Source of the DNA: Acidobacteriota bacterium
GTDB lineage: Bacteria; Acidobacteriota; Vicinamibacteria; Marinacidobacterales; Marinacidobacteraceae
Assembly: GCA_009840635.1 (NCBI GenBank)
Contig: VXNL01000063.1
Location: 1-64,000 of the forward strand
Direction of reading: 5' to 3'
Length of the DNA stretch: 64,000 nt
Shown: positions 1 to 64,000 of the stretch, piece after piece
Layout: each line of letters begins with the position of its first letter
Position numbering within the stretch: the first letter of the stretch is position 1
The notes under the pieces: model-generated
Database searches by the model: none
What the model saw: the letters and a program-made list of their open reading frames with translations, nothing else
What the model was told of the DNA's origin: nothing
Made by a program: the position numbers and the translations under genes

Positions 1-51
1 TGCGCGCTGGCGCGCGCTTCGGCGAGTTCCGATGCATCGATTCTGTCCTTT

Positions 52-80
52 TGTGAAAGGGGGGACACCCCCCTTTCACA
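52..80. terminator. Strong G/C-rich hairpin near the left edge
   Basis: Perfect inverted repeat: the arm TGTGAAAGGGGGG (52-64) pairs with CCCCCCTTTCACA (68-80) around a 3-nt loop, and short T runs flank it on both sides. It probably ends transcription of a gene to the left of the window. It lies 147 nt before the first start codon, so it is unlikely to be an attenuator. No gene was found in 1-227. Confidence 0.5.
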
Positions 81-227
81 CTTTCCCCCCAAATTCACTC
101 GGCTCGCGGGACAAGCCTCCCGCTGCCCGTCTGGCAACGAAATTGCAGGGACGTGACATCGCGTTACGCCCGGATCTGCGGGTCCGGAGATGTTCTTCGC
201 GTCGTGATCCGGACGGAGGTCGCTCCC

Positions 228-1400
228 ATGCGGAAGAAACAGGTGGTACTTGCCAATACCGGCTCGCGGGCGGGCGGCTCGCGACGATCCCGTGTCGCCC
301 CGGGCGCGCTGGTCGCGGTTCTTCTCGCGGCATCGTCCGCCCTCGCCGTCCCGCCCCCTGAGGAGGCGCGGGTCATGGTGGACGCGCTGGTGCTCGACCA
401 GGATGGGAACCCGGTGCGCGGACTGAACCGCGGGGACTTCGAGGTCATCATCGGAGAGCGGGTCCGTCCGGTCTCCGACGCCAGGATGGTCGAGGCCGAC
501 GTGGGCCCCCGCCGTTTCGTCTTCGTCGTCAACCGGCGTGGCGCCCTGCCGGCCCAGCTCCAGCGCGTGAAGGATGGACTGGCCGAGTTCGTATCGACAC
601 GCTTCCGCAGTCGGGACCAAGCGCTCGTCATCGATTTCGCCGCGGCGCCGCGAATCACCCGTGGTTGGCGGCGGGGGCCCGGCGACCTGCTTCCCGAGGT
701 GAAGAACATCCCCGCGATGGGTTTCCGGAGTGCCCTCGGGCCCGCCGAGGACGCCGCAGACGCGGTTGTCATGTTCTCCGCGCTCGCCGAGCGCCTCCGC
801 GAGCTTCCGGGCAGGAAAGTGGTCGTGGTCTTCTCAGGGAGCCTCAGCACCTTTGTCGGAACTCCGGGAGGCGATCTCGAACCGGTAGCGCCCTGGGGCT
901 GGGCGGACTTTCCCTCGTCCAAGGCGGGCTCGGATGACGCCCCAAGCATGCTCGCTCACGTCTTCAGCGCGGCGAATGCCTCCCTCTACACGATCCATCT
1001 CGAAGGGGCGCGGCGCCAGGAGGAAGGCATTCTCGTGTCCAATCGGGACGAGTACTCCGGTCCGATGAGGGACTATGGGGATGGCCGCGGGATCACAGCA
1101 CGCCGAGTGCGAAACTCATCCGCTTCGCTGTCCGGCAGGAGAATGAGCGCTTTCGACCGGCCTGGCGATGATTTCCTCTCTTCCCTCGCTTCCGATACCG
1201 GCGGAACTTACACCGCCAGGGCGACCGATTTCGCCCGAATCCTGGAGGACATCGAGTACTCGAACCGGCTCTGGTACGAACTCAGCTTCGAGCCCTTCGG
1301 CAGCAACGTCCCCGGCCACTATCAAGCCCACGAAGTCCGGGTGCGCAAGATTCCCGGTCTGCGGGTGGTCGTCCGCCCGGGTCACGTCGTCCCCAACTGA
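228..1400 (+). CDS. VWFA-related Acidobacterial domain protein, secreted
   Basis: A 390-residue exported protein of the VWFA-related family typical of Acidobacteriota. The start at 228 is chosen because GGAGG (215-219) sits 8 nt upstream and it opens a signal peptide: a basic N-terminus, then a hydrophobic stretch ending in SSALA. After cleavage comes a beta-strand and turn 'VLDQDGNPVRGLNRGDFEV', characteristic of the family, then a vWA-like fold (RRFVFVVNRRG, then GRKVVVVFSGS). The place where a vWA MIDAS motif (DxSxS) would be expected reads NRRGA, so metal binding is doubtful. The C-terminal region (DTGGTYTARATDF to RVRKIPGLRVVVRPGHV) is also conserved in the family. Function is unknown. 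A paralogue follows at 1760. Confidence 0.85.
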   Translation: MRKKQVVLANTGSRAGGSRRSRVAPGALVAVLLAASSALAVPPPEEARVMVDALVLDQDGNPVRGLNRGDFEVIIGERVRPVSDARMVEADVGPRRFVFVVNRRGALPAQLQRVKDGLAEFVSTRFRSRDQALVIDFAAAPRITRGWRRGPGDLLPEVKNIPAMGFRSALGPAEDAADAVVMFSALAERLRELPGRKVVVVFSGSLSTFVGTPGGDLEPVAPWGWADFPSSKAGSDDAPSMLAHVFSAANASLYTIHLEGARRQEEGILVSNRDEYSGPMRDYGDGRGITARRVRNSSASLSGRRMSAFDRPGDDFLSSLASDTGGTYTARATDFARILEDIEYSNRLWYELSFEPFGSNVPGHYQAHEVRVRKIPGLRVVVRPGHVVPN

Positions 1401-1740
1401 CCACGAGGAGCGCATCCTGACTTCCGAACGCGACGAGTCGGCCCCGTTCCGGGCCTTTTCCTCCACCTCCTTTGAGGGCCGTTTCCGAACCGTCTCGCCG
1501 CGCAGCGGCGACGACATCCTGTCCGGTCTCGCCGCCGAGACCGGCGGGTTCTACTTCGCCCGCGCCACCGGGTTCCGAAGGCCGCTCGACCGCATCGAAG
1601 CCCGCAACCGGCTCTGGTACCGACTGACCCTTGTTGGAGAAACGGAAGCTGGCGAGAGAGAATCCGGAGTCCCGCAGGTCCGGGTCCCGGGGTGCGGCGA
1701 CTGCACCGTACTGCCGGCGCCGAGTTCCGCCCCGGAATAG
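1401..1740 (+). pseudogene. Decayed C-terminal copy of a VWFA-related protein
   Basis: The frame directly after the previous stop encodes a stretch that parallels the C-terminal part of the upstream gene. RDESAPFRAF matches RDEYSGPMRDY; SGDDILSGLAAETGG matches PGDDFLSSLASDTGG; and EARNRLWYRLTLV matches EYSNRLWYELSFE. There is no start codon or signal peptide of its own. The last part no longer resembles the family end motif (LRVVVRPGHV) and the frame stops at 1740. The simplest reading is a partial tandem duplication that has decayed. A readthrough or frameshift extension of the first gene is a less likely alternative. Confidence 0.6.
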
Positions 1741-1759
1741 GGCCGCGGGCACACTGCCC

Positions 1760-3706
1760 ATGCTCCGGAAACCCGACCCGGTGAAGACCCTCGGAGGGAC
1801 GAAACTCGCCTGCGGGCTGATCCTCCTCGGGGCCGTCCTTGCCGCCGCCGCGGCGACCGGCCAGACCTTCAGGTTCCGGGCCGCCGCCACCCGGGTCATC
1901 GTGGACGTGCTGGTGCTCGACGGCGACGGGAACCCCGTTCCCGGTCTGAGCCCCGGGGATTTCGAACTGTTCGAGGACGGAGAGGAGCAGCGGGTAGCGA
2001 GCCTCGACGTCGTGGACTGGGAACGCTACGAACTCGGGGAGGCCGTCCCGGACGACGTCCCGCCCGCGGCGCCGGAACTCGAGGCGGCCGACGCCGGCAA
2101 CGCGTCGCCCCGCCGTTTCGTGATCGTCTTCAACCGTCGCGGCGCCGACCCCGTGAACCTGCGGCGCGCCAAGCGGGGCCTCGAGGAATTCGTGTCCCAG
2201 CACATGGTGGACGGCGACGAAACCATGATTCTGGAGTTCGCCCACACGGTCCGGGTTCTCCAGGAGTTCTATTCCGGCAAGGAAGAGACGCTGGCCAACG
2301 TTCGCAGGATCGTCCCGGGGACCTTCCAGAGCCCCGTCGGTCCTGAAATTGACGCCCGCGACTCCTTCCAGATGCTCTACGCACTCGCGGAGGCGCTCGA
2401 GCGAGTGGAGGGACGCAAGATCGTCGTGTTCCTGTCCATGGACCTCCAGACCTTCGCGGACCCGCGCCAGGTGGTCGGCGAGATCGCCGGCACGGAAGTG
2501 GATGAGTTCCCGGGACGGCGCGCCCTCGACGAGACGAACTCGCTCCGGGATGCGATCCTCCAGTTGAACCACGCCAACGCCACGCTCTACGCGGTGAATC
2601 TCGCGGGGGTGTACGGCTTCGAAAACAACATTCTGAATCCTGCGCTGAACGCCTTCGACGTGATGGGGAATCCCCTGCCGGTCGAGCCGGACGACCACCC
2701 CCTGACGCGCATGAATGCCGCGGCCAACGTCCCGATGGAGGGCGGCACCGCCTCCCTCGCGGTGGCGACCGGGGGCACCTACTTCCCGAACCAGACCAAC
2801 TTCGCCGTCGCCCTGAACCGGATCGGCATCCAGAACCAGCTCTATTACCTCCTGTCGTTTTCACCGACGAAGACGGAACTGGACGGCGAGTATCGCCAGA
2901 TCGAGGTCCGGGTACGGGATCGGCCCGACCTGCGGGTCATCGCCCGGCCGGGCTATTTCGCGCGGCGCCGCGGCGACGTGGTCGAAGCGGCCGCGCGCGG
3001 CGACTACGACTACGCCTTCCCGGAGGACCTGAACACCTACGCATACCTGCTGAACCCCAGTCCACACGGCGCCTTCGGGGTGCTCGCCGCCGCACTGCCG
3101 GAGTCGTACCTGGAAGAGCCGGCCGAGGTGCGGCTCCGCGTGGTGGGGCCCGGCGGGGCGGTCCTGAGCGAGGCGGCCGGGCCGGTGGACATCCGGCGTT
3201 TCTGGGTTTCAACGCCCGCGGAGTTGCCGTCCGGAGAACACCGGCTCGAGCTGGTAGTGGAGCGGGGGGGAGAAAGGGTGCACGCGGGATCGTCCGCGTT
3301 GATCATCCCCTCCGGGTTCGGAGAGACCTTCTCGCTCTCGAGCGTTTTTCCTTTCGTCGCTGAGGCCCACGCACCGGAAGCGGTCGGCCCACCGGTGAGG
3401 CCCGTCGCCACATTTGCGCAGGCCGAGGACGCCCGGGTGGCCTTCTTCATCTTTCCGGGGCACGAGGATCCGGTCTCCCAGGTGCGGGTGGCCTACGAGA
3501 TCCGGAACGCCATTGGCGAAGTCGCCGTTGAGGCCGAACGGCCAGGGCGCTTCGATCTCGATCCGCAGCGCCTGGAGGGAACCCCGATCATGCTGCCGCT
3601 CCAGACCGGGCCCCTCCGGGCCGGGAGATACACCGCGGTGGTCCGGGTCACCGACGATCGCCGCAATCGTTCCGCAGTCGGGGAACTTCCCTTCCTGATC
3701 CGTTGA
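1760..3706 (+). CDS. VWFA-related Acidobacterial domain protein, long form
   Basis: A 648-residue secreted paralogue of the protein at 228. The start at 1760 gives a signal peptide (MLRKPDPVKTLGG, then a hydrophobic core ending about AATG); the open frame upstream to 1631 is not needed. Residues about 35-60 carry 'VLDGDGNPVPGLSPGDFEL'. The vWA-like core follows, with RRFVIVFNRRGADPVN again lacking DxSxS, and GRKIVVFLSMDLQTF. The C-terminal third (about 410-648) is an extra beta-rich extension rich in 'RLRVVGPGG' and 'ELVVERGG' strands that the first gene lacks, probably Ig-like. Likely an exported or surface protein; its ligand is unknown. Confidence 0.85.
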   Translation: MLRKPDPVKTLGGTKLACGLILLGAVLAAAAATGQTFRFRAAATRVIVDVLVLDGDGNPVPGLSPGDFELFEDGEEQRVASLDVVDWERYELGEAVPDDVPPAAPELEAADAGNASPRRFVIVFNRRGADPVNLRRAKRGLEEFVSQHMVDGDETMILEFAHTVRVLQEFYSGKEETLANVRRIVPGTFQSPVGPEIDARDSFQMLYALAEALERVEGRKIVVFLSMDLQTFADPRQVVGEIAGTEVDEFPGRRALDETNSLRDAILQLNHANATLYAVNLAGVYGFENNILNPALNAFDVMGNPLPVEPDDHPLTRMNAAANVPMEGGTASLAVATGGTYFPNQTNFAVALNRIGIQNQLYYLLSFSPTKTELDGEYRQIEVRVRDRPDLRVIARPGYFARRRGDVVEAAARGDYDYAFPEDLNTYAYLLNPSPHGAFGVLAAALPESYLEEPAEVRLRVVGPGGAVLSEAAGPVDIRRFWVSTPAELPSGEHRLELVVERGGERVHAGSSALIIPSGFGETFSLSSVFPFVAEAHAPEAVGPPVRPVATFAQAEDARVAFFIFPGHEDPVSQVRVAYEIRNAIGEVAVEAERPGRFDLDPQRLEGTPIMLPLQTGPLRAGRYTAVVRVTDDRRNRSAVGELPFLIR

Positions 3707-3765
3707 CCGGCGCCCGGCCGGCCCCGCTCGGCGAGTCCGCCGGCGCTGCGTTAACGTGGCGGCAA

Positions 3766-4551
3766 ATGCTCCCTTCAGCGACGGGCGTTTCTCGCCGTGG
3801 GACGTTCGCCTGTCTCGTCCTCGCTCTGATCGCGCTGGCGTGCGGGTCCGATACACCTTCCACGCCGGCGCCGACGCCTCCCCCGGCGCCTGCTCCCCCG
3901 GCTCCGCCTCCGCCGGCTCCGACGCCGATGCCGGAACCCGAGCCCGAGTGCCCGGATTCAGCGACCTACGCGGTGACGTTCCGGGCCGTCTGGAATGCGT
4001 CCTCGCACGGCAACCAGCCGCCCTTCCCGTCGGGAGCGCACTTTTCCCGCGTGGTCGGGGCAACCCATGCGCCGGAGGTTTCGTTCTGGAGTTCCGGCGG
4101 CATTGCCACTCCGGGCATCGAGAACATGGCTGAGACCGGCAGCGTGTCCTCGCTCTGCCGGGAAATCGACGCGGAGGCGGATCGCGGTGGGAGCACCACC
4201 TGCGTGAGAGGCTCGGAGTCTTCTTTCCCGTCGCCCGGATCGGCCAGGCTGTCCTTCGAAGCGACGGAAGAACTGCCGCTCATGACGCTGGTCTCGATGA
4301 TCGCGCCCAGCCCCGACTGGTTCGTCGGGGTGAGCGGGATGCCCCTGATGGAAGACCGTTGCTGGAAGGAACGGATCGAGGTGGAGTTGGTCGGCTACGA
4401 CGCTGGAACCGACAGCGGGGCGACGTTCACCGCGCGGGACGCCGACGTGACCCCCCACGAGCCGATCGGCCTCATCCGGGAGCTTCCCGCGGCGGTTCGG
4501 GAAGTGCCGTTCGCGACGCTGGTGCTGGCCCTCAGCGAAGAATCGGGATAG
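3766..4551 (+). CDS. Spondin_N-domain lipoprotein
   Basis: A 261-residue predicted lipoprotein: a hydrophobic leader ends in a lipobox (LIALAC), followed by a proline/alanine-rich spacer (about 35-65) that would hold the folded part away from the membrane. The rest matches the spondin N-terminal domain: 'YAVTFRAVWNASSH', 'FPSGAHFSRVVGATH', 'ATPGIENMAETGS', 'LVSMIAPSPDWFVGVSG' and 'YDAGTDSGATFTARD'. In animals this domain occurs in extracellular-matrix proteins; bacterial members are of unknown role. The start at 3766 fits the signal peptide; a TTG at 3703 overlapping the previous stop is an alternative. The next gene converges from the minus strand. Confidence 0.85.
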   Translation: MLPSATGVSRRGTFACLVLALIALACGSDTPSTPAPTPPPAPAPPAPPPPAPTPMPEPEPECPDSATYAVTFRAVWNASSHGNQPPFPSGAHFSRVVGATHAPEVSFWSSGGIATPGIENMAETGSVSSLCREIDAEADRGGSTTCVRGSESSFPSPGSARLSFEATEELPLMTLVSMIAPSPDWFVGVSGMPLMEDRCWKERIEVELVGYDAGTDSGATFTARDADVTPHEPIGLIRELPAAVREVPFATLVLALSEESG

Positions 4552-4590
4552 CCCCTTGGTCCGGGTAGGGGCGGGACGTGCGCGGAGCGC

Positions 4591-4636
4591 CAGTTCTCCC
4601 GGTGGGGGGGCACCGCGCGTGCCGGCTGAAGGCGGC
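4591..4636 (+). repeat. Degraded partial copy of the fold-back repeat
   Basis: The 18 bases CAGTTCTCCCGGTGGGGG at 4591-4608 are identical to the inner left part of the complete element at 52600-52802, and 'CCGGCTGAA' also recurs downstream in the same order. The terminal inverted repeats are absent here. It lies in the gap between two convergent genes. Confidence 0.4.
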
Positions 4637-4647
4637 GTTCCAAGCGG

Positions 4648-5661
4648 TTATGCCGACTCCGTCGAAAACCCGTGACCCAGGCGGTCGCGGGGATCCAGCG
4701 GGAACTGGTGGAACCCGGTGACGTGCGCGGAACCCGTGATTTCCGGCACGATGCCACGCTGGTCACCGACCCGGGTCTCCCCGAGCATCCGCGCCACGAA
4801 CATCCCGCCGGTCACGCTCTCGATGCGCACCGACCGGTCCGGGCCCAGCTCCCCTTCTTGGTGCAGCACCGCCAGGCGGGCGCAGTTGCCGGTGCCGCCG
4901 GGGGAGCGGTCAAACTGCCGCGGTCCGAAGACGTGCACGTTCCGATAGGTTGCCGTGGGATCCTCGGGCCGCGCCAGCACGGTGGCGATGTTGATGTGGT
5001 CGCTCCCCGGGATCTCCGGATGGCGGACCGGCAGGGTCCGGTTCGCGGCTTCCCGCACCCGCATCCCCAGATCCACGACCTCGCGGAGGTTCCCGAGTGA
5101 CACCTCGAGTCCCAGCTCGCCGCCGTCCACATAGACGAACCAGTTGCCGCCGTAGGCGACGTCCACGTTCAGGTCGCCGATCCCGGGCACCGGCAGGGAG
5201 GCGTTCAGGTACGCCACGAACGAGGGGACGCCGCGGAAGGTGACCGAGACGGCCCGGCCGTCTTCGACCGCCACGACGGACTCGACCGGTCCGGCCGGGG
5301 TCTCGAAACGGATGCGGCGGCACGGGCCCTCACCGGCGGCCATACCCATCTCGACAAGCGCGGTCGAGACCCCGATGGTCGCGTGGCCGCACATGTCCTG
5401 GTAACCCCCGTTGTCCATGAAGAACATGCCGAACTCGGCGTCCGGGCCCGCAGGCTCGGTGAGCACGCACCCGAACATGTCCTTGTGTCCGCGGGGCTCC
5501 GAGACGAGCGCAGTGCGCAGATGGTCGAGTTGGCGCCGGAAGGTATCCCGCTTCGCGGAAACCGAGTCGCCGGCCAGATGGCCGACCCCGCCGGTGATGA
5601 TCCGGGTGGGTTCTCCCTCGGTGTGGGTGTCCACCGCGTTCAGCCAGCGCGATGCCTGCAT
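4648..5661 (-). CDS. Proline racemase / 3-hydroxyproline dehydratase family enzyme
   Basis: A 337-residue member of the proline racemase family (proline racemase, 4-hydroxyproline 2-epimerase, trans-3-hydroxy-L-proline dehydratase). The N-terminal signature DTHTEGEPTR and the first catalytic cysteine (Cys91 in GGYQDMCGHATIG) are present. In racemases and epimerases a second Cys sits in DRSPCGTG, and in dehydratases a Thr; here position 255 is Gly (DRSPGGTG, codon at 4897-4899). Substrate and reaction are therefore uncertain. It is followed closely by an MFS transporter gene upstream on the same strand, suggesting uptake and catabolism of an imino acid or related compound. Confidence 0.85.
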   Translation of the reverse strand: MQASRWLNAVDTHTEGEPTRIITGGVGHLAGDSVSAKRDTFRRQLDHLRTALVSEPRGHKDMFGCVLTEPAGPDAEFGMFFMDNGGYQDMCGHATIGVSTALVEMGMAAGEGPCRRIRFETPAGPVESVVAVEDGRAVSVTFRGVPSFVAYLNASLPVPGIGDLNVDVAYGGNWFVYVDGGELGLEVSLGNLREVVDLGMRVREAANRTLPVRHPEIPGSDHINIATVLARPEDPTATYRNVHVFGPRQFDRSPGGTGNCARLAVLHQEGELGPDRSVRIESVTGGMFVARMLGETRVGDQRGIVPEITGSAHVTGFHQFPLDPRDRLGHGFSTESA

Positions 5662-5676
5662 CTTCGTTCCCCCGGA

Positions 5677-6936
5677 TCAGCCGCGCTCCGCGCGCAGCGG
5701 CCTGTGGCTCCAGAGCAGAGCGTTCAGGACGGTCGCCACCGAAGCCATCGCCACGATGATGCCAAATGCGCCGTCCCAGCCATAGGCATCGATCAGAAAC
5801 CCCATCCCCACGCCGGCGAAGATGGCGCCCGCCGCCCCGATCCCGTCCACGATGCCCGAAGCGGAAGCCGAGGCCTCCTTCCCTCCGAAATCCATGACCA
5901 TGGCCCCCGACATCAGCGAATACGGGCCGTAGAGCGTAAAACCCACGAGTCCGAGAGCGGTTGCGAGCCAGGGGCCCTCGGTGATCGGCAAGCGGCTGAA
6001 GAGGTAGATGGAAAGGGTCAGCACCGCGCACATGACGGCGAGCACCGGCCCCCGGCGCGCGCCCAGCCGATCCGACACCCACCCCGCGGTGATCGAGCCG
6101 GCCGAACCGAGCAGCGGGAAGAGCGCGGAGGTCGCAGCCGCGGCGCCGATGCCGGCGCCGGCCTGCACCAGATAGTCCACGGACCAGCCCCAGAAGCTGT
6201 AGCGGACGACGGAAAGGAGGACGTAGCTCGCGCACAGGATCCAGAAGGCCGGACTCGCGAGCATCCGCCGGCGCGACCGGCTCCGTTCGGCCCCTTGAGG
6301 CGCCGGCTGCGGCTGCGCCTCCCGCGGGCCGGCCGGGTGAATGGCCGGCGGCGGCTCGGGCTTGATGAGGCGGTAGAGCGCCAGGCCGAACAGGGCGAGC
6401 AGGACGGCGTGGGCCCAGAAGAGTCCCGACCACCCGAGCGCCACGATCAGCACCGCTGCCGAGGCGCGGGCGAGGAAGTCGCCGAGCTGATAGCTGATGG
6501 ACATGAAGCCCATCACGCGGCCGCTCTCCCGGCTGGGGTACCAACGCGCCATGATCGGCATGACGGCGAGCCAGCCCATCGTCTGGAAGTACGCGTTGAC
6601 CGCCCAGATTGCAACGAAGACGAACAGCTCCCGGCCGAACCCGAAGGCCGCATTCATCAGCACGGACCCGAACAGCCCGATGAAGAACATCGCCTTGCCG
6701 CCGATCCGGTCGCCCAGGAATCCGTTCACGAGCTTGGAGGCCGCGTAGACCGCAAAGTACACGGAGAGGACCAGGCCGAGCTGGGTGTTCGAGTAGTCGA
6801 AGGCTTCGCCGATGAGCGGCAGCGCCACCGGAACCGTGACCCGGCCGAGGTAGTAGCCCGCGTAGCCGACGAAGAGCAGCGCCGTCAGCAGCAGCCGCAA
6901 CCGCCGGAAGACCCGGCCCGGTCCGTCGTCAGGCAC
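5677..6936 (-). CDS. MFS transporter, OPA (GlpT/UhpT-like) type
   Basis: A 419-residue inner-membrane protein with about 12 hydrophobic segments split by a cytoplasmic loop rich in Pro, Gln and Arg around residues 195-225. Features of the organophosphate:phosphate antiporter branch include 'GYAGYYLGRVTVPVALP' in TM1, the loop 'GDRIGGKAMFF' after TM2, and 'RWYPSRESGRVMGF' between TM4 and TM5. The substrate cannot be named. It lies 15 nt upstream of the proline-racemase-family gene on the same strand, so the two are probably cotranscribed. Confidence 0.85.
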   Translation of the reverse strand: MPDDGPGRVFRRLRLLLTALLFVGYAGYYLGRVTVPVALPLIGEAFDYSNTQLGLVLSVYFAVYAASKLVNGFLGDRIGGKAMFFIGLFGSVLMNAAFGFGRELFVFVAIWAVNAYFQTMGWLAVMPIMARWYPSRESGRVMGFMSISYQLGDFLARASAAVLIVALGWSGLFWAHAVLLALFGLALYRLIKPEPPPAIHPAGPREAQPQPAPQGAERSRSRRRMLASPAFWILCASYVLLSVVRYSFWGWSVDYLVQAGAGIGAAAATSALFPLLGSAGSITAGWVSDRLGARRGPVLAVMCAVLTLSIYLFSRLPITEGPWLATALGLVGFTLYGPYSLMSGAMVMDFGGKEASASASGIVDGIGAAGAIFAGVGMGFLIDAYGWDGAFGIIVAMASVATVLNALLWSHRPLRAERG

Positions 6937-6996
6937 GCTTCCGGTCCGAATCTCCCGCGAGCCGCATGCTCAGCCCGGACGGCGCGCGACCGGCGG

Positions 6997-8703
6997 TCAG
7001 TACTTCCACCCGCGGGTATCGGCGCCCGGCGGCGCGTTCCGCGTCACGTGCGCCGCCATCTCCCGAAACAGCTCCGCGTTGGTGATCGGCATCCAGCCGT
7101 GTCCCTTGTTGGGCCGCCCGTACCGGAACGAACCTCCGTAGTGGGGGCTCTCGGTGGCCTCCAGGAACTCTTCCGCGAGATAGACCGGGTGGTTGAAGTA
7201 GTAGTTGTCCATGTCTCCGCAGATGAAGTGGAGTTTGCCCACCAGGTCGGGGCCGATCTCTCCCCAGTTCGTCTCGAGGTAGTGGCGCAGGTCGTAGCCG
7301 TTTTCCCGCCAGTAGCGCGCCACCTCGCGGTCGATGACGCCGGTCCGCTTGTCCCAGAGCGGACGGGGATAGCCGTCGTCGCCGACCGGCCCGAAAGACG
7401 CTTCCCACGCTTCCAGATAGTCGGTTGACCGGCCACGGCTACCAAGCACGGACGCCAGACGGCTCAGCTCGCGGATGCTCTGCAGCGGCTGCCCATCGTC
7501 GCCGCGGAACGCATAGCGCTCGGGAGCGAGTTGTCCGTCGCTCCAGCCGGGCGCGCGAAACGCGTTCTCGTCCTCGTAAATGTCGATCAGGAAGAACCGC
7601 CGGAAGTCGATGGGATCCGGATAGAAGACCCAGGCGCCCCCGAAGTCGGTCGGCCGGTGCGCCTGGAGGGCGAGCGCTTCGTAGCCGCCGGTGGACCCGC
7701 CGGTGAGCAGGCGCGCCCACCCCTCGGGGATCATCCGGAACCGCTCCTCGAGGTAAGGGATCAACTCGGTCATGAGGGCGTCCTGGTAGGGGCCGTTGTT
7801 GGCCGAATTCACCGCGTAGGAGTCGTCGAAGTAAGGGGTCGGGTGCTGGAACGTGACCGCGATCATCCGCGGGAAGCCTGGAGACCGCCAGGACTCGAAG
7901 AACTCGAACCCATTCTCCACCCCGCGGTTGAGCCTTGCGGTACGGGCGGCTTCCGATTCCTCCACCGGTTCGACCGAAAAGCCGAACGGCGGATCGAGAC
8001 TGAAATGACCTTGCTGGTACACCGTTGGGTAGTGGATGTCCGGATGCGAGTCGTATCCCTCCGGAAGCAGCACCGTGGCCCCGAGATAGACCGGTTGGCC
8101 CCAGAACTCGCTGAGCATGGGGCTCTCGAATTTCACCCGCCGCACCCACGTGTCGTCGGGCGGCACCTCGATCTCCGGAAGCTCCTCGACGAGGCGCAAC
8201 CGCACGGAGAATCCACTGGCGGGATCGAGCCGGACCACTTCCGAGTCGCTGAGCAGGGTGCCGGGGGCCCAGTTGAAGTGCTGCCCTTCCCACTCGTCGC
8301 GGTGAGCCCAGATCACGTGCCCGTCGGCTCGGCGAAACTCGGTGTAACGGACGAGGAGCGCCTGCGCGTAGTAGTCCCCGGCGGGGAGTTCGGCGAGACG
8401 CTCAACCGGATATCCCGGGGTGGAACCGTCGATCACTGCCGGTTCGCCGGGCGCCAGCCCCTCGACGTCCACCGCGAAGAACGGAACGCCTCGCGCGCTG
8501 GAAACCGGCTGGTGGCCGAGGCTCCGCTGCCGGATTGCCGCGATGTCGGGCTCGGTCCCGATGACCACGTAGGCCCGGCCGGTGATCGGTCCCTCGTGAA
8601 GCTCCGGCGGGAAGGAGACCTCGAAGCGGGTTTCCGCCGGCCCCGGCGCGCAGCCGGCGAACCCGAGGAGGCCCGCAACAAGGAGATGGCGAGGCGTCAC
8701 CAA
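6997..8703 (-). CDS. Esterase-like alpha/beta-hydrolase lipoprotein
   Basis: A 568-residue lipoprotein: a short leader ends in the lipobox LGFAGC. Residues about 25-200 form a beta-rich N-terminal domain; the C-terminal part is an alpha/beta hydrolase of the enterochelin-esterase (putative esterase) type. It contains the nucleophile elbow GGSTGG and a candidate catalytic His in 'NKGHGWMP', with 'YPTVYQQGHFS' at the start of the fold. Likely an envelope hydrolase of esters or peptides. It ends 60 nt before the MFS gene on the same strand. Confidence 0.8.
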   Translation of the reverse strand: MVTPRHLLVAGLLGFAGCAPGPAETRFEVSFPPELHEGPITGRAYVVIGTEPDIAAIRQRSLGHQPVSSARGVPFFAVDVEGLAPGEPAVIDGSTPGYPVERLAELPAGDYYAQALLVRYTEFRRADGHVIWAHRDEWEGQHFNWAPGTLLSDSEVVRLDPASGFSVRLRLVEELPEIEVPPDDTWVRRVKFESPMLSEFWGQPVYLGATVLLPEGYDSHPDIHYPTVYQQGHFSLDPPFGFSVEPVEESEAARTARLNRGVENGFEFFESWRSPGFPRMIAVTFQHPTPYFDDSYAVNSANNGPYQDALMTELIPYLEERFRMIPEGWARLLTGGSTGGYEALALQAHRPTDFGGAWVFYPDPIDFRRFFLIDIYEDENAFRAPGWSDGQLAPERYAFRGDDGQPLQSIRELSRLASVLGSRGRSTDYLEAWEASFGPVGDDGYPRPLWDKRTGVIDREVARYWRENGYDLRHYLETNWGEIGPDLVGKLHFICGDMDNYYFNHPVYLAEEFLEATESPHYGGSFRYGRPNKGHGWMPITNAELFREMAAHVTRNAPPGADTRGWKY

Positions 8704-8976
8704 CTGCCGGCGGCTCCTTCAAGCCGGTAATCCGAGCCTCCGGAGCGCACCCCGGATACTGCCGGAATCAGGGAGACCTGGCGTTTCATGCGCATCCGTC
8801 CATCTCCTTCGGCATGCTGCCGCGGTCTGCAACGCCTCCAGTAGACTATCCACTGCCTTGGGGGGGAGGGAAATCCGGGTTCCGGTTGACGTTGTGGCTA
8901 TACGCCCTCCGTCTCCGCGACCACTCTTGGAACCGCGACGGGCGGGCCCCCGTCTTCGTGTGCCCCCGGCGTCCCC
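8704..8976. other. Divergent intergenic region, no gene seen
   Basis: 273 bases separate the esterase gene (minus) from the sterol methyltransferase gene (plus), so promoters for both should lie here. I found no convincing -35/-10 pair; a TTGACG at 8887 has no well-placed -10. No long open frame here has coding features. Confidence 0.4.
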
Positions 8977-10032
8977 ATGAAGCTCACGAGAGAAATCCGT
9001 GAACTGTCCGATGGGCTGAAAGCCGCGTTCGAAGGATCGGACGTCACGAACCGGGTGCGGGACTTCGAAGGATGGACCGCCAGGGCATCCCGGGAGGACG
9101 ATGCCGACCAGGGGTACGACCACACGCGGACCGTCGAGGAGTACTACGACCTCTGTACCGGGTTCATGGTCTGGGGTTGGGGAGAATCCCTGCACTTCGC
9201 GCCGCTGTCGCCCGGCGAGAGTCTGGAGGACTCCAAGATCCGGCTGCAGAGACTCATGATCTCCAAGCTCGAACTGCGTCAGGGTATGACGGTCGTGGAT
9301 GTCGGCTGCGGGATCGGCGGTCCGATGCGCCGCGTCGCCCGAGAGGCCGGAGTCCGGGTTGTCGGGATCAACGCCAGTGAAGTGCAGCGCGACCGCGCAA
9401 TGCGCTTGAACGCGGCGGCGGGGCTCGCTGACGTGACCGACTGCCTTCGGTGCAGTTTCATGGACATGAGCGCGATCGCGGACCAGACGTTCGACCGCGG
9501 CTACGCCATCGAATCAACCTGCCACGCGGACGACAAGGCGGCCGCGTTCGCCGAGATCTACCGTGTCCTGAAGCCTGGGGCCCTCTTCTGGGGCCACGAA
9601 ATGTGCATGACGGACCTCTACGACCCCGAAAGCGAGCGGCACCGCGCCATCAAGCAGGAGCTCAAGCGCGGCATCGCGCTCAAGGAAATCGCCACGTTCG
9701 GGGAGGTCAACCGGGCGCTCGCAACCGCAGGATTCGAGGTCCTGGAGGGTGGTGACCTCGCCGCCCACGAGCACCGTCGGGAGACGCCGTGGTATCAGCC
9801 CATGGAAACCCCGCGCGGGCTGCCCGGCGGGACTCTTCGCCGGATTCCGCAGGTACGCAAGGCAATCCGGTGGGGAGTCCGGATGGCCGAGTTCCTCGGC
9901 GCGTTCCCGAGGGGCTCGGCGGAGGTCGTCGCGCTCCTGGACCGGACCGGGAACGCCTATGTCGCGGGGGGCAAGGCGGGGGTTTTCACGCCCCTCTACT
10001 GCTTCCTGGCGCGCCGGCCTCTTCGGGATTAG
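8977..10032 (+). CDS. Sterol C-24 methyltransferase (SMT/ERG6-like)
   Basis: A 351-residue SAM-dependent methyltransferase that aligns along its whole length with eukaryotic sterol 24-C-methyltransferases. Seen: the sterol-binding region I WGWGESLHF (about 67-75, yeast YGWGSSFHF); SAM motif VDVGCGIGGP (107-116); IESTCHA (178-184, yeast IEATCHA); EIYRVLKPG; the PWYQP segment (271-275, yeast PWYYP); and the SMT_C end GSAEVVALL, AGGKAGVFTPL and FLARRP. These C-terminal blocks separate it from cyclopropane-fatty-acid and generic methyltransferases. Region I differs just before the conserved core: MVWGWG instead of YEYGWG. No clear SD precedes the ATG. Known family role: C-24 alkylation of sterol side chains; the substrate here is inferred. 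Confidence 0.9.
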   Translation: MKLTREIRELSDGLKAAFEGSDVTNRVRDFEGWTARASREDDADQGYDHTRTVEEYYDLCTGFMVWGWGESLHFAPLSPGESLEDSKIRLQRLMISKLELRQGMTVVDVGCGIGGPMRRVAREAGVRVVGINASEVQRDRAMRLNAAAGLADVTDCLRCSFMDMSAIADQTFDRGYAIESTCHADDKAAAFAEIYRVLKPGALFWGHEMCMTDLYDPESERHRAIKQELKRGIALKEIATFGEVNRALATAGFEVLEGGDLAAHEHRRETPWYQPMETPRGLPGGTLRRIPQVRKAIRWGVRMAEFLGAFPRGSAEVVALLDRTGNAYVAGGKAGVFTPLYCFLARRPLRD

Positions 10033-10068
10033 TCCGATCGCGCTGCGGGCTCTTCCTGCGCCCGCCCG

Positions 10069-13000
10069 TCAACCGTTCGCCTCGGCGGCCAGTTCTCGCC
10101 GGGCCGAGGTGAGGCGCAGGTGGATCGAGGAAAGCGCGGGCACCAGAAACATGACCATCGCCGTGGTGAAGAGGATGCCGCAGCCGATCGAGGCAGAGAA
10201 GGGAACGAAGAACTGCGCCTGAATCGCGTCCTCGAGAATCAGGGGGGTGAAGCCCAGGAAGGTCGTCAGGGAAGTCAGCATGATCGGGCGGAAGCGTCCC
10301 TTCGCGCCCTCGATGATCGCGGTTCGCACCGGGACTCCATCCCGGAGCTTCTGGTCGGTGAAATCGATCATCACCAGGGAGTCGTTGACGACCACGCCCG
10401 CCAACCCGAAGATCCCGACAAAGGACTCCGCGCTCACGGCGACGCCCAGCATCCAGTGACCCAGGATCACGCCGACGAACCCGAACGGGATGATCGCCAT
10501 GACGATGAACGGTTTGGTGTAGGAACGCAGGGGAATGGCCAGCAGCGCGAAGATCAGGAGCAGCGCGATCGCGAATCCGCGATAGAGACCGCCCAGGGAG
10601 TCGAGTTGCTGCTGTTGTTCCCCTCCGAACCTGTACGTGAGTTCCGGGTTCTCGGCGATGAGGCCCGCCAGGATGGTGTTTTCCAGAATGTCGTTGGCGG
10701 TTGCGGCGGAAACCACAACGGGATCCACGTCAGCGCTCACCGTGACCACGCGCTGGCCGTCCTGGCGCCGGATGGCCGGCGGCGAGGTGCCCGAACTCAG
10801 CGCGGCCACCCGGCCGACCGGCACGTCGGCGCCGGCGGGCGTGTGGAGCCGGTAGCCCTCGATGTCGGTAACCGAGTCGCGCTGCCCCTCGGGTAGCCGC
10901 ACGTAAACGCGAACCTCGTCACGTCCTCGCTGTACCCGGACGGCTTCGGCGCCGAAGAAGGCGGCTCTCGTCTGCCGGGCCAGATCGTCCAGCGTGAGGC
11001 CGAGCGTGCGCGCTTCGGGGAGCATTCCCACCTGGATTTCCGGAACCCCGGGAGTGTGGTCCGAGCGGATGTCGAAGACGCCTCCGACTCCGCCGAGACC
11101 GGCCACGGTGGAATTCGCGATCTCGTTGAGGCGTTCCGGATCCGGGTGAGACAGCGCCGCCTCGACCGGGTTGCCCAGCGTATAGATCTGGCTGATGTAG
11201 GTGATCGCGCGCGCCTGAGGCAGCTCCCCCACCTCCTCGCGCCATGCCTGCACGACGTCTCCCGAAGTGATGCGCCGCTGCTGCGCGCTCAGGAGCTTGA
11301 ACTCGATGGTGGCGACATTGGCTTCCGGGTTCAGGGTGGGCGAGGGGTTGAGGCCCCCGGTCTCGAGCCGTGACCGGTGGCCGACCACGACCGTGACGCC
11401 GGACAGCAGCGGTGGCGCGTCGGCTGGCCGGCCGTCGGAAAGCCGCTCCACGGCCCGGCGGCCGGCCGCTTCCAGGTGTTGCGCCACGGCGTACGTCTGC
11501 GGCGCGGTCGTTCCGTCCGGCATCTCGAGGGTGGCGATGGCGAAGTCGCCTTCGACCTCCGTTGCGAAGGTGGTCGGGACGATGCCGGCCGGAAGGAGGG
11601 AAACGCTCAGGATGAGCAGGGCAACGGCCCCCGAGACCGTCACCCCGGGCCGGTCCGTCGCGAACTGGATCCCGCGGTCCAGGGGCCCCTGGATGAAGCG
11701 GTTCAGCAGGGAATCGACACGATTCTGGATCCGGGCGACGGATCGTTCCAGACGCGTACCAGGCACCCAGTCCGGGCCATGCAGATGATGGGACAGATGG
11801 TTGGGCAGCACCAGCAACGATTCGATCAGCGAAAAGAGCAGCGTGGCGATGGCGACGATCGGCAGTGCCTTCCACACCTCTCCGAACCCCGCGGGTATGA
11901 AGAGCAGGGGAAGGAACGCCACGATCGTCGTCAGCACCGCGAAGACCAGCGGCACCCTGATGCGTCGCGCCCCCCGGATCGCAGCGATGACCCCCGGCGT
12001 GCCGCGCTTTCGTTCCTCGTGGATGTGCTCGGACACGACGATCGCATCGTCCACGACGATGCCGATGGCGAGTACGAAAGCGAAAAGCGACACCTCATGG
12101 AGCGGGATGTCGAACAGCATCATGGCGGCCAGGGCGCCGATCGCGGACACGCCGAGGCCGACGGCGACCCAGAAAGCCAGCCGAAGTTGGAGAAACAGAC
12201 CCAGCGCGATCAGGACCAGCAACAGCCCCAAGGCTCCGTTCTTGAGAAGAAGGAGGGCGCGTTCCGTGAAGACCGAAGAGTCGTCGTTCCAGATGCTGAT
12301 GCCCACGCCAGCCGGGAGCGAGGGGACTACCTCGTTCGCGACGTGGTCGCGAACGGCGCGCGCCACGTCCATCACCCTCTCACCGTCGGCTTGCGAAACC
12401 TCGACGAACACGGCGGGAAGGCCCTGGTGCCGCACGAGCAAACCCGAGTCCTCGAAGCCGTCGCGGACCTCGGCAATGTCACCCAGGCGCACCACGGTGC
12501 CGTCCTCGCCGCCGAGGATGATGATGTCCTCGAAATCCTGCTGGTCGTAGCTCTTGCCGAGGGTCCGGATCCGCACCTGGGACCGCTCGGTATCGATGCT
12601 GCCCGCGGACAGGTCAAGGGAACCGCGGCGGATCGTGTTGGCGATGTCGGTCAGGGTGAGCCCAAGAGCCCGCAGCCGCTCGAGCGGCACTTCGATCGAG
12701 ATCTCGTAGTTGCGCACCCCGCTGGTCTCGACCAGGGACACGTTCGGGAGCGCTGCGAGATCGTCCTCGAGGCGGTAGGCGAGCTCCTTCAGCGAGCGCT
12801 CGGGAACGTCGCCGTAGAGCACTAGCCGCATCATGCTCTGGGCGTTGGTCATTTCCCGGACCTGGGGCCGTTCGGCCCCACCCGGGAACGTCTGGATTCG
12901 CCCCACCGCCGACTCGATCTCGTCTTTCTTGGCGCCCATGTCCGTACCCGAGTTGACCTCGACCCTGACGGACGCCATCCCCGGGGCCGCTACGGACCGG

Positions 13001-13272
13001 ACCGTCTTCACGTCGGCCAGCCCCCGGACCTCGTCCTCGATCTTGACGACGATGGCCTCCTCCACCTCCTCGGGCGTTGCGCCGGGGAACGGCACCGAGA
13101 TCTCGAACTGGTTGAAGGGCACCGTGGGCCACGCTTGCTGCTCGAGGCCGGTCAGCGACACGAGGCCCACCGCGAGGATCCCGAACATCAGCAGATTGGA
13201 CGCCACGCCGTTGCCCGCCATGTAGGCGATGGGTCCTCCGGGTTCGGCGTGGTTGCTTCGGTTGGAACTCAT
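10069..13272 (-). CDS. RND-family inner-membrane transporter (AcrB/HAE1-like)
   Basis: A 1067-residue RND permease with the full two-fold layout: TM1 near residue 30, a large periplasmic loop, six TM helices (about 340-540), a second TM and loop, and the final helices from about 870. The proton-relay pair is present in GIVVDDAIVVSEHIHEE. It ends 37 nt from the convergent SMT gene and starts 67 nt after the P450-fusion gene on the same strand. Its likely fusion protein and outer-membrane channel are at 18030-20767, on the far side of the oxygenase genes. The substrate is unknown; context suggests a hydrophobic lipid or sterol. Confidence 0.9.
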   Translation of the reverse strand: MSSNRSNHAEPGGPIAYMAGNGVASNLLMFGILAVGLVSLTGLEQQAWPTVPFNQFEISVPFPGATPEEVEEAIVVKIEDEVRGLADVKTVRSVAAPGMASVRVEVNSGTDMGAKKDEIESAVGRIQTFPGGAERPQVREMTNAQSMMRLVLYGDVPERSLKELAYRLEDDLAALPNVSLVETSGVRNYEISIEVPLERLRALGLTLTDIANTIRRGSLDLSAGSIDTERSQVRIRTLGKSYDQQDFEDIIILGGEDGTVVRLGDIAEVRDGFEDSGLLVRHQGLPAVFVEVSQADGERVMDVARAVRDHVANEVVPSLPAGVGISIWNDDSSVFTERALLLLKNGALGLLLVLIALGLFLQLRLAFWVAVGLGVSAIGALAAMMLFDIPLHEVSLFAFVLAIGIVVDDAIVVSEHIHEERKRGTPGVIAAIRGARRIRVPLVFAVLTTIVAFLPLLFIPAGFGEVWKALPIVAIATLLFSLIESLLVLPNHLSHHLHGPDWVPGTRLERSVARIQNRVDSLLNRFIQGPLDRGIQFATDRPGVTVSGAVALLILSVSLLPAGIVPTTFATEVEGDFAIATLEMPDGTTAPQTYAVAQHLEAAGRRAVERLSDGRPADAPPLLSGVTVVVGHRSRLETGGLNPSPTLNPEANVATIEFKLLSAQQRRITSGDVVQAWREEVGELPQARAITYISQIYTLGNPVEAALSHPDPERLNEIANSTVAGLGGVGGVFDIRSDHTPGVPEIQVGMLPEARTLGLTLDDLARQTRAAFFGAEAVRVQRGRDEVRVYVRLPEGQRDSVTDIEGYRLHTPAGADVPVGRVAALSSGTSPPAIRRQDGQRVVTVSADVDPVVVSAATANDILENTILAGLIAENPELTYRFGGEQQQQLDSLGGLYRGFAIALLLIFALLAIPLRSYTKPFIVMAIIPFGFVGVILGHWMLGVAVSAESFVGIFGLAGVVVNDSLVMIDFTDQKLRDGVPVRTAIIEGAKGRFRPIMLTSLTTFLGFTPLILEDAIQAQFFVPFSASIGCGILFTTAMVMFLVPALSSIHLRLTSARRELAAEANG

Positions 13273-13339
13273 CGGGAAGGGTCGGAGCGGCCCCGGAGAA
13301 GTACCCGCTTGCCGGCCGTGCCGCTACCCGCCTTCGCGC

Positions 13340-15361
13340 TCACACGGGTTTCGGGATCTGAGCGACGCGGAACTTCAGTTTCCTGTTGGGGGCCAGGGTC
13401 GGGAACGGGTTGATTCCCATCTTGTAGTTGCCGGGTACCACTTCGAGCTTCAGGTGGTACGCGATGAGCAGCACGTTGACGGCCATCTGAAGTTCCACCC
13501 ACCGGTGGCCGAGGCACATGTGCGTCCCGAGGCCGTAGGGCGCGTAGGCCCCCGGTTGCAGATGTTCCGCCCGGTCCGGCAGGTACCGATCGATATCGAA
13601 CTTCAACGGGTTCGGGTACAGGTCCTCGGAGTAGTGCGGCGCCGTCTGGCAAATCAGCAACATCGTCTTCGGCGGTATCTCGTAACCGCTGACGATGCAC
13701 TCGTTCATGACTGTTCTCAACTGCCAGGGAATCACCGGGTACATCCGCGAAGACTCCATGCAGAGACGCACCGTGACGTCGATGCTCTGGTGATTGAAGT
13801 CATCTCCCCCCAGTTCACGACCGTTGCCGAAGAGCGACTCGGCCTCGCTCCGGACCTTCGCGTACACGTCGGGGTTTCGAACCATGTTGTAGACGGTGAA
13901 GGCCAGTCCGCTGCCGAGATAGATGCTGGCGACCATGGAAGCCACGAACGGAAAGGTGAGGTCCGTTTCGGGAAGGAACTGTGGGTCTCTCTTATGGAGA
14001 TCGAGAATCGCGTCGGCCAGATCCCGGGGCTTTCCCTTGCGCAGCGCCGTCGTATGTCCCGCGGTGATCGCCTCCTGGAGTTCCCTGACGCGCTTCCCGT
14101 ACCGTTTCATTCTTGGGGTGGACAGCATGAAATCCGGCAATGCGCCCTGGACCCGCGTTATGAGCGCACGGTGTTCAAAGGCCAACAGTTCGTCGACATA
14201 GTGGCTGCAATCCACTCCCATCGCGAAATTGGAGATCTGACTGCTGATGTGGTTCTGAAAGCTTTCGGTGGCGCGGAAGACATCCCCTTCCTTCCAACGG
14301 CTCAGCGATTTCCGGCAGTCGTCGATCAGCTCCGGCAGCCGCCGCGCCAGCGTGGCGCGGGAATATGCGGTCTGGAGCTCCTTGCGCATTCGATAGTGCT
14401 CCGCGCCATCCATTCCGGGCAGACTCCGGGATGCGCCAAACGCGTGTTCCAGCCCTTCGATGTAGTCCTTCGAGCGGAGATAGAACCGCCCGTGCCGGTT
14501 GACCCAGTGATTGACATCGGCGCCCATCAACGAAACCAGGGGCTTGCCGCGGATCTTGAAGGGCATTCTGACGACCGGCCCGTGTTTCCGATAAATGCCG
14601 TTCATCGCCTTCGAGATGTTGCCCGAGAGGAAGTCGCGCTGTAGCAGCACGGCGAGATACCCAGGCCTGGGAATGGGCTTGGTCTGAACGACGCGACGGG
14701 TCTTGGGCCTCGCCGTGCTGTCCCTCACGGCGGCTGCGACGGTCCGTCCGATGAGGTCCAGCTTCGCGACGAGTTCGATCCGGGCGAGCCGCTCCTGGTA
14801 GTCCTCTTCCTCCAGCAGCAGCTTGAAGCCGCCGCAGGTGTGCATCAGGGCGACCAGGATGGCGTCCCGCGGGTCCGGAATCTCGTCGTTCAGGATGACG
14901 CTCAGGATCCTCACCTTGGATTCCCGGCGGGTCGCGACAGCCTGGGTCGGAAACGTCCCGGAACGGGCGACGGAGCGCGAGAGCCCCCAGAATCCGCCGC
15001 TCTCGTGGGTCAGGATGTTCCGCTCCACCAGGCGCTCGAGGGCGGCCGCGACGATCTCGTCGGCCTGGCGGGTGTTCCGTTCGATCCAGAACTGGGCGTC
15101 CGATTTTTCGTCGGATTCGGCGATGTCCTTGAGCGTCGGGTCGAGCAGCTCGTCTCCGGTCGGCGTGGGATCGACGAGGTACAACCGCTCCAGGTCGGTC
15201 TCGATGCGACGCTCCAGGGCGAGGTCGGCGAGCACGGCGCCGGCCATGACACAGGAGAAGTTCCAGTTCGGAACCATTTCGAGGTAGCCGCTCTGCTCGT
15301 CCAGCATGAGGAGGATCAACTCCTCGGCGATGCGGATCGGAAACCGGGTGCCCTCGCTCAT
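13340..15361 (-). CDS. GPP34 (GOLPH3-like)-cytochrome P450 fusion protein
   Basis: A 673-residue protein with two modules in one frame. Residues about 8-225 match the GPP34/GOLPH3 family: RIAEELILLMLDEQSGYL, NWNFSCVMAGAVLADLALE and PTPTGDELLDPTLKDI, with a Trp at the position of the PI4P-contacting Trp of human GOLPH3. Residues about 235-673 are a cytochrome P450: C-helix GMDGAEHYRMRKEL, ExxR as ESSR (536-539), and heme loop YGLGTHMCLG with thiolate Cys616, Tyr replacing the usual Phe. The I-helix oxygen-activation motif (AGxDT) is replaced by VASIYL (about 477-482). There is no N-terminal TM anchor. Start at 15361 has GGAGG about 10 nt upstream. Known: GPP34 proteins bind membranes; inferred: it docks the P450 on lipid. 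Confidence 0.88.
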   Translation of the reverse strand: MSEGTRFPIRIAEELILLMLDEQSGYLEMVPNWNFSCVMAGAVLADLALERRIETDLERLYLVDPTPTGDELLDPTLKDIAESDEKSDAQFWIERNTRQADEIVAAALERLVERNILTHESGGFWGLSRSVARSGTFPTQAVATRRESKVRILSVILNDEIPDPRDAILVALMHTCGGFKLLLEEEDYQERLARIELVAKLDLIGRTVAAAVRDSTARPKTRRVVQTKPIPRPGYLAVLLQRDFLSGNISKAMNGIYRKHGPVVRMPFKIRGKPLVSLMGADVNHWVNRHGRFYLRSKDYIEGLEHAFGASRSLPGMDGAEHYRMRKELQTAYSRATLARRLPELIDDCRKSLSRWKEGDVFRATESFQNHISSQISNFAMGVDCSHYVDELLAFEHRALITRVQGALPDFMLSTPRMKRYGKRVRELQEAITAGHTTALRKGKPRDLADAILDLHKRDPQFLPETDLTFPFVASMVASIYLGSGLAFTVYNMVRNPDVYAKVRSEAESLFGNGRELGGDDFNHQSIDVTVRLCMESSRMYPVIPWQLRTVMNECIVSGYEIPPKTMLLICQTAPHYSEDLYPNPLKFDIDRYLPDRAEHLQPGAYAPYGLGTHMCLGHRWVELQMAVNVLLIAYHLKLEVVPGNYKMGINPFPTLAPNRKLKFRVAQIPKPV

Positions 15362-15540
15362 GCTGCTCGACCTCCAGCCGAGGCGGCTCGACAGCCCCAC
15401 CGATCCGCCGCCACTGGATGGTCCGGGTCAGAGTCTAGTCGATGGAGAGGGTGGGGACGGGGTCGGCAGGGTCCCCGGACCGCCGGCTGCGGCGGCGGTG
15501 AGCGCACGGGGCGGCCGCTCCCCAAAGGTAGAGTAGGAAC
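15362..15540. promoter_or_regulatory. Divergent promoter region between P450 fusion and FAD oxidoreductase
   Basis: 179 bases separate two divergent genes, so both promoters of the oxygenase genes should lie here. An SD for the minus-strand gene (GGAGG) is visible, and GGTAGAG precedes the GTG of the plus-strand gene. No clear sigma-70 hexamers or operator palindrome were recognised. Confidence 0.35.
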
Positions 15541-16920
15541 GTGGGTGAAGCGAAGGGCGGGGCGCCGAGAAGGGTTGCCATCGTCGGTGGGGGCGCCTCG
15601 GGACTTGGGACGGCGTGGGCGCTCAACCACCACCCGGATCGTTTCGACTTTCGACTCTTCGAAGCGCAGGCGCAGCTCGGCGGCAATGCGATCACGGCGG
15701 ACATGCCGCAGGACGACGGCAGCACGATCCCGTTCGATATCTCGGTCACCGCGTGCATACCGTCGGCATACCACCACTTTGTCCTGCTCATGCAGCAGCA
15801 CGGCATCGAACTGCTCGAAACCCGGTTCAACTACAGCGTGAAGTACGGGGGCCGGATCTACGCTCACGATTTCGATTCGGACATCCGGAAGGAGTTGCAA
15901 TCCGAAATCGAGAGGTTCCAGCGCCTCCTGCGACGTCTTCACTGGTTCGGCCGGCTCAACCTCACTAGGTCGAAGCTGATCGGCGCTCTCAACCCGTTCA
16001 ACTACGTCAGCATGGGCGCGCTGCTGAACCTGGGCAGGTACTCGGGAGACTTCCGCTACAAGGTCCTGAAGCCCATGTTCGTCAACTTCCTGATGGCGAC
16101 GAACGTGTTCGACATGCCGGCGTCGCTCTTTTCACGGTATCTGGACTTCTTCGACATCGAGACCGCGACGCCGATGCAAACCTGGGACCAGGGCACCCGG
16201 CGGATCTATCGCGAGCTGTCCGCCAGCTTTCGGGACCGGATCTACCTGAACCGGCCGGTGCGAAAGGTCTACCGGAGCCGTAACGAGGTTGTCGTGGAGG
16301 ACGAGAACGGAAAGACCGAGACCTTCGATGACGTCGTCTTCGCGTGCAACGCGAACCAGACGCTGATGCTCCTCGACAGGCCGACCCGGCTGGAGGGTTG
16401 GCTCCTCTCCTCGATCCGATACGAAAGCGAACTGCACAACCACACGGTCGTGCATTCCGACGCCTCCGTTCTACCCGACAACGAAGCCAGGCCCCTCGCC
16501 ACCCGGAGCAACCACATCGAGCAGTACGGAGCGCGGCCCGACAACTACGAAATCACCTACATCATGCACAACCAGCAGCCGTGGGCGAACACGTCGGACA
16601 AGCCGTGCCTCGTCACCTACAACCCGATCAGCCGTATCGACGAGAGCAGGATCGTCAAGAAGTGGTGGTTTCAGCACATCGTGCACGACGTGCCTCACGT
16701 CGCCTTCCTGACCCAGTTGTTCCGCTTCGTCCAGGGGAAGAGGCGGACCTGGCACTGCGGCGCGCACACGCTGGTCAACAGCCAGGAGACCTGCTTCGTG
16801 TCCGGCCTCGTTACGGCAAGACAACTCGGCGCGGACTATCCGTTCCAGGACCCGGAGGCCAGGAAGTGGTTCAACTTCTACGGCCGCGTGATGTACGGCT
16901 GGAGGTTCAGGAGCGCCTGA
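15541..16920 (+). CDS. FAD/NAD-binding oxidoreductase (amine-oxidase-like, COG2907 type)
   Basis: A 459-residue flavoprotein beginning with GTG. The dinucleotide-binding motif VAIVGGGASGLGTAWAL (12-28) is followed by FEAQAQLGGNAITAD, the ribose-binding Glu and GG doublet of amine-oxidase-fold enzymes, and the end has 'CFVSGLVTARQLGADYPF', the second FAD-contact region. The best family match is the predicted NAD/FAD-binding oxidoreductases often found beside lipid methyltransferases. It is divergent from the P450 fusion and converges on the Rieske gene with a 21-nt gap. Probably oxidises or desaturates the same lipid substrate; the exact reaction cannot be read from sequence. Confidence 0.8.
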   Translation: MGEAKGGAPRRVAIVGGGASGLGTAWALNHHPDRFDFRLFEAQAQLGGNAITADMPQDDGSTIPFDISVTACIPSAYHHFVLLMQQHGIELLETRFNYSVKYGGRIYAHDFDSDIRKELQSEIERFQRLLRRLHWFGRLNLTRSKLIGALNPFNYVSMGALLNLGRYSGDFRYKVLKPMFVNFLMATNVFDMPASLFSRYLDFFDIETATPMQTWDQGTRRIYRELSASFRDRIYLNRPVRKVYRSRNEVVVEDENGKTETFDDVVFACNANQTLMLLDRPTRLEGWLLSSIRYESELHNHTVVHSDASVLPDNEARPLATRSNHIEQYGARPDNYEITYIMHNQQPWANTSDKPCLVTYNPISRIDESRIVKKWWFQHIVHDVPHVAFLTQLFRFVQGKRRTWHCGAHTLVNSQETCFVSGLVTARQLGADYPFQDPEARKWFNFYGRVMYGWRFRSA

Positions 16921-16941
16921 ACCGGGCCGGCAGCCGGCGGT

Positions 16942-17937
16942 CTAGTAGAACTGTCTGCAGTAGCGCCGGTACAACCCGATCTCGCCGTCGGCCCGGCTGA
17001 GGCTCGGGCGCGGCCGGTACCTCTTGCGGCTCCAGATCTCCACGTCCTGCATAACGTCGTGCCTTTGAAAGAACAGCATCAGCTTGTTCATGGTCTCGGT
17101 GCGGAGAGCCGGCGGCAGGAACCGCAGTCCGACGATCGGCCGCTTCGGTTTCCGGATCCTTCGCAACTGGCCGACCAGCACCAGGTCGATGAGCGTGCCG
17201 TCGACGGGCGTCGCAAGGACCCAGAGGCGTCCGTCCATTCCGATGGAGCGCTCGTGGAACTCCACGAGCGAATACCCCAGCCCGATGACGTGCGCGGTGG
17301 CGGAGACGTCGAACGTGAGATTGATGACTCCGGCGATGCGCTGCGTGCGCCTGAAGTCAAAGCAGCTCCGCAGATACGCGCCGTCCACCGTTACCTTCCC
17401 GACCCGGCCGACGTTGCCGTAGCCGTGCACGTACCGGAGGTGCGCCATGTCCACGGCGTTCTCACTCGTTTCCTGGGGGTGCCCCCGAAACCGGAGAGTC
17501 CGGAACTCCGGTTCGCACCAGTCGCCTCCGGCCGGCGGGTCCTCGGGAAGGCTCCACTGGGGGGGACGTCCATCGATTCCCCACCAGGCGAAGACGATGC
17601 CGAGGACTTCCCGCGTCTCGAAGGACTTGAGCTTCGCGGTCTTCGGCGGCGGGGCGAACGGCGTGGCGACGCACTGGCCGCTGGCGTCGAACTCGTAGCC
17701 GTGGAACGGACAGACCAGACGGCCGTCCCGCACCCGGCCGCCGGCGGCCGGTCCCAGTTCGGATCCGAGGTGAGGACAGACCGACTCGGCCACCGAGACC
17801 CGGCCGGCATCGTCACACCAGGCGACGATCTGCTTCCCCATCCAGGTCTTCTGGATCAGCTTTGTCTTCCGCAGGGATTCCCGACTGGTGACGAAGTACC
17901 AACCCTCCGGAAACGGGGAGAGCGTGTTTTCACTCAT
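16942..17937 (-). CDS. Rieske non-heme iron oxygenase, KshA/DAF-36-like
   Basis: A 331-residue oxygenase. The Rieske [2Fe-2S] ligands are in CPHLG (Cys54, His56) and CPFHGYEFD (Cys76, His79). The mononuclear iron site is NAVDMAHLRYVHG (Asn160, Asp163, His166, His171), in the arrangement of steroid oxygenases such as 3-ketosteroid 9-alpha-hydroxylase and the cholesterol 7-desaturase DAF-36/Neverland. Start 17937 is preferred because a G-rich SD lies about 5 nt upstream; an ATG at 17952 is possible. No ferredoxin reductase gene is next to it, so electrons must come from elsewhere. It follows the efflux gene pair on the same strand. Reaction on a sterol is inferred. Confidence 0.85.
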   Translation of the reverse strand: MSENTLSPFPEGWYFVTSRESLRKTKLIQKTWMGKQIVAWCDDAGRVSVAESVCPHLGSELGPAAGGRVRDGRLVCPFHGYEFDASGQCVATPFAPPPKTAKLKSFETREVLGIVFAWWGIDGRPPQWSLPEDPPAGGDWCEPEFRTLRFRGHPQETSENAVDMAHLRYVHGYGNVGRVGKVTVDGAYLRSCFDFRRTQRIAGVINLTFDVSATAHVIGLGYSLVEFHERSIGMDGRLWVLATPVDGTLIDLVLVGQLRRIRKPKRPIVGLRFLPPALRTETMNKLMLFFQRHDVMQDVEIWSRKRYRPRPSLSRADGEIGLYRRYCRQFY

Positions 17938-18029
17938 GCGTTCCCCCCGCATTCTCGCCCAGGGTTCGTGAATGCTCCCGTCCCACCCCGACGGATCTGA
18001 CTCGCTGGCGATCGAACTGCGTTCGAGCG

Positions 18030-19241
18030 CTACTCCGCGGTCCGCACCCTGAGTCCCTCGGTCGCGAACTGGATGCCACTCAGCACGACCTCCTGGCCTG
18101 CCCGTAGCCCGCCGGTGACATACACAGTGTCGTCGAAGCGCTGCAGGACGCGCACCGGAACGATCGTCACCGCCTCGCCGTCCACCGCCCAGACTTCGTT
18201 GCCCGGCCGCAGCCCCAGCCGCGTTATCCGAAAGTACTCCTCCGGCGCGATCCCCGAGATCTCGACGTCGGCGAACTGGCCGACCAGGAGCGGCGGCGAG
18301 CCGGCGGCCGGGAGCGCCGCGGCGTCCTCTCCGTCTCCCACCGGCTCCCCGCCTCGCAGGGGATGCGGAACACGCACGATCACCTCGAGAGTGCGCGTCG
18401 CCTCATCCAGCGCCGGCTCGACGCGATCCACGTAGCCGTCCCAGGCGTAGCCGCCGGTCGCGTGGTCGACGGTGACCCGGGCGGCGACCCTCCGGTCTGT
18501 GGTTCCGGGCCTCAGGTCCCAGAGACCGGGCACGAGCGCCGCCTCGGCATCGGACAGGGGAACGACGATCTCGACCGCATCGGAGGCGTAGATCTGCCCC
18601 ACGCCCACCCCGGCGGTCACGAACTGGCCGACCCCCACGTTCTCGGCACGCACCACGGCGTCAAAGGGCGCCCGGACCTCCGTCCGCGAGAGGAAGAGCT
18701 CGGCTTCCGCGAGAACGGCCCGCGCCCGTGCAACCGCGGCCCGCGCAGCCTCGAGTTGCGGCTCCCATTGCGCCAGCGGATTGGCCTCCCCTCTTTCGGC
18801 GTCTCCGCGGCGGCCCCGGAACGCTTCGTACTGCTCGCGGGCGATCCGCGCTTCCTCCTCGACCTTCAGCAGTTCCACCTGCTGCACGGCGACGCCGGAG
18901 CGCGCCTGATCCACCCGGAAGCGGTAGTCGGCGTCGTCGAGCCGGAAAAGCAACTGTCCCTCGCTGACCCGGCCGCCGCTTTCGAACGCGGGATCGACGG
19001 AGACGATCCGGCCGCTCACGCTGGCGGCGACGTCCACCTGAACGCGCGGCCGCACGGTTCCCGCGCCGTGGACGGGGATCGCTCCGGACCCGGCAACCGC
19101 CGGTGCCGTCGTCACGAACGGAACCTGGGAGGGCGGCTCGCGCCGCTCGGGCTCGGGCCGCTGCGCGATCAGCAGGGTGGCGATCCCGAGCGACCCCAGC
19201 AGGATGACCGCCGCCAGGATGAACCCCCGGGCCCGGCTCAT
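18030..19241 (-). CDS. RND periplasmic adaptor (membrane fusion protein)
   Basis: A 403-residue HlyD/AcrA-type adaptor. One N-terminal hydrophobic segment (GFILAAVILLGSLGIATLLIA) anchors it in the inner membrane. Then come the lipoyl half-motif 'VSGRIVSVDPAFESGGRVSEG', a coiled-coil hairpin (about 105-190), the second lipoyl half 'VRAPFDAVVRAENVGVGQFV', and the beta-barrel and membrane-proximal domains. Its ATG overlaps the TGA of the upstream channel gene (ATGA, 19238-19241), indicating translational coupling. It should link the channel to the RND permease at 10069-13272. Confidence 0.9.
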   Translation of the reverse strand: MSRARGFILAAVILLGSLGIATLLIAQRPEPERREPPSQVPFVTTAPAVAGSGAIPVHGAGTVRPRVQVDVAASVSGRIVSVDPAFESGGRVSEGQLLFRLDDADYRFRVDQARSGVAVQQVELLKVEEEARIAREQYEAFRGRRGDAERGEANPLAQWEPQLEAARAAVARARAVLAEAELFLSRTEVRAPFDAVVRAENVGVGQFVTAGVGVGQIYASDAVEIVVPLSDAEAALVPGLWDLRPGTTDRRVAARVTVDHATGGYAWDGYVDRVEPALDEATRTLEVIVRVPHPLRGGEPVGDGEDAAALPAAGSPPLLVGQFADVEISGIAPEEYFRITRLGLRPGNEVWAVDGEAVTIVPVRVLQRFDDTVYVTGGLRAGQEVVLSGIQFATEGLRVRTAE

Positions 19242-20767
19242 CGCTCCGCCGGTCCCCGCGCCCGGGCGTCCGGCGCGCTCGCCGGCGCGCTGGCCATCTC
19301 GTCCGGGACGGTCCAGGCGCCCCCCAGGGCCCGATGGATGGCCAGACGGGCGAGCGCCAGGTTCCGCGCCGAACTCGCGAGCGCCGACTCCGCATCCAGG
19401 AGTCTGGCGTTCGCATCGAGCAGGTCCTCATAGCCGCTGATCCCCGACTCGTAGCGCCTGGAGTGGACGTCCACCGAGGCCCGGGCCTCCTCGCGCTGGG
19501 CGGCGAGAGATTCCTGCCGGCGGCCTTCGTTCCTCAGAGTGGCCAGGGCCGACTCCACCTCGTTGACCGCCGTCACGACGGTCCGGCCGTAGGCCGCCGC
19601 CAACTCGTCGAAACGGGCTTCGGCCAGTTCCACGCCGCTCGCGAGCCGGCCCCCGTCGAACACCGGACGGAGCAGGTTGCCGGCGAGGTTCGTGAACCAC
19701 TGCTTGACGTCGAAGAGGCCTCCGGCGTCCGTGCTCCGGAGTCCAATGGACCCGGAGAGCGAGAGTTGCGGCATCAGGGCGGCACGCCGGGCTTCGACCG
19801 TGTGTCCGGCGGCTTCCAGCCGGTGACCGGCGGCCTGCACGTCCGGCCGCTGCGACAGGAGGTCGGCCGGAATGCCGGCCGGCACGGGTTCGGCCGGGGT
19901 TTCCGGCGACAGGGATTCGGGAAGGATCGCCGCGACATCCTCCCGGTAGCCTCCGAGCAGCACGGCGAGCCGGGACTCCGTCTCGGCGAGTTGGTTTTCG
20001 ATCTGCGGCACGCCGGCCTGCGCCCCCGAGAGGGCCTGGCGGACCCCGTGCAACTCGAGCGAAGCCGCAAGCCCGCGTTCGTAGCGGCTCTCCACCAGCC
20101 GCTCGCGTTCCTCGAGCAGTTCCACCTGCCCTCGAGCGATGGCGAGTTGTTGCCGCAGGTGGCCGATTTCGAAGTAGGCGGAGATCGTCTCGGCGAGGAT
20201 CCCGATGCGGGCGACCCGCAGGTCGAACTCCGAGGCGAGCAACTCGGATCCCGCCGCGAGTGCGGTGTGCCTTACGCGGCCCCAGAAGTCCGCCTCGTAG
20301 GCGAAGTCGGCGCCCAGGGTGTAGGTCGGAAAACCCAAGCGGTCCGGCAGGGGAAAATCAAGACCCAGGTCCTCGAGCTGGGCGCCGATCGCGGCATTCG
20401 TCGGCAGGTCGAAGGTTTCCGCGGTGAGGCTCGCTCCGACCGTGGGCAGGATCGCCGCGTCGGCCAGCCGGGCTCGCGTCCGGGCCTGCTCGACCCGCGC
20501 CACCGCTTCCGCTACCGAGAAGTTGGAGTCCAGTACCGATGCGACCACGTGGTCGAGCGCGGGATCGGCGAACGCCCGCCACCACTCCTGCGCCTGGCGG
20601 GCCCCGGCGGCCGGACCCTCGGCGAAGTCAGCGGGCAACCCCGGAGCCGCCTCCTGCGACAGGTCGGGGGAACTTCCCGACCGCAGGGCACAACCACCGG
20701 CCGCGAGGAACACAAGTCCCCCGCCGAGAAGGATCGCCACCAGGAGAACGCGATTCCTCAAGCCCAC
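19238..20767 (-). CDS. Outer-membrane efflux lipoprotein (NodT/TolC family)
   Basis: A 509-residue outer-membrane factor. The leader ends with the lipobox LAAGGC, as in NodT/OprM-type channels. Two OEP repeats follow: the first from 'WWRAFADPALDHVVASVL', the second after 'IPADLLSQRPDVQAAGHRLEAA', the hallmark segment between the repeats, each with long coiled-coil helices. It is the first gene of a minus-strand run channel, adaptor, Rieske oxygenase. Confidence 0.9.
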   Translation of the reverse strand: MGLRNRVLLVAILLGGGLVFLAAGGCALRSGSSPDLSQEAAPGLPADFAEGPAAGARQAQEWWRAFADPALDHVVASVLDSNFSVAEAVARVEQARTRARLADAAILPTVGASLTAETFDLPTNAAIGAQLEDLGLDFPLPDRLGFPTYTLGADFAYEADFWGRVRHTALAAGSELLASEFDLRVARIGILAETISAYFEIGHLRQQLAIARGQVELLEERERLVESRYERGLAASLELHGVRQALSGAQAGVPQIENQLAETESRLAVLLGGYREDVAAILPESLSPETPAEPVPAGIPADLLSQRPDVQAAGHRLEAAGHTVEARRAALMPQLSLSGSIGLRSTDAGGLFDVKQWFTNLAGNLLRPVFDGGRLASGVELAEARFDELAAAYGRTVVTAVNEVESALATLRNEGRRQESLAAQREEARASVDVHSRRYESGISGYEDLLDANARLLDAESALASSARNLALARLAIHRALGGAWTVPDEMASAPASAPDARARGPAER

Positions 20768-20852
20768 CGGGACATTCTGCCGAGCCCCATGAGCCGAGTT
20801 TATTTCAGAGAAAGCGGGTCCGGAAACGAGAGAGGCCGGCGGTCCCGCGCGG

Positions 20853-22562
20853 TTACCAGCCGGCCGCGGCCCCCTCGCGACGCTTGTCCGGCCCCCCGGA
20901 CAGCACTCCCGAGCCCGGGAAGATCCTGATCGCGTTCAGCATCCCGATCCGGTTGGGAGGCTCGCGGAGGCGGTGCCCCTTGGCGTTCAGCGCCTCCCGC
21001 ACCTCATCCGAGAAGTCCTTCTCCAGCACGAGGTCGGTCCCATCCATGTAGGGAATCGAGTTCGCCAGGTAGCGGACAACGAAACGCGGCGCATCCACCG
21101 CCGCCGCCGCGTCCATGTCATAGTCGAGCGCCCGCACCAGCACCTGCAGGATCGTCTGGGGAATCGTCCAGCCGCCTGCCGAACCCAGCGCGAAATAGGG
21201 CTTGTCGTAGCGGGTCACGATCGTCGGGCTCATCACGAAGCGTGGGCGCTGGCCGCCCTCGATCAGGTTCACGCTCTCCGGATCGAGGCTGAAGTAGGAC
21301 ATGCCGTTGTTGAAGATGACCCCGGTCTCGGGCACCACCACCCCGGCGGGGAGCATCAGCGTCTGGGTGATCGTCACCACGTTGTGGTCCTTGTCCACCA
21401 CGGTGTGGTGCGTGGTGTGCTCCACCGCGGTGGGAGCGTCGCTCTCGGGACGGACCGCCGCATGGAACTGCGCCCGGGAGAGATCGATCCGAGCCGCCTG
21501 CTGCTCCGCATATTCCTTCGAGAGCAGCCGGTCGAGCGGAATGTCGGCGTAGTCCTTGCCGGTGTTCCAGGTGTCCTCGTCCACGAAGGCCAGCTTCATC
21601 GCTTCCGCAACCAGATGGACGAACTCCTGGGAGTTGTGCTCCAGCGCCGGCACGTCGAACTGCTCGAGGATGTTCAGGGTCTGCAGGATCGTCATCCCCG
21701 AGCCGCCGGGGGGGTTGCTGTACACCGTGTAGCCCCGATACGTGGTCGAGAGCGGTTCGCTCCACCGCGCCCGGTAGTTCGCGAAGTCCTGAACGGTGAG
21801 GATGCCCCCGTTCTGCTGGAAGAAGTTCACGACCGTTTCCGCGATCGACCCGCCGTAGAAGGCCCCCGGCCCGTCGGCGGCGATGGCCTTGAAGGTCTTG
21901 GCCAGATCGGGTTGCTTCAGGACCTCGCCCACGGGCCAGGGCTTCCCGTCCTTGAAGAAGATGCTGGCGCCGTAGGGGTAGCGCGCGACATCGGCGCCGA
22001 AACCGCTGCTTCCGAATGGACCGTGAACCGCCGGGGACACCGCAAAGCCGCCCTCGGCGTACTCGATCGCCGGAGCCAGGACTTCCGCCCAGGACATGGA
22101 GCCGTATTCCTCGAGCAGCGCCGCCCAGCCAGCGAGATTTCCGGGAACGAGCGGCGCCAGGAAGCTGTCGCGGGCGGGATGGGTCCGGTCCCAGAGACGG
22201 CTGCCCGCAGTGAAGGCCTCGGGTTCGGCCGCTGCGGGCGCGGCGCCGATGAAGTCCACCGACCGGATCTCCCCCTTTTCGGCGTGATGGATCAGCGCGT
22301 AGCCGCCCACGCCACCGAGGCCGGACATGAGGGGTTCCACGACCGCCTTGACGGCCGCGCTCGCCACCGCCGCGTCAAAGGCGTTCCCGCCGGCCTGGAG
22401 CATCCGGAGCCCGGCCTGGGCGGCGAGCGGATGAGAAGTCACCACCATCCCGTTGACGCTCATCCCGCCGCCTTCGGCGGGCTCACGGAGCACCGGTCCG
22501 AGCAGCAGCGCGAGTCCCAACCCCGCACTCGCCATGGTCAGAAAAAGTCGTTTTCTGTTCAT
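20853..22562 (-). CDS. ggt: Gamma-glutamyltransferase
   Basis: A 569-residue gamma-glutamyltransferase, an exported Ntn-hydrolase that cleaves glutathione and gamma-glutamyl compounds. A signal peptide (LFLTMASAGLGLALLLG) is followed by the large-subunit signature AGGNAFDAAVASAA. The autoprocessing site and nucleophile Thr is in TTHHTVVDKDHNVVTIT, and GSAGGWTIPQTILQ lies in the small subunit. The usual SSMSPTIV reads FVMSPTIV. Length fits the family. It is monocistronic, between the efflux genes and an Oar-type receptor gene. Confidence 0.92.
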   Translation of the reverse strand: MNRKRLFLTMASAGLGLALLLGPVLREPAEGGGMSVNGMVVTSHPLAAQAGLRMLQAGGNAFDAAVASAAVKAVVEPLMSGLGGVGGYALIHHAEKGEIRSVDFIGAAPAAAEPEAFTAGSRLWDRTHPARDSFLAPLVPGNLAGWAALLEEYGSMSWAEVLAPAIEYAEGGFAVSPAVHGPFGSSGFGADVARYPYGASIFFKDGKPWPVGEVLKQPDLAKTFKAIAADGPGAFYGGSIAETVVNFFQQNGGILTVQDFANYRARWSEPLSTTYRGYTVYSNPPGGSGMTILQTLNILEQFDVPALEHNSQEFVHLVAEAMKLAFVDEDTWNTGKDYADIPLDRLLSKEYAEQQAARIDLSRAQFHAAVRPESDAPTAVEHTTHHTVVDKDHNVVTITQTLMLPAGVVVPETGVIFNNGMSYFSLDPESVNLIEGGQRPRFVMSPTIVTRYDKPYFALGSAGGWTIPQTILQVLVRALDYDMDAAAAVDAPRFVVRYLANSIPYMDGTDLVLEKDFSDEVREALNAKGHRLREPPNRIGMLNAIRIFPGSGVLSGGPDKRREGAAAGW

Positions 22563-22653
22563 CCGTCCGTCTCCCTTGCCTGAAGGCCGATCCGCAGGTT
22601 CGCGGCCGGCCGAATCTCCATCATACGCGCCCCGATGGGTCGGGGGCGGTTGA

Positions 22654-22687
22654 GCGGAGCGCTGGCTGGCAGGCCCCAGCGCTCCGC
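22654..22687. terminator. Hairpin after the Oar-type receptor gene
   Basis: Perfect 12-bp arms GCGGAGCGCTGG (22654-22665) and CCAGCGCTCCGC (22676-22687) with a 10-nt loop, starting 13 nt downstream of the receptor stop at 22701. There is no T run, so it may be a 3' stabilising stem or a Rho-type end. Confidence 0.5.
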
Positions 22688-22700
22688 ATCGACGAGAACG

Positions 22701-25571
22701 TCAGAAATGGATCCTTGCCGCCAGCTCGACCTGGCGCGGGAACCCGGCGCTGACCGACGTTCCAAAGGCGCCGGAACGCACGTTACCGACCGGGATCGCG
22801 AAATGCGCACGGTTGAAGAGGTTGAACGCCTGGACGAAGAGTTCCAGATCCCGGGGTCCCCCGATGTTGAAACGCTTGCTCAGCCGAAAGTCCACGTTGA
22901 AATAGTTCGGGCATTCGAAGGCGCCTTCGTTCACCGCGGAGAGGCCGATGGACTGCCGGTAGGCGTTGACGGCGCCGAAATCGAGATCGCGGCAGCCCTG
23001 GTTTCGGGTCACCCCCGGCGGCCGGTCACCGCTGATCGCATCTCCGTTCAGGTCGGTGCCCGCGGTGATGTTCACCGGGCGTGCGGACCGGATGTCGGCA
23101 ATACCGCTCAACTCGATGCCGTAGGGAAGCATCCAGATGCCGCTGATCACCGCCCGGTGACGCCGGTCGGTGCTGTCCGGCCCCCAGTCGTTGTCCACGT
23201 TGGTGTGGTCCTGGGGGAAACCGTCCGGATAGTCGTCCGACTTCGAGAGGGTGTAGGAGGCCATCAACTGCCAGTCGTCGGCGAACCGCTTGTCGAGGCG
23301 GATGAACATCGCCTTGTACTCCGTCCCGCCGAGGTTCCCGACTTCCGTGATGCGCGCGTACTCCGGGTTGGGACGCGGGAGGCCCGGCCCGGGGAAGATG
23401 TTGATGTCCCGCACCGAGCGGTACGCATTTCCCTTTGTGTAGTTGAAGTCCACCGACATGGCGAGGTCGGAACTGATCTGCCGGGTGAAGCTGACGTTCG
23501 CCTGGTGGGAATACGGGTTCACGTAGCCGTTGTCGGTAATGGTGATCCCGGGGGCCGCGGTGGAGGCGAACTCGAGGAAGTCCCGGCCGCTGAACGGATC
23601 CGGATATCCCGGGTTCCGGATCTGCAGGTTGATGTACTGGAAGTTCCGTCGTTCACCGAACTGCGGCAACGTACGGATGTTGTCGTAGTAGAGCCCGTAG
23701 CCCCCGCGCATCACCGAGCGGCCGTCCCCCGTAAGGTCGTAGGCGAAGCCGAAGCGGGGACCGAAGTTGTTGTTGTCGCCCCTCGCGTCCGGCTCGATGA
23801 AGGGAGAGATGGAGCGGTCCAGATCCTTGTTGAAGACGCCGGTCTGGAGGTCGTAGCGGAGGCCGAGGTTCAGCGTCATCCGGTCATTGGGCTTCCAGTC
23901 GTCCTGGATGTAGGCGGAGTAGTAGGCGGACTTGACGTTCGTGTTCCACTCCGCCGGAAAGCCGCCGTACTGGAACGCGCGGAGGAGCGCGAAGGGACCG
24001 GACGCGGTGAAGAGGGTGGGATGGGTCTCCGGGTTGCCGGGGTCATAGGGCGCGTCCGTCGGGAAACGGAAGGTGCCGCGGGGGTTCCCCGACCAGTCGT
24101 CGCTGAAGTCCACCCAGGAGTAGTCCACTCCCATCTTGATGGCGTGTTCGCCTCCCCGGCCGGTCACGAAGTAGGAGAAATCGTCGCGGAGCTGGAGACG
24201 CACCTCGGGCCCGACGTCGGCCCAGGAAAAGCCCCGACGCGAGCTGGGCCGGATGATGACCTGGTCGAGCGCGTTGAAGCGCGCCTCGCTCCAGATGCCG
24301 TTCTCGGTGAAGTTCTCGGCGGAACTGCCCGGCCAGATCTGGTAGGCGGCGAACGCCCACTGGACCCGGAACTCGTTCAGCGCATCGTTGTTCGGAATCC
24401 ACGAGTAGGTGCCGACCACCGCGCGCCGTGGAATGTGCTGGGTGAACCCGGAGCCTTTCAGACGCGTACCGCCTGCCCCGATGTCCTCCTGCCGCTCGTC
24501 CTCCTGGGCGTAGCGGACCATCATGGTGTGGTACGGGTTGAAGAGGTGATCGAACCGGAGGACGTACATCTGCCGGTAGTCGTCGCGCGGGAAGGTGCCC
24601 TCTTCCGCCGGCAACGCGCCACCGGTGTTCACGGTGAAGAAGTGGTCCAGCTCGGTGCGCTCGTACGAGAAGAAGAAATGGGTCCGGTCCTCGACGATGG
24701 GTCCGCCGAGGCTGCCTCCGAACTGGTAGCGCTTGAAGGCGGGCTTTTCGTCCTCGAATTCGCCTAGCGCGTTCAGCGCCTTGTCGCGCAGGTAGAGGAA
24801 GGTGCTGCCGGTCAGCGTGTTCGTGCCCGACTTCGTCACGGCGGTGAGCAGTCCGCCGCTGGCCAGTCCCTCCTCGGCCTTGTAGAGCGACTGGGTGACT
24901 CTGAACTCCGCAATCGAATCCATCGGAAAGTTCTGGCGCGGCTCTCCCTGTTCCGCCCAGGTGTTCCGCACCCCATCCACCACGAAGGCGTTGGAGTACC
25001 AGCGCGAGCCGCCGCCGATGTTGGCGTTGTTGTAGTAGCCGCGGATGTTGTCCTGGCTCACGCCGGCGGCGAGCATCGCCAGGTTGATCCACTCGCGGGT
25101 GTTCACCGGGAGGGTCTGGATCTGGAGATCGGTGACCGCTTGGGCGATCTCCGACTTCGTGGTCTCGATCAGCGGCGACGCTCCGGTAACGGTGACCGAC
25201 TCCTCGATCGAGCGGACCCCGAGGGTGAAGTCGAGGCTCGCTTCCTGACCGATCTGCAAGGTGATGTCCGTCATGGTGAGCGTCTCGAACCCGGAAATCT
25301 CACCGGTGAACCGGTAGATGCCAGGAATCAGCGCGGGGAGCCGGTAGCGCCCGGACTCGTCCGTGACGGTCACCCGCTGTAAACCGCTCTCCTGGTTCGT
25401 CGCCGTCACCGTGGCCCCGGGCAGCACCGCTCCGGTCTCATCCTGCACGGTGCCAGTCATGAGCGCCGCGGCTCCCTGCGCCACCGCTTCCGGCGCCGCG
25501 GAAAGGAAGAGAAGGACGACGACTGACACCGCCGCCACCGCTGCTGCAACTGGTCTATTCCTGAAACGCAT
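22701..25571 (-). CDS. Oar-type TonB-dependent receptor
   Basis: A 956-residue outer-membrane receptor. The start at 25571 follows a strong SD (GGGAGGAGG) and gives a signal peptide ending in APEAVAQ; the open frame upstream to 25754 is non-coding. Residues about 32-120 are a carboxypeptidase-regulatory-like domain (GTVQDETGAVLPGATVTA; GRYRLPALIPGIYRF). Then come a TonB-box-like 'EESVTVTG', a plug domain with 'NAFVVDGVRNTW', and a beta-barrel ending in the terminal Phe of 'VELAARIHF'. Such Oar-like receptors are numerous in Acidobacteriota; the substrate is unknown. A paralogue's 3' end is at 63709. Confidence 0.9.
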   Translation of the reverse strand: MRFRNRPVAAAVAAVSVVVLLFLSAAPEAVAQGAAALMTGTVQDETGAVLPGATVTATNQESGLQRVTVTDESGRYRLPALIPGIYRFTGEISGFETLTMTDITLQIGQEASLDFTLGVRSIEESVTVTGASPLIETTKSEIAQAVTDLQIQTLPVNTREWINLAMLAAGVSQDNIRGYYNNANIGGGSRWYSNAFVVDGVRNTWAEQGEPRQNFPMDSIAEFRVTQSLYKAEEGLASGGLLTAVTKSGTNTLTGSTFLYLRDKALNALGEFEDEKPAFKRYQFGGSLGGPIVEDRTHFFFSYERTELDHFFTVNTGGALPAEEGTFPRDDYRQMYVLRFDHLFNPYHTMMVRYAQEDERQEDIGAGGTRLKGSGFTQHIPRRAVVGTYSWIPNNDALNEFRVQWAFAAYQIWPGSSAENFTENGIWSEARFNALDQVIIRPSSRRGFSWADVGPEVRLQLRDDFSYFVTGRGGEHAIKMGVDYSWVDFSDDWSGNPRGTFRFPTDAPYDPGNPETHPTLFTASGPFALLRAFQYGGFPAEWNTNVKSAYYSAYIQDDWKPNDRMTLNLGLRYDLQTGVFNKDLDRSISPFIEPDARGDNNNFGPRFGFAYDLTGDGRSVMRGGYGLYYDNIRTLPQFGERRNFQYINLQIRNPGYPDPFSGRDFLEFASTAAPGITITDNGYVNPYSHQANVSFTRQISSDLAMSVDFNYTKGNAYRSVRDINIFPGPGLPRPNPEYARITEVGNLGGTEYKAMFIRLDKRFADDWQLMASYTLSKSDDYPDGFPQDHTNVDNDWGPDSTDRRHRAVISGIWMLPYGIELSGIADIRSARPVNITAGTDLNGDAISGDRPPGVTRNQGCRDLDFGAVNAYRQSIGLSAVNEGAFECPNYFNVDFRLSKRFNIGGPRDLELFVQAFNLFNRAHFAIPVGNVRSGAFGTSVSAGFPRQVELAARIHF

Positions 25572-26037
25572 CGTTCGCCTCCTCCCTTCGAGAAACAGAA
25601 GAACTGCTGGAAACTGACAAGGCTTTCCCGGACTCGGGACGCTGAAGATGGGCGTCTTCCCCAACGAGCGGTTTTGTTCCGGGAGGCGGGTCCGTTCCTG
25701 AAGCCAGGTACACGGACAGCCGAATCCGAAACCCGTCAACACCCCATGGAACACCGCCCGCCGCGCGGCGTTCCGGGAACTTCCGGAACTCCCGTTCAGG
25801 CCACGCGGATCTCGTGATCTTTATGCAAGTATGCACATTTTATGCCCTATTCTCGGTGTTTCAGCAGGCTTCGCTACGATCTCAAGTCACTGAAAAAACG
25901 TCTCCATGATGATTCACTGGAACCCACTCCTGCGGGTAGTGACGCCTGAGGATTCGGACCATTGGATCAGGCGACTCCAACTCGTTGCACGGCTTTCGGC
26001 CCCCGGGGCGCAGACTAAGTAACGATTCCCGGCACCG
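25572..26037. other. Intergenic region with AT-rich island
   Basis: 466 bases hold no convincing gene. They contain the SD and promoter of the minus-strand receptor. An AT-rich stretch at about 25815-25860 contains ATGCA direct repeats (ATGCAAGTATGCACAT) in otherwise GC-rich sequence, a plausible promoter or regulator site. The minus-strand open frame across 25882-26727 is the shadow of the CBM9-like gene. Confidence 0.35.
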
Positions 26038-26706
26038 ATGGTCTCGTTGATCCTGCTGATGGTCGGGCTGCAGCCCCAACCCGTCTACGAAGCCCGAAGG
26101 ACGGCGGCGGATGCCACCGCCGTCCTCGGCGCGGACGCCCCGGAGTGGGAGCGCGCCCGGGAAGTCGTGTGGGGACCCGAGCCCTACCGGACCCGGTTCC
26201 GGGCGCTGTGGAACGAGCACGGCCTCCACCTGCGGTTCGACTCGGAGGACGATGCGCCGTGGTTCACCATGACGGAGCGCGACGACCGGCTCTGGGAAGA
26301 GGAGGTGGTCGAGATCTTCCTGGATCCCCTCGGCGACGGCCGCTACGTCGAAGTGGAGCTGAATCCGGCGAACGTGGTCTGCGACCTGAGGAGGCTCGGA
26401 CCGGGAGAGACGGCTACCGACCCGATCGGACCGATGGATCGGGGGTTTGACGTCACCGGGATGCAGACGGCGGTGGCGACCTCGGATGATCGCTGGGTCG
26501 GAACCCTGTTCCTGCCCTGGGCCGGCCTCGATCTCGCCGGCCCACCCGCCCCCGGCGCCGAAATCCCCTTCAACGTCTTTCGGATCAAGCGGCCCGGAGG
26601 TCCCCAAACCCCGGACGCGGGCGCCGTCTTCGCCGCCTGGTCCCCGACCGGCAGCCCCAGCTTTCATGTACCGGAGGCCTTCCGTCCGTTGCGCCTTACG
26701 CCTTGA
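26038..26706 (+). CDS. CBM9-like (DOMON-fold) protein
   Basis: A 222-residue protein matching the carbohydrate-binding family 9-like group: 'FRALWNEHGLHLRFDSEDD', 'LWEEEVVEIFLDPLGDGRYVEVELNP' and 'GTLFLPWAGL', ending 'FHVPEAFRPLRL'. The hydrophobic start (MVSLILLMVGLQ) could be a very short or truncated export signal. Family members bind sugars or appear beside secreted glycosidases; no partner enzyme is adjacent. No good SD is seen, so the start is less sure. Confidence 0.75.
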   Translation: MVSLILLMVGLQPQPVYEARRTAADATAVLGADAPEWERAREVVWGPEPYRTRFRALWNEHGLHLRFDSEDDAPWFTMTERDDRLWEEEVVEIFLDPLGDGRYVEVELNPANVVCDLRRLGPGETATDPIGPMDRGFDVTGMQTAVATSDDRWVGTLFLPWAGLDLAGPPAPGAEIPFNVFRIKRPGGPQTPDAGAVFAAWSPTGSPSFHVPEAFRPLRLTP

Positions 26707-26731
26707 CACCAGGTGACTGGTCATCAATACT
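26703..26731 (+). promoter_or_regulatory. Promoter of the toxin-antitoxin pair, probably leaderless
   Basis: TTGACA (26703-26708), a 17-nt spacer and AATACT (26726-26731) make a good sigma-70-type promoter. The expected transcription start, about 7 nt after the -10, falls on or next to the antitoxin ATG at 26738, so the transcript would be leaderless. No SD is present. Confidence 0.6.
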
Positions 26732-26737
26732 AGTCAC
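26713..26737. promoter_or_regulatory. Operator palindrome of the toxin-antitoxin pair
   Basis: Inverted repeat GTGACTGGT (26713-26721) and ACTAGTCAC (26729-26737), 8 of 9 bases complementary, 7-nt spacer. It covers the -10 and ends at the base before the ATG. Known: Phd/VapB-type antitoxins repress their own promoters through such sites; binding here is inferred. Confidence 0.6.
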
Positions 26738-26977
26738 ATGGAGACCATCCACGCATCGGACTTCAAGGCTCGCTGTCTGGCAATCCTCGACCAGGTGCGC
26801 GCCACAGGCGAGCGAGTGGTAATCCTGAAGCGCGGCCAGCCCGTCGCCGAACTCGGCCCCGTGACGCGATCAGGCGCCGAGTATCCGCAGAGGGAACTGA
26901 TGGGCACGGGCAGGACCGTGGGGGACATCGTGAGTCCGGCGGTCCCGGAGGAAGACTGGGAGAGCCTCGCGCGGTGA
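26738..26977 (+). CDS. Phd/YefM-type antitoxin
   Basis: A 79-residue antitoxin. The N-terminal half 'IHASDFKARCLAILDQV' and 'VILKRGQPVAEL' is the Phd/YefM DNA-binding fold; the C-terminal tail (DIVSPAVPEEDWE) would wrap the toxin. It overlaps the toxin start by 4 nt (GTGA), giving coupled translation and antitoxin-first order. It should neutralise the PIN toxin and repress the promoter directly upstream. Confidence 0.88.
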   Translation: METIHASDFKARCLAILDQVRATGERVVILKRGQPVAELGPVTRSGAEYPQRELMGTGRTVGDIVSPAVPEEDWESLAR

Positions 26978-27372
26978 GGGCGCTGCTGGATACTCACATT
27001 CTCTTCTGGTGGCTGACCGAGCCTGATCGGCTGTCTCCGGCGCAACGCCGGACCGTTGGCGGTGCGAGCGCCGATGCGCCGATGCTCGTGTCCGACGTTT
27101 CGCTGTGGGAACTCGCGACTCTGTACGACCTCGGCCGAATCCACATCGCGCCGCCGCTTCGAGAGTGGCTGGAAAAGGCGGTTGCGCCCCCTCTCGTGCG
27201 ACGGCAGGACATCTCCCCGGCGGTCGCTGCGGAGTTGGCCTCACTGCCGGACACATTCCACCGGGACCCGGCGGACCGGATCCTCGTGGCGACCGCGCGC
27301 GTACTGGGAGCAACGCTCCTCACCCAGGACCAGCGCATCATCGCGTCCGGGCTCGTTGAGACATTGGACTAA
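26974..27372 (+). CDS. PIN-domain toxin (VapC family)
   Basis: A 132-residue PIN-domain ribonuclease starting at GTG. Acidic metal-binding residues are visible: Asp in LLDTHILFWWL, Glu in SDVSLWELATL, and the DPADRILVATA motif with Asp residues, followed by LLTQD. Known: VapC toxins cleave RNA such as initiator tRNA or rRNA; the target here is unknown. It forms an operon with the Phd-type antitoxin. Confidence 0.88.
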   Translation: MRALLDTHILFWWLTEPDRLSPAQRRTVGGASADAPMLVSDVSLWELATLYDLGRIHIAPPLREWLEKAVAPPLVRRQDISPAVAAELASLPDTFHRDPADRILVATARVLGATLLTQDQRIIASGLVETLD

Positions 27373-27411
27373 CAGCCCGTATAGCCTCTCCGCTCACGCG
27401 AGGTAGCCCGC

Positions 27412-30348
27412 ATGTTCTCTCCACGACCCGCGACGCTTGCGGCGGCGGTCCTGCTCCTGGCGACCGCCGTTCTTTCTTCCGCGGCGGCCCAGGAGCCGGT
27501 CCGCGTCTGGGAGGGCGAACTCACGCTCCCGACCTACGCGCTCCTTCCCGACGATCCGAACCCGCAGTTTCGCGAGACCGACAACTCCATCGTCTATCCG
27601 TACACGATGCAGGACAACCTCGGCACGGAGCGGGCCGACCACACCTGGAGGGCGTTCTTTCTCGAGAACGAGTACCTGCGGGTGGCCTGTCTTCCCGAGA
27701 TCGGAGGCCGCATCCAGTGGGTCCTCGACAAGCGCGAGAACGAACAGATGTTCTACAACAACCGGGTCATCCGGCCCGGCCTGATCGCGCTCCGGGGCGC
27801 GTGGATCTCGGGCGGCATCGAGTGGAACCGGGGTCCCCAGGGCCACACGGTGACCAGCTATTCGCCGGTGAACGTGACCGGAGTCCAGAACGAGGACGGC
27901 TCGGCGACGCTGGTGATCGGCGAGATCGAGCAGAGCTTCCGCACCGGGTGGGAGGTGCGCCTCACGCTCCGCCCGGGAGTGGCCCGGCTCGACCAGGAGA
28001 TCACCATCTTCAACCCGACCGATCTCCCCCATCCCTATTACTTCTGGAACAACACCGCCTTCCCCCAGCGCGACGGCACCCGCTTCATCTATCCGATGTC
28101 GCTCGCCACCGACCACTTCGGGACGACCTTCTACCGCTTCCCCGAAGACAACGGGGTGGACATGACCCGGCTCCCCAACTATCCGGAGCCCACCTCGATC
28201 TTCGCCTACCGGGCGGTCCACGACTTCTTCGGCGCCTACGACTCGGGGGATGACCGGGGGATCGTGCAGACCGCGGACCATCGGGAACTGCCCGGCAAGA
28301 AGGGCTGGACCTGGGGCCAGGGCGACGACGGCATGATGAACCAGCGCGCCCTCACGGACGAGGACGGCCCCTACATCGAGGTGCAGAGCGGTCCCCTGCC
28401 CACCCAGTCGGACTACGCCTGGGTCTATCCGGGCCAGCGGGTCTTCTGGCGCGAACAGTGGACGCCGGTGTTCGGACTCGGCGAGGGTTTCGAATACGCG
28501 ACCCCCGACCTGGTCGTCGAGCGCGTCGAGAGTGATGCGGGGACGCGGTTCCTGTTCCTCGCCACGAGAGCTCTGCCCGGCGCGACCGTCCGGCTGAGCG
28601 GTCGCGAAACGGAACACTCCGCGACCCTTGATCTGGTTCCGGAGGCGGTGGCGACCGTCGAATGGCCGGGGCCGGCCGCGGTTTCGGTCGAGGTCGCGGT
28701 GACCGCCGGCGGCGGGAGCGTCCTCGCCTACCGGTCTCCGCTCGATACTCCGGTGGAGGATCCCCCTCCACTCCTCGAGGCGACCGAACCGGCGAACGCC
28801 GAGGAAGCGTTTCAGGCCGCCGAACGCGCCGACAAGGACCTGAACCGCGCCGAGGCCCGCCGGCTCTACGAGCGGGCGCTCGCCCTGGCGCCCGGCCACG
28901 CGGACGCCGCGGTCGGACTCGCCGCGCTGGACCTGAAGGCCGGGCTCTACGAGCGGGGGGCCGACCGGCTTGCCGCGGTTGCCGCCGCGGATCCCGAGCA
29001 CGGTTTCGCGCGCTTCCTCCACGCAGTCGCCCGCTATGGGGTCGGTGACGATGAAGGCGCTCTGGACTCGGCCTATCTGGCCACGAAGCTTGCCGGCGTC
29101 GAAGCCCCGGCCTGGCGCCTGATCGGCCGGGTGAAGGTCCGCCAGGACCATGCCTCCGAAGCAATCGCGGCGCTCCGGCGGGGTGGCCGCGACCTGCTGC
29201 CGCTCGCGCACCTTCGCGGGGGCGACGAAGAGCGGGCCACCGGGCTCGCCGGACGCATGATCGAACGGGGCACCGTCGAGCTTGTTCCCTGGGCGGTGCG
29301 CCTTCACACCGCCGACGGCTCCGAGCGGGCCGAAGCCGCACGGGCCATGACGGCGCTCGCGGGGGAGCCGGAGTTCGCCTTCACCGAACTGCTCGTGACC
29401 CTCGCCGAACTCGGGCTTCGGGACGTGGCGCTCGGGGTGCTCGACCGGCTCCGCGAGGACGGCGGGTTCCAGCCCGGACCGGTGCTCCTGCTCCACGCAG
29501 CCGAGTGGGCGAGCGGTGACGAGGCCCTCCGCTACCGGGACGAAGCGCTCGCCGCGCCGCTCGACTACGCCTTCCCCTCGCGCCCCGAGTCGCTGCCGGT
29601 GCTCCGGTCCGCGGCCGAGCATCTTCCGGCGTCGGCGACCCCCCGCCTCCTACTCGGCCACCTGCTGGCCGGACTTGGCCGCTTCGAGGAGGCGACCGCG
29701 GCCTGGGAGGCGGCGACGGCGCTCGACCCGGGCCTCTCCACCGCTCACCGGGCGCTCGGGATGGTTCACTGGAAGATCGCGCGCCGGACGGCGGAGGCCG
29801 AGAGCCGCCTCCGGCAGGCGATCGCGGCCCGGCCGGCGGACCAGACCCTCTACCGGGATCTCGCGCGGCTGCTGCTCGCCGAGGGACGTCCGGCGGAAGC
29901 GGTGGAGGCGCTGCAGATGGTCCCGGCGGACGTTCGCCGGCGCCACGACATCACCATCGAGCTGGCCCGGTCACTGAACGCCACCGGCCGTTTCGAGGAA
30001 ACGATCGCCATGCTGGACGCGACCCGGGTCAACTTCCGGGAGGGCGACGCCACGGTGTGGCAGCTCTTCTCGCGGGCCGAGGTCGAACTCGGCCGCCGGG
30101 CGCTCGACGCCGGAGACGCCGAGGCGGCGCTCACCCATTTCGACCGGGCGCTCACCTATCCCGAGAATCTCGGCGTCGGCCGTTCCCACCGGGCTCAGGA
30201 GGCGCGGGCGCTCTGGTTCCGCGCCAAGGCCCTCACCGCGCTCGACCGCTTCGACGAGGCGGCGGTCACCCTCACGCGATGTGCGGAAGACCCGCCGCTG
30301 AGCGACGAACAGGAGCACTTCATCGCCCGCTGCGAGGGCGCCCGATAG
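27412..30348 (+). CDS. DUF5107 and TPR-repeat exported protein
   Basis: A 978-residue exported protein. A signal peptide (ATLAAAVLLLATAVLSSAAAQ) is followed by a DUF5107 domain (about 45-390: 'TWRAFFLENEYLRVACLPEIGGRIQW', 'GGIEWNRGPQGHTV'), a galactose-mutarotase-like beta-sandwich. The C-terminal half (about 455-975) has many tetratricopeptide-like helical repeats, for example 'ARRLYERALALAPGHADAAVGLA' split over several units. Known family members are annotated as possible sugar-processing or binding proteins; function unproven. It starts 40 nt after the toxin gene. Confidence 0.85.
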   Translation: MFSPRPATLAAAVLLLATAVLSSAAAQEPVRVWEGELTLPTYALLPDDPNPQFRETDNSIVYPYTMQDNLGTERADHTWRAFFLENEYLRVACLPEIGGRIQWVLDKRENEQMFYNNRVIRPGLIALRGAWISGGIEWNRGPQGHTVTSYSPVNVTGVQNEDGSATLVIGEIEQSFRTGWEVRLTLRPGVARLDQEITIFNPTDLPHPYYFWNNTAFPQRDGTRFIYPMSLATDHFGTTFYRFPEDNGVDMTRLPNYPEPTSIFAYRAVHDFFGAYDSGDDRGIVQTADHRELPGKKGWTWGQGDDGMMNQRALTDEDGPYIEVQSGPLPTQSDYAWVYPGQRVFWREQWTPVFGLGEGFEYATPDLVVERVESDAGTRFLFLATRALPGATVRLSGRETEHSATLDLVPEAVATVEWPGPAAVSVEVAVTAGGGSVLAYRSPLDTPVEDPPPLLEATEPANAEEAFQAAERADKDLNRAEARRLYERALALAPGHADAAVGLAALDLKAGLYERGADRLAAVAAADPEHGFARFLHAVARYGVGDDEGALDSAYLATKLAGVEAPAWRLIGRVKVRQDHASEAIAALRRGGRDLLPLAHLRGGDEERATGLAGRMIERGTVELVPWAVRLHTADGSERAEAARAMTALAGEPEFAFTELLVTLAELGLRDVALGVLDRLREDGGFQPGPVLLLHAAEWASGDEALRYRDEALAAPLDYAFPSRPESLPVLRSAAEHLPASATPRLLLGHLLAGLGRFEEATAAWEAATALDPGLSTAHRALGMVHWKIARRTAEAESRLRQAIAARPADQTLYRDLARLLLAEGRPAEAVEALQMVPADVRRRHDITIELARSLNATGRFEETIAMLDATRVNFREGDATVWQLFSRAEVELGRRALDAGDAEAALTHFDRALTYPENLGVGRSHRAQEARALWFRAKALTALDRFDEAAVTLTRCAEDPPLSDEQEHFIARCEGAR

Positions 30349-30376
30349 GCGGGCGTGGTTGCCGGGTCGCGGCGGT

Positions 30377-30958
30377 ATGCTCCGATTCGTGAGTCGCCGG
30401 CCCCGCGTTTTCCCGAGATGGGCCGCGGGAGTCCTTCTGCTGACCCTGGGGTGGGCGCACCTCGCGGCGCCCGGAGTCTCCCAGGATGGGGTAGCCGAGC
30501 CCGCCGGGCGCGAGGTCGCGGAACGCTGGTTCCGGCTGGTGGACGGCCTGGACGGCAGCGAGGAGAGCCGGGCGGCACTCCTCGCCCTCTACGCCGAGGA
30601 CGCGCTCCACATCCAGGGTCCGGCCGGCGACCACCAGCGGGGATCCGCGACCTACTGGGGGCGCGAGAAGGTCGGGCTGCTGGTGGACCGGCTGCTGGAA
30701 GAGTGGAAGGACCACTCCATCCGGCCCGAGGTGGCGACCGCCGCCGAGGTCTCCGAAAACGTCTGGGCCGAGGCGGAAGGGCCGTGGGGAGGGCAGCTGA
30801 TCGCGGTCCAGTTCACGATCGCCGCCACCCGCCGCAACGAAGAGACCCGTTGGTACATCCCGGGGGCGGCGTTCTTCCGGGTCCGCGGCAGCGAACTGAT
30901 CCGCGTCCGGATCTATCTCGCGCTCGGGGAAGCCGCCGAGGTGGAAATCCAGCGGTGA
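30377..30958 (+). CDS. SnoaL/NTF2-like exported protein
   Basis: A 193-residue protein. The start at 30377 gives a signal-like segment (FPRWAAGVLLLTLGWAHLAAPG). The rest resembles an NTF2/SnoaL cone fold: 'LLALYAEDALHIQGP', 'YWGREKVGLLVDRLLEE' and 'WYIPGAAFFRVRGSELIRVRIYLAL'. Its stop overlaps the GTG start of the amidohydrolase gene by 4 nt (30955-30958), so the two are translationally coupled. No catalytic residue can be assigned. Confidence 0.7.
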   Translation: MLRFVSRRPRVFPRWAAGVLLLTLGWAHLAAPGVSQDGVAEPAGREVAERWFRLVDGLDGSEESRAALLALYAEDALHIQGPAGDHQRGSATYWGREKVGLLVDRLLEEWKDHSIRPEVATAAEVSENVWAEAEGPWGGQLIAVQFTIAATRRNEETRWYIPGAAFFRVRGSELIRVRIYLALGEAAEVEIQR

Positions 30959-32619
30959 AGCCGAAACCGGCAGCGGGTTCCACGCTGCTGCGGCTGGCCG
31001 CTCTCGGGTGCGTGGCCGCTGCCCCGGTGGCCTGTTCCACCCCGGAACCGGCCGACCTGTTGCTCCACTCCGGGACCGTCCTGGTGCTCGACGAGGCGGG
31101 AACGACCGGGACCGCGCTCGCGGTGCGGGACGGCACGGTGCTCGCGGTGGGCGGCGACGAGCTCCGCGACCGGTATGCGGCGGAGCGCGAAGTGGACCTT
31201 GGCGGACGGACCGCTACGCCCGGGTTCAACGACGCGCACATCCACATCCGCGGCCGCGCGCGGCGGCACATCCCACTCGGCGGCCTCTCCTCGATCGAGG
31301 AGCTCCAGGACCTCGTGGCTGCCAAGGCCGACGAACTCGGGCCGGGCGAGTGGATCACCGGCTACGGGTGGTCGGAAGACGAGGTCCGGGAGCAGCGGCG
31401 GCCGCTCCGGGCCGATCTCGACGCCGCCGCCCCCGAGAACCCCGTCATCCTGACCCGGGCGGGCGGCCACAGCGCGGTGGCGTCGAGCCTCGCGCTGTCG
31501 CTCGCGGGCGTGGACCGGAGCACGCCGCAGCCCGACGGCGGGGTCATCGAGCGCGGACCGGACGGCGAACTGAACGGCGTCATCCGGGAACGGCAGGACC
31601 TCGTCTCCCGTCTCGTCCCCGACGCGACGCCGGAGGAGCTGCGGGAGAGCTTCGTGGCGGCGCTCCGCGACCTGCTGCGCCTCGGAATCACGAGCATCGT
31701 GCACGCGGGCGTGGCGCCCTCGGGGTTCGGGGAGTGGGAGTCGGTCTACGCCGAGTTCGGAGAAGAACTGCCCCGCGCCGCCGTGCAGATCCGCTGGGCG
31801 GGGACCGAGGCGATGGAGGCGTTCGGACGGCTCAGCGGCGAGGGCGACGAGCGTCTGCGGGTGGGCCCGCTCAAGGTCTTCGTGGACGGGGGCTTCACCG
31901 GACCGGCGGCGTACACCAAGGAGCCGTACCGGGGCGAGGAGACCTACCGCGGCAGCCTCGTACGCCCGGAGGAGGAGTTCCGCCGGATCGTCCGCGAAGC
32001 CCACGCGATGGGCTGGCAGTTCGCGTTCCACGCCATCGGGGACGCGGCGATCGAGTTGACGGTGGACGCCTTTGCCGAAGTCCTGGCGGCGGAGCCGCGG
32101 GCGGATCACCGGCACGCCCTGAACCACTTCACCGTACCGCCGTCCGACGAGACGATGGACCGCATGGCGGACCTCGGGATCCTGATCATCCAGCAGCCCA
32201 ACTTCACCTACACGCTGGAGGGGCGTTACCGCGAGTATCTCGACGGCTACCGCGTGGAACGGAACAACCCGATCCGTTCGGCGATGGACCGGGGGGTGTT
32301 CATGGTCCTCTCCAGCGACATCCTTCCCATCGGTCCGATGGTGGGGCTCTACGCCGCCACCACCCGAAAGGGCATGTCCGGGGAGGTCTACGGACCGGAC
32401 GAGGCGATCTCCATGGAAGAGGCGCTGGTCGGCTACACCCGGAACGGGGCCTTCGTGACCCGGGAGGAAGACATCAAGGGGACGCTGGCGCCGGGCATGC
32501 TTGCCGACGTGGTGGTGCTCTCGGACGACCCGCGCGCCTCCGCGCCGGAGGCCATCCTCGGGATCGAGGCGGAGATGACGATCGTCGGAGGCCGGGTCCT
32601 CTGGGAAAAGAGCCCCTGA
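30955..32619 (+). CDS. YtcJ-like amidohydrolase lipoprotein
   Basis: A 554-residue metal-dependent amidohydrolase starting at GTG. A hydrophobic leader ends in a lipobox-like PVAC. The beta-sandwich begins 'LLLHSGTVLVLDEAG'. Metal ligands are seen in TPGFNDAHIHIRG (HxH), FAFHAIGDAAI and RHALNHFT, with a late Asp in VLSSDILP, and the end shows ADVVVLSDDP. This is the YtcJ / N-substituted formamide deformylase branch; the substrate cannot be named. The open frame before 30955 is a shadow of the upstream gene. Confidence 0.88.
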   Translation: MKPKPAAGSTLLRLAALGCVAAAPVACSTPEPADLLLHSGTVLVLDEAGTTGTALAVRDGTVLAVGGDELRDRYAAEREVDLGGRTATPGFNDAHIHIRGRARRHIPLGGLSSIEELQDLVAAKADELGPGEWITGYGWSEDEVREQRRPLRADLDAAAPENPVILTRAGGHSAVASSLALSLAGVDRSTPQPDGGVIERGPDGELNGVIRERQDLVSRLVPDATPEELRESFVAALRDLLRLGITSIVHAGVAPSGFGEWESVYAEFGEELPRAAVQIRWAGTEAMEAFGRLSGEGDERLRVGPLKVFVDGGFTGPAAYTKEPYRGEETYRGSLVRPEEEFRRIVREAHAMGWQFAFHAIGDAAIELTVDAFAEVLAAEPRADHRHALNHFTVPPSDETMDRMADLGILIIQQPNFTYTLEGRYREYLDGYRVERNNPIRSAMDRGVFMVLSSDILPIGPMVGLYAATTRKGMSGEVYGPDEAISMEEALVGYTRNGAFVTREEDIKGTLAPGMLADVVVLSDDPRASAPEAILGIEAEMTIVGGRVLWEKSP

Positions 32620-32666
32620 CGGTTCCCGTTGCGCGCCGTCCGGAGACCGGTGTTACCTTCCGGTGC

Positions 32667-33632
32667 ATGCGCCGCCTCCTCCCCGTCCTGATCCTCGCCG
32701 CCGCCTGCTCGGCGCCCCCCGAAACGGCCGACGCGCCGGCCGACCCGACGGAACCGCTGCCCCCCGTCCTCGCCCAGAACGCCTTCCTCTACTACAGCGA
32801 CCTGGCCGAGGCCGAGGCGTTCTACCGCGACACGCTGGGACTTCCCCTGGCTTCCGATTTCGGCTTCGCCAAGATCTTCCAGGTCGCGGAGTCGGCGTAC
32901 CTGACGCTCGTGGACGAAGCGGAGGGGATGCACAGCGCCGACGAGCCGAAGACCGTCGCCTTCGCCCTCATCACCGAGCGGCTCGCGGACTGGCAGGCGC
33001 GGCTCGACGAGGCGGGCGCGAACTTCCGGAGCCGCTTCGATCCGGAGGCCGCCGATCCGGAGGCGCCGCATCACGGCTTCACGGTGTTCGATCCCGGCGG
33101 TTACATCCTGGAGTTCGAGCGGTTCCTCCCCCACGCGGAGAACGTGGACCTGATGCCGATCCTGGACACGACCGAGCCGCTCGGCGGGGAGGACGCGGCC
33201 GCGGGACCGGGGATGGGGTTCGAGGCCATGATCGTCTGGCTCTACTACCCGGACATCCCGGAGATGCTCGACTGGTACCAGACGACGTTCGGCTTTCCAG
33301 AGAGCCTGGACCAGGGTTGGGTGAAGGGGCTGCGCACCTCCTACGCCGGATTCATCGGCCTGGTGGATTCGACCCGCGGCATGCACTCCTTCACCGAGGA
33401 CAAGGCGGTGACCGTGAGCTTCTTCGTGGAGGACGTGACGCCCTGGCATGAGCACCTCGAAGGAGCCGAGGGCTACCGCTCCCGCACCGGGATCACCAGC
33501 GAGAGCGACCGGGTGACCGTCTTCGTGGGCTATGACCCGGGGAACTACTTCCTGGAGTTCGACACGTTCGTGGACGCGCCGGGGAACGAGGAGCTCCGGG
33601 CGCAACTCGCGGCGGTGCGGATCGCGGAGTAG
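32667..33632 (+). CDS. Tandem VOC (glyoxalase-fold) lipoprotein
   Basis: A 321-residue lipoprotein with lipobox LAAAC and two vicinal-oxygen-chelate domains. Domain 1 spans about 35-155 (FLYYSDLAEAEAFYRDTLG to GYILEFERF) and domain 2 about 185-305 (WLYYPDIPEMLDWYQTTFG to NYFLEFDTF). The two halves are recognisably alike, so it is a fused duplication. The usual His/Glu metal ligands are not all evident. Role unknown; likely a binding or resistance-type protein on the periplasmic side of the membrane. Confidence 0.82.
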   Translation: MRRLLPVLILAAACSAPPETADAPADPTEPLPPVLAQNAFLYYSDLAEAEAFYRDTLGLPLASDFGFAKIFQVAESAYLTLVDEAEGMHSADEPKTVAFALITERLADWQARLDEAGANFRSRFDPEAADPEAPHHGFTVFDPGGYILEFERFLPHAENVDLMPILDTTEPLGGEDAAAGPGMGFEAMIVWLYYPDIPEMLDWYQTTFGFPESLDQGWVKGLRTSYAGFIGLVDSTRGMHSFTEDKAVTVSFFVEDVTPWHEHLEGAEGYRSRTGITSESDRVTVFVGYDPGNYFLEFDTFVDAPGNEELRAQLAAVRIAE

Positions 33633-33662
33633 GCGGCAGTTTCGCCCCGCTGCGCTGGGCGG

Positions 33663-33682
33663 CGCCGGTCTGAAGACCGGCG
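33663..33682. terminator. Palindromic hairpin between convergent genes
   Basis: CGCCGGTCT (33663-33671) and AGACCGGCG (33674-33682) are perfect arms around a 2-nt centre. The site lies between the stops of the VOC gene (33632) and the GH2 gene (33687), as expected of a bidirectional terminator or a REP-type stem. Confidence 0.5.
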
Positions 33683-33686
33683 TTCC

Positions 33687-36572
33687 CTACGGCGCGCGGG
33701 GGCGGATCGGCGCCGTTGCCGCGGTGATCTCGACGGCGGTGGTCTCGAGCCCCGGCGACTCAGCGGTCAGGCGGATCGTGCCGGGCTCCCTGGATGCCTG
33801 AACGATGACGAGGGCCAACCCGTTGAAGGCCCGGCGGCCGGCTCCCAGATCCGCTTCGTGGCTCGAGGGATCGCCGTTGCCCACCCCGATGATCTCTCCC
33901 GGCCCGTCCACCCGGAACTGCACCTCATTGCCGGCGGTGGGGACGTTCCGTCCCTCCGAATCCACGATCAGGACCTTGACCAGCGACACGTCTTCGCCAT
34001 CCGCATGGATGGTTGACCGGTCCGGCTCCAGCACGATTCCGGCCGGCTCGCCGGTGGTCTCGCGCCGGGTCTCCGCCACGGCTTCCCCGTCCCGGTAACA
34101 GGTCGCCGTGAGCGACCCGGGCTCCCACGGGACCTCCCACGAGAGGCCCGAGTAGGGCTCGCGGTCCTTCCGGCCCTGGCTCTGCCCGTTGAGGAACAGT
34201 TCGACGGCTTCGCAGTTGTTGAACGACCGGACCTCCACGGTTCCGTCATCTGCGGTAGGCGGCGCATTCCAGTGCGGGAACAGGTGGACGAACGGGTCCG
34301 AACTCCAGGCGGACCGGTAGTAGTAGTAGTTGTCCTTCGGGAAGCCGCAGGTGTCCATGAAGCCGTACTGGGCGGTGACGACCGGCCAGTCGAAGGGGAA
34401 CGGCTCGCCCCGGTAATCCATTCCGTTCCAGACGAAACCTCCCGAAACGTAGTCGGTCCCGGCGATCCGTCCCCACGTCTCCGCTGCCGAGGTGTCGTAG
34501 GAGCTGTGGTGGCCCCTGGCTTCGTCGTCCACGTAGACCCCGCGGGTGGTGAGGTCGTAGCCGGTCTCGAGGGCCAGCATGGGCCGGTCGGGGTTGGCGG
34601 CGTGGTACTCGTCGTAGTTGGCCGGATCGAACCCCCGGGCATCGATGACCTCCGCCAGGCTGATGAGATTCCGCTCCGTCCCGATCTCGTCAGGAGAAGT
34701 GGCGCCGGTCAGCGGACCCACGCTCCCCGTCGTGGGCCGGGTGGGGTCCAGCCGCTTGATCGCGGCGTGCATCGCCCGCAGCTGCTCGCCGGCGACCTCG
34801 GGACCCTGCCGCAGGCCCTCGTTGTTCATGCTCCAGCCGATGACGCTCGGATGGTTCCGGTCGCGCCGCACCATGCTCTCGACGTCACCGATCACGTCGT
34901 CCGAGGTGCCCATGTGTCGGTTTTCGACGAGCACCAGCATCCCGAGCCGGTCCGCCGCGTCCAGGACCTCGGCCGCGGGCGGGTTGTGCGAGGTGCGGAT
35001 GGCGTTCGCTCCCATCTCCCGGAGCTTCTCGAGCCGGTAGACGTTGATCCGGTCCGGGAGGGCCACTCCCACCCCGGCAAAGTCGGTGTGGAGGTTGGCG
35101 CCGTTGATCTTCACGTGTTCGCCGTTCAGGAAGAAACCGTCTCCGCCGAAGCGGAACGTCCGCACGCCGAACGGCGTCCGGGTCTGGTCGGTGACCCGTC
35201 CGCCCGCCTCCACGGTGGTCTGCACGGTGTAGAGGTAGGGGTTGTCCAGGGACCAGAGCGTCGGATCCTCGATCACCAGCTCCTGGCGAAACTCCAGCTC
35301 ACCCCGGGCGGGAACCGTGCCGGTGGTGTCCGTGGTCGCGACCGTGGTGCCCTCCGCGTCGATCAGCGCGATCCGGAGCGCGCCGTCCGCCGGCACGGCC
35401 CCGTCATTGACGAGGGTGGTCTCGACCTGCACCAGGGCCGATTCGTCCGTCACCTCCGGCGTGGCCACGAAGGTGCCCCAGCGCCCGACGTGCAGCGGGT
35501 CCAGCTTGGTCAGCCAGACATGACGGTAGATGCCCCCGCCCTCGTACCACCAGCCCTCGTCCCAGTCCGCGTCAGCGCGGACCGCGACGACGTTCCGGCC
35601 GCCGAAATCGGCCACGTCCGTGATGTCGTAGTGGAACCCGGTGTAGCCGCTCCAGTGGTGGCCGAGCCACTCCCCGTTCACCCACACATCGCTGTTCCGG
35701 TACACCCCGTCGAACTCGAGCCAGATCCGTTTTCCCCGGTCGGCCGCCGGAAGGTCGAAAGACCGGCGGTACCAGCCGACGCCCTTCGGCTTGTAACCAT
35801 GGTCCCGGTCGTACCAGAGCTCGTTGAAGCCGGGACGCTTTCCGCCGGGCTTGTCGGCCCCCCTGGGATCGAATCCGCCGCCCACCACGAAATCGTGGGG
35901 AACGCGGACCTCCTCCCAGCCGCTGTCGTCGAAGTCCGGCGCCGCCGTGGGGGCCGACCGCATTGCCGGGTCGTCTTGCCAATGGGCCGGCCGGTTGTAG
36001 TACGAGGCGCCCGCGATGCCGCCGGAGCCGCCGGTGTTCTCCACCAGCACCGCCAACGCGTTGGGCCCGCCCGGGTGCCAGGCCTGACCGGAGTCCAGAG
36101 TGACCTCGAACGGCGCGTTGGCGCCCTCGTGATAGACGAGCCGGTTGCCGTTGAGGTAGACGGTCGCGCGGTCGTCCACGGACTGGAAGTAGATCCGCGG
36201 CCTGCCGGTGGGCCCCGGCGGCAGCGCACCGAGTTCCGCCCGGAACCAGGCGAATCCCGGCTGTCCCGCGAACACATCGTCGCCCGGGGCCGCTTCCGGC
36301 CAACCGGAGACATCGAGCCCCGGCGCCGCCAGGGTTTCCGCTTCCGCTTCCCCCGCCTCGCTCATCCGGAATCGCCAGGTCTCGACGGAATTCCCCCGGG
36401 GCAGCGGCACGAATCCCTCCGCCCGGCCCCGAAAGAAGCGCCACCCGTCGTCCATGAGCAGCCTCGTTCGCGGGGCCTGGTCCGGAGTGCAGGCAAGCGC
36501 CGGCAGCAGCGCGCAACCGAGTGCCGCGGCAAGCGGCCATACCGAAAGAGCCCCCGTCCGACCATGCCTCAT
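33687..36572 (-). CDS. GH2-family glycosidase (beta-galactosidase-like) lipoprotein
   Basis: A 961-residue glycoside hydrolase family 2 lipoprotein. The start at 36572 has GGGAGG upstream and a leader ending in the lipobox PALAC. The N-terminal sugar-binding jelly roll includes 'GVGWYRRSFDLPAADRG' and 'DVWVNGEWLGHHWSGYTGF'; then come an Ig-like domain and the TIM barrel with acid/base Glu in GWSMNNEG and nucleophile Glu in MLALETGYD. C-terminal Ig-like domains include 'RVDGPGEIIGVGNGDP', common in Bacteroidetes and Acidobacteriota GH2 enzymes. Likely releases beta-linked sugars at the cell envelope; specificity unknown. Confidence 0.9.
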   Translation of the reverse strand: MRHGRTGALSVWPLAAALGCALLPALACTPDQAPRTRLLMDDGWRFFRGRAEGFVPLPRGNSVETWRFRMSEAGEAEAETLAAPGLDVSGWPEAAPGDDVFAGQPGFAWFRAELGALPPGPTGRPRIYFQSVDDRATVYLNGNRLVYHEGANAPFEVTLDSGQAWHPGGPNALAVLVENTGGSGGIAGASYYNRPAHWQDDPAMRSAPTAAPDFDDSGWEEVRVPHDFVVGGGFDPRGADKPGGKRPGFNELWYDRDHGYKPKGVGWYRRSFDLPAADRGKRIWLEFDGVYRNSDVWVNGEWLGHHWSGYTGFHYDITDVADFGGRNVVAVRADADWDEGWWYEGGGIYRHVWLTKLDPLHVGRWGTFVATPEVTDESALVQVETTLVNDGAVPADGALRIALIDAEGTTVATTDTTGTVPARGELEFRQELVIEDPTLWSLDNPYLYTVQTTVEAGGRVTDQTRTPFGVRTFRFGGDGFFLNGEHVKINGANLHTDFAGVGVALPDRINVYRLEKLREMGANAIRTSHNPPAAEVLDAADRLGMLVLVENRHMGTSDDVIGDVESMVRRDRNHPSVIGWSMNNEGLRQGPEVAGEQLRAMHAAIKRLDPTRPTTGSVGPLTGATSPDEIGTERNLISLAEVIDARGFDPANYDEYHAANPDRPMLALETGYDLTTRGVYVDDEARGHHSSYDTSAAETWGRIAGTDYVSGGFVWNGMDYRGEPFPFDWPVVTAQYGFMDTCGFPKDNYYYYRSAWSSDPFVHLFPHWNAPPTADDGTVEVRSFNNCEAVELFLNGQSQGRKDREPYSGLSWEVPWEPGSLTATCYRDGEAVAETRRETTGEPAGIVLEPDRSTIHADGEDVSLVKVLIVDSEGRNVPTAGNEVQFRVDGPGEIIGVGNGDPSSHEADLGAGRRAFNGLALVIVQASREPGTIRLTAESPGLETTAVEITAATAPIRPRAP

Positions 36573-36672
36573 ATCCGTCGCCTCCCGCAGACTGAATATG
36601 GGTCGCGGCGTGGGGCCGGCGCAAATGCGTTGCCGCCGGGCGCGGCAGCGCGCGCCGCCGCGCGGCCCAAGG

Positions 36673-37017
36673 TCAGGGTTCCGCTTCGTCCGGCCTGGCC
36701 GATGCGACCGAATCCACCACCCAGTCCAGGTACCCGGCCGAGCCGGAGCCGACCTCGAAGGCGAGGAATTCAGGGGTGTCGTAGGGGTGGAGTTCGAGCA
36801 CCCGCGTCTGCAGCGGTGCGACGCCCGTCTTCGTGGTCTTGATGAGGAGAAGAACTTCTTCGTCGCGCGCGACCTTGCCCTCCCACCGGTAGATGGACGC
36901 CACCGGTCCGAGCACGTTGACGCAGGCGGCAAGGCGTTCCGCCACCAGCGCCCCAGCCAGTTGCTCGGCCTGCTCCCGGCTCGACAGGGTCGTCAGCGCG
37001 ATCCAGCAGTCGGCCAT
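36673..37017 (-). CDS. cutA: CutA-like divalent-cation tolerance protein
   Basis: A 114-residue CutA1-type protein: 'TTLSSREQAEQLAGALVAERLAACVNV', the core 'SIYRWEGKVARDEEVLLLIKTT' and 'ELHPYDTPEFLAF'. The ferredoxin-like trimeric family is linked to copper tolerance, though its molecular role is unsettled. It lies 27 nt downstream of a heme oxygenase gene on the same strand. Confidence 0.92.
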   Translation of the reverse strand: MADCWIALTTLSSREQAEQLAGALVAERLAACVNVLGPVASIYRWEGKVARDEEVLLLIKTTKTGVAPLQTRVLELHPYDTPEFLAFEVGSGSAGYLDWVVDSVASARPDEAEP

Positions 37018-37044
37018 CAGATCCGGGTTTGGTCTCCTGGCGCC

Positions 37045-37674
37045 TCAGGCGGCTACCGCGTCCGCGGCCTGGGCCTCGCTCGCCAGCGTTCCCGCCAGCG
37101 TGAACGTCTCCCGCGCGGCGCGGACCGCCGCCTCGGGGTCGGAAAGCGTCGCACCGATCCTGTCGATAGCGCTCCGGAACTCCTTCCAGCGGGCCCGCTG
37201 ACCCTGACCGTAGGGATCGAAGTAACGCAGGCAACCGGCCAGCTCCGGACGGTTTTCCACAAGTGCGCGCCGGATGAAACGGTTGCCGTTCATCGAGCCC
37301 TCGATCACGTAGAAGGCCGCGAGAGTCGCTTCCGGAGTCCAGCGCGCGCCGCCCAACGCACCGGCGAACTCCATGACCGCCCGGGAGGGCCGTTCCTGAG
37401 ATTCGCCGCCGAGTTCCTCCAGATCGTGGGCCAGCCTCCCGGCGTGGCCACCCATGGCCTGGGCGAAGTCCCGCCAGTCCGGCCCCCGGGCGAGGAGGCG
37501 CGCGTGGATCAGGCGGACGAGATCGAGCATCGCGGACTGGTGCGCGACGAGCGCCGTGCGCGAAACCTCGCCCCGGACCAGGCCGCGCTGGAAGACGTGG
37601 TTCTCCGCCGCGGCGTGCTGGTCGGCGGTCCCCGCCTTGAGGCGATCCGCGAGTCCTCCGGTCATGGCCGACAA
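37045..37674 (-). CDS. Heme oxygenase-like protein
   Basis: A 209-residue all-helical protein of the heme-oxygenase superfamily. A candidate proximal heme ligand is His20 in GTADQHAAAE, and the distal-helix glycine-rich signature reads 'FYVIEGSMNGNRFI' (family YVLEGSxLGG). Expected reaction: opening heme to biliverdin, CO and iron. Neighbouring genes for CutA and a ferritin-like iron transporter fit a metal-handling role. An internal ATG three codons in (37665) is an equal alternative start. Confidence 0.75.
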   Translation of the reverse strand: MSAMTGGLADRLKAGTADQHAAAENHVFQRGLVRGEVSRTALVAHQSAMLDLVRLIHARLLARGPDWRDFAQAMGGHAGRLAHDLEELGGESQERPSRAVMEFAGALGGARWTPEATLAAFYVIEGSMNGNRFIRRALVENRPELAGCLRYFDPYGQGQRARWKEFRSAIDRIGATLSDPEAAVRAARETFTLAGTLASEAQAADAVAA

Positions 37675-37681
37675 CTCGTGG

Positions 37682-37834
37682 CTACCGCGTCAGGGCCCAC
37701 GCCCCGGCCGCAATCACGCCGAGCCAGACGAGGCCCTTGATCAGGAAGAAGAGGAACGCCGCGCCGGCGATCTTCTTGACGACGGGGCGATTCGCGCCGG
37801 GAAGACGTTGCCAGAAACTGGTATTGGACCTCAT
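37682..37834 (-). CDS. Small single-pass membrane protein
   Basis: A 50-residue protein from the ATG at 37834, with a basic N-terminus (RLPGANRPVVKKI) and one membrane helix (AFLFFLIKGLVWLGVIAAGAW). It sits 7 nt before the heme oxygenase gene on the same strand. Similar small proteins are common and uncharacterised. Its coding nature rests on the clean TM segment and tight gene spacing; there is no strong SD. Confidence 0.55.
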   Translation of the reverse strand: MRSNTSFWQRLPGANRPVVKKIAGAAFLFFLIKGLVWLGVIAAGAWALTR

Positions 37835-37877
37835 CTTCGTGCGAGCAGGATAGGAAGGAACGAAAGTGCCGTCAAGG

Positions 37878-39398
37878 CTACTCCGGGACGCGCCGGAACC
37901 TCGTTTCGCCGAGCGAAAGGCCGGCGGGATTCCCCGCGGAATCGAGGTCAAAGGTCACCAGCAACTCGCCGCGCCAGCGGGCGTCCCAGGCTACCCGGAA
38001 GGTCTCGTGGCTCCAGTGGGTGAGCGGCCCCTGAAGACCCGGGCCGTACTCGAGGCGGATGCCTTCCTCCCCGGCGCGGACCACCATCTCGCCTCCCACC
38101 TCGTGGCGGTAGGTCCCGGCGTACGCGGACGGCTCGACGTGGGACCGGGAGCCCTCCACCCGCGCCGCCTGCAGCGCGGCGAGCGCCTTCTCCTGCGCTT
38201 CGGCCAGGCCGACGTAGAGCTCCTTCAGCTCCGCGCTCCAGTCCCGGAACGGCTGTCCGAGCAGGGCGTCGAGGCCCCGCAGCATCAGCGCGTGCCGCAC
38301 CTCCACGTGATCGCGGTTGCCGAGGACATAGACGCCGATCCCCTCGTCCCGGATCAGGCCGGCGATGGCCACCATCCCGTCGATGCTCCCGGTGTGGAAG
38401 TCGAGAGCCTCTCCGTCGTAGTCCTGCTGGAACCAGCCGAGGCCGTAGGTCACCCACTTGGGCTTCGTCAGTTGCTGGGTCGGGTAGAAACCGGCCCGGT
38501 CCACCAGCGCCTGGGGGCGGAACATCTCCTCGACCACCGCTTCGCTGAGAATCCGCGTGCCGTCGGCCGCCACTCCGGACGCGAGGAGCATGCGCAGCCA
38601 GAGCGACATCTCGCGGACGGAACTCCAGACCGATCCCGCCGCGGCGACCGAATCCACCGGCGCGTTCTCGATCACCACCGTCTCGCCGTCCACCACGTGG
38701 TGGGGCGAGGCGACGTTGCCGCGGCCCCGGGTGAGGGCGAGCAGGGGCACCGTTCGCTCCATCCCCAGCCGGTCGAAGATGCGCGAGTCCACGAAGTCAT
38801 GCCACGGCATCCCGGAGACGCGCTTCACGACCTCGCCGGCGGTCGCGTACATCACGTTCTGGTAGATGAACCCGGCCCGCATCGAGTAGGCGGGCTCGAC
38901 GTGGCGGAGCCGCGACAGCATCTCGTCCATGTCGGTGTCCTGGCCGTACCAGAAGAGATCGGTGTTCGGCAGCCCGCCGCGGTGGGTCAGGAGGTCGCGC
39001 ACGGTCATCGCCTCGCTGACCCAGGGATCGTCAACCTCGAACTCGGGGATGTGCCGGCGCACCGGATCGTCCCAGGCCAGCTTCCCCTCATCCACGAGGA
39101 TGCCGAGCGTCGCCGCGGTCATCGCCTTTGTGGTCGAGCCGACCGAGAACAGGGTGTCGGGGTCTACCGCGTCGGGCTTGCCGAGTTCGAGGACGCCGTA
39201 ACCGCGAGCGAACAACAGTTCCTGCCCCCGGACGACGGCGACCGCGAGACCGGTGGCGTCCCAGTCGGCGACCGCCTGCTCGACGTAGGCGTGGAACTCC
39301 CCGGCGTCGAACTCCTGGAACGCCGAAACGGGAGCCGACCACAGCACCGCCGCGAGCAGCAGGGCCGCCGCACGCCGGAAGCTTGCGCCGCCGTTCAC
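37878..39398 (-). CDS. Exported serine hydrolase (beta-lactamase / DD-peptidase fold)
   Basis: A 506-residue class C-type serine hydrolase. The SxxK motif is in FSVGSTTKAMT, a YxN-like motif in FIYQNVMY, and an HxG-like motif in FHTGSIDG. A signal peptide ends in APVSAFQ. The GTG start at 39398 overlaps the previous gene's stop by 4 nt (GTGA); a GTG four codons earlier is possible. The C-terminal 100 residues form a beta-rich DUF3471-like domain. Likely an envelope esterase or peptidase rather than a true beta-lactamase. Confidence 0.85.
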   Translation of the reverse strand: MNGGASFRRAAALLLAAVLWSAPVSAFQEFDAGEFHAYVEQAVADWDATGLAVAVVRGQELLFARGYGVLELGKPDAVDPDTLFSVGSTTKAMTAATLGILVDEGKLAWDDPVRRHIPEFEVDDPWVSEAMTVRDLLTHRGGLPNTDLFWYGQDTDMDEMLSRLRHVEPAYSMRAGFIYQNVMYATAGEVVKRVSGMPWHDFVDSRIFDRLGMERTVPLLALTRGRGNVASPHHVVDGETVVIENAPVDSVAAAGSVWSSVREMSLWLRMLLASGVAADGTRILSEAVVEEMFRPQALVDRAGFYPTQQLTKPKWVTYGLGWFQQDYDGEALDFHTGSIDGMVAIAGLIRDEGIGVYVLGNRDHVEVRHALMLRGLDALLGQPFRDWSAELKELYVGLAEAQEKALAALQAARVEGSRSHVEPSAYAGTYRHEVGGEMVVRAGEEGIRLEYGPGLQGPLTHWSHETFRVAWDARWRGELLVTFDLDSAGNPAGLSLGETRFRRVPE

Positions 39399-40279
39399 GA
39401 AGTGCTGCACCCCTCCTCGTGAGGCAGCAGGGAACGGGCGAGGATCTGGTGAAGGGCGCCGTGGTAGTCCCACCGCGTTCCATGGTCGGCGTCCGCGAAA
39501 ATCTCGAGGAGACCCGCGGCAACCTGTCCCCCGTACACCCGGCACTCGAAGCCCTCCGCATCCTCGTCCCCGGGCGGCGGGTCCGGAAGCGGCCAGGGCC
39601 GCTCGTTCAGCACCGACGGCTCGGGAGGCATGGGACCCTCGCTGACATACACCTGCACGCGTTCGCCGAGGTAGACCTCGGCCTCGGTGTCGGCGGTGGC
39701 CTCGTCGAGGCGCTGCATCAGTTCGCGGACCGCGATCACCCGGGGATCGGTGTGCGATATCGAGCCCAGGGCCTCGATGCGGAGCAGATGCGAGCCCTGC
39801 CGGTCGCGAAGCACCACCTCGTAGGTCGGCGCGTCCGCGATCACGGGGCCCGTGGTGGGCTGGGGAATGTTCACCTCGCCGAGCTGGGAGATTCCGGTCG
39901 CCGCGGTCGCCTCGATGATCGCCGCCAGGTCCTCCGCCAAGAGCTGTCCCACCTGGATGTTCGGCAGCAGCGGGCCGGGAAAGATCTGGATGGTCGGCCC
40001 CTCGTGGTAGAGCTCGCCTCCGACGGTCACCGCGTAGCGGGGCGGCCGTCCCAGCGAGTACTCGATGGGAACGAAACCCGGTCCCTCCCAGACCTCCAGA
40101 AAGACGTGTTCGGGATCGTCGGGAAGATCGAGCGTTTCCGGCGGCGGACCGACCGGGGGCGGCTCCGGAGGCGGCGGGGCCGTGGGGGCGGGAGCGTCGT
40201 CCGTTCCGCATCCCGCACCGAGCGTCAGCGCGACCGTGAGACTGGCGAGCGTTGCGGTCGGGGCCAGTCTTCTCAACAT
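39395..40279 (-). CDS. Lipoprotein of unknown function
   Basis: A 294-residue protein. The start at 40279 gives a leader ending in a lipobox (LTLGAGC), then a Pro-rich linker (TAPPPPEPPPVGPPPE) and a mixed alpha/beta domain without recognised motifs ('YEVVLRDRQGSHLLRIEALG', 'YGGQVAAGLLEIFADADHG'). It is cotranscribed with the serine hydrolase through a 4-nt overlap, so the two may act together at the envelope. Confidence 0.7.
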   Translation of the reverse strand: MLRRLAPTATLASLTVALTLGAGCGTDDAPAPTAPPPPEPPPVGPPPETLDLPDDPEHVFLEVWEGPGFVPIEYSLGRPPRYAVTVGGELYHEGPTIQIFPGPLLPNIQVGQLLAEDLAAIIEATAATGISQLGEVNIPQPTTGPVIADAPTYEVVLRDRQGSHLLRIEALGSISHTDPRVIAVRELMQRLDEATADTEAEVYLGERVQVYVSEGPMPPEPSVLNERPWPLPDPPPGDEDAEGFECRVYGGQVAAGLLEIFADADHGTRWDYHGALHQILARSLLPHEEGCSTS

Positions 40280-40295
40280 CACCGCCGCCGGAAGA

Positions 40296-41399
40296 TCAGC
40301 CGCCGAGGCTTGCCCGGACGGCGAGTCCGAGACCGTAGAGGACACCCGAGAGCGCGAGCCCCACCGACGCCAGCCGGAGACCGCTGCGAACGCCGGAACG
40401 TCCCGTGAACAGGCTCGTCGCGGCCCCCGACACGAAGAGCGCCACGCCGCTCAGGGCGACCGCTCCCAGCAGTGCGGGGCCGCTGCCCAGACCAAGCGCC
40501 GGGAGGAGTGCAAGAGGAAGCAATGGAACCAGCGCTCCGCCGCCGAAACAGAGCAGCGACGCCAGCGCCGACGCCCAGGGCGAACCGAGATCGTCCGGGT
40601 TCAGGCCGAGTTCCTCGCGTGTCAGCACGTCGAGCGCCCGGGCGGGCTCGCTGATCAAGCGCTTGCCGAGGTCGCGGGCGGCTTCGCGCTCGAGGCCGCG
40701 CGCCTCGAAGATCATGGCCAGCTCCTCGGCCTCGTCGTCCGGGTAGAGCCGCAGTTCCTCTTCCTCGAGAGCGATCTGCCGCTCGTAGAGTTCGATCCGC
40801 GACCGCACGCCGAGGTACTCCCCGGTGGCCATCGAAACCGCGCCCGCCACCATTCCGGCGGCGCCGATGAGGAGCGCCGTGCCCGGCGACGCGCCGGCGC
40901 CGCTCGCCGCCAGGATGAGGGCGGTGTTCGACACCAGCCCGTCGTTCGCCCCGAAGATCGCGGCATGGAGCGCGACCGCACCGCGCGTGTAAAGGTGGCG
41001 CTGCTCCTCGCCGAGGAGGTGGTCGCGGGACTCCGCGCGGACGCTCGAACCGGCCTCCTGCGCAATGAGCACCTCAAGGCTGGAGGGCGCCGCCCGGTAA
41101 ACGGATAGGCCGCGCACCTTCAGCGCGGCGAGCGCGGGCAGCAGGGAGCGCGGGCCGATGCGCCGGATAAGCGTTCCCACGAGCCGCACCCGAAAGGGCG
41201 CCTCGTAGGGGCCCGGAGGCGCGCCGCCCGCCTCCTCGATTGCCTTGACCCACGCCTTGCTCTGTTCCAGCGCGTCCGCGGAGAGCGCTTCGAAAAGGCG
41301 CTTGTTCTCTCCGCTCTCGACCTCGGCGAGCACCAGGTACAGCCAGGCCGCCTGGACCTCGCTCTCCCAACTGTCGAGCAGAGAGGCCGTGTCGGCCAT
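40296..41399 (-). CDS. Ferritin-like domain plus VIT1/CCC1 iron/manganese transporter
   Basis: A 367-residue membrane protein. Residues about 5-140 are a rubrerythrin/ferritin-like helical domain (ESEVQAAWLYLVLAEVESG, ending EEQRHLYTRG). Residues about 145-367 are a VIT1/CCC1-type transporter with the signature 'HAAIFGANDGLVSNTALIL', the membrane-proximal Glu-rich helix (RQIALEEEELRLYPDDEAEE), and five hydrophobic segments. The family exports iron or manganese from the cytoplasm. The start at 41399 has GGGAG upstream. Its neighbours include heme oxygenase and CutA. Confidence 0.88.
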   Translation of the reverse strand: MADTASLLDSWESEVQAAWLYLVLAEVESGENKRLFEALSADALEQSKAWVKAIEEAGGAPPGPYEAPFRVRLVGTLIRRIGPRSLLPALAALKVRGLSVYRAAPSSLEVLIAQEAGSSVRAESRDHLLGEEQRHLYTRGAVALHAAIFGANDGLVSNTALILAASGAGASPGTALLIGAAGMVAGAVSMATGEYLGVRSRIELYERQIALEEEELRLYPDDEAEELAMIFEARGLEREAARDLGKRLISEPARALDVLTREELGLNPDDLGSPWASALASLLCFGGGALVPLLPLALLPALGLGSGPALLGAVALSGVALFVSGAATSLFTGRSGVRSGLRLASVGLALSGVLYGLGLAVRASLGG

Positions 41400-41442
41400 C
41401 AGTGGTCCCGGTCTCCCGGGAGGTGCGCTCGATACATCGGCC

Positions 41443-43179
41443 TCATGGCAGTCCGGGCAGGGTACCCGAAGGAGGAGCGACGCCGGCCGGCGCTCCCGGA
41501 ATCCGCATCCGGTAGAGCGGCAGGGCGTCCACCAGGCGCACGATCTCCGCCTCGACGTCGCGGAAGCCGGTGCCCCCCACTCCACCGAATTCGGCTTCCA
41601 GCCGGGCGGCGCTGAGCCCTTCGGGAAGCCCGGCGCCGGTCGGCGCGAGGTCGTCTTCCCGGACGCCGTTGGCGAGCCGCACCTGCATCCAGCGAGCCCG
41701 CGCCACGTCGCCGGTCGCGGCGAGGCCGAAGCGGGTCCCCGCCTCGTCCATCAACAGGTCGGCGAACGAAAAACCGGTCCCGCCCTCCGCCGCATCGAGT
41801 TGCTCCTTCAGGAGTCCGGCCCCGCCCGAGACGCCGTCGGGCGCCACCTGCACGATGCCGGCGCTCAGGAAGAAATGGCGCGCCCAGTCGCGCCGCCCGT
41901 GCAGGCTGAGCGGAAGGCGGTCCAGGAGTCCTCGCGCTTCCTCCCCGCCGCCCGGCACACGTGCCAGGTCGAGCAGCGACGAATGCCCGAACGCGCCCCC
42001 GAGGGCCAGCAGGGCAGCGCGGTTCTCGGCCAACGCGTCGCCTCCCACCGAACGGACGGCGGCGAGCGCGAACGTGCGCCGCAGCACGGCCGAGGTCCGG
42101 TCCGGCTGCTCCCGGAGGAGGTCGGCGTCCCGGGCCAGCAGCGTCAGGTAACCGCCCACCCGCGAGTGGATGCCGGCGCCCGTGTCCTCCCGCTCCCGCC
42201 AGCGCACCACGATCGTCGAATCCGCGACCCGGACCTCATCGAACGGCGCCAACAGCGCGGACACCGCGGTGTTCCGGCGCAGCCAGCGCGAGAGGACCCG
42301 GGACGAGGACCGAACGAGCACGGGCGGCGCCTCGATGCCTCCAACCCGGACGGACCGGAACGCCGCCCGGAACTCGCCGTCCTCGACGGCCGGCTGCGCG
42401 GTCGCCGCGACGTTCAGGAAGCGCGTGCCCAGCACGGGAACCGCAACCGGCATGGAGCCGGCGATTTCCATCGCCTCGCCCGCCGGGGCCGCGTGGAGCC
42501 GGACGCCCGGGTCCACGCCCACGGCGGCGAGCGCCAGGCGAAAGCCGGCGGCGAAGGTGGCCGCGTTCAGCGTCGCCCGCGAACCGGGCGCTCCGTCCCG
42601 ATAGAAGTCGGCGAAGGCGTCGCGATACTGGCCGTCCGGCGATCCGGGCGCGCCGATGGGATCCGTTACCGCAACCCGGTCGGTGATCAGCAGGAGCAAC
42701 ACGGCGACGCTCGCGAGGAGGACCGCGGCGATGGCGACCAGCACCGGAATGAGGACCAGCGCCGAGCCCGGTCCCCGCGCGATGACGGCGCCGAACAGCG
42801 CGCCGACGAACATCCCGGTCAGCGGCGCGAGCAGCGTGGCCACTTCGGGAAAGACAAAGGTTTCGAACACCAACCAGGGAGCGGCGTCCGGAGCCGCGAC
42901 GACGAGCGCGGTCAGGACCGTTCCGATCAGGAGCGAGGGGAGCAGAACCAGGAAGAAACCGGTGAGGACGCCTCGCACCCGGGGGAGCACCAATGGGATG
43001 AGGATCCCGATGGGAAGGAACCAGAGGCCCTGCCGGGAGAGCCCGTAAGCGAGCGAGCCGAAGTCTGATCCGGGGAACGAACCGTCGGGCCCGTAGGCGG
43101 CGGCGAACCAGCCGTAAGCCAGAAGAGCGACGGCCGCCAGGAGATTCCGGGACCCGATCCGGGAGCGCTCTTCGCTCAT
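41443..43179 (-). CDS. Membrane protein with C-terminal HFFxSA-type domain
   Basis: A 578-residue protein with about six TM helices in the first 170 residues, then a long soluble part. The C-terminal third contains 'RRDWARHFFLSAGIVQVAP' and 'GGTGFSFADLLMDEAG', a pattern I have seen in uncharacterised bacterial envelope proteins but cannot tie to a function. Its ATG follows directly on the stop of the BNR gene (TGATG, one-base overlap), so translation is coupled. Confidence 0.75.
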   Translation of the reverse strand: MSEERSRIGSRNLLAAVALLAYGWFAAAYGPDGSFPGSDFGSLAYGLSRQGLWFLPIGILIPLVLPRVRGVLTGFFLVLLPSLLIGTVLTALVVAAPDAAPWLVFETFVFPEVATLLAPLTGMFVGALFGAVIARGPGSALVLIPVLVAIAAVLLASVAVLLLLITDRVAVTDPIGAPGSPDGQYRDAFADFYRDGAPGSRATLNAATFAAGFRLALAAVGVDPGVRLHAAPAGEAMEIAGSMPVAVPVLGTRFLNVAATAQPAVEDGEFRAAFRSVRVGGIEAPPVLVRSSSRVLSRWLRRNTAVSALLAPFDEVRVADSTIVVRWREREDTGAGIHSRVGGYLTLLARDADLLREQPDRTSAVLRRTFALAAVRSVGGDALAENRAALLALGGAFGHSSLLDLARVPGGGEEARGLLDRLPLSLHGRRDWARHFFLSAGIVQVAPDGVSGGAGLLKEQLDAAEGGTGFSFADLLMDEAGTRFGLAATGDVARARWMQVRLANGVREDDLAPTGAGLPEGLSAARLEAEFGGVGGTGFRDVEAEIVRLVDALPLYRMRIPGAPAGVAPPSGTLPGLP

Positions 43180-46100
43180 CAATCCGGACCGCCGTCCCCC
43201 CCGCGCGCGTCGGCGAGCGCCCTCCAGAAGGGCGGGAGCTGCTCGTCCATCAACCGCCGGTATTCCCCGCGGGCCGTCTCGAAGCGCTCCGTGAGAATGC
43301 CGTGAATCTCGCGCTGCTGGTCGGTGGGCGCGAAGTCGGCGCCGTCCCAGCCGGCGTCGTTCGCGAGGGCGCCGAGTCGGCCGTAGAGCCGCATCGGCGC
43401 ACGGAAGGCGTCCTCGCGGGCGCCGGTGAGCCCGACATCGAAGAAACGCCCCTCGATGGCGATCGCCGTCCCCGCGATCTCGCCGGCGCTCTCGAGCAGC
43501 GCGGTGAACCGCTTGTCCCCGGCGTGTCGCTCCCGGAGCCCCTCGATCTCGCGGCGCACCCATTCGAGCTCATCCACCATCTCCGCCAACTCGTTGAGCT
43601 GCGCGTGGATGGCGTTCAGGAATGCGTACTTCTCCCGGATGTCGTCGGCGGTGGCGGCGGATGAGGGGTCGACTTCCACGCGCAGGGTGGTTTCCGCGGT
43701 GTGTTCCCCCACCGTAACCCGCGCGGTGTAGGTCCCCGGGGGTTGGAGCAGCCCGCGGTAGCCGGGGAAGATGTCGAGGTCCCAGGTGCGGATCCGGCGC
43801 TGGCCGTCCTCGCCCATTTCCACCCAGTCCCGGTCGGGGGGCCGGGTGCGGAGGGTCGCCCGGTCGGGAGTCTCGCCACGGAGGTCCCAGTACGAGCGCG
43901 ACAGGCCGGCGGCGGCGGGTCCGCGAAGCGTTCGCACCGTCTCCCCCGCGGCGTTCACGATCGCGATCTCAACCCGGCCGGAAGCCGCGTCCTCGTCGAG
44001 CCACCAGGAGACGGGAGCGCCGTAGGGGGCGTTCTGCCCGGTCACCAGGCTGCCCGGCTCCGACTTGATGCTCTGTCGCGGCAGGAACCTCCAGACGGTC
44101 GGCGAATCGAAGACCCGCAGCGGATCGTCCGAAGCGTCGGCGAGCGCCCGCAGCGGACCGATGCCGTCCAGAATGTAGAACCCGCGGCCGTAGGTCGCGA
44201 CCACCAGGTCCTGGAAGCGCTCCTGAATCACGATTCCGTAGATCGGGGCGGGCGGCATGTCGAGCTGGAGCGAGAACCAGGACTCGCCGTCGTTGAGGCT
44301 CGCCCAAACCTTGTTGTCGGTGCCGGCGAAGAGCAGCCCGGCCCGCTCCGGGTCCTCCCGCACCACGTGGACGAACGAGAACGGGGACTCGGGAATTCCG
44401 CCGCCGATCCGCTCCCAGCTCTCCCCGAGGTCCCGGGTGCGGTAGATGTGCGGCCGGAAATCCCCTGATTGGTGCCAGCTCACCGCCAGATAAGCGGTCT
44501 CGGGATCGTGGTGCGAGGGCTCGATGAACTTGATCCAGGCGTCCTGGTCGAGCCCCGGCACGTTCCCGCTGCGGTCGAGCCAGTTCTCCCCGCCGTCGGT
44601 CGTGACGTGGACCTTCCCGTCCACGCTGCCGGCCCAGAGCTGGCCGGCCCGAAGCGGCGACTCGGCCAGCGCGAAGAGCACCGAACCGTCGAAGGTGTAG
44701 AGGTTGTCGATCGTGATGCCGCCGGAGTCCTGCTGGCGCGACTTGTCGTTCGTGGTGAGGTCGGGGCTGATGGTCTCCCAGGACTGGCCCCGGTTCGTGG
44801 TCCGGTGGACGAACTGGCTTCCCACCCAGGTGGTCCCCGGTTCGTGGCGCGACAGGACCATCGGGAAGTTCCAGTGCCAGCGCACCTTCAGGTCGGCGGG
44901 CGCCCAGCCGTAACCCGCTTCCGGCCAGACCCGGACGTCGCGGACGTGCCCGGTGCGATCGTCGTAGATCTCCAGCCCGCCGTCGTAGCAGCCCGACCAG
45001 ACCACGTTGTCGTCGTGGGGCTCCGGGGTCGCCCAGCCGCTCTCGCAGCCCCCGACCCCGTGCCAGAGGCCGAGCGGGATCCCCCCGCCGGGCGTGCGGC
45101 TCGGTCCCCGGTAGGAGTAGCCGTCCTGGCGGTTTCCGTAGACCCGGTAAGGGATCCGGTCGTCCACCGTGACGTGATACATCTGGGCGACCGGGGGCAC
45201 CACCCGGCGCCAGCTCTCGCCGCGGTTCTCGGAGATGCTGCCGCCCCCGTCGTGTCCGACCAGGATGCGCTCCGGCATCCAGGGGTCGACCCAGACGTCG
45301 TGGTTGTCGCCGCCGGCGCGGTAGGAGGTCTCGATGAGGGTGCGGCCGCCGTCCACGGTGGTGCTGAAGAGAACCGAGGCGAAATAGACGCGGTTGGCGT
45401 CCTCGGAATCCACGGCGATCCTGACGTAGTAGGGCGCCCGTTCGGCGAGATCGTGGTGGGTCATCATGAGCCGCCAGGAATCGCCGCCGTCGTCCGAGCG
45501 ATAGAAGCCCGGGCTCACGTCCTCGATCAGGGCGTACCAGCGGTCGGGATCGCTGGGGGCGATGGCGACCGCCACCTTGCCGATGGGATGCCCCTCCCCG
45601 CCGGGGAGCCCCCGGCCGCCGCCATCGTCGGTTTTCTCACCCGAAATCCGTTCCCACGAGTCGCCTCCGTCACCCGAGCGGTAGAGCCCGCTGCCCGGCC
45701 CGCCGCTCCGCAGGCCGCCGGTGTCGATCCGGAGCTGCCACATCCCGGCGAGGAGAAGCTCGGGATGGCGGAGATCCATGGCGAGGTCGGAGCATCCGGT
45801 GTTCTCGTCCACGTGGAGGACGAGCTCCCAGTTGGCGCCGCCGTCCCGCGTCCGATAGACACCGCGCTCCGGCTGCGGCGCGTAGGAATGGCCGAGCGCG
45901 CAGGCGTAGACGAGGTTCGGATCCTCCGGGTGGACAAGGATCCGGGCGATGCGGCCGGTCGCCTCGAGGCCCCGGTGGTGGAACGACCGCCCGCCGTCGG
46001 TGGAGCGGTAGATGCCGTTCCCCATCGCGAGCGCCGGCCGGATGATGAAGGTCTCGCCGGTCCCGGCCCACACCTGGCCGGGATGGGACGGTGAAACGGC

Positions 46101-46397
46101 GAGCGCGCTGATCGAAGCCGCCTCCTGGTCGTCGAAGACCGGCTCCCAGGTGACGCCCCGGTCGCTGGTCTTCCAGATCCCTCCGGACGCGGCGCCGAAG
46201 TAGATGACGTCGGGGTTGCCCCACTCGCCAACGGCGGCGCTCAGCCGGTTCCCGTCGGGCCCGATGGTGCGCCACTGGAGACCGCCAAGCTGCGAGGGAT
46301 CGATCGTGAGCGTCTGTGCGACCGCGGCTCCCGAGAGGATCAGCAGGAATCCGGAAACCAGATGGAATGTGAAACAGGCGGAGAGTCGGTCCAGCAT
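43179..46397 (-). CDS. BNR/sortilin (VPS10)-like exported protein
   Basis: A 1072-residue secreted protein. A signal peptide (FHLVSGFLLILSGAAVAQ) is followed by repeated BNR/Asp-box blades forming beta-propellers: GGIWKTSDRGVTWEP, GIYRSTDGGRSFHH, GVYRTRDGGANWEL, GLYRSGDGGDSWER, GFYRSDDGGDSWRL, HRTTNRGQSWET and HVTTDGGENWLD. A C-terminal Ig-like and helical part (about 800-1072) ends the protein. Large sortilin-like proteins of this design are abundant in Acidobacteriota and often annotated as glycosyl hydrolases, but sialidase residues are not evident. Confidence 0.85.
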   Translation of the reverse strand: MLDRLSACFTFHLVSGFLLILSGAAVAQTLTIDPSQLGGLQWRTIGPDGNRLSAAVGEWGNPDVIYFGAASGGIWKTSDRGVTWEPVFDDQEAASISALAVSPSHPGQVWAGTGETFIIRPALAMGNGIYRSTDGGRSFHHRGLEATGRIARILVHPEDPNLVYACALGHSYAPQPERGVYRTRDGGANWELVLHVDENTGCSDLAMDLRHPELLLAGMWQLRIDTGGLRSGGPGSGLYRSGDGGDSWERISGEKTDDGGGRGLPGGEGHPIGKVAVAIAPSDPDRWYALIEDVSPGFYRSDDGGDSWRLMMTHHDLAERAPYYVRIAVDSEDANRVYFASVLFSTTVDGGRTLIETSYRAGGDNHDVWVDPWMPERILVGHDGGGSISENRGESWRRVVPPVAQMYHVTVDDRIPYRVYGNRQDGYSYRGPSRTPGGGIPLGLWHGVGGCESGWATPEPHDDNVVWSGCYDGGLEIYDDRTGHVRDVRVWPEAGYGWAPADLKVRWHWNFPMVLSRHEPGTTWVGSQFVHRTTNRGQSWETISPDLTTNDKSRQQDSGGITIDNLYTFDGSVLFALAESPLRAGQLWAGSVDGKVHVTTDGGENWLDRSGNVPGLDQDAWIKFIEPSHHDPETAYLAVSWHQSGDFRPHIYRTRDLGESWERIGGGIPESPFSFVHVVREDPERAGLLFAGTDNKVWASLNDGESWFSLQLDMPPAPIYGIVIQERFQDLVVATYGRGFYILDGIGPLRALADASDDPLRVFDSPTVWRFLPRQSIKSEPGSLVTGQNAPYGAPVSWWLDEDAASGRVEIAIVNAAGETVRTLRGPAAAGLSRSYWDLRGETPDRATLRTRPPDRDWVEMGEDGQRRIRTWDLDIFPGYRGLLQPPGTYTARVTVGEHTAETTLRVEVDPSSAATADDIREKYAFLNAIHAQLNELAEMVDELEWVRREIEGLRERHAGDKRFTALLESAGEIAGTAIAIEGRFFDVGLTGAREDAFRAPMRLYGRLGALANDAGWDGADFAPTDQQREIHGILTERFETARGEYRRLMDEQLPPFWRALADARGGDGGPD

Positions 46398-46410
46398 GTT
46401 GGGGGGACGT

Positions 46411-46506
46411 TAGCAGCCGGTGGCGAAACCCACGCGGCCTTCGACGGGCCCACGCTTCCCGGTTGAACTGCGCCGGTGACAGGCGTTCTGCGCTGCGTTT
46501 CGGTCG
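46411..46506 (+). repeat. Left-end partial copy of the fold-back repeat
   Basis: Starts with TAGCAGCCGGTGGCGAAACC, close to the left terminal repeat of the complete element at 52600, and runs on with the same order of segments (CACGCGGCC, CTTCCCGGTTGAAC, GCTGCGTTTCGGTCGG). The right half is absent. It begins 14 nt upstream of the minus-strand BNR gene start, in its presumed promoter area. No gene was found in 46398-46648. Confidence 0.6.
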
Positions 46507-46648
46507 GCACGGCGGGCCGGGCCCGTGGATGACGTGCCGTTGTCCGCCTTCGGCGAACGAGGTCCGGAAACGTCGTGTCCGCCAGAGCGAAACGAGCTTT
46601 ACAGTAAACACTCCTGACCGGTACACTAGCCGGTTCGATTCGGCAGCA

Positions 46649-46951
46649 ATGCGACCAGAACGCGCACACCCGAGGCTCGCCCGGCGCAGCCTTGGCTGGA
46701 GCGCCTGGATCGCTCTCCTGGTGTTGGTGGTGGCCAGCGCCGCCGCCGCGGAGGTCTTCTGTCACGAAGAGCACTCCGTCGATGAGCACTGCGCGGTCTG
46801 CCAGACTCCACACCAGCCTGCCACCGAGCTCTCCGGCTCGTTGCAGATCGGATCCGCCGATGCTGCGGATCCAATGGAACAGGCGCGCGAAGTCGTTCGG
46901 GTCCCGTCCCGGCTCTACCTTCGTCAGCCCGCCCGCGCTCCTCCCGCGTAG
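46649..46951 (+). CDS. Small exported Cys/His protein before the zinc-type receptor
   Basis: A 100-residue protein from the ATG at 46649: one hydrophobic segment (SAWIALLVLVVASAAAAEV) acting as signal peptide or anchor, then 'CHEEHSVDEHCAVCQTPH', a compact Cys/His cluster with a CxxC that could bind metal. It precedes a His-rich TonB receptor gene by 205 nt on the same strand. Similar small exported proteins near metal receptors are known (DUF2946-like); the specific function is unknown. Confidence 0.6.
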   Translation: MRPERAHPRLARRSLGWSAWIALLVLVVASAAAAEVFCHEEHSVDEHCAVCQTPHQPATELSGSLQIGSADAADPMEQAREVVRVPSRLYLRQPARAPPA

Positions 46952-47156
46952 TTCCGAGAAAACGCCGTGCTCGTCCGCCGCCAAGCGGCGGGCGTCGGGC
47001 CGGCGCGCGCCAGCGGTCGCCTGACCGGGCGCGTCCCCCCGCGGCCACCGCGTTCCCCGACCCCATTCGGGACGCCCTCAGAACGAGGTTCGCCGCGGTA
47101 CGCACGGCATCTGCCGGAACCGCCTTGCCGAGGGCAGGCAATCGGGAGGACAAACC

Positions 47157-49601
47157 ATGTACCGATCCAAATTCACTTCTTTTCTGACTTGTTTCCTGGC
47201 AGCCGGCCTGCTGGCGGCCTTCGCGACTGCGCCGGTGGCGGCGCAGGAGACCGGCGCGGTTCGCGGCACCGTGACTCTTGAGGAGTACGGCCCCGTTCAC
47301 GGCGCGGTCGTCCTCTTCGTGGGCACGGGCAAATTCGCGTTGACCGACGGACAGGGAAGGTTCGCGATCGCCGGCGTGCCGGCCGGCTCCTACGACGTCC
47401 TCGCGCAGCGCGAGCTCCTCACCGCGGGACGGCAGACGGTCACCGTCCTTCCGGGCGGGACGGCGACGGTGGACTTCGAACTCAGTCTCTCACCCGTTCG
47501 CGAGGACGTGACGGTGACCGCCTCGGTGGACGGCACCGAAACCGCGCTCGAGGCATTCAACGCGGTCACCACCATGGACTCGTTCGATATCGCCAAGGAG
47601 TCGGCCACGAATCTCGCCGACGCCCTGCGGAACGAGCCCGGCATCGCGGTGCGCGGCTTCGGTCCCGGAGCGAACCGGCCGATCATCCGCGGCTTCGACG
47701 GCGACCGGGTCATGATCCTGGAGGACGGCGTCCGCACCGGAGACCTATCGAGCGAGTCCGGCGACCATGGCGTCGCCATCGACCCCAACGGCGTGGAACG
47801 CGTCGAGATCGTCCGCGGGCCGGCGACATTGCTGTACGGCTCGAACGCGGTCGGCGGGCTCGTCAACGTGATCACGCCCCAGGAGAGCTACCGCGCATCG
47901 CCGCCGGAAGGCACGCGGGCGCTGCTGAGCGCCGACCTGGGGAGCCCGAACGCGCAGGCGGGCGGGAACATCAGCGTGCAGCACGCGCAGCAGAACGGAG
48001 TCCACTACTGGGCCTCCGGCAGCACGCGGCGGACGGAGGACTACGACACGCCCGCGGGGGTCGTCGAGAACTCCGCGACCGAGGCGACCCACGCGCAGGC
48101 CGGGCTGGGCTGGACCGGCGACCGGTTCTTCACCAGCGCCGGCGTCACGGTGAACGACGGCCGCTACGGAGTCCCGATCGTCGGCGAGTTCCACGTGCAC
48201 CACGATGACCACGGAGACGAACACGGCGCACACGAAGACGAACATGACGGCGAGCACGAGGGCGAGCACGAGGAGGAAGCCCATGGCGATACCGATATCG
48301 CTCTCGACTGGCAGCGTCGCGCCGGGCGCTTCGACTTCGGACTCAGGGACCTCGACAACAGCGTCATCGAGGGAGGACGGCTCAGCCTGAGCCTCGTGGA
48401 CTGGGGACATGACGAGCTGGAGACCGAAGCCGGGCAGGAGCGCGTCGGTACGCGCTACGACAACCGGGTCTACATCCTCCGGGCCGACGTGGACCAGCGG
48501 CAGACGGATCGTCTGTCGGGGAGATTCGGCGCCTGGGCGCAGGTGCGGGACTTCGAGGCGGCCGGGGCCGAGGCGCTGGCGCCGCGGACCGACCTGAGTT
48601 CCTTCGCGGCCTTCGCCTACGAAGAACTGACCTTCGGGCGGTTTCGAGTGCAGTTCGGCGCCCGGATCGACCGCGATGACTACGCCGTGGCGGCGCGCAG
48701 CGGTGGAGCCGGGCACGAAGAGGAGCACGGGCACGAAGAGGAGCACGGGCACGAGGAACACGGGCACGAGGAGCATGGACACGAGGAGCACGGGCACGAG
48801 GAGGAAGCGCCTCGGCCCGAGGCGCCCGACGTGCGCGACCGCAGCTTCGCGGGTCTCTCGGCGTCGGTCGGAGTCCACGCGGATCTCGGCGCCGGGAACG
48901 CGCTGGTGGCCAACCTGACGCGCTCCCACCGCGCCCCGGCCATCGAGGAGCTGTACAACTTCGGCGCCCACGCCGGCACGTTCTCCTTCGACATCGGCAA
49001 CCCGGACCTCGACGCCGAGTCCACCATCGGACTGGACGTGAGCCTGCGGCACCGGGGAGTCCGCACCCGTGGCGACCTGAACTTCTTCACGTACGAGATC
49101 GACAACTTCATCTTCGGCAGCCGCAGGGATGCGGTCATCGACAACCTGCCGGTGTTCGACATCCTGCAGGGCGACAGCCGCTTCGCCGGATTCGACGCCG
49201 AGGCCGGCGCCCGACTCGCCGGACGGACCTGGTTGACCCTCGGCATCGGGTACGTGGACGCGCGGCTGACAGCGAACGATGAAGCGCTGCCGCGGATTCC
49301 GCCCCTCAGAGGCTCGGTGAAACTCGACATCCCCTACGGCGGGTTCACGCTGAGCCCGCAGGTGGAGTTTGCGGGACGGCAGACCGACGTGTTCCGGGGC
49401 GAGACCGAAACCGACGGCTATGCCGTCGTCAACGTGCGCGGCTCGTACGTCTGGCCGCGGCAGCACCTGTCCCACATCCTGTCGTTCTCGGGCTACAACC
49501 TCACGAACGAGCTGTATCGCAACCACACGTCGTACATCAAGGACCGGGCTCCCGAGATGGGTCGCGGGTTCCGGCTGAGCTACGCGGTGCGGTTCCACTA
49601 G
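47157..49601 (+). CDS. ZnuD-like TonB-dependent receptor with histidine-rich loops
   Basis: An 814-residue receptor. A strong SD (GGGAGG, 7 nt before ATG) and a signal peptide ending in APVAAQ open it. A carboxypeptidase-regulatory-like domain (about 30-115) leads to a plug ('NLADALRNEPGIAVRGFGPG', 'PIIRGFDGDRVMILEDG', 'RGPATLLYGSNAVGGLVNVI') and a beta-barrel ending in SYAVRFH. Two His/Glu/Asp-rich loops, at about 48196-48290 (HVHHDDHGDEHGAHEDEHD) and 48712-48806 (HGHEEHGHEE repeats), are the hallmark of ZnuD-type zinc receptors, although nickel or cobalt cannot be excluded. Two ABC-2 permease genes follow. Confidence 0.88.
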   Translation: MYRSKFTSFLTCFLAAGLLAAFATAPVAAQETGAVRGTVTLEEYGPVHGAVVLFVGTGKFALTDGQGRFAIAGVPAGSYDVLAQRELLTAGRQTVTVLPGGTATVDFELSLSPVREDVTVTASVDGTETALEAFNAVTTMDSFDIAKESATNLADALRNEPGIAVRGFGPGANRPIIRGFDGDRVMILEDGVRTGDLSSESGDHGVAIDPNGVERVEIVRGPATLLYGSNAVGGLVNVITPQESYRASPPEGTRALLSADLGSPNAQAGGNISVQHAQQNGVHYWASGSTRRTEDYDTPAGVVENSATEATHAQAGLGWTGDRFFTSAGVTVNDGRYGVPIVGEFHVHHDDHGDEHGAHEDEHDGEHEGEHEEEAHGDTDIALDWQRRAGRFDFGLRDLDNSVIEGGRLSLSLVDWGHDELETEAGQERVGTRYDNRVYILRADVDQRQTDRLSGRFGAWAQVRDFEAAGAEALAPRTDLSSFAAFAYEELTFGRFRVQFGARIDRDDYAVAARSGGAGHEEEHGHEEEHGHEEHGHEEHGHEEHGHEEEAPRPEAPDVRDRSFAGLSASVGVHADLGAGNALVANLTRSHRAPAIEELYNFGAHAGTFSFDIGNPDLDAESTIGLDVSLRHRGVRTRGDLNFFTYEIDNFIFGSRRDAVIDNLPVFDILQGDSRFAGFDAEAGARLAGRTWLTLGIGYVDARLTANDEALPRIPPLRGSVKLDIPYGGFTLSPQVEFAGRQTDVFRGETETDGYAVVNVRGSYVWPRQHLSHILSFSGYNLTNELYRNHTSYIKDRAPEMGRGFRLSYAVRFH
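48712..48806 (+). repeat. In-frame HGHEE-coding tandem repeat
   Basis: About six imperfect 15-18-nt units (GGGCACGAGGAGCACGGG-like) encode alternating HGHEE and EHGHEE in a predicted surface loop of the zinc-type receptor. Such tracts vary in length by slippage. Confidence 0.7.
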
Positions 49602-49777
49602 GGCTCGCCGACGCAGGACGGTGACGGAGCACCTGGAACGCCGCCGGCGCCAGCACGGCTGTTGGAACGACGCTACCGCCTTTGTCTCCTCGGCCACGCG
49701 AGTAATACTCCGCGCCACCCTGGCTGGCGGTAACCAACACGACGGTTCCGCCCTCGTCGGACCGAAAGAGAAGACCG

Positions 49778-51238
49778 ATGCGTAACTTGCCGGAAAGCCT
49801 CCGCAACACCCTGCTCATCGCACGACGGCAGTTCGGAGCGATTCGCCAGGACGGGACCGTCCTCTTCCTGTTGGGGCTCGTGGTCGCCCTGGGTCTGGTC
49901 GCGGTGCTGGGCGCCCGGCATCACGAAACGAACGAGGCCGGGCAGCGCGCCCGTTACCAGGGGATCGTCGATCAGCAGTGGGTGGACCAGCCCGAACGCC
50001 ATCCGCACCGGGTCATCCACTACGGATTCCTCGTCTTTCGCGACCAGGCGCCGCTCGAGTTTGTCGATCCCGGGATCAGCGACTACACGGGAACCTCGAT
50101 CTTCCTGGAGGGCCATCGCCAGAACACGGCCAACTTCGGCGAGGCCCGTCATTCCACGGGCACGTCGCGCTTCGGACGCCTCACCCCGGCGAGCGTGCTC
50201 GCGCTGCTGCTGCCGCTCCTGGTGGTGGTGGCCGGTTTCGCGGCGGTGAGCGCCGAGCGAGAAGGCGGAACCCTCGGCGTTCTGCTGACGCAGGGGGCGA
50301 CCCCCGCCCAGATCCTCGCGGGCAAGGTCCTCGCCACGGGAGCAGTGGGGGCGCTGGCCACCCTTCCGGTCGCACTGGCTGTCGCCGTCACGGCCGGGCC
50401 GGGGCTGGACAGCGCCGCTTCCGCCATGCGACTGGGCACCCTGGCCGCCATCTACGGCATCTATCTCGCGGGCTGGGTGCTCGTGACGGTGCTGGTCTCG
50501 GCCGTCCGGACCTCTTCGCGGAGCGCTCTGGCGCAACTGCTCGCGCTGTGGGTGGTGATCTGCGTCGCCGCCCCCCGCGTGGCGGCCTCCGTCGCCGGGG
50601 CGCTCTACCCGCTCCCCTCGCGCGCCGAGCTCACCGCCCAGGTCGAGGCGGCGCTGAACGAGGTCGGAGACAGCCACCGCCCCGACGATCCCTTCTTCCG
50701 CTCGCTCCGGGAGGAGTACCTGGAGCGCTACCAGGTCGACGCCGTCGAGGACCTTCCAGTGAACTGGAGGGGAGTGCTCAGCCGGGAATCGGAATCACTC
50801 ACCAGCCGGGTCTTCGAGGACCACCGGCAGGAGTTGGTCGAGGGCCACCTTCGCCAGAACGGGGTCATGGCATGGGCCGGACTCCTCTCCCCTTACCTGG
50901 CGGCGCGGGACCTGTCGATGGGCATCGCCGGTAGCGGCCCGGAGGCGATGGAAGCATTCCTGGCTCAGGCCGAGGCGCACCGCTACACGATCATTCAGCG
51001 TCTCAACGAACTGCACATCCACGAGATCCGGAACGAGAACGACCGGGCACAACGGCTGGCGCGCGAACACTGGGGGCAGTTCCCCGTCTTCGGGACCGAG
51101 CCGCCACCCCTCGATGGAATGCTGGCGAATCGCCCGCTCTCGCTGGCCGCGCTCGGGCTGTGGATTGGCCTGCCGCTGACCGGACTCGGGTTGGCGCGGA
51201 GACGGCTGGCGCTGATCGGAACGGAGCGGTCCTCGTGA
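49778..51238 (+). CDS. ABC-2-type permease, DUF3526 (first)
   Basis: A 486-residue inner-membrane protein: TM1 'TVLFLLGLVVALGLVAVLGA', a long extracytoplasmic loop, then the helices 'LALLLPLLVVVAGFAAVSAEREGGTLGVLL' characteristic of ABC-2 permeases, more helices, a second large loop (about 285-440) and a C-terminal helix. It belongs with the DUF3526 permeases. The next gene overlaps by 4 nt. No ABC ATPase gene is adjacent. Confidence 0.82.
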   Translation: MRNLPESLRNTLLIARRQFGAIRQDGTVLFLLGLVVALGLVAVLGARHHETNEAGQRARYQGIVDQQWVDQPERHPHRVIHYGFLVFRDQAPLEFVDPGISDYTGTSIFLEGHRQNTANFGEARHSTGTSRFGRLTPASVLALLLPLLVVVAGFAAVSAEREGGTLGVLLTQGATPAQILAGKVLATGAVGALATLPVALAVAVTAGPGLDSAASAMRLGTLAAIYGIYLAGWVLVTVLVSAVRTSSRSALAQLLALWVVICVAAPRVAASVAGALYPLPSRAELTAQVEAALNEVGDSHRPDDPFFRSLREEYLERYQVDAVEDLPVNWRGVLSRESESLTSRVFEDHRQELVEGHLRQNGVMAWAGLLSPYLAARDLSMGIAGSGPEAMEAFLAQAEAHRYTIIQRLNELHIHEIRNENDRAQRLAREHWGQFPVFGTEPPPLDGMLANRPLSLAALGLWIGLPLTGLGLARRRLALIGTERSS

Positions 51239-52602
51239 GGGCCTGGGCGCGGCTGCTGGCGCTCGACCTGCGGCGGCTGACCCGGTCGGCCGGAACCGCG
51301 GCCGCGATCATCCTCCTGCTCGTGCTGGGCGTTTACGTGGCGTGGCGCGCCGGGCGGAACGTGGAAGCCGCCCAGACTTCGTCGACCGCGGCGGAAACCG
51401 CCTACGACGACCAGTTGGACTTTCTGCTCTCGGTCTATCCGCCGGCCACCGACGCGGGGGAGGTGCTCTACTACCTGGCCTTTCCCGCTCCGCAGCCCCC
51501 GCTCGCAGTTTCCTCGCTGGCTCGGGGCCGGGCCGCGGTGGAGACCGAGAGCCTCCGGATCCGCCTCCTGGCGCTCGAAGGACAGCTCTACGAGCACGAG
51601 ACCGTGAATCCGCGACTTGCCGCAGCGGGCTATCTGGACCTTGCCTTCCTGCTCATCGCGCTCCTTCCGCTCTTCATCATCGCGGTCAGCTACGACCTGG
51701 TCTCCGGCGAACGGGAGGGCGGCACCTGGAACCTGGTCCGCCTGTTCGCACCGCCTCGGCGACTGCTGGTCGCAAAGCTTGCCTCGCGCGCAGTTCTCGT
51801 CGGCGCGGTCGCGGCGGTGGTGATGGCGGCCGGGGCGCTGATGGCGGGCGTCGGGCTGGATGGCCGGGCCGGCTGGATGTTCGCGCTCGTCGCGCTGCAC
51901 ACGGTCTTCTGGTTCGCCCTCTGCCTCGGCGTCGCGATGGGAAATCGGTCATCGACCGCCAATGCCATGATCCTCGCGGGAATCTGGGTCGTCCTGACGA
52001 TTCTGGCCCCGGCGGCCCTGAGTCTCGCCAACTCGGTTCTGCACCCCGTTCCGGAAGCGCTGGAACTGACGGTGCAGCAACGCCAGGGTTACCACGAGGC
52101 CTGGGACCTGCCGCCCAGCGCGACGATGGCGTCTTTCTACCGGGATTACCCGGAGTGGAGCGACCAGGAGGTTCCCGAAGACGTGTTCACGTGGGGCTGG
52201 TACTACGCCATGAACCACCGGGGCGACCAGGCCGCCCGCGACGCCTCCCGGGCCTACCGCGAGGTGCTGCGCCAGCGGGACGCGTGGGCTCGCCGGTGGT
52301 CCGTGTTCGCGCCACCCCTCGCAACCCAGCTCGCGCTCGACCGCCTCGCCCGGACCGACCTGATGGCCCAGCTCGACTACCAGGACGCCGTGCGCCGATT
52401 CCACGAACGCCTCAAGGACCACTTCTTCCCGCACTTCTTTGCCACCACGCCGATCGACGCGGTGGTCTGGGACGACGTACCCACCTTCGAGCCTGCGGCC
52501 CCTGCGGATAGCGCGGCCCGCGCCGGGTTCCCGGCCGCGATCGTCCTGATCCTGGGTTCCGGGTTGGCCCTGGGGGTGGGGGCGCGGCGGGCCCGGCCCT
52601 AG
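51235..52602 (+). CDS. ABC-2-type permease, DUF3526 (second)
   Basis: A 455-residue partner permease starting at GTG 51235 inside the previous stop (GTGA). It has the same layout: TM1 'AAAIILLLVLGVYVAW', a large loop, then 'LLIALLPLFIIAVSYDLVSGEREGGTWNLV', more helices, and a loop and TM at the end. Probably forms a heterodimer with the upstream permease. Its TAG stop codon (52600-52602) is the first three bases of the fold-back repeat, so the C-terminus (GARRARP) may have been set by insertion of the element. Confidence 0.82.
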   Translation: MRAWARLLALDLRRLTRSAGTAAAIILLLVLGVYVAWRAGRNVEAAQTSSTAAETAYDDQLDFLLSVYPPATDAGEVLYYLAFPAPQPPLAVSSLARGRAAVETESLRIRLLALEGQLYEHETVNPRLAAAGYLDLAFLLIALLPLFIIAVSYDLVSGEREGGTWNLVRLFAPPRRLLVAKLASRAVLVGAVAAVVMAAGALMAGVGLDGRAGWMFALVALHTVFWFALCLGVAMGNRSSTANAMILAGIWVVLTILAPAALSLANSVLHPVPEALELTVQQRQGYHEAWDLPPSATMASFYRDYPEWSDQEVPEDVFTWGWYYAMNHRGDQAARDASRAYREVLRQRDAWARRWSVFAPPLATQLALDRLARTDLMAQLDYQDAVRRFHERLKDHFFPHFFATTPIDAVVWDDVPTFEPAAPADSAARAGFPAAIVLILGSGLALGVGARRARP

Positions 52603-52802
52603 CAGCCTGCGGCAAACCCCACGCGGCCCAGTTCTCCCGGTGGGGGCTCGACGGGCGATGCATCCCGGCTGAACCGCGCCTCTCCGAGGCGCTCTGCGTT
52701 GCGTTTCGGTCGGAATACACCCGGTATTCCTCCCTCACGCGCCTTGTCAGCCGGGCGCCTCACCCCTCTCGGCGCTCACGTGGGTTTCACCACAGGCTGC
52801 TA
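52600..52802. mobile_element. Complete MITE-like fold-back element
   Basis: A non-coding element of about 203 bp with 24-bp imperfect terminal inverted repeats: the left begins TAGCAGCCTGCGGCAAACCC (52600-), the right ends GGGTTTCACCACAGGCTGCTA read to 52802. Nested inverted pairs lie inside: CCCGGCTGA (52664-52672) with TCAGCCGGG (52747-52755), and GGAATAC (52712-52718) with GTATTCC (52724-52730), so the whole element can fold on itself. There is no open frame for a transposase. Partial copies occur elsewhere in this window. Confidence 0.72.
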
Positions 52803-52863
52803 GCAGCCTGCGGCAAACCCCCGCGGCCCGTTCCCGGCGCACACGGGGTTTCAGCACAGCCTG
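52801..52863. repeat. Short tandem copy of the fold-back repeat
   Basis: Directly abuts the complete element: TAGCAGCCTGCGGCAAACCC (52801-52820), then a short centre and CGGGGTTTCAGCACAGCCTG (52844-52863), the inverted partner. It looks like an internally deleted copy with both ends kept. The D-aminoacylase gene starts 58 nt later. Confidence 0.6.
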
Positions 52864-52921
52864 TCGAGGCGGGCACATTCCCTCCGCTACGATGGACAAC
52901 CCACGCTGGCGGAGGAAAGCC

Positions 52922-54637
52922 ATGAAGAGAGTCTCCGGAATTGCGCTCCTTGCGGCCGTGGCCGGCCTCGTTCCCGCGCTCGCGGCCCCGCAGCCCGCCT
53001 ACGACCTGCTGCTCGTCGGAGGGATGGTGTTCGACGGGAGCGGCAACCCCGCCATCCGGGCGGACATCGGCATTCGCGGCGACGAGGTGGTCGCGGTGGG
53101 CAGGCTCGCGGGAAAGGAGGGACACGAGGCGGCCCGTACGATCGACGTGAGCGGACTCCATGTGTCCCCCGGCTGGGTGGACCTCCACTCCCACGCCGAC
53201 CGGTCGCTCGTCGGCGACGACATGGAGGAGCGGAAGGCGCTGAACCTGGTCGCCCAGGGAATCACCACCGTCGTGATGGGCGCCGACGGCCGGAACCCGA
53301 TCTGGCCGATCCGCGACGAGATCTCCGCCTACGAGGGCCGCGGAACGGGACTCAACGTGGTGCCGGTGGTAGGGCACTCGACCGTGCGCCTGCAGGTCAT
53401 GGGCGCGGACCACGAGCGGCCCGCCACCGACGAAGAGGTGGCCCGGATGACGGAGCTGGTCCGCGAGGGGATGGAGGACGGCGCCTGGGGTCTCGGGGCG
53501 GGCCCGGAGTACCGCCCGGCGCGCTTCTCGGAGACCGAGGAGATCATCGCGCTCGCCCACGTGGTCGCGGAGTACGACGGTTTCTACTACTCGCACCAGC
53601 GCAGTCAGTCGCCGATGCCGCGCTGGCAGGTGCCGAGCATCGTGGACGGGCCGACCCTGACCGGCACCGACGGCATGGCCGAGACCATCCGGATCGGACG
53701 CGAGACCGGAATCCGCGTGGTCGGAACCCACATCAAGGCGAAGGGGCCGTCGAGCTGGGGTCACTCGGCGAAGGACGTGCAGGCGATCAACCTCGCGCGG
53801 GCGCAGGGGGTCCAGGTCTTCCTGGACCAGTACCCCTTCGAGACCTTCGGCGGCGGACCGATCGGGGTGATCCCCGTGTGGGGCTTCGCGCCGCCGGGGA
53901 CCGACCGTTCCGGAGGACTCGACGACCCGAAGTGGCGGCGGACACCCGGGCTCCTGAGCCTCGCGAACCTGGAGGCGAACCTCGCCGACGAAGCCATCCG
54001 CGCCGAGTTGATGATGGACCTCGAGCAGCAGATCGACCTGTTCGGAGGCCCCGACCGCCTGATCGTCGTGCTCTTCCCGGAGGATCCCTCGCTCGTCGGG
54101 AAGACCGTGGCCACGGTCGCGGCGGACAGCGGCCGGAGCGTCGCCGAGACGCTGATCGACTTCGCCCGCACCGGGAACGACGAACTGCTCCACGGGGTGC
54201 TGATCCGGCCGATCGCCGGGGACCGGTTCGATGTGGAGATGTACATGGCGCAGGACTACACGGCGACCTCGACGGATGCCGGCATCGCGCTTGAAGCGAC
54301 CCCTGGGCGGCATCCCCGCTTCTGGGGGAGCTACACCCGCAAGATCGCCCACTACACGCGGGACCGCGGGCTCATCACCCTGCCCTTCATGGTCCGCTCT
54401 TCGACGAGTCTGCCGGCCGCCATCGTGGGCATGACGGACCGCGGCTGCCTGCGGGTCGGCTGCAAGGCCGACATCGTCGCCTTTGACTACGACCGGGTGG
54501 AGGACAACGCGACCATCATGGACCCCGACGGTCCGGTGGTCGGGATGCCCTGGGTGCTGGTCAACGGTCATATCGCGATCGAGGACGGCCGGTCCACCGG
54601 GGCGCTGGCGGGGGTAGTCATCAAGCGCGCCGGGTAG
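52922..54637 (+). CDS. D-aminoacylase-type amidohydrolase (exported)
   Basis: A 571-residue amidohydrolase of the N-acyl-D-amino-acid deacylase branch. The start at 52922 has GGAGG 7 nt upstream and a signal peptide (IALLAAVAGLVPALAA). Metal-site and barrel motifs: DLHSHAD, YYSHQRSQ, VVGTHIKAKG, then 'CLRVGCKADIVAFDYDRV' near the end. Expected to remove acyl groups from D-amino acids or related compounds, consistent with turnover of peptidoglycan or peptides in the periplasm. Confidence 0.88.
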   Translation: MKRVSGIALLAAVAGLVPALAAPQPAYDLLLVGGMVFDGSGNPAIRADIGIRGDEVVAVGRLAGKEGHEAARTIDVSGLHVSPGWVDLHSHADRSLVGDDMEERKALNLVAQGITTVVMGADGRNPIWPIRDEISAYEGRGTGLNVVPVVGHSTVRLQVMGADHERPATDEEVARMTELVREGMEDGAWGLGAGPEYRPARFSETEEIIALAHVVAEYDGFYYSHQRSQSPMPRWQVPSIVDGPTLTGTDGMAETIRIGRETGIRVVGTHIKAKGPSSWGHSAKDVQAINLARAQGVQVFLDQYPFETFGGGPIGVIPVWGFAPPGTDRSGGLDDPKWRRTPGLLSLANLEANLADEAIRAELMMDLEQQIDLFGGPDRLIVVLFPEDPSLVGKTVATVAADSGRSVAETLIDFARTGNDELLHGVLIRPIAGDRFDVEMYMAQDYTATSTDAGIALEATPGRHPRFWGSYTRKIAHYTRDRGLITLPFMVRSSTSLPAAIVGMTDRGCLRVGCKADIVAFDYDRVEDNATIMDPDGPVVGMPWVLVNGHIAIEDGRSTGALAGVVIKRAG

Positions 54638-54697
54638 AGGCCGTTTTTCCGGCCGTCCGACGCCGCGGGACGACTGTTCGTTTGGAGGCCGAGTCCG

Positions 54698-55459
54698 ATG
54701 TCTCCGGACCTCCAGTTCGGCGGCGGGGCGAGCGTCGGCGCGCGACGGCGTCAGGAGGACGCCTGGGAGACGCGGGCACTCCCCCGGGACGAAAACGGCG
54801 TCCGGCTCGTGGCGGTGGTCGCGGACGGTCTGGGCGGGCACCCAGGTGGCGACCAGGCGAGCCGGACTGCTTGTGATGGTTTCCTGGCGGCGTTCCCCGA
54901 CGCTTCCGGTTCTCCCCGCGAACGGCTCCGTGAGGCCCTCCAGTCCGCGAACGCACAGCTTCGGGCGGCGATCGAGGCTTCGCCGGAGCTATGGGGCATG
55001 GGCACCACCCTGGTGGCCGCCTGCTTCCACGCCGGCGGTTGCGATTGGATCAGCGTTGGGGATTCCTTCCTGTTCCACTACCGGAGCGGCCGAATCCGGC
55101 GTGTAAACCCGCTCCACACCGTCGGGGCCGAGCTGGACGAACGGGCGCGGCGCGGCGAGATCACCGAGGCCGAAGCAGCTGCGGATCCGGAACGCCCGCT
55201 CATCACCAGCGTGGTCATGGGGTTGTCTCTCGAGGAAGTGGCCGCGGGCAGCATGCGGCTCGAACCGGACGATCTCGTCATCCTGGCCACCGATGGCGTG
55301 GAGACCCTGGGCGAGGACGGGATCGCGTCCGTGTGCGGCGAACAGAGGGGAGCCGGCGCGGAGGAAGTCGCGACGGCGATCATTCGCCGGATCGAGGAGA
55401 TCGGATCCTGGAATCAGGACAACGCCACGGTGGTGGTGGTCCGGCAGCCACGGCGGTAG
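54698..55459 (+). CDS. PP2C-family Ser/Thr protein phosphatase
   Basis: A 253-residue phosphatase with the PP2C metal-binding motifs: 'RRRQEDAW', 'VVADGLGGHPGGDQAS', 'GMGTTLVAACF', 'WISVGDSFLFHYRSGRIRRV', 'LVILATDGVETL' and the final DNATVVVV. SD GGAGG lies 9 nt before the ATG. It has no N-terminal TM, so it is cytoplasmic. Its usual partner, a PknB-type kinase, is not in the window. Confidence 0.93.
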   Translation: MSPDLQFGGGASVGARRRQEDAWETRALPRDENGVRLVAVVADGLGGHPGGDQASRTACDGFLAAFPDASGSPRERLREALQSANAQLRAAIEASPELWGMGTTLVAACFHAGGCDWISVGDSFLFHYRSGRIRRVNPLHTVGAELDERARRGEITEAEAAADPERPLITSVVMGLSLEEVAAGSMRLEPDDLVILATDGVETLGEDGIASVCGEQRGAGAEEVATAIIRRIEEIGSWNQDNATVVVVRQPRR

Positions 55460-55504
55460 TCGCCGGTCCGGGGCGGGCGGTGATTCCCGGGTCGACTTCG
55501 TGCA

Positions 55505-55547
55505 TGATCAAAGCGGCGCTTGAAAAAAACATGATAATTTGAAACAC
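55505..55547 (+). promoter_or_regulatory. AT-rich promoter of the DUF4143 ATPase, possibly leaderless
   Basis: An unusually AT-rich stretch in GC-rich DNA contains GATAAT (55533-55538), a 5/6 match to a -10 element, ending 9 nt before the ATG at 55548; there is no SD. A -35 is not clear (AAAGCG at the expected place). Confidence 0.4.
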
Positions 55548-56705
55548 ATGTTCCCCAGGCGTCTGACCCTGCCGCCCCCCGGCGCCCGCAGCTTCTTCCT
55601 CTGGGGACCACGCCAGGTGGGCAAGACGACCCTGCTGCGGCAGACCTATCCCGACGCCCTGTGGATCGACCTCCTGAAGGCGGACGAGTTCCGCCGGTAC
55701 GCCACCAGGCCGGAGACGCTGCGGCTGTCCATCCAGGCGGAGGGCGCCGGCCCGTCCCGCCAGGTCGTGGTGGACGAAGTCATGAAGGTCCCGGCGCTTC
55801 TCGACGAGGTGCACTGGATGATCGAGAACCTGAATGTCCGGTTCGCGCTCTGTGCGTCGAGCGCGCGCAAGGTGCGACGCGGAGCCGCAAGCCTGCTGGG
55901 CGGTCGCGCTCTCCGCTTTGAGCTGCGCGGCCTCACCTCCGCCGAACTCCAAGCGGACTTCGACCTCCACCGCATCCTCAACTACGGTTTTCTTCCCCGG
56001 CCCTACCAGGATCCGGAACCCGGTCAGCTGCTCGAGTCCTACATCGCCGACTACCTGAAGGAAGAGATCGCGGCGGAAGGGCTAGTGCGTAATCTTCCGG
56101 TTTTCGCGGACTTCCTGGAGGCAGCGGCGCTCGCGGACACCGAGATGGTCCGCTTCTCGAACGTGGCGCAGGACTGCGGGGTCAGCAGCCAGACCGTAAG
56201 GGCCTACTACGGGATCCTGGAGGACACCCTCCTCGGCCGCTGGCTCCCCGCCTGGCGGAAGCGGCCGAAGCGCCGGGTAACCCGAACGCCCAAGTTCTAT
56301 TTCTCGGATGTGGGCGTGGTGAACCGGCTCGGCCGGCGCGGCGAACTCTTCGCTGGCTCCGAACTCTTCGGGAAGGCCTTCGAAAGCTGGCTCTTCCACG
56401 AGATCAGCGCGTACCTCGCCTATACGCGGTCGGAGGAGCGTCTTTCCTACTGGCGCCTCGCAGGGGGCGCCGAAGTGGACTTCATCATCGGCGACATGCG
56501 GATCGCCATCGAAGCCAAGGGAGCGGCGCGCATCGGGTCGCGGCATCTGAAGGGGCTTCGGACGCTCGCCCAGGACCATCCGGAAGTTCAACGGCGCGCT
56601 GTCGTCTGCTTGGAGCCACGCGCCCTCGAGACCGACGATGGCATCGAGATCCTCCCGGTCCGGCGCTTTCTCGACAAGCTGTGGGAGGACGGGTTCGCGA
56701 TCTGA
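55548..56705 (+). CDS. P-loop ATPase with DUF4143 domain
   Basis: A 385-residue protein of the ATPase family with C-terminal DUF4143. Walker A is GPRQVGKTTLL (about 21-31), the Walker B-like segment is VVVDEVMKVP, and the DUF4143 region (about 155-385) contains 'VRFSNVAQDCGVSSQTVRAYYGILEDTLL' and 'YFSDVGVVNRLGRRG', ending in a nuclease-like 'GAEVDFIIGDMRIAIEAKG'. This family is patchily distributed and often horizontally transferred; function unknown. The low-GC promoter supports recent acquisition. A TTG at 55539 is an alternative start. Confidence 0.88.
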   Translation: MFPRRLTLPPPGARSFFLWGPRQVGKTTLLRQTYPDALWIDLLKADEFRRYATRPETLRLSIQAEGAGPSRQVVVDEVMKVPALLDEVHWMIENLNVRFALCASSARKVRRGAASLLGGRALRFELRGLTSAELQADFDLHRILNYGFLPRPYQDPEPGQLLESYIADYLKEEIAAEGLVRNLPVFADFLEAAALADTEMVRFSNVAQDCGVSSQTVRAYYGILEDTLLGRWLPAWRKRPKRRVTRTPKFYFSDVGVVNRLGRRGELFAGSELFGKAFESWLFHEISAYLAYTRSEERLSYWRLAGGAEVDFIIGDMRIAIEAKGAARIGSRHLKGLRTLAQDHPEVQRRAVVCLEPRALETDDGIEILPVRRFLDKLWEDGFAI

Positions 56706-56767
56706 AACCTTCGCTGGCGGGACGACGGTTCGTTCGTCCACCTTGCGATTTGGTAGAGGGGCCTGAC

Positions 56768-57208
56768 ATGAGCAGATTCACGAGATTCCTTGCGGCGTTC
56801 GTCGTCTACACGGTCATCGACATGGCCTGGAGCCTGTCGCCCCCGGCGGTGGCGATGCACGCGCGTCTGCATGAGGCGAGCGGGAACGACTGGAGCTTCG
56901 GGAAACCGATGGACACCTGGGGCGCCATCGAGATCGTCGCCCTCCTGGTGTTCTTCGCGCTGATCGCGCTCGCGAACAGCCAGCTGGCGATCGCACCGGC
57001 AGTCCGGGAGCGAAACCTCCAGCGGGCGATGAAGAACGCGTTCGTGCTGGGCTGCGCGGCCTACGCCACCTACAGCGTGCCCATCTTCGCCGCCATCGCC
57101 AACTGGCCGGCGGCGCTCATTCCCATCGACATCCTGACCGGCGGTCTGCTGAGCTTCGCGACCTCGACGATCGTCACCTGGTGGGCGCTCCGTCGTCAGG
57201 CGGCCTGA
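56768..57208 (+). CDS. DUF2177-like membrane protein
   Basis: A 146-residue protein with four membrane helices, starting after a GAGGGG. Helix 1 is 'FLAAFVVYTVIDMAWSL', later 'VALLVFFALIALA', 'FVLGCAAYATYSVP' and the final 'SFATSTIVTWWALRRQAA'. The N-terminal and helix pattern suggests DUF2177, whose function is unknown. Confidence 0.7.
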   Translation: MSRFTRFLAAFVVYTVIDMAWSLSPPAVAMHARLHEASGNDWSFGKPMDTWGAIEIVALLVFFALIALANSQLAIAPAVRERNLQRAMKNAFVLGCAAYATYSVPIFAAIANWPAALIPIDILTGGLLSFATSTIVTWWALRRQAA

Positions 57209-57247
57209 ACCGACGTTCCGCGACCGGTACGCGCCAGCGGCAGGCGG

Positions 57248-58231
57248 TCAGCGGGGAGCATGACCGACGTCTCCCTGGCCAACGGACGCGGCATCCCGCT
57301 GCCGAAACACGCGCAACATCCCGTAGCGCTTGAGTTTTTCGTGAAGGGTGGTCGTCTTGAGCTGGAGTATCCGGGCCGCGTGCGCCTGGTTGCCGCCGAC
57401 CCGGTGCAGCGTGCTTTCCAGGATGCTCTTTTCCATGTCCCTGATCATCTCCTTCAACGATCTGCCGCTCCGGTCTCCATCGAAGGCGATCGCACAGAAC
57501 GAGTCGGGCAGGACCCGGCCCCGGAAACAAGCAAGAGCAGCGGTCGAGACGGCGCTTTCGATGACCGCCCGGAGTTCGACCACATTCCCCGGCCAGTCGT
57601 AGTCGTGGTAGGCCGCGATCATGCGGCTGGAGATTCCGTAGGGCCCCACTCCCGCGTGGCCGCAGGCATCGGCGAAGAACCTCAGCGCCAACGCGGAGAT
57701 GTCCATCTTTCGCTCCCGCAGGGGCGGGATCCGGATGACGATCGGCGGCAGCCCGGTTCGTCCGTTGTTCCCGGCGGCCGAGGGTGGCGCGGTTGATGCG
57801 ATGAGGCGGAACCGGCGCGGCGCTCCGTTGTTCGCCGCCCCGCGGGCGAATCGTCCGATCGCGTTCGGTTTCACCCCACTCAGGTAGAGGGTCCGCACGC
57901 CTGACCCGTTTCCGTTCCCAGGCGGGCCGTCGAGCACCGCTTCAACGTGTGGACCAAGCTCTTCCGGCGGCCTGCCGCCACCCTCGATGGCGAGAAAGTC
58001 CTCGGCCGAACCCGGGGTCGAACCGCGGCTCAGCCGGTGGATCAGCTCGGCGGCCAGCCGGCGGCCGGTTCCGTCTTCCGCTTCCACGAGAACGGGATCG
58101 TCGGAGAGCGCGGCAGTCGCGATTTCGCCGCGGATCCGAACGGCGGCAGCGGAGTTGCCGACCCAGTCTCCGGAGCCGGGCTGGCGCGACCCGTCAATCT
58201 GGCTGGCGGAGGTGTCCGGGATGCTCTGCAT
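57248..58231 (-). CDS. Degenerate NtrC-like regulator (AAA plus Fis HTH)
   Basis: A 327-residue protein that resembles sigma-54 activators but is reduced. The P-loop reads AEDGTGRRLAAEL instead of GETGTGKE, and the region where the sigma-54-binding GAFTGA loop should be has no such motif. The sensor and lid parts are recognisable ('PPIVIRIPPLRERKMDISALALRFF', 'YDWPGNVVELRAVIESA'), and the Fis-type HTH is intact ('TLHRVGGNQAHAARILQLKTTTLHEKLKRYGM' at about 277-308). It is more likely a DNA-binding repressor or non-sigma-54 activator. A 28-bp palindrome lies just upstream of its start. Confidence 0.8.
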   Translation of the reverse strand: MQSIPDTSASQIDGSRQPGSGDWVGNSAAAVRIRGEIATAALSDDPVLVEAEDGTGRRLAAELIHRLSRGSTPGSAEDFLAIEGGGRPPEELGPHVEAVLDGPPGNGNGSGVRTLYLSGVKPNAIGRFARGAANNGAPRRFRLIASTAPPSAAGNNGRTGLPPIVIRIPPLRERKMDISALALRFFADACGHAGVGPYGISSRMIAAYHDYDWPGNVVELRAVIESAVSTAALACFRGRVLPDSFCAIAFDGDRSGRSLKEMIRDMEKSILESTLHRVGGNQAHAARILQLKTTTLHEKLKRYGMLRVFRQRDAASVGQGDVGHAPR

Positions 58232-58244
58232 CGGCCCCAGAGTG

Positions 58245-58272
58245 GGCTCGCCGCCCCGCGGGGCGGCGAGCC
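58245..58272. terminator. Perfect 28-bp palindrome between receptor and regulator genes
   Basis: GGCTCGCCGCCCC (58245-58257) and GGGGCGGCGAGCC (58260-58272) flank a GC centre. It lies 34 nt after the receptor stop (58307) and ends 13 nt before the regulator ATG (58231). It can act as a terminator for the receptor mRNA, or as an operator or RBS-masking stem for the regulator. Confidence 0.6.
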
Positions 58273-58306
58273 GTTTCGTGAGCGCGCTAGTTGTCCGTGT
58301 CCATCA

Positions 58307-61240
58307 TCAGAACGTCAAGCGGGCGCTGAGGCCGATCGTGCGGCCCTGGATCCACTCGATGGTCTTCAGGTAGTTGCGACCGGAACTCATGATGAAGTTC
58401 GTCTCGGCAGCGCCGTTGAGGGCGTTGAAGAGGTCCAGCATGAACTGGATCTCCGCGCTGTCCCCAAGGTTGATTGCCTTGTCCACACGGAAATCGAGAA
58501 TGCTCACGGTATCGGAGCGGTTCAGATCGATGTTGGCCAGATAGATGTTCTGACTCCCGACGTTGCCTACCGGAACGCTCACCCAGGGCGCCCAGTTGAA
58601 GCCGCTGACGTAGCGCAGCGTTCCGGCCACGCCGATGTCATAGGGCATGACGTAGCGCGCAGCGCCCTTGAACTGCCAGTTCGTCGTATCCTGAATCAAC
58701 GGGGTCCCGCCATAGACGATGGCCCAGCCCACACCCGTGGGATCGGTGCTGAGAGGACTTGTTGACTGCCCCGGCGTGCGGCCTTCGTGGCGCCACTGGT
58801 AGTCGAAGTAGGCGTTCCAGAAGAAGTTGTTACGGAACCGGCGGTTGACGCCCAACGACAGCGTGTTCCAGTTGAACTTCGTCTCGCCTTCGGGAGCATT
58901 CGTGTACAGGTTCGAACTCACCTGAGCTCCATCCGGCAGGTCATAAACCGTCAGCGTGGTGCCGCCGAAGCCCGGGTCAGCCCCATAGTCGGATGCTCCT
59001 GCCCCGCACGCCGCCGGGCACGCAACCTGCTTGGCGTTCGTCAGCGTTCCGATGCGTGCGGTGTTCAGGTTGCCCCACGCGCCGGTCTGGCGCTTGTGGA
59101 CGAACGAGGCGCGGACGCCGATGTCGGAACCGATCTGGTGCTCGGCTGAGATGCTGATCTCATCCACCCACGGCTGCGTCAGACCCGGGTCAATCTGTGC
59201 GCCGGCGACCGGAGCGCCGCGCTCGAGGCCGAGTCCGGCGCCGTCGTCACCACCTCGCCGAACGCCGAGTTCAGTGACGCCGTCGAACAGACCGTTCATG
59301 TTCTGGTCGAGGAACTCGTAGGTCACACTCTTGTTGCCGCCGGGATTTGCTGCCGGAATCCCCGTGTTCATGTTGTGGTAGTAGCGGCCGAAGTAGCCCT
59401 TGACGACGGAACGGCCCTCGCCGGTGAGGTCATAGGTGAAGCCGACCCGGGGGGCGATGTTCCACCAGCTGATGAGGTTGTCCTCGGCGGGAACCTCTCC
59501 TCCCTGGCCGAAAAGCAGCGGCAGAGCCGCATGAACGTTCGGGTCCACGTCGGCGATCTCGCGAAGGCAGCCAAGGGCCGCGTCACAGGGTCCGCCGGGA
59601 ACGTTGTTGGACCCCAGGTAGCCCATCCGCTGGCTCCCGTATCGGACACCGGCGTTGATCGTCAGCCGGTCGCTGATGGTCCAGACATCCTGGGCGTAGA
59701 AGTCCATGTGCGTGTTCCGGTCGTAGTTGAAGTTCGGGAAGCTCTGGAAATGAATGTCGTTGACGTTGTGCGGCCTCGGTGGGTCCAGCGTGCTGTTGTC
59801 GAGGTAACGCACCGCGCCCGAGTTCGCGTTCCAGCCGAACTGGCGCTCGTCAATCTGCCAGTCCCAGCCGAACTTCAGATCGTGGCTCCCGCTCTCCGTC
59901 GGCAGGTAGTAGTTGAACTGACCGGTGGTGTGCGGCTTCCAGCGGTTGAAGGTGAACGGCCGCCAGCCGGCGCCCGCCCACTGCTGGGTCCCGGTGTCGT
60001 AGCGCGGCGGGTCGGTCGCAGGATCCACCGCCGGCGTCATCGGCCAACCGAACCCGAAGTGGTTCACCTGGATGTTGCTGTAGAGCCGGTCGCTCCAGAC
60101 GCGCTGCCACTCCGCCTTGTGCAGCCAGCTCCACGAGTCCTGCGCCAGGATGGACGTTGCCGGACGGGTCGCCGACAGTTCACGGAAGGGCTTCTGCTTG
60201 AGCGACCAGTGGTGGAAGGTGATGAACTGGTCCCGGTCGGTGATCTGCCAGTTCGCCTTCACGGTGAACATGTCGAAATCGCCCAAGTCGGTCCCTTCCG
60301 ATTCGGGCTGCCCGGAGATGATCCGGTCAATGACGAACCGGTTGTAGGCGCCATAGAACCACGCCTTGTCCCGCACGATCGGGCCGCCGAGGTCGATGTG
60401 CGCCTCGTAGAACTCGATCACGGGTGCCTCCGTCCCGCCGCGGGACCGCAGCTCGGACGGCAGGTTGTTGGCGATCATGTCCGGAGGCTCGTAGGCGAAG
60501 TGCTCGGTCCCGGAGAAGTCGTTGCCGCCGCTCTTCCACACCGCGTTCACCGTCGCGCCCGGGGTGTTCGACTCCACGTCGGCGCCCTGCGCCGATACCT
60601 GGAACTCGCCGATCGCGTAGAAGTCGTAGTAACCGCCAGCGCCGCCGGTGCCCTCGGTCGTGTTGACGCCGTCGTTGATGATCCGGTTCTGTCCCCGGAC
60701 CCCGAAGGTCTCGTAGCCGGACTGCTGACTCTTGTGGGACCCGCCCACGTCATAACCCCGCATCCGGACGCCCGGGCTCTGTTGGAGGACCGCCCACATG
60801 TCGGTGGCCGACGGGACATCTTCGAGCTGGGTGGTGTCGAAGGTCGCCGACACGCCGGTCGTCTTCACGTCCACCACCGGAGACTCGCCGGTGACGGTGA
60901 CGGTCTCGGCGACGGTCGCGATGTCCATCGTGGCGTTGATCTCGAAGGTCGAACCGCCGACGACGGTGATGTCTTCGAAGACGACGGTCTGGAAGCCGCC
61001 GAGTTCGAAGGTCATGTTGTAGCTGCCCGCGACGAGCTGCGCGAACCGGTACGAACCGTCCACGTCAGTGGTCGCCGACCGGGGCGCAACGAGCTCCGCG
61101 GACTCCAGGGTGACCGTCACTCCGGGGAGGACGAGTCCCTGGGCGTCGTTCGCGGCGCCCTCGAGGCGTCCGTAGATCTGCTGGGACAGGGCCGCACTCG
61201 GCCATGCCACCAGCAGCGTAAACAAGATCAGTTTTCTCAT
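58307..61240 (-). CDS. Oar-type TonB-dependent receptor
   Basis: A 977-residue outer-membrane receptor. A signal peptide (LILFTLLVAWPSAALSQ) and an SD (AAAGGAG) support the start at 61240. A carboxypeptidase-regulatory-like domain (about 22-105: GRLEGAANDAQGLVLPGVTVTL; GSYRFAQLVAGSYNMTF) precedes 'VAETVTVTGESPVVDVKTTGV', a plug with 'FGVRGQNRIINDGVNTTEG', and the barrel, ending GLSARLTF with a terminal Phe. The regulator gene downstream is on the same strand. Confidence 0.9.
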   Translation of the reverse strand: MRKLILFTLLVAWPSAALSQQIYGRLEGAANDAQGLVLPGVTVTLESAELVAPRSATTDVDGSYRFAQLVAGSYNMTFELGGFQTVVFEDITVVGGSTFEINATMDIATVAETVTVTGESPVVDVKTTGVSATFDTTQLEDVPSATDMWAVLQQSPGVRMRGYDVGGSHKSQQSGYETFGVRGQNRIINDGVNTTEGTGGAGGYYDFYAIGEFQVSAQGADVESNTPGATVNAVWKSGGNDFSGTEHFAYEPPDMIANNLPSELRSRGGTEAPVIEFYEAHIDLGGPIVRDKAWFYGAYNRFVIDRIISGQPESEGTDLGDFDMFTVKANWQITDRDQFITFHHWSLKQKPFRELSATRPATSILAQDSWSWLHKAEWQRVWSDRLYSNIQVNHFGFGWPMTPAVDPATDPPRYDTGTQQWAGAGWRPFTFNRWKPHTTGQFNYYLPTESGSHDLKFGWDWQIDERQFGWNANSGAVRYLDNSTLDPPRPHNVNDIHFQSFPNFNYDRNTHMDFYAQDVWTISDRLTINAGVRYGSQRMGYLGSNNVPGGPCDAALGCLREIADVDPNVHAALPLLFGQGGEVPAEDNLISWWNIAPRVGFTYDLTGEGRSVVKGYFGRYYHNMNTGIPAANPGGNKSVTYEFLDQNMNGLFDGVTELGVRRGGDDGAGLGLERGAPVAGAQIDPGLTQPWVDEISISAEHQIGSDIGVRASFVHKRQTGAWGNLNTARIGTLTNAKQVACPAACGAGASDYGADPGFGGTTLTVYDLPDGAQVSSNLYTNAPEGETKFNWNTLSLGVNRRFRNNFFWNAYFDYQWRHEGRTPGQSTSPLSTDPTGVGWAIVYGGTPLIQDTTNWQFKGAARYVMPYDIGVAGTLRYVSGFNWAPWVSVPVGNVGSQNIYLANIDLNRSDTVSILDFRVDKAINLGDSAEIQFMLDLFNALNGAAETNFIMSSGRNYLKTIEWIQGRTIGLSARLTF

Positions 61241-61747
61241 GGGTTCTGGTACTCCTTTGGAGCGTTACTCAGAGTCGGAAATGGCCGCGACGGTGCGGCC
61301 GGGACAGCAAGAGGCGAGGCGACGCGGGCCCGTTGATCCCGGATCCCCTGCGACCCGGGTTCACCGATACGCACTGAGGGCCGCTGACTCGCGCTGGGTT
61401 GTGCATTGGTTCGGTTCGCCTCCCGGCGCCGCGGTCACGTTGCCCGCCCGGGAACGCCGTGGAGCGCCCCGCCGGGAACGCAGTCGCCATCGCTCCGCCC
61501 GATGAACCGCGCCCGATCAGGACGCACCCTCACCAGAGCGGGCCGGGGGAATCAGGACTCTACGAACCGGTGAAGTGCTGGGGTAGACACACCTCGTGTT
61601 TTTCTTTACACACACTTCGGGCCTGTACGCGCCGGCGCTGGCCCCGCTCTCCTTCACGCCGCGCCGGCGTTACATGGTGTTGTGCCAGAAGTCGCACGGC
61701 GATCGAGCGGCGACGCATCCCGGCTGGCAGCCGCCGGGAGCGCTGGG
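61241..61747. other. Leader region of the receptor gene
   Basis: 507 bases lie between the MocR gene's 3' end and the receptor's start. I found no gene with coding features. A T-rich patch (CGTGTTTTTCTTTACACACA at about 61593-61612) is the only AT-rich stretch and is the most likely promoter region for the minus-strand receptor. The left part of a fold-back repeat copy occupies the far end. Confidence 0.35.
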
Positions 61748-61815
61748 TCAGCCGAGCGCCTCGCCCCCACCGCCGGCGGGCTCGGGGCTCACGTGAGTTT
61801 CACCACAGGCCGCCA
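61703..61815. repeat. Internally deleted copy of the fold-back repeat
   Basis: GCGACGCATCCCGGCTG (about 61710-61726) and GTCAGCCGAGCGCCTC (61747-61762), followed by CTCACGTGAGTTTCACCACA (to 61806), match ordered segments of the complete element at 52600-52802, including its right terminal repeat. It overlaps the 3' end of the MocR gene. Confidence 0.6.
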
Positions 61816-63280
61816 GCGCCGCGGCGATCTTGTCGATGCCTTCCGCGATCAGCGACTCGTCGATTGCCGAGTAGCCCAGCCGGATGTGGTTCCGGTTCCT
61901 GCGCTCGTCCGAGAAGGTGAAGCCGCCGGTCTCGAAGTAGACGCCTTCGGCCGCCACCCGTCCGGCCAGGACTCCCGCGTCCGCCCCCTCAGGCAACCGT
62001 AGCCAAATGCTGCCCCCGCCGTATTCCGGAGGCGTCGAGGCACCCGGGAAATGCCGCTCCAGCGCCCGGTGCATCGCCGCGCAGCGTTCCTGGTAGACGG
62101 TGGTGATCCTGGCGACGAACCGGTCGAAGTAGCCGCGCTGCATGAACAGCGCCACGCTCTTCTGGTTGTTCACCGCCGGATGGCGCACGAAGTGGTGACG
62201 CAACGCCCGCGCCTCGCGAATGAACTCGGAGTGCGCCACCAGATAGCCGATGCGCAGCCCCGGCAGCAGCGACTGCGAGAGCGAGCCCGTGTAGACGACG
62301 TTGCCCCAGCCATCAAGGCTCTTCAGCGCCGCCGGCGGTGTCCGGTTGAAGCTGATGTCCGCCTCGTAGTCGTCCTCGATCACGAACTGCCGGTTGCGGT
62401 GCGTCCGCTCCAGCAGCGCGAGCTTGCGCTCCGGCGGCATCGTTACCGTCGTCGGAAACTGGTGGCAAGGCGTCACGAACAGGCACCGACAGCGGTCGAT
62501 GTGTTCCGACAGCATCAGCCCCGCGCCGTCGATGGGAAGCCGCTCCACCGCGATCCCCTCGATGCGGGCCATGTTGATGACGTCCGTATAACCCGGGTCC
62601 TCGACGCCCAGGGTCTCGCCCGCCGACACCAGGAGCCGCAGCGCCAGATGGCGCGCCTGCTGGCCGCCCACCGTCACCAGCACCTGGTCGGGACGCGCCA
62701 CGATCCCCCGCTTCGCCAGCACGCGCTGGATGAGCTGCTCGACCAGCATCTCGTCATCGATCGAGGAGTAGTCCGTCGCCCAGTTCTCCAGCTCGAACCG
62801 GTTCATGGAGTCGCGCACGCAGTCGCGCCATTGGTCGATCGGAAACAGCGACGGGTCAATCACTCCGCAGACGAAGGGATAGCGGTAGCGCGCCAGGCAG
62901 TCCGCGGGCTTCACCACCCGCGGGAGATTGAAGCTGCGCCCCCGGAAGAACGCCGTGTAGTCCAGTTCGTCCCTCGGCGCATCGAACCCGCCGGTCAGCT
63001 CGGGATCGAGCGCCTCGCCCGCGGCCGGCAGGACCGCCGGGTTCACGAAGAAGCCCGCACCCTTCTTCACCTCGACGAACCCGTCGAGCCGCAGCCAGTC
63101 ATAGGCGAGCGAGACCGTGGTCACGCTGACCCCCAGTTCGCGGGAGAGCTGGCGGATCGACGGCAGCGGCCGGTTGAGCGCGTAGAGGCGATTGACGATA
63201 CCGATCGCGATCTGGCGCCGGATCTGCTTTTGCAGGGTCTCCGGGGACTCGCGGTCAACCGCGATCATGTTTTCATACAC
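61748..63280 (-). CDS. MocR-type (GntR HTH / aminotransferase-fold) regulator with altered PLP site
   Basis: A 510-residue transcription regulator. The N-terminal GntR winged helix is 'LPSIRQLSRELGVSVTTVSLAYDWLRLDGF' (about 39-68). The type I aminotransferase fold follows, with TPCHQFPTT and the PLP-pyridine Asp in IEDDYEAD. The lysine that forms the PLP Schiff base in MocR proteins (SK in YxGTFSKxLxPxLRxGY) is replaced by Gln336 (GSLSQSLLPGLRIGY, codon 62273-62275). It may bind PLP without a covalent bond, or sense another ligand. The last about 18 residues (ETHVSPEPAGGGGEALG) are encoded by the fold-back repeat. Confidence 0.88.
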   Translation of the reverse strand: MYENMIAVDRESPETLQKQIRRQIAIGIVNRLYALNRPLPSIRQLSRELGVSVTTVSLAYDWLRLDGFVEVKKGAGFFVNPAVLPAAGEALDPELTGGFDAPRDELDYTAFFRGRSFNLPRVVKPADCLARYRYPFVCGVIDPSLFPIDQWRDCVRDSMNRFELENWATDYSSIDDEMLVEQLIQRVLAKRGIVARPDQVLVTVGGQQARHLALRLLVSAGETLGVEDPGYTDVINMARIEGIAVERLPIDGAGLMLSEHIDRCRCLFVTPCHQFPTTVTMPPERKLALLERTHRNRQFVIEDDYEADISFNRTPPAALKSLDGWGNVVYTGSLSQSLLPGLRIGYLVAHSEFIREARALRHHFVRHPAVNNQKSVALFMQRGYFDRFVARITTVYQERCAAMHRALERHFPGASTPPEYGGGSIWLRLPEGADAGVLAGRVAAEGVYFETGGFTFSDERRNRNHIRLGYSAIDESLIAEGIDKIAAALAACGETHVSPEPAGGGGEALG

Positions 63281-63708
63281 CGGCGAACAGTCCCGCGGCC
63301 GACGGACGCTCCAGGCAGCAGTGCGGGGACTGACGCTGTCGTCGACGTATCCGGTCCCCGCGGCTCCGCGCGGCCGCGGCGAGTGCGAACGCCCGTGCCG
63401 TTACCGGACCCGCGCCGGTGCCCACCGCAGTGCCCTTCGATCCATGCCCGAAAGGTAAGCAATGCCCGGACCCACGAGTAGAGACAGTCAGGGGCCTCTT
63501 ATCCTGACAGTCGCGGGTCGCGATCGCAGGCGGCGGTACGCGATTCCGGTCGCTCGGGCGGGCAGCGCCGGCCTGGAGGACGGCCTCGCCGTGCTGCACG
63601 GAGGTCGAACGTGCGCGTTTCGCACGCCTCTCGCATGCGGTGCCGGCCGGAGGCCGATGCCCCGACGGGGCGGGCGCAAAGCGCCCGCCCGGAAGGGAAG
63701 TTGCTTAA
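63281..63708. other. Intergenic region upstream of the MocR gene
   Basis: 428 bases with no supported gene. Two direct repeats GACAGTC (63483-63489 and 63506-63512, centres 23 nt apart) resemble the spaced direct repeats used by MocR-type regulators, but they sit about 200 nt upstream of the start. Confidence 0.3.
63668..63690. terminator. Hairpin after the right-end receptor gene
   Basis: Perfect 10-bp arms GGGCGGGCGC (63668-63677) and GCGCCCGCCC (63681-63690), loop AAA, 18 nt downstream of the receptor stop at 63709 on the minus strand. No T run follows. Confidence 0.5.
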
Positions 63709-64000
63709 CTAGAAGGAGTAGCGGAGGGCCAGTTCGATCTGACGCGAGGGAGCGTTGATGTTCGCCGCCAAGCCGCCCTCGTTGTCGCCGAACGCGCCGG
63801 AACGCAGGTTGCCGTTCGTACTGCCGAAGTTGGCCCGGTCGAAGGCGTTCAACACCTGGAAGACCAGCTCGATGCCATGGGTTCCGCTCAGATAGAAGTT
63901 CCGAGAGGCGCGGAAGTCCACGTTCAGGAAGTTCGCGCAGGCGAAGCTGTTCACCGCATCCTGGCCAATGGACTGGCGATAGGCGTTCGCGAGACCCAGA
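63709..64000 (-). CDS. Oar-type TonB-dependent receptor, 3' end only
   Basis: Partial gene: the coding frame runs off the right edge at 64000, leaving the last 96 or so residues. The visible part reads 'NAYRQSIGQDAVNSFACANF', 'VFQVLNAFDRANFGSTNGNL' and 'RQIELALRYSF' with the terminal Phe. It matches the end of the receptor at 22701 ('NAYRQSIGLSAVN', 'AFNLFNRAHFAIPVGN', 'RQVELAARIHF'), so it is a paralogue. Confidence 0.85.
   Translation of the reverse strand, partial: LGLANAYRQSIGQDAVNSFACANFLNVDFRASRNFYLSGTHGIELVFQVLNAFDRANFGSTNGNLRSGAFGDNEGGLAANINAPSRQIELALRYSF

Follow-up and report, generated by a model that had tools for sequence, protein, structure and literature searches.

A single polypeptide in which a GPP34 (GOLPH3-like) domain is followed by a cytochrome P450 is encoded in the window (the whole 64,000-nucleotide stretch of DNA that was analyzed). 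The fusion is real and conserved, and it is undescribed as far as the open-access literature shows. Its gene is linked to genes for a transporter, a Rieske oxygenase, an FAD oxidase and a sterol-methyltransferase (SMT)-like protein, and it is distributed patchily across about ten phyla. We propose, with confidence and doubt in roughly equal measure, that the fusion is a cytosolic, peripheral-membrane P450 within a mobile module for sterol tailoring and export that is found mainly in sponge-dwelling bacteria. The fusion and its parts are located as follows.

13340 to 15361, minus strand: GPP34-cytochrome P450 fusion, 673 aa (stop included)
14723 to 15331, minus strand: GPP34 (GOLPH3-like) domain, residues 11-213 (Pfam, whole-genome match, profile and Foldseek)
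14660 to 14710, minus strand: inter-domain linker, ca. residues 218-234, with a low-confidence stretch at 220-224 (AlphaFold pLDDT)
13412 to 14650, minus strand: cytochrome P450 domain, residues 238-650

The open reading frame runs from 15361 to 13340 over 673 codons with no internal stops; it starts with the ATG at 15361, and a GGAGG sequence is located about 10 nt 5' of this codon. The original prediction, made from the sequence alone, had placed the uninterrupted frame and the order of its domains correctly (the coding strand, which it did not give, is minus), and the motifs that it quoted (PTPTGDELLDPTLKDI, LADLALE, ESSR and YGLGTHMCLG) were all located in the translation. Pfam GPP34 (PF05719) matched residues 11-213 (E = 2.7e-34; 119.4 bits, cut-off 29.1), where the domain had been expected in residues 8-225, and Pfam p450 (PF00067) matched residues 238-650 (E = 2.2e-35; 122.7 bits, cut-off 22.8). 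An AlphaFold2 model of the full fusion was built on a 73-sequence alignment. Its mean pLDDT was 87.6, and a weak linker at residues 220-224 separated two confident domains; the GPP34 part modelled alone had a pLDDT of 88.8. Structure prediction had been suggested as a check, and AlphaFold followed by Foldseek returned a GOLPH3/Vps74 fold for the first domain and a P450 fold for the second. With the GPP34 model as the query, only GOLPH3 and Vps74 were found below an E-value of 0.001 (TM up to 0.71, 9qpq), and the sequence profile of the domain reached GOLPH3 at 4e-13. The source genome is a 3.58-Mb metagenome-assembled genome (MAG) that is 92% complete; in a profile search of all of it, the fusion was the only GPP34 protein.

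A search of other genomes for the same domain order had also been suggested as a check, and this order was found in 85 near full-length homologues (41-96% identity) in 80 independent records. The fusion-bearing records include some that are titled chromosome (OX638295.1, OX638346.1, OX638327.1, OX638379.1 and OX638341.1). An assembly join or a frameshift is ruled out by the 85 homologues, which lie on independent contigs and on records titled chromosome. The earlier statement that no fusion of GPP34 to a P450 had been described was borne out by a literature search for the two together, in which none was found; the search covered open-access papers only, and other papers may already mention it.

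A scan of GTDB species genomes yielded 80 loci, the best 80 of at least 382, all of them near full-length fusions. Among 149 related genomes, the fusion was present in the same genus at 83-98% identity, with paralogues, and also in other genera and in another family of the class. In a sample of 396 genomes from the phylum, it was detected in 19, from 4 of 211 genera (E ≤ 1e-30); its distribution within the phylum is therefore patchy. According to NCBI titles, the carriers represent about ten phyla: Acidobacteriota, Pseudomonadota, Chloroflexota, Rhodothermota, Bacteroidota, Gemmatimonadota, Nitrospinota, Nitrospirota, Binatota and Latescibacterota. In a maximum-likelihood tree, strongly supported branches called for at least six changes for Pseudomonadota, at least four for Acidobacteriota and at least three for Chloroflexota; because paralogy explains part of these changes, they were not converted to a count of horizontal transfer events. 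From the sequences compared, it is likely that the fusion was spread by horizontal transfer. The carriers are mostly MAGs of sponge symbionts. Bin names of the form jk18x denote Ircinia symbionts, and such names are printed in PMC9531527; the codes RHO, COS, CAR, IRC, CO36 and SB06 fit the host species of PMC8163846, an assignment that rests on a reading of the codes.

No transmembrane (TM) helix was evident in residues 1-240 of the fusion, where the highest 19-residue hydropathy window was 1.2. The GOLPH3-type hydrophobic hairpin (GGFWxLS, residues 122-128) was kept; in 28 sampled members, F124 was conserved in 26, W125 in 21 and L127 in 27. Peripheral docking on a membrane is reasonable because the hairpin is kept at F124 and L127. 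GOLPH3 itself contains R90, R171 and R174, which we take to be its PI4P-binding arginines (numbering of the full-length protein, as in chain 9qpq). By profile alignment, these residues correspond to A40, D101 and V104 of the fusion. Arg or Lys occurred at neither of the first two sites in any of the 28 members, which had A, V or I at the former and D, E, L or H at the latter; the third site was Arg in three. The equivalent of GOLPH3 W81 was subject to a one-residue ambiguity between two alignments, and W33 was conserved in 24 of the 28. To our knowledge, bacteria generally lack PI4P. On the residues, docking via PI4P was rejected. Thus, of the original proposal that GPP34 docks an anchorless P450 on membrane lipid, the docking itself is in keeping with the missing TM helix and the retained hairpin, and the route through a PI4P pocket is not supported. 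The further idea that GPP34 stands in for the TM helix of eukaryotic sterol P450s finds no backing either: some relatives of the P450 lack GPP34 and show no obvious TM helix. With the hairpin kept, docking of the GPP34 domain on either the membrane or the pump is plausible.

The GPP34 domain could instead be a protein-protein adaptor, acting in dimerization or in docking to a redox partner or the pump, with no lipid contact and no role in membrane anchoring. We accord this reading substantial but minority weight. GOLPH3 binds the cytosolic tails of client enzymes, and this precedent, the missing PI4P arginines and the strong linkage of the fusion gene to a pump all favor an adaptor; the strong conservation of F124, W125 and L127 in the hairpin argues for the membrane instead. 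GPP34 genes that stand alone were also observed in acidobacterial genomes (L143, 6660-7334; L146, 6374-6973; L039, 1720-2514); they are 39-45% identical to the domain of the fusion. The genes around stand-alone GPP34 genes (permease, HMGL-like, GFO/IDH and PQQ genes) revealed no shared theme, and those in L143 no obvious common client.

In the P450 domain, the heme-ligating C616 and the ExxR motif (E536 and R539) were invariant in 73 sequences. The I-helix reads ASIYL (residues 478-482), such that Y481-L482 replace the acid-alcohol pair (D/E-T), and Tyr occupied the acid position in 85 of 85 homologues. Most homologues had an ASxYLG-like motif, and those of a second paralogue group had AGHYxG; in fusions from Vicinamibacteria that are more distant, the usual GxDT or GxET was present. 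Tyr at the acid position suggests unusual chemistry, i.e. a step that may differ from standard monooxygenation, and loss of the acid-alcohol pair could denote peroxygenase-like, isomerase-like or substrate-assisted catalysis. In four cases (L084, L093, L098 and L107), ASxYLG-like and AGHYxG paralogues were located near each other in a single locus, an arrangement that suggests two successive steps.

The best PDB sequence match of the P450 was the CYP51 of M. capsulatus, followed by cholesterol 24-hydroxylase, and the top fold matches of the full model in Foldseek were CYP102 types, CYP51 and CYP120. The fold does not fix the substrate, because CYP102 and CYP120 matched as well as CYP51 did. 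Membership in CYP51 was rejected: ASIYL is found in place of the AGxHT I-helix motif. Identity to CYP51 by structure alignment was only about 19-20%, and AGHHT in CYP51 contrasts with ASIYL in the window protein, although it resembles the AGHYT of one fusion paralogue group. Further, the M. capsulatus enzyme bears a C-terminal ferredoxin, whereas the window P450 bears an N-terminal GPP34 domain.

The genes that surround the fusion gene in the window are listed below.

8977 to 10032, plus strand: sterol C-24-methyltransferase-like protein with Sterol_MT_C (Pfam)
10069 to 13272, minus strand: AcrB-type RND permease (ACR_tran, 9.7e-150), adjacent in relatives
15541 to 16920, plus strand: FAD amine-oxidase-family enzyme (LkcE-like), divergent from the fusion gene and a conserved neighbor
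16942 to 17952, minus strand: Rieske oxygenase with KshA_C (Pfam)
18030 to 19241, minus strand: RND periplasmic adaptor (HlyD/MFP), upstream of the Rieske gene
19238 to 20767, minus strand: outer-membrane efflux channel (NodT/OEP), 4-bp overlap with the adaptor gene

On the same strand, 67 bp separate the fusion gene from the permease gene that follows it, and the two are a probable operon. The channel, adaptor and Rieske genes follow one another on one strand, the last starting 77 bp after the adaptor gene; in this layout, part of a single tripartite pump is read in the same direction as each of the two oxygenase genes. The functional picture in the original prediction captured the fusion and overlooked this context of sterol enzymes and an RND pump, which is the most telling on function. 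Sterol_MT_C and KshA_C each had one match in the source genome, the former at 8977-10032 (47.3 bits, cut-off 21.7) and the latter in the window Rieske gene. The Rieske protein exceeded the cut-offs for both Rieske (60.4 bits) and KshA_C (87.4 bits), and its best solved relatives were 3-ketosteroid 9alpha-hydroxylases (3.2e-24). Assignment as the sterol C-4 demethylase SdmA was rejected (38.6 bits vs. an NCBIfam equivalog cut-off of 600). For the SMT-like protein, the best PDB matches were other methyltransferases (MitM), with a 24-sterol methyltransferase lower in rank (4.9e-6), and the permease was nearest to multidrug-efflux subfamilies in NCBIfam. Elsewhere in the window, a protein with a Spondin_N domain (3703-4551, plus strand; 4.5e-40) is encoded beside two VWA-like proteins (153-1400 and 1631-3706); Spondin_N is an animal-type extracellular domain, here in an apparent sponge symbiont. 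A DUF5107 and TPR protein is encoded at 27412-30348 (plus strand); the other strand there has an open frame of 742 aa, for which no Pfam match was obtained.

Neighborhoods were counted in the 46 loci that extended 8 kb or more to either side of the fusion gene. An RND-superfamily transporter was present in 43 of these, a Rieske gene in 37, an SMT gene in 24 and an FAD oxidase gene in 23; at least one of the three enzymes occurred in 41. The AcrB-type pump was replaced in 24 loci, mainly of Chloroflexota, by an MMPL protein with matches to Patched (48.6 bits) and Sterol-sensing (46.8 bits), both over the cut-off, and another MMPL type was found in six further loci. That different pumps fill the same slot strongly indicates that transport is part of what the module does. 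Recurrent neighbor clusters unmatched to window genes were mostly shadow ORFs, the exceptions being the two MMPL pumps. In a second acidobacterial genome (G266), the RND, SMT, fusion and FAD oxidase genes form one run on a single strand, spaced about 50-70 bp apart, and the Rieske gene is opposite. Divergent fusions from Vicinamibacteria (32-38% identity) lacked most of the module.

Some loci contained broken genes. The FAD oxidase gene of L022 (9916-10622; L043 is on the same contig) was matched only as several broken pieces, beside fusion, Rieske and pump genes that look intact. Between the intact fusion and SMT genes of L147 (9438-10236; G213:C92) lie the C-terminal fragment of a second fusion and an RND fragment, traces of a rearrangement or duplication. 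L029 (9682-7751; G007:C12) contains a second, divergent fusion paralogue with an internal TAG; this paralogue is intact in a sister genome (G006; L030, G006:C88).

The module is probably a toolkit, common to its carriers, with which sterols are altered and moved, and the substrate, order of steps, mode of docking and direction of transport that we infer are these. The substrate would be a sterol, or a triterpenoid close to one, located in the inner membrane, and carriers that lack an oxidosqualene cyclase (OSC) would obtain it from the sponge host or from neighboring cells. By means of its hydrophobic hairpin and not PI4P, the GPP34 domain would keep the P450 attached to the inner membrane or to the cytosolic part of a partner, e.g. 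the pump. The P450, Rieske and FAD enzymes would oxidize or desaturate the sterol, the methyltransferase would alkylate its side chain, and the RND pump, AcrB-type and tripartite in diderms and Patched/MMPL-type in Chloroflexota, would send the product outward. Counting against a sterol module are the presence of an SMT gene within reach in only about half of the loci and the fact that some carriers do have an OSC or a squalene-hopene cyclase (SHC). The fold matches to CYP102 and CYP120, the PDB ranking of the SMT-like protein, the NCBIfam placement of the permease and the divergent Vicinamibacteria fusions that lack most of the module weigh on the same side. A farther-reaching version is offered tentatively, as a possibility that we rather doubt: the GOLPH3 fold would provide PI4P-independent docking on membrane or pump for a Tyr-I-helix P450 within a transferred module, with which symbionts would take, remodel and export host sterols and thus make part of the unusual sterols of sponges.

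The tripartite AcrB-type pump, with its adaptor, channel and multidrug-efflux-like permease, the co-directional oxygenase and pump genes and the spread over phyla within one habitat would also suit detoxification. The P450 and Rieske enzymes would then oxidize membrane-active sponge steroids, saponins or terpenoid defenses, GPP34 would hold the P450 where such toxins partition, and the pump would expel the products. We consider this unlikely: the SMT-like gene, linked in about half of the loci, is a biosynthetic rather than a detoxifying partner, and the Patched/SSD-type pump of Chloroflexota points to sterol lipids. Steroid catabolism, in which the KshA-like Rieske enzyme and the P450 would begin degradation of the rings or side chains of host sterols for carbon, appears more improbable still. 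It draws on the relationship of the Rieske protein to 3-ketosteroid 9alpha-hydroxylases and on sponge microbes that are enriched in steroid-degradation genes and have KshA clusters of their own (PMC5790920); however, the Pfam-scanned neighborhood held no ring-cleavage, beta-oxidation or ketosteroid dehydrogenase genes, and the methyltransferase and pump are better fitted by tailoring and export.

The source of the sterol was sought among cyclases and epoxidases. No match to the squalene epoxidase family was found in 16 Vicinamibacteria, and a full OSC was absent from the source and sister genomes; cyclase matches in the source genome were only partial and weak (a cyclase-domain match at G000:C103 was partial, with 34 bits). 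De novo sterol synthesis in the source genome was rejected on the lack of an epoxidase and a full cyclase, and exogenous sterols are the likely substrate, because the source and sister genomes lack both. Of 22 carriers from many phyla, 10 had a full cyclase; the best match had a DCTAE motif (oxidosqualene type) in four and DDTA (squalene-hopene type) in six. No cyclase match was found in two records titled chromosome that bear the fusion and its module (OX638295.1, 2.8 Mb; OX638346.1, 4.3 Mb). Many carriers would therefore need sterol from outside, and many of the carriers' sterols likely come from the animal host. That the module is instead the late part of an endogenous pathway, as are the CSGs of Ircinia symbionts (ERG24-CYP51-LSS), is the least probable reading, for which the habitat and overlapping phyla shared with the CSGs (PMC9531527) and the four DCTAE-type carriers speak, and against which stand the genomes and chromosome-titled records just described.

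Tailoring and export of sterols by such a module would bear on an old question, namely which organisms make the odd side-chain sterols of sponges, which serve as animal biomarkers in the rock record. The module supplies defined genes in many genomes with which it can be asked whether symbionts modify host sterols. Bacterial GOLPH3-family proteins have no settled function, and the fusion affords a direct handle on their role, since it has its client enzyme covalently bound to the domain. The invariant Tyr that takes the place of the P450 acid clearly poses a biochemical puzzle.

Several known systems resemble the module in part. For bacterial SMTs of sponge symbionts, alkylation of sterols in vitro is reported (PMC10070321); these SMTs are the same kind of methyltransferase, with Sterol_MT_C, beside other sterol genes. 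Unlike the window module, those clusters are named by erg and sdm homologues, and the main text of that paper contains no P450, GPP34 or Rieske. In Ircinia symbionts the CSGs, and in Melophlus msb, are clusters for de novo synthesis that include a cyclase (PMC9531527, PMC7074536). They are alike in being sterol genes spread horizontally among sponge symbionts of overlapping phyla and in including SMT and Rieske enzymes, but the CSGs have LSS, ERG24 and CYP51, whereas the window module is without a cyclase and has an RND pump and the GPP34-P450 in addition. No mention of GPP34 was found when PMC9531527 was searched for it, nor of GPP34 or the window P450 in the passages found in the sterol-cluster literature. 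In M. capsulatus, BstA is an RND/MMPL protein that binds sterols (PMC10942540). BstABC and HpnN share with the module an RND-superfamily inner-membrane transporter that adjoins sterol or triterpenoid genes; they differ in that the window pump is AcrB-type and tripartite, with an adaptor and a channel, and proteins of the BstB and BstC kinds were not seen. With GOLPH3 and Vps74, the window protein shares the same domain by Pfam, profile and fold, hydrophobic hairpin included; it differs in having A, D and V for R90, R171 and R174, and, whereas GOLPH3/Vps74 binds separate clients, the window GPP34 is covalently joined to an enzyme.
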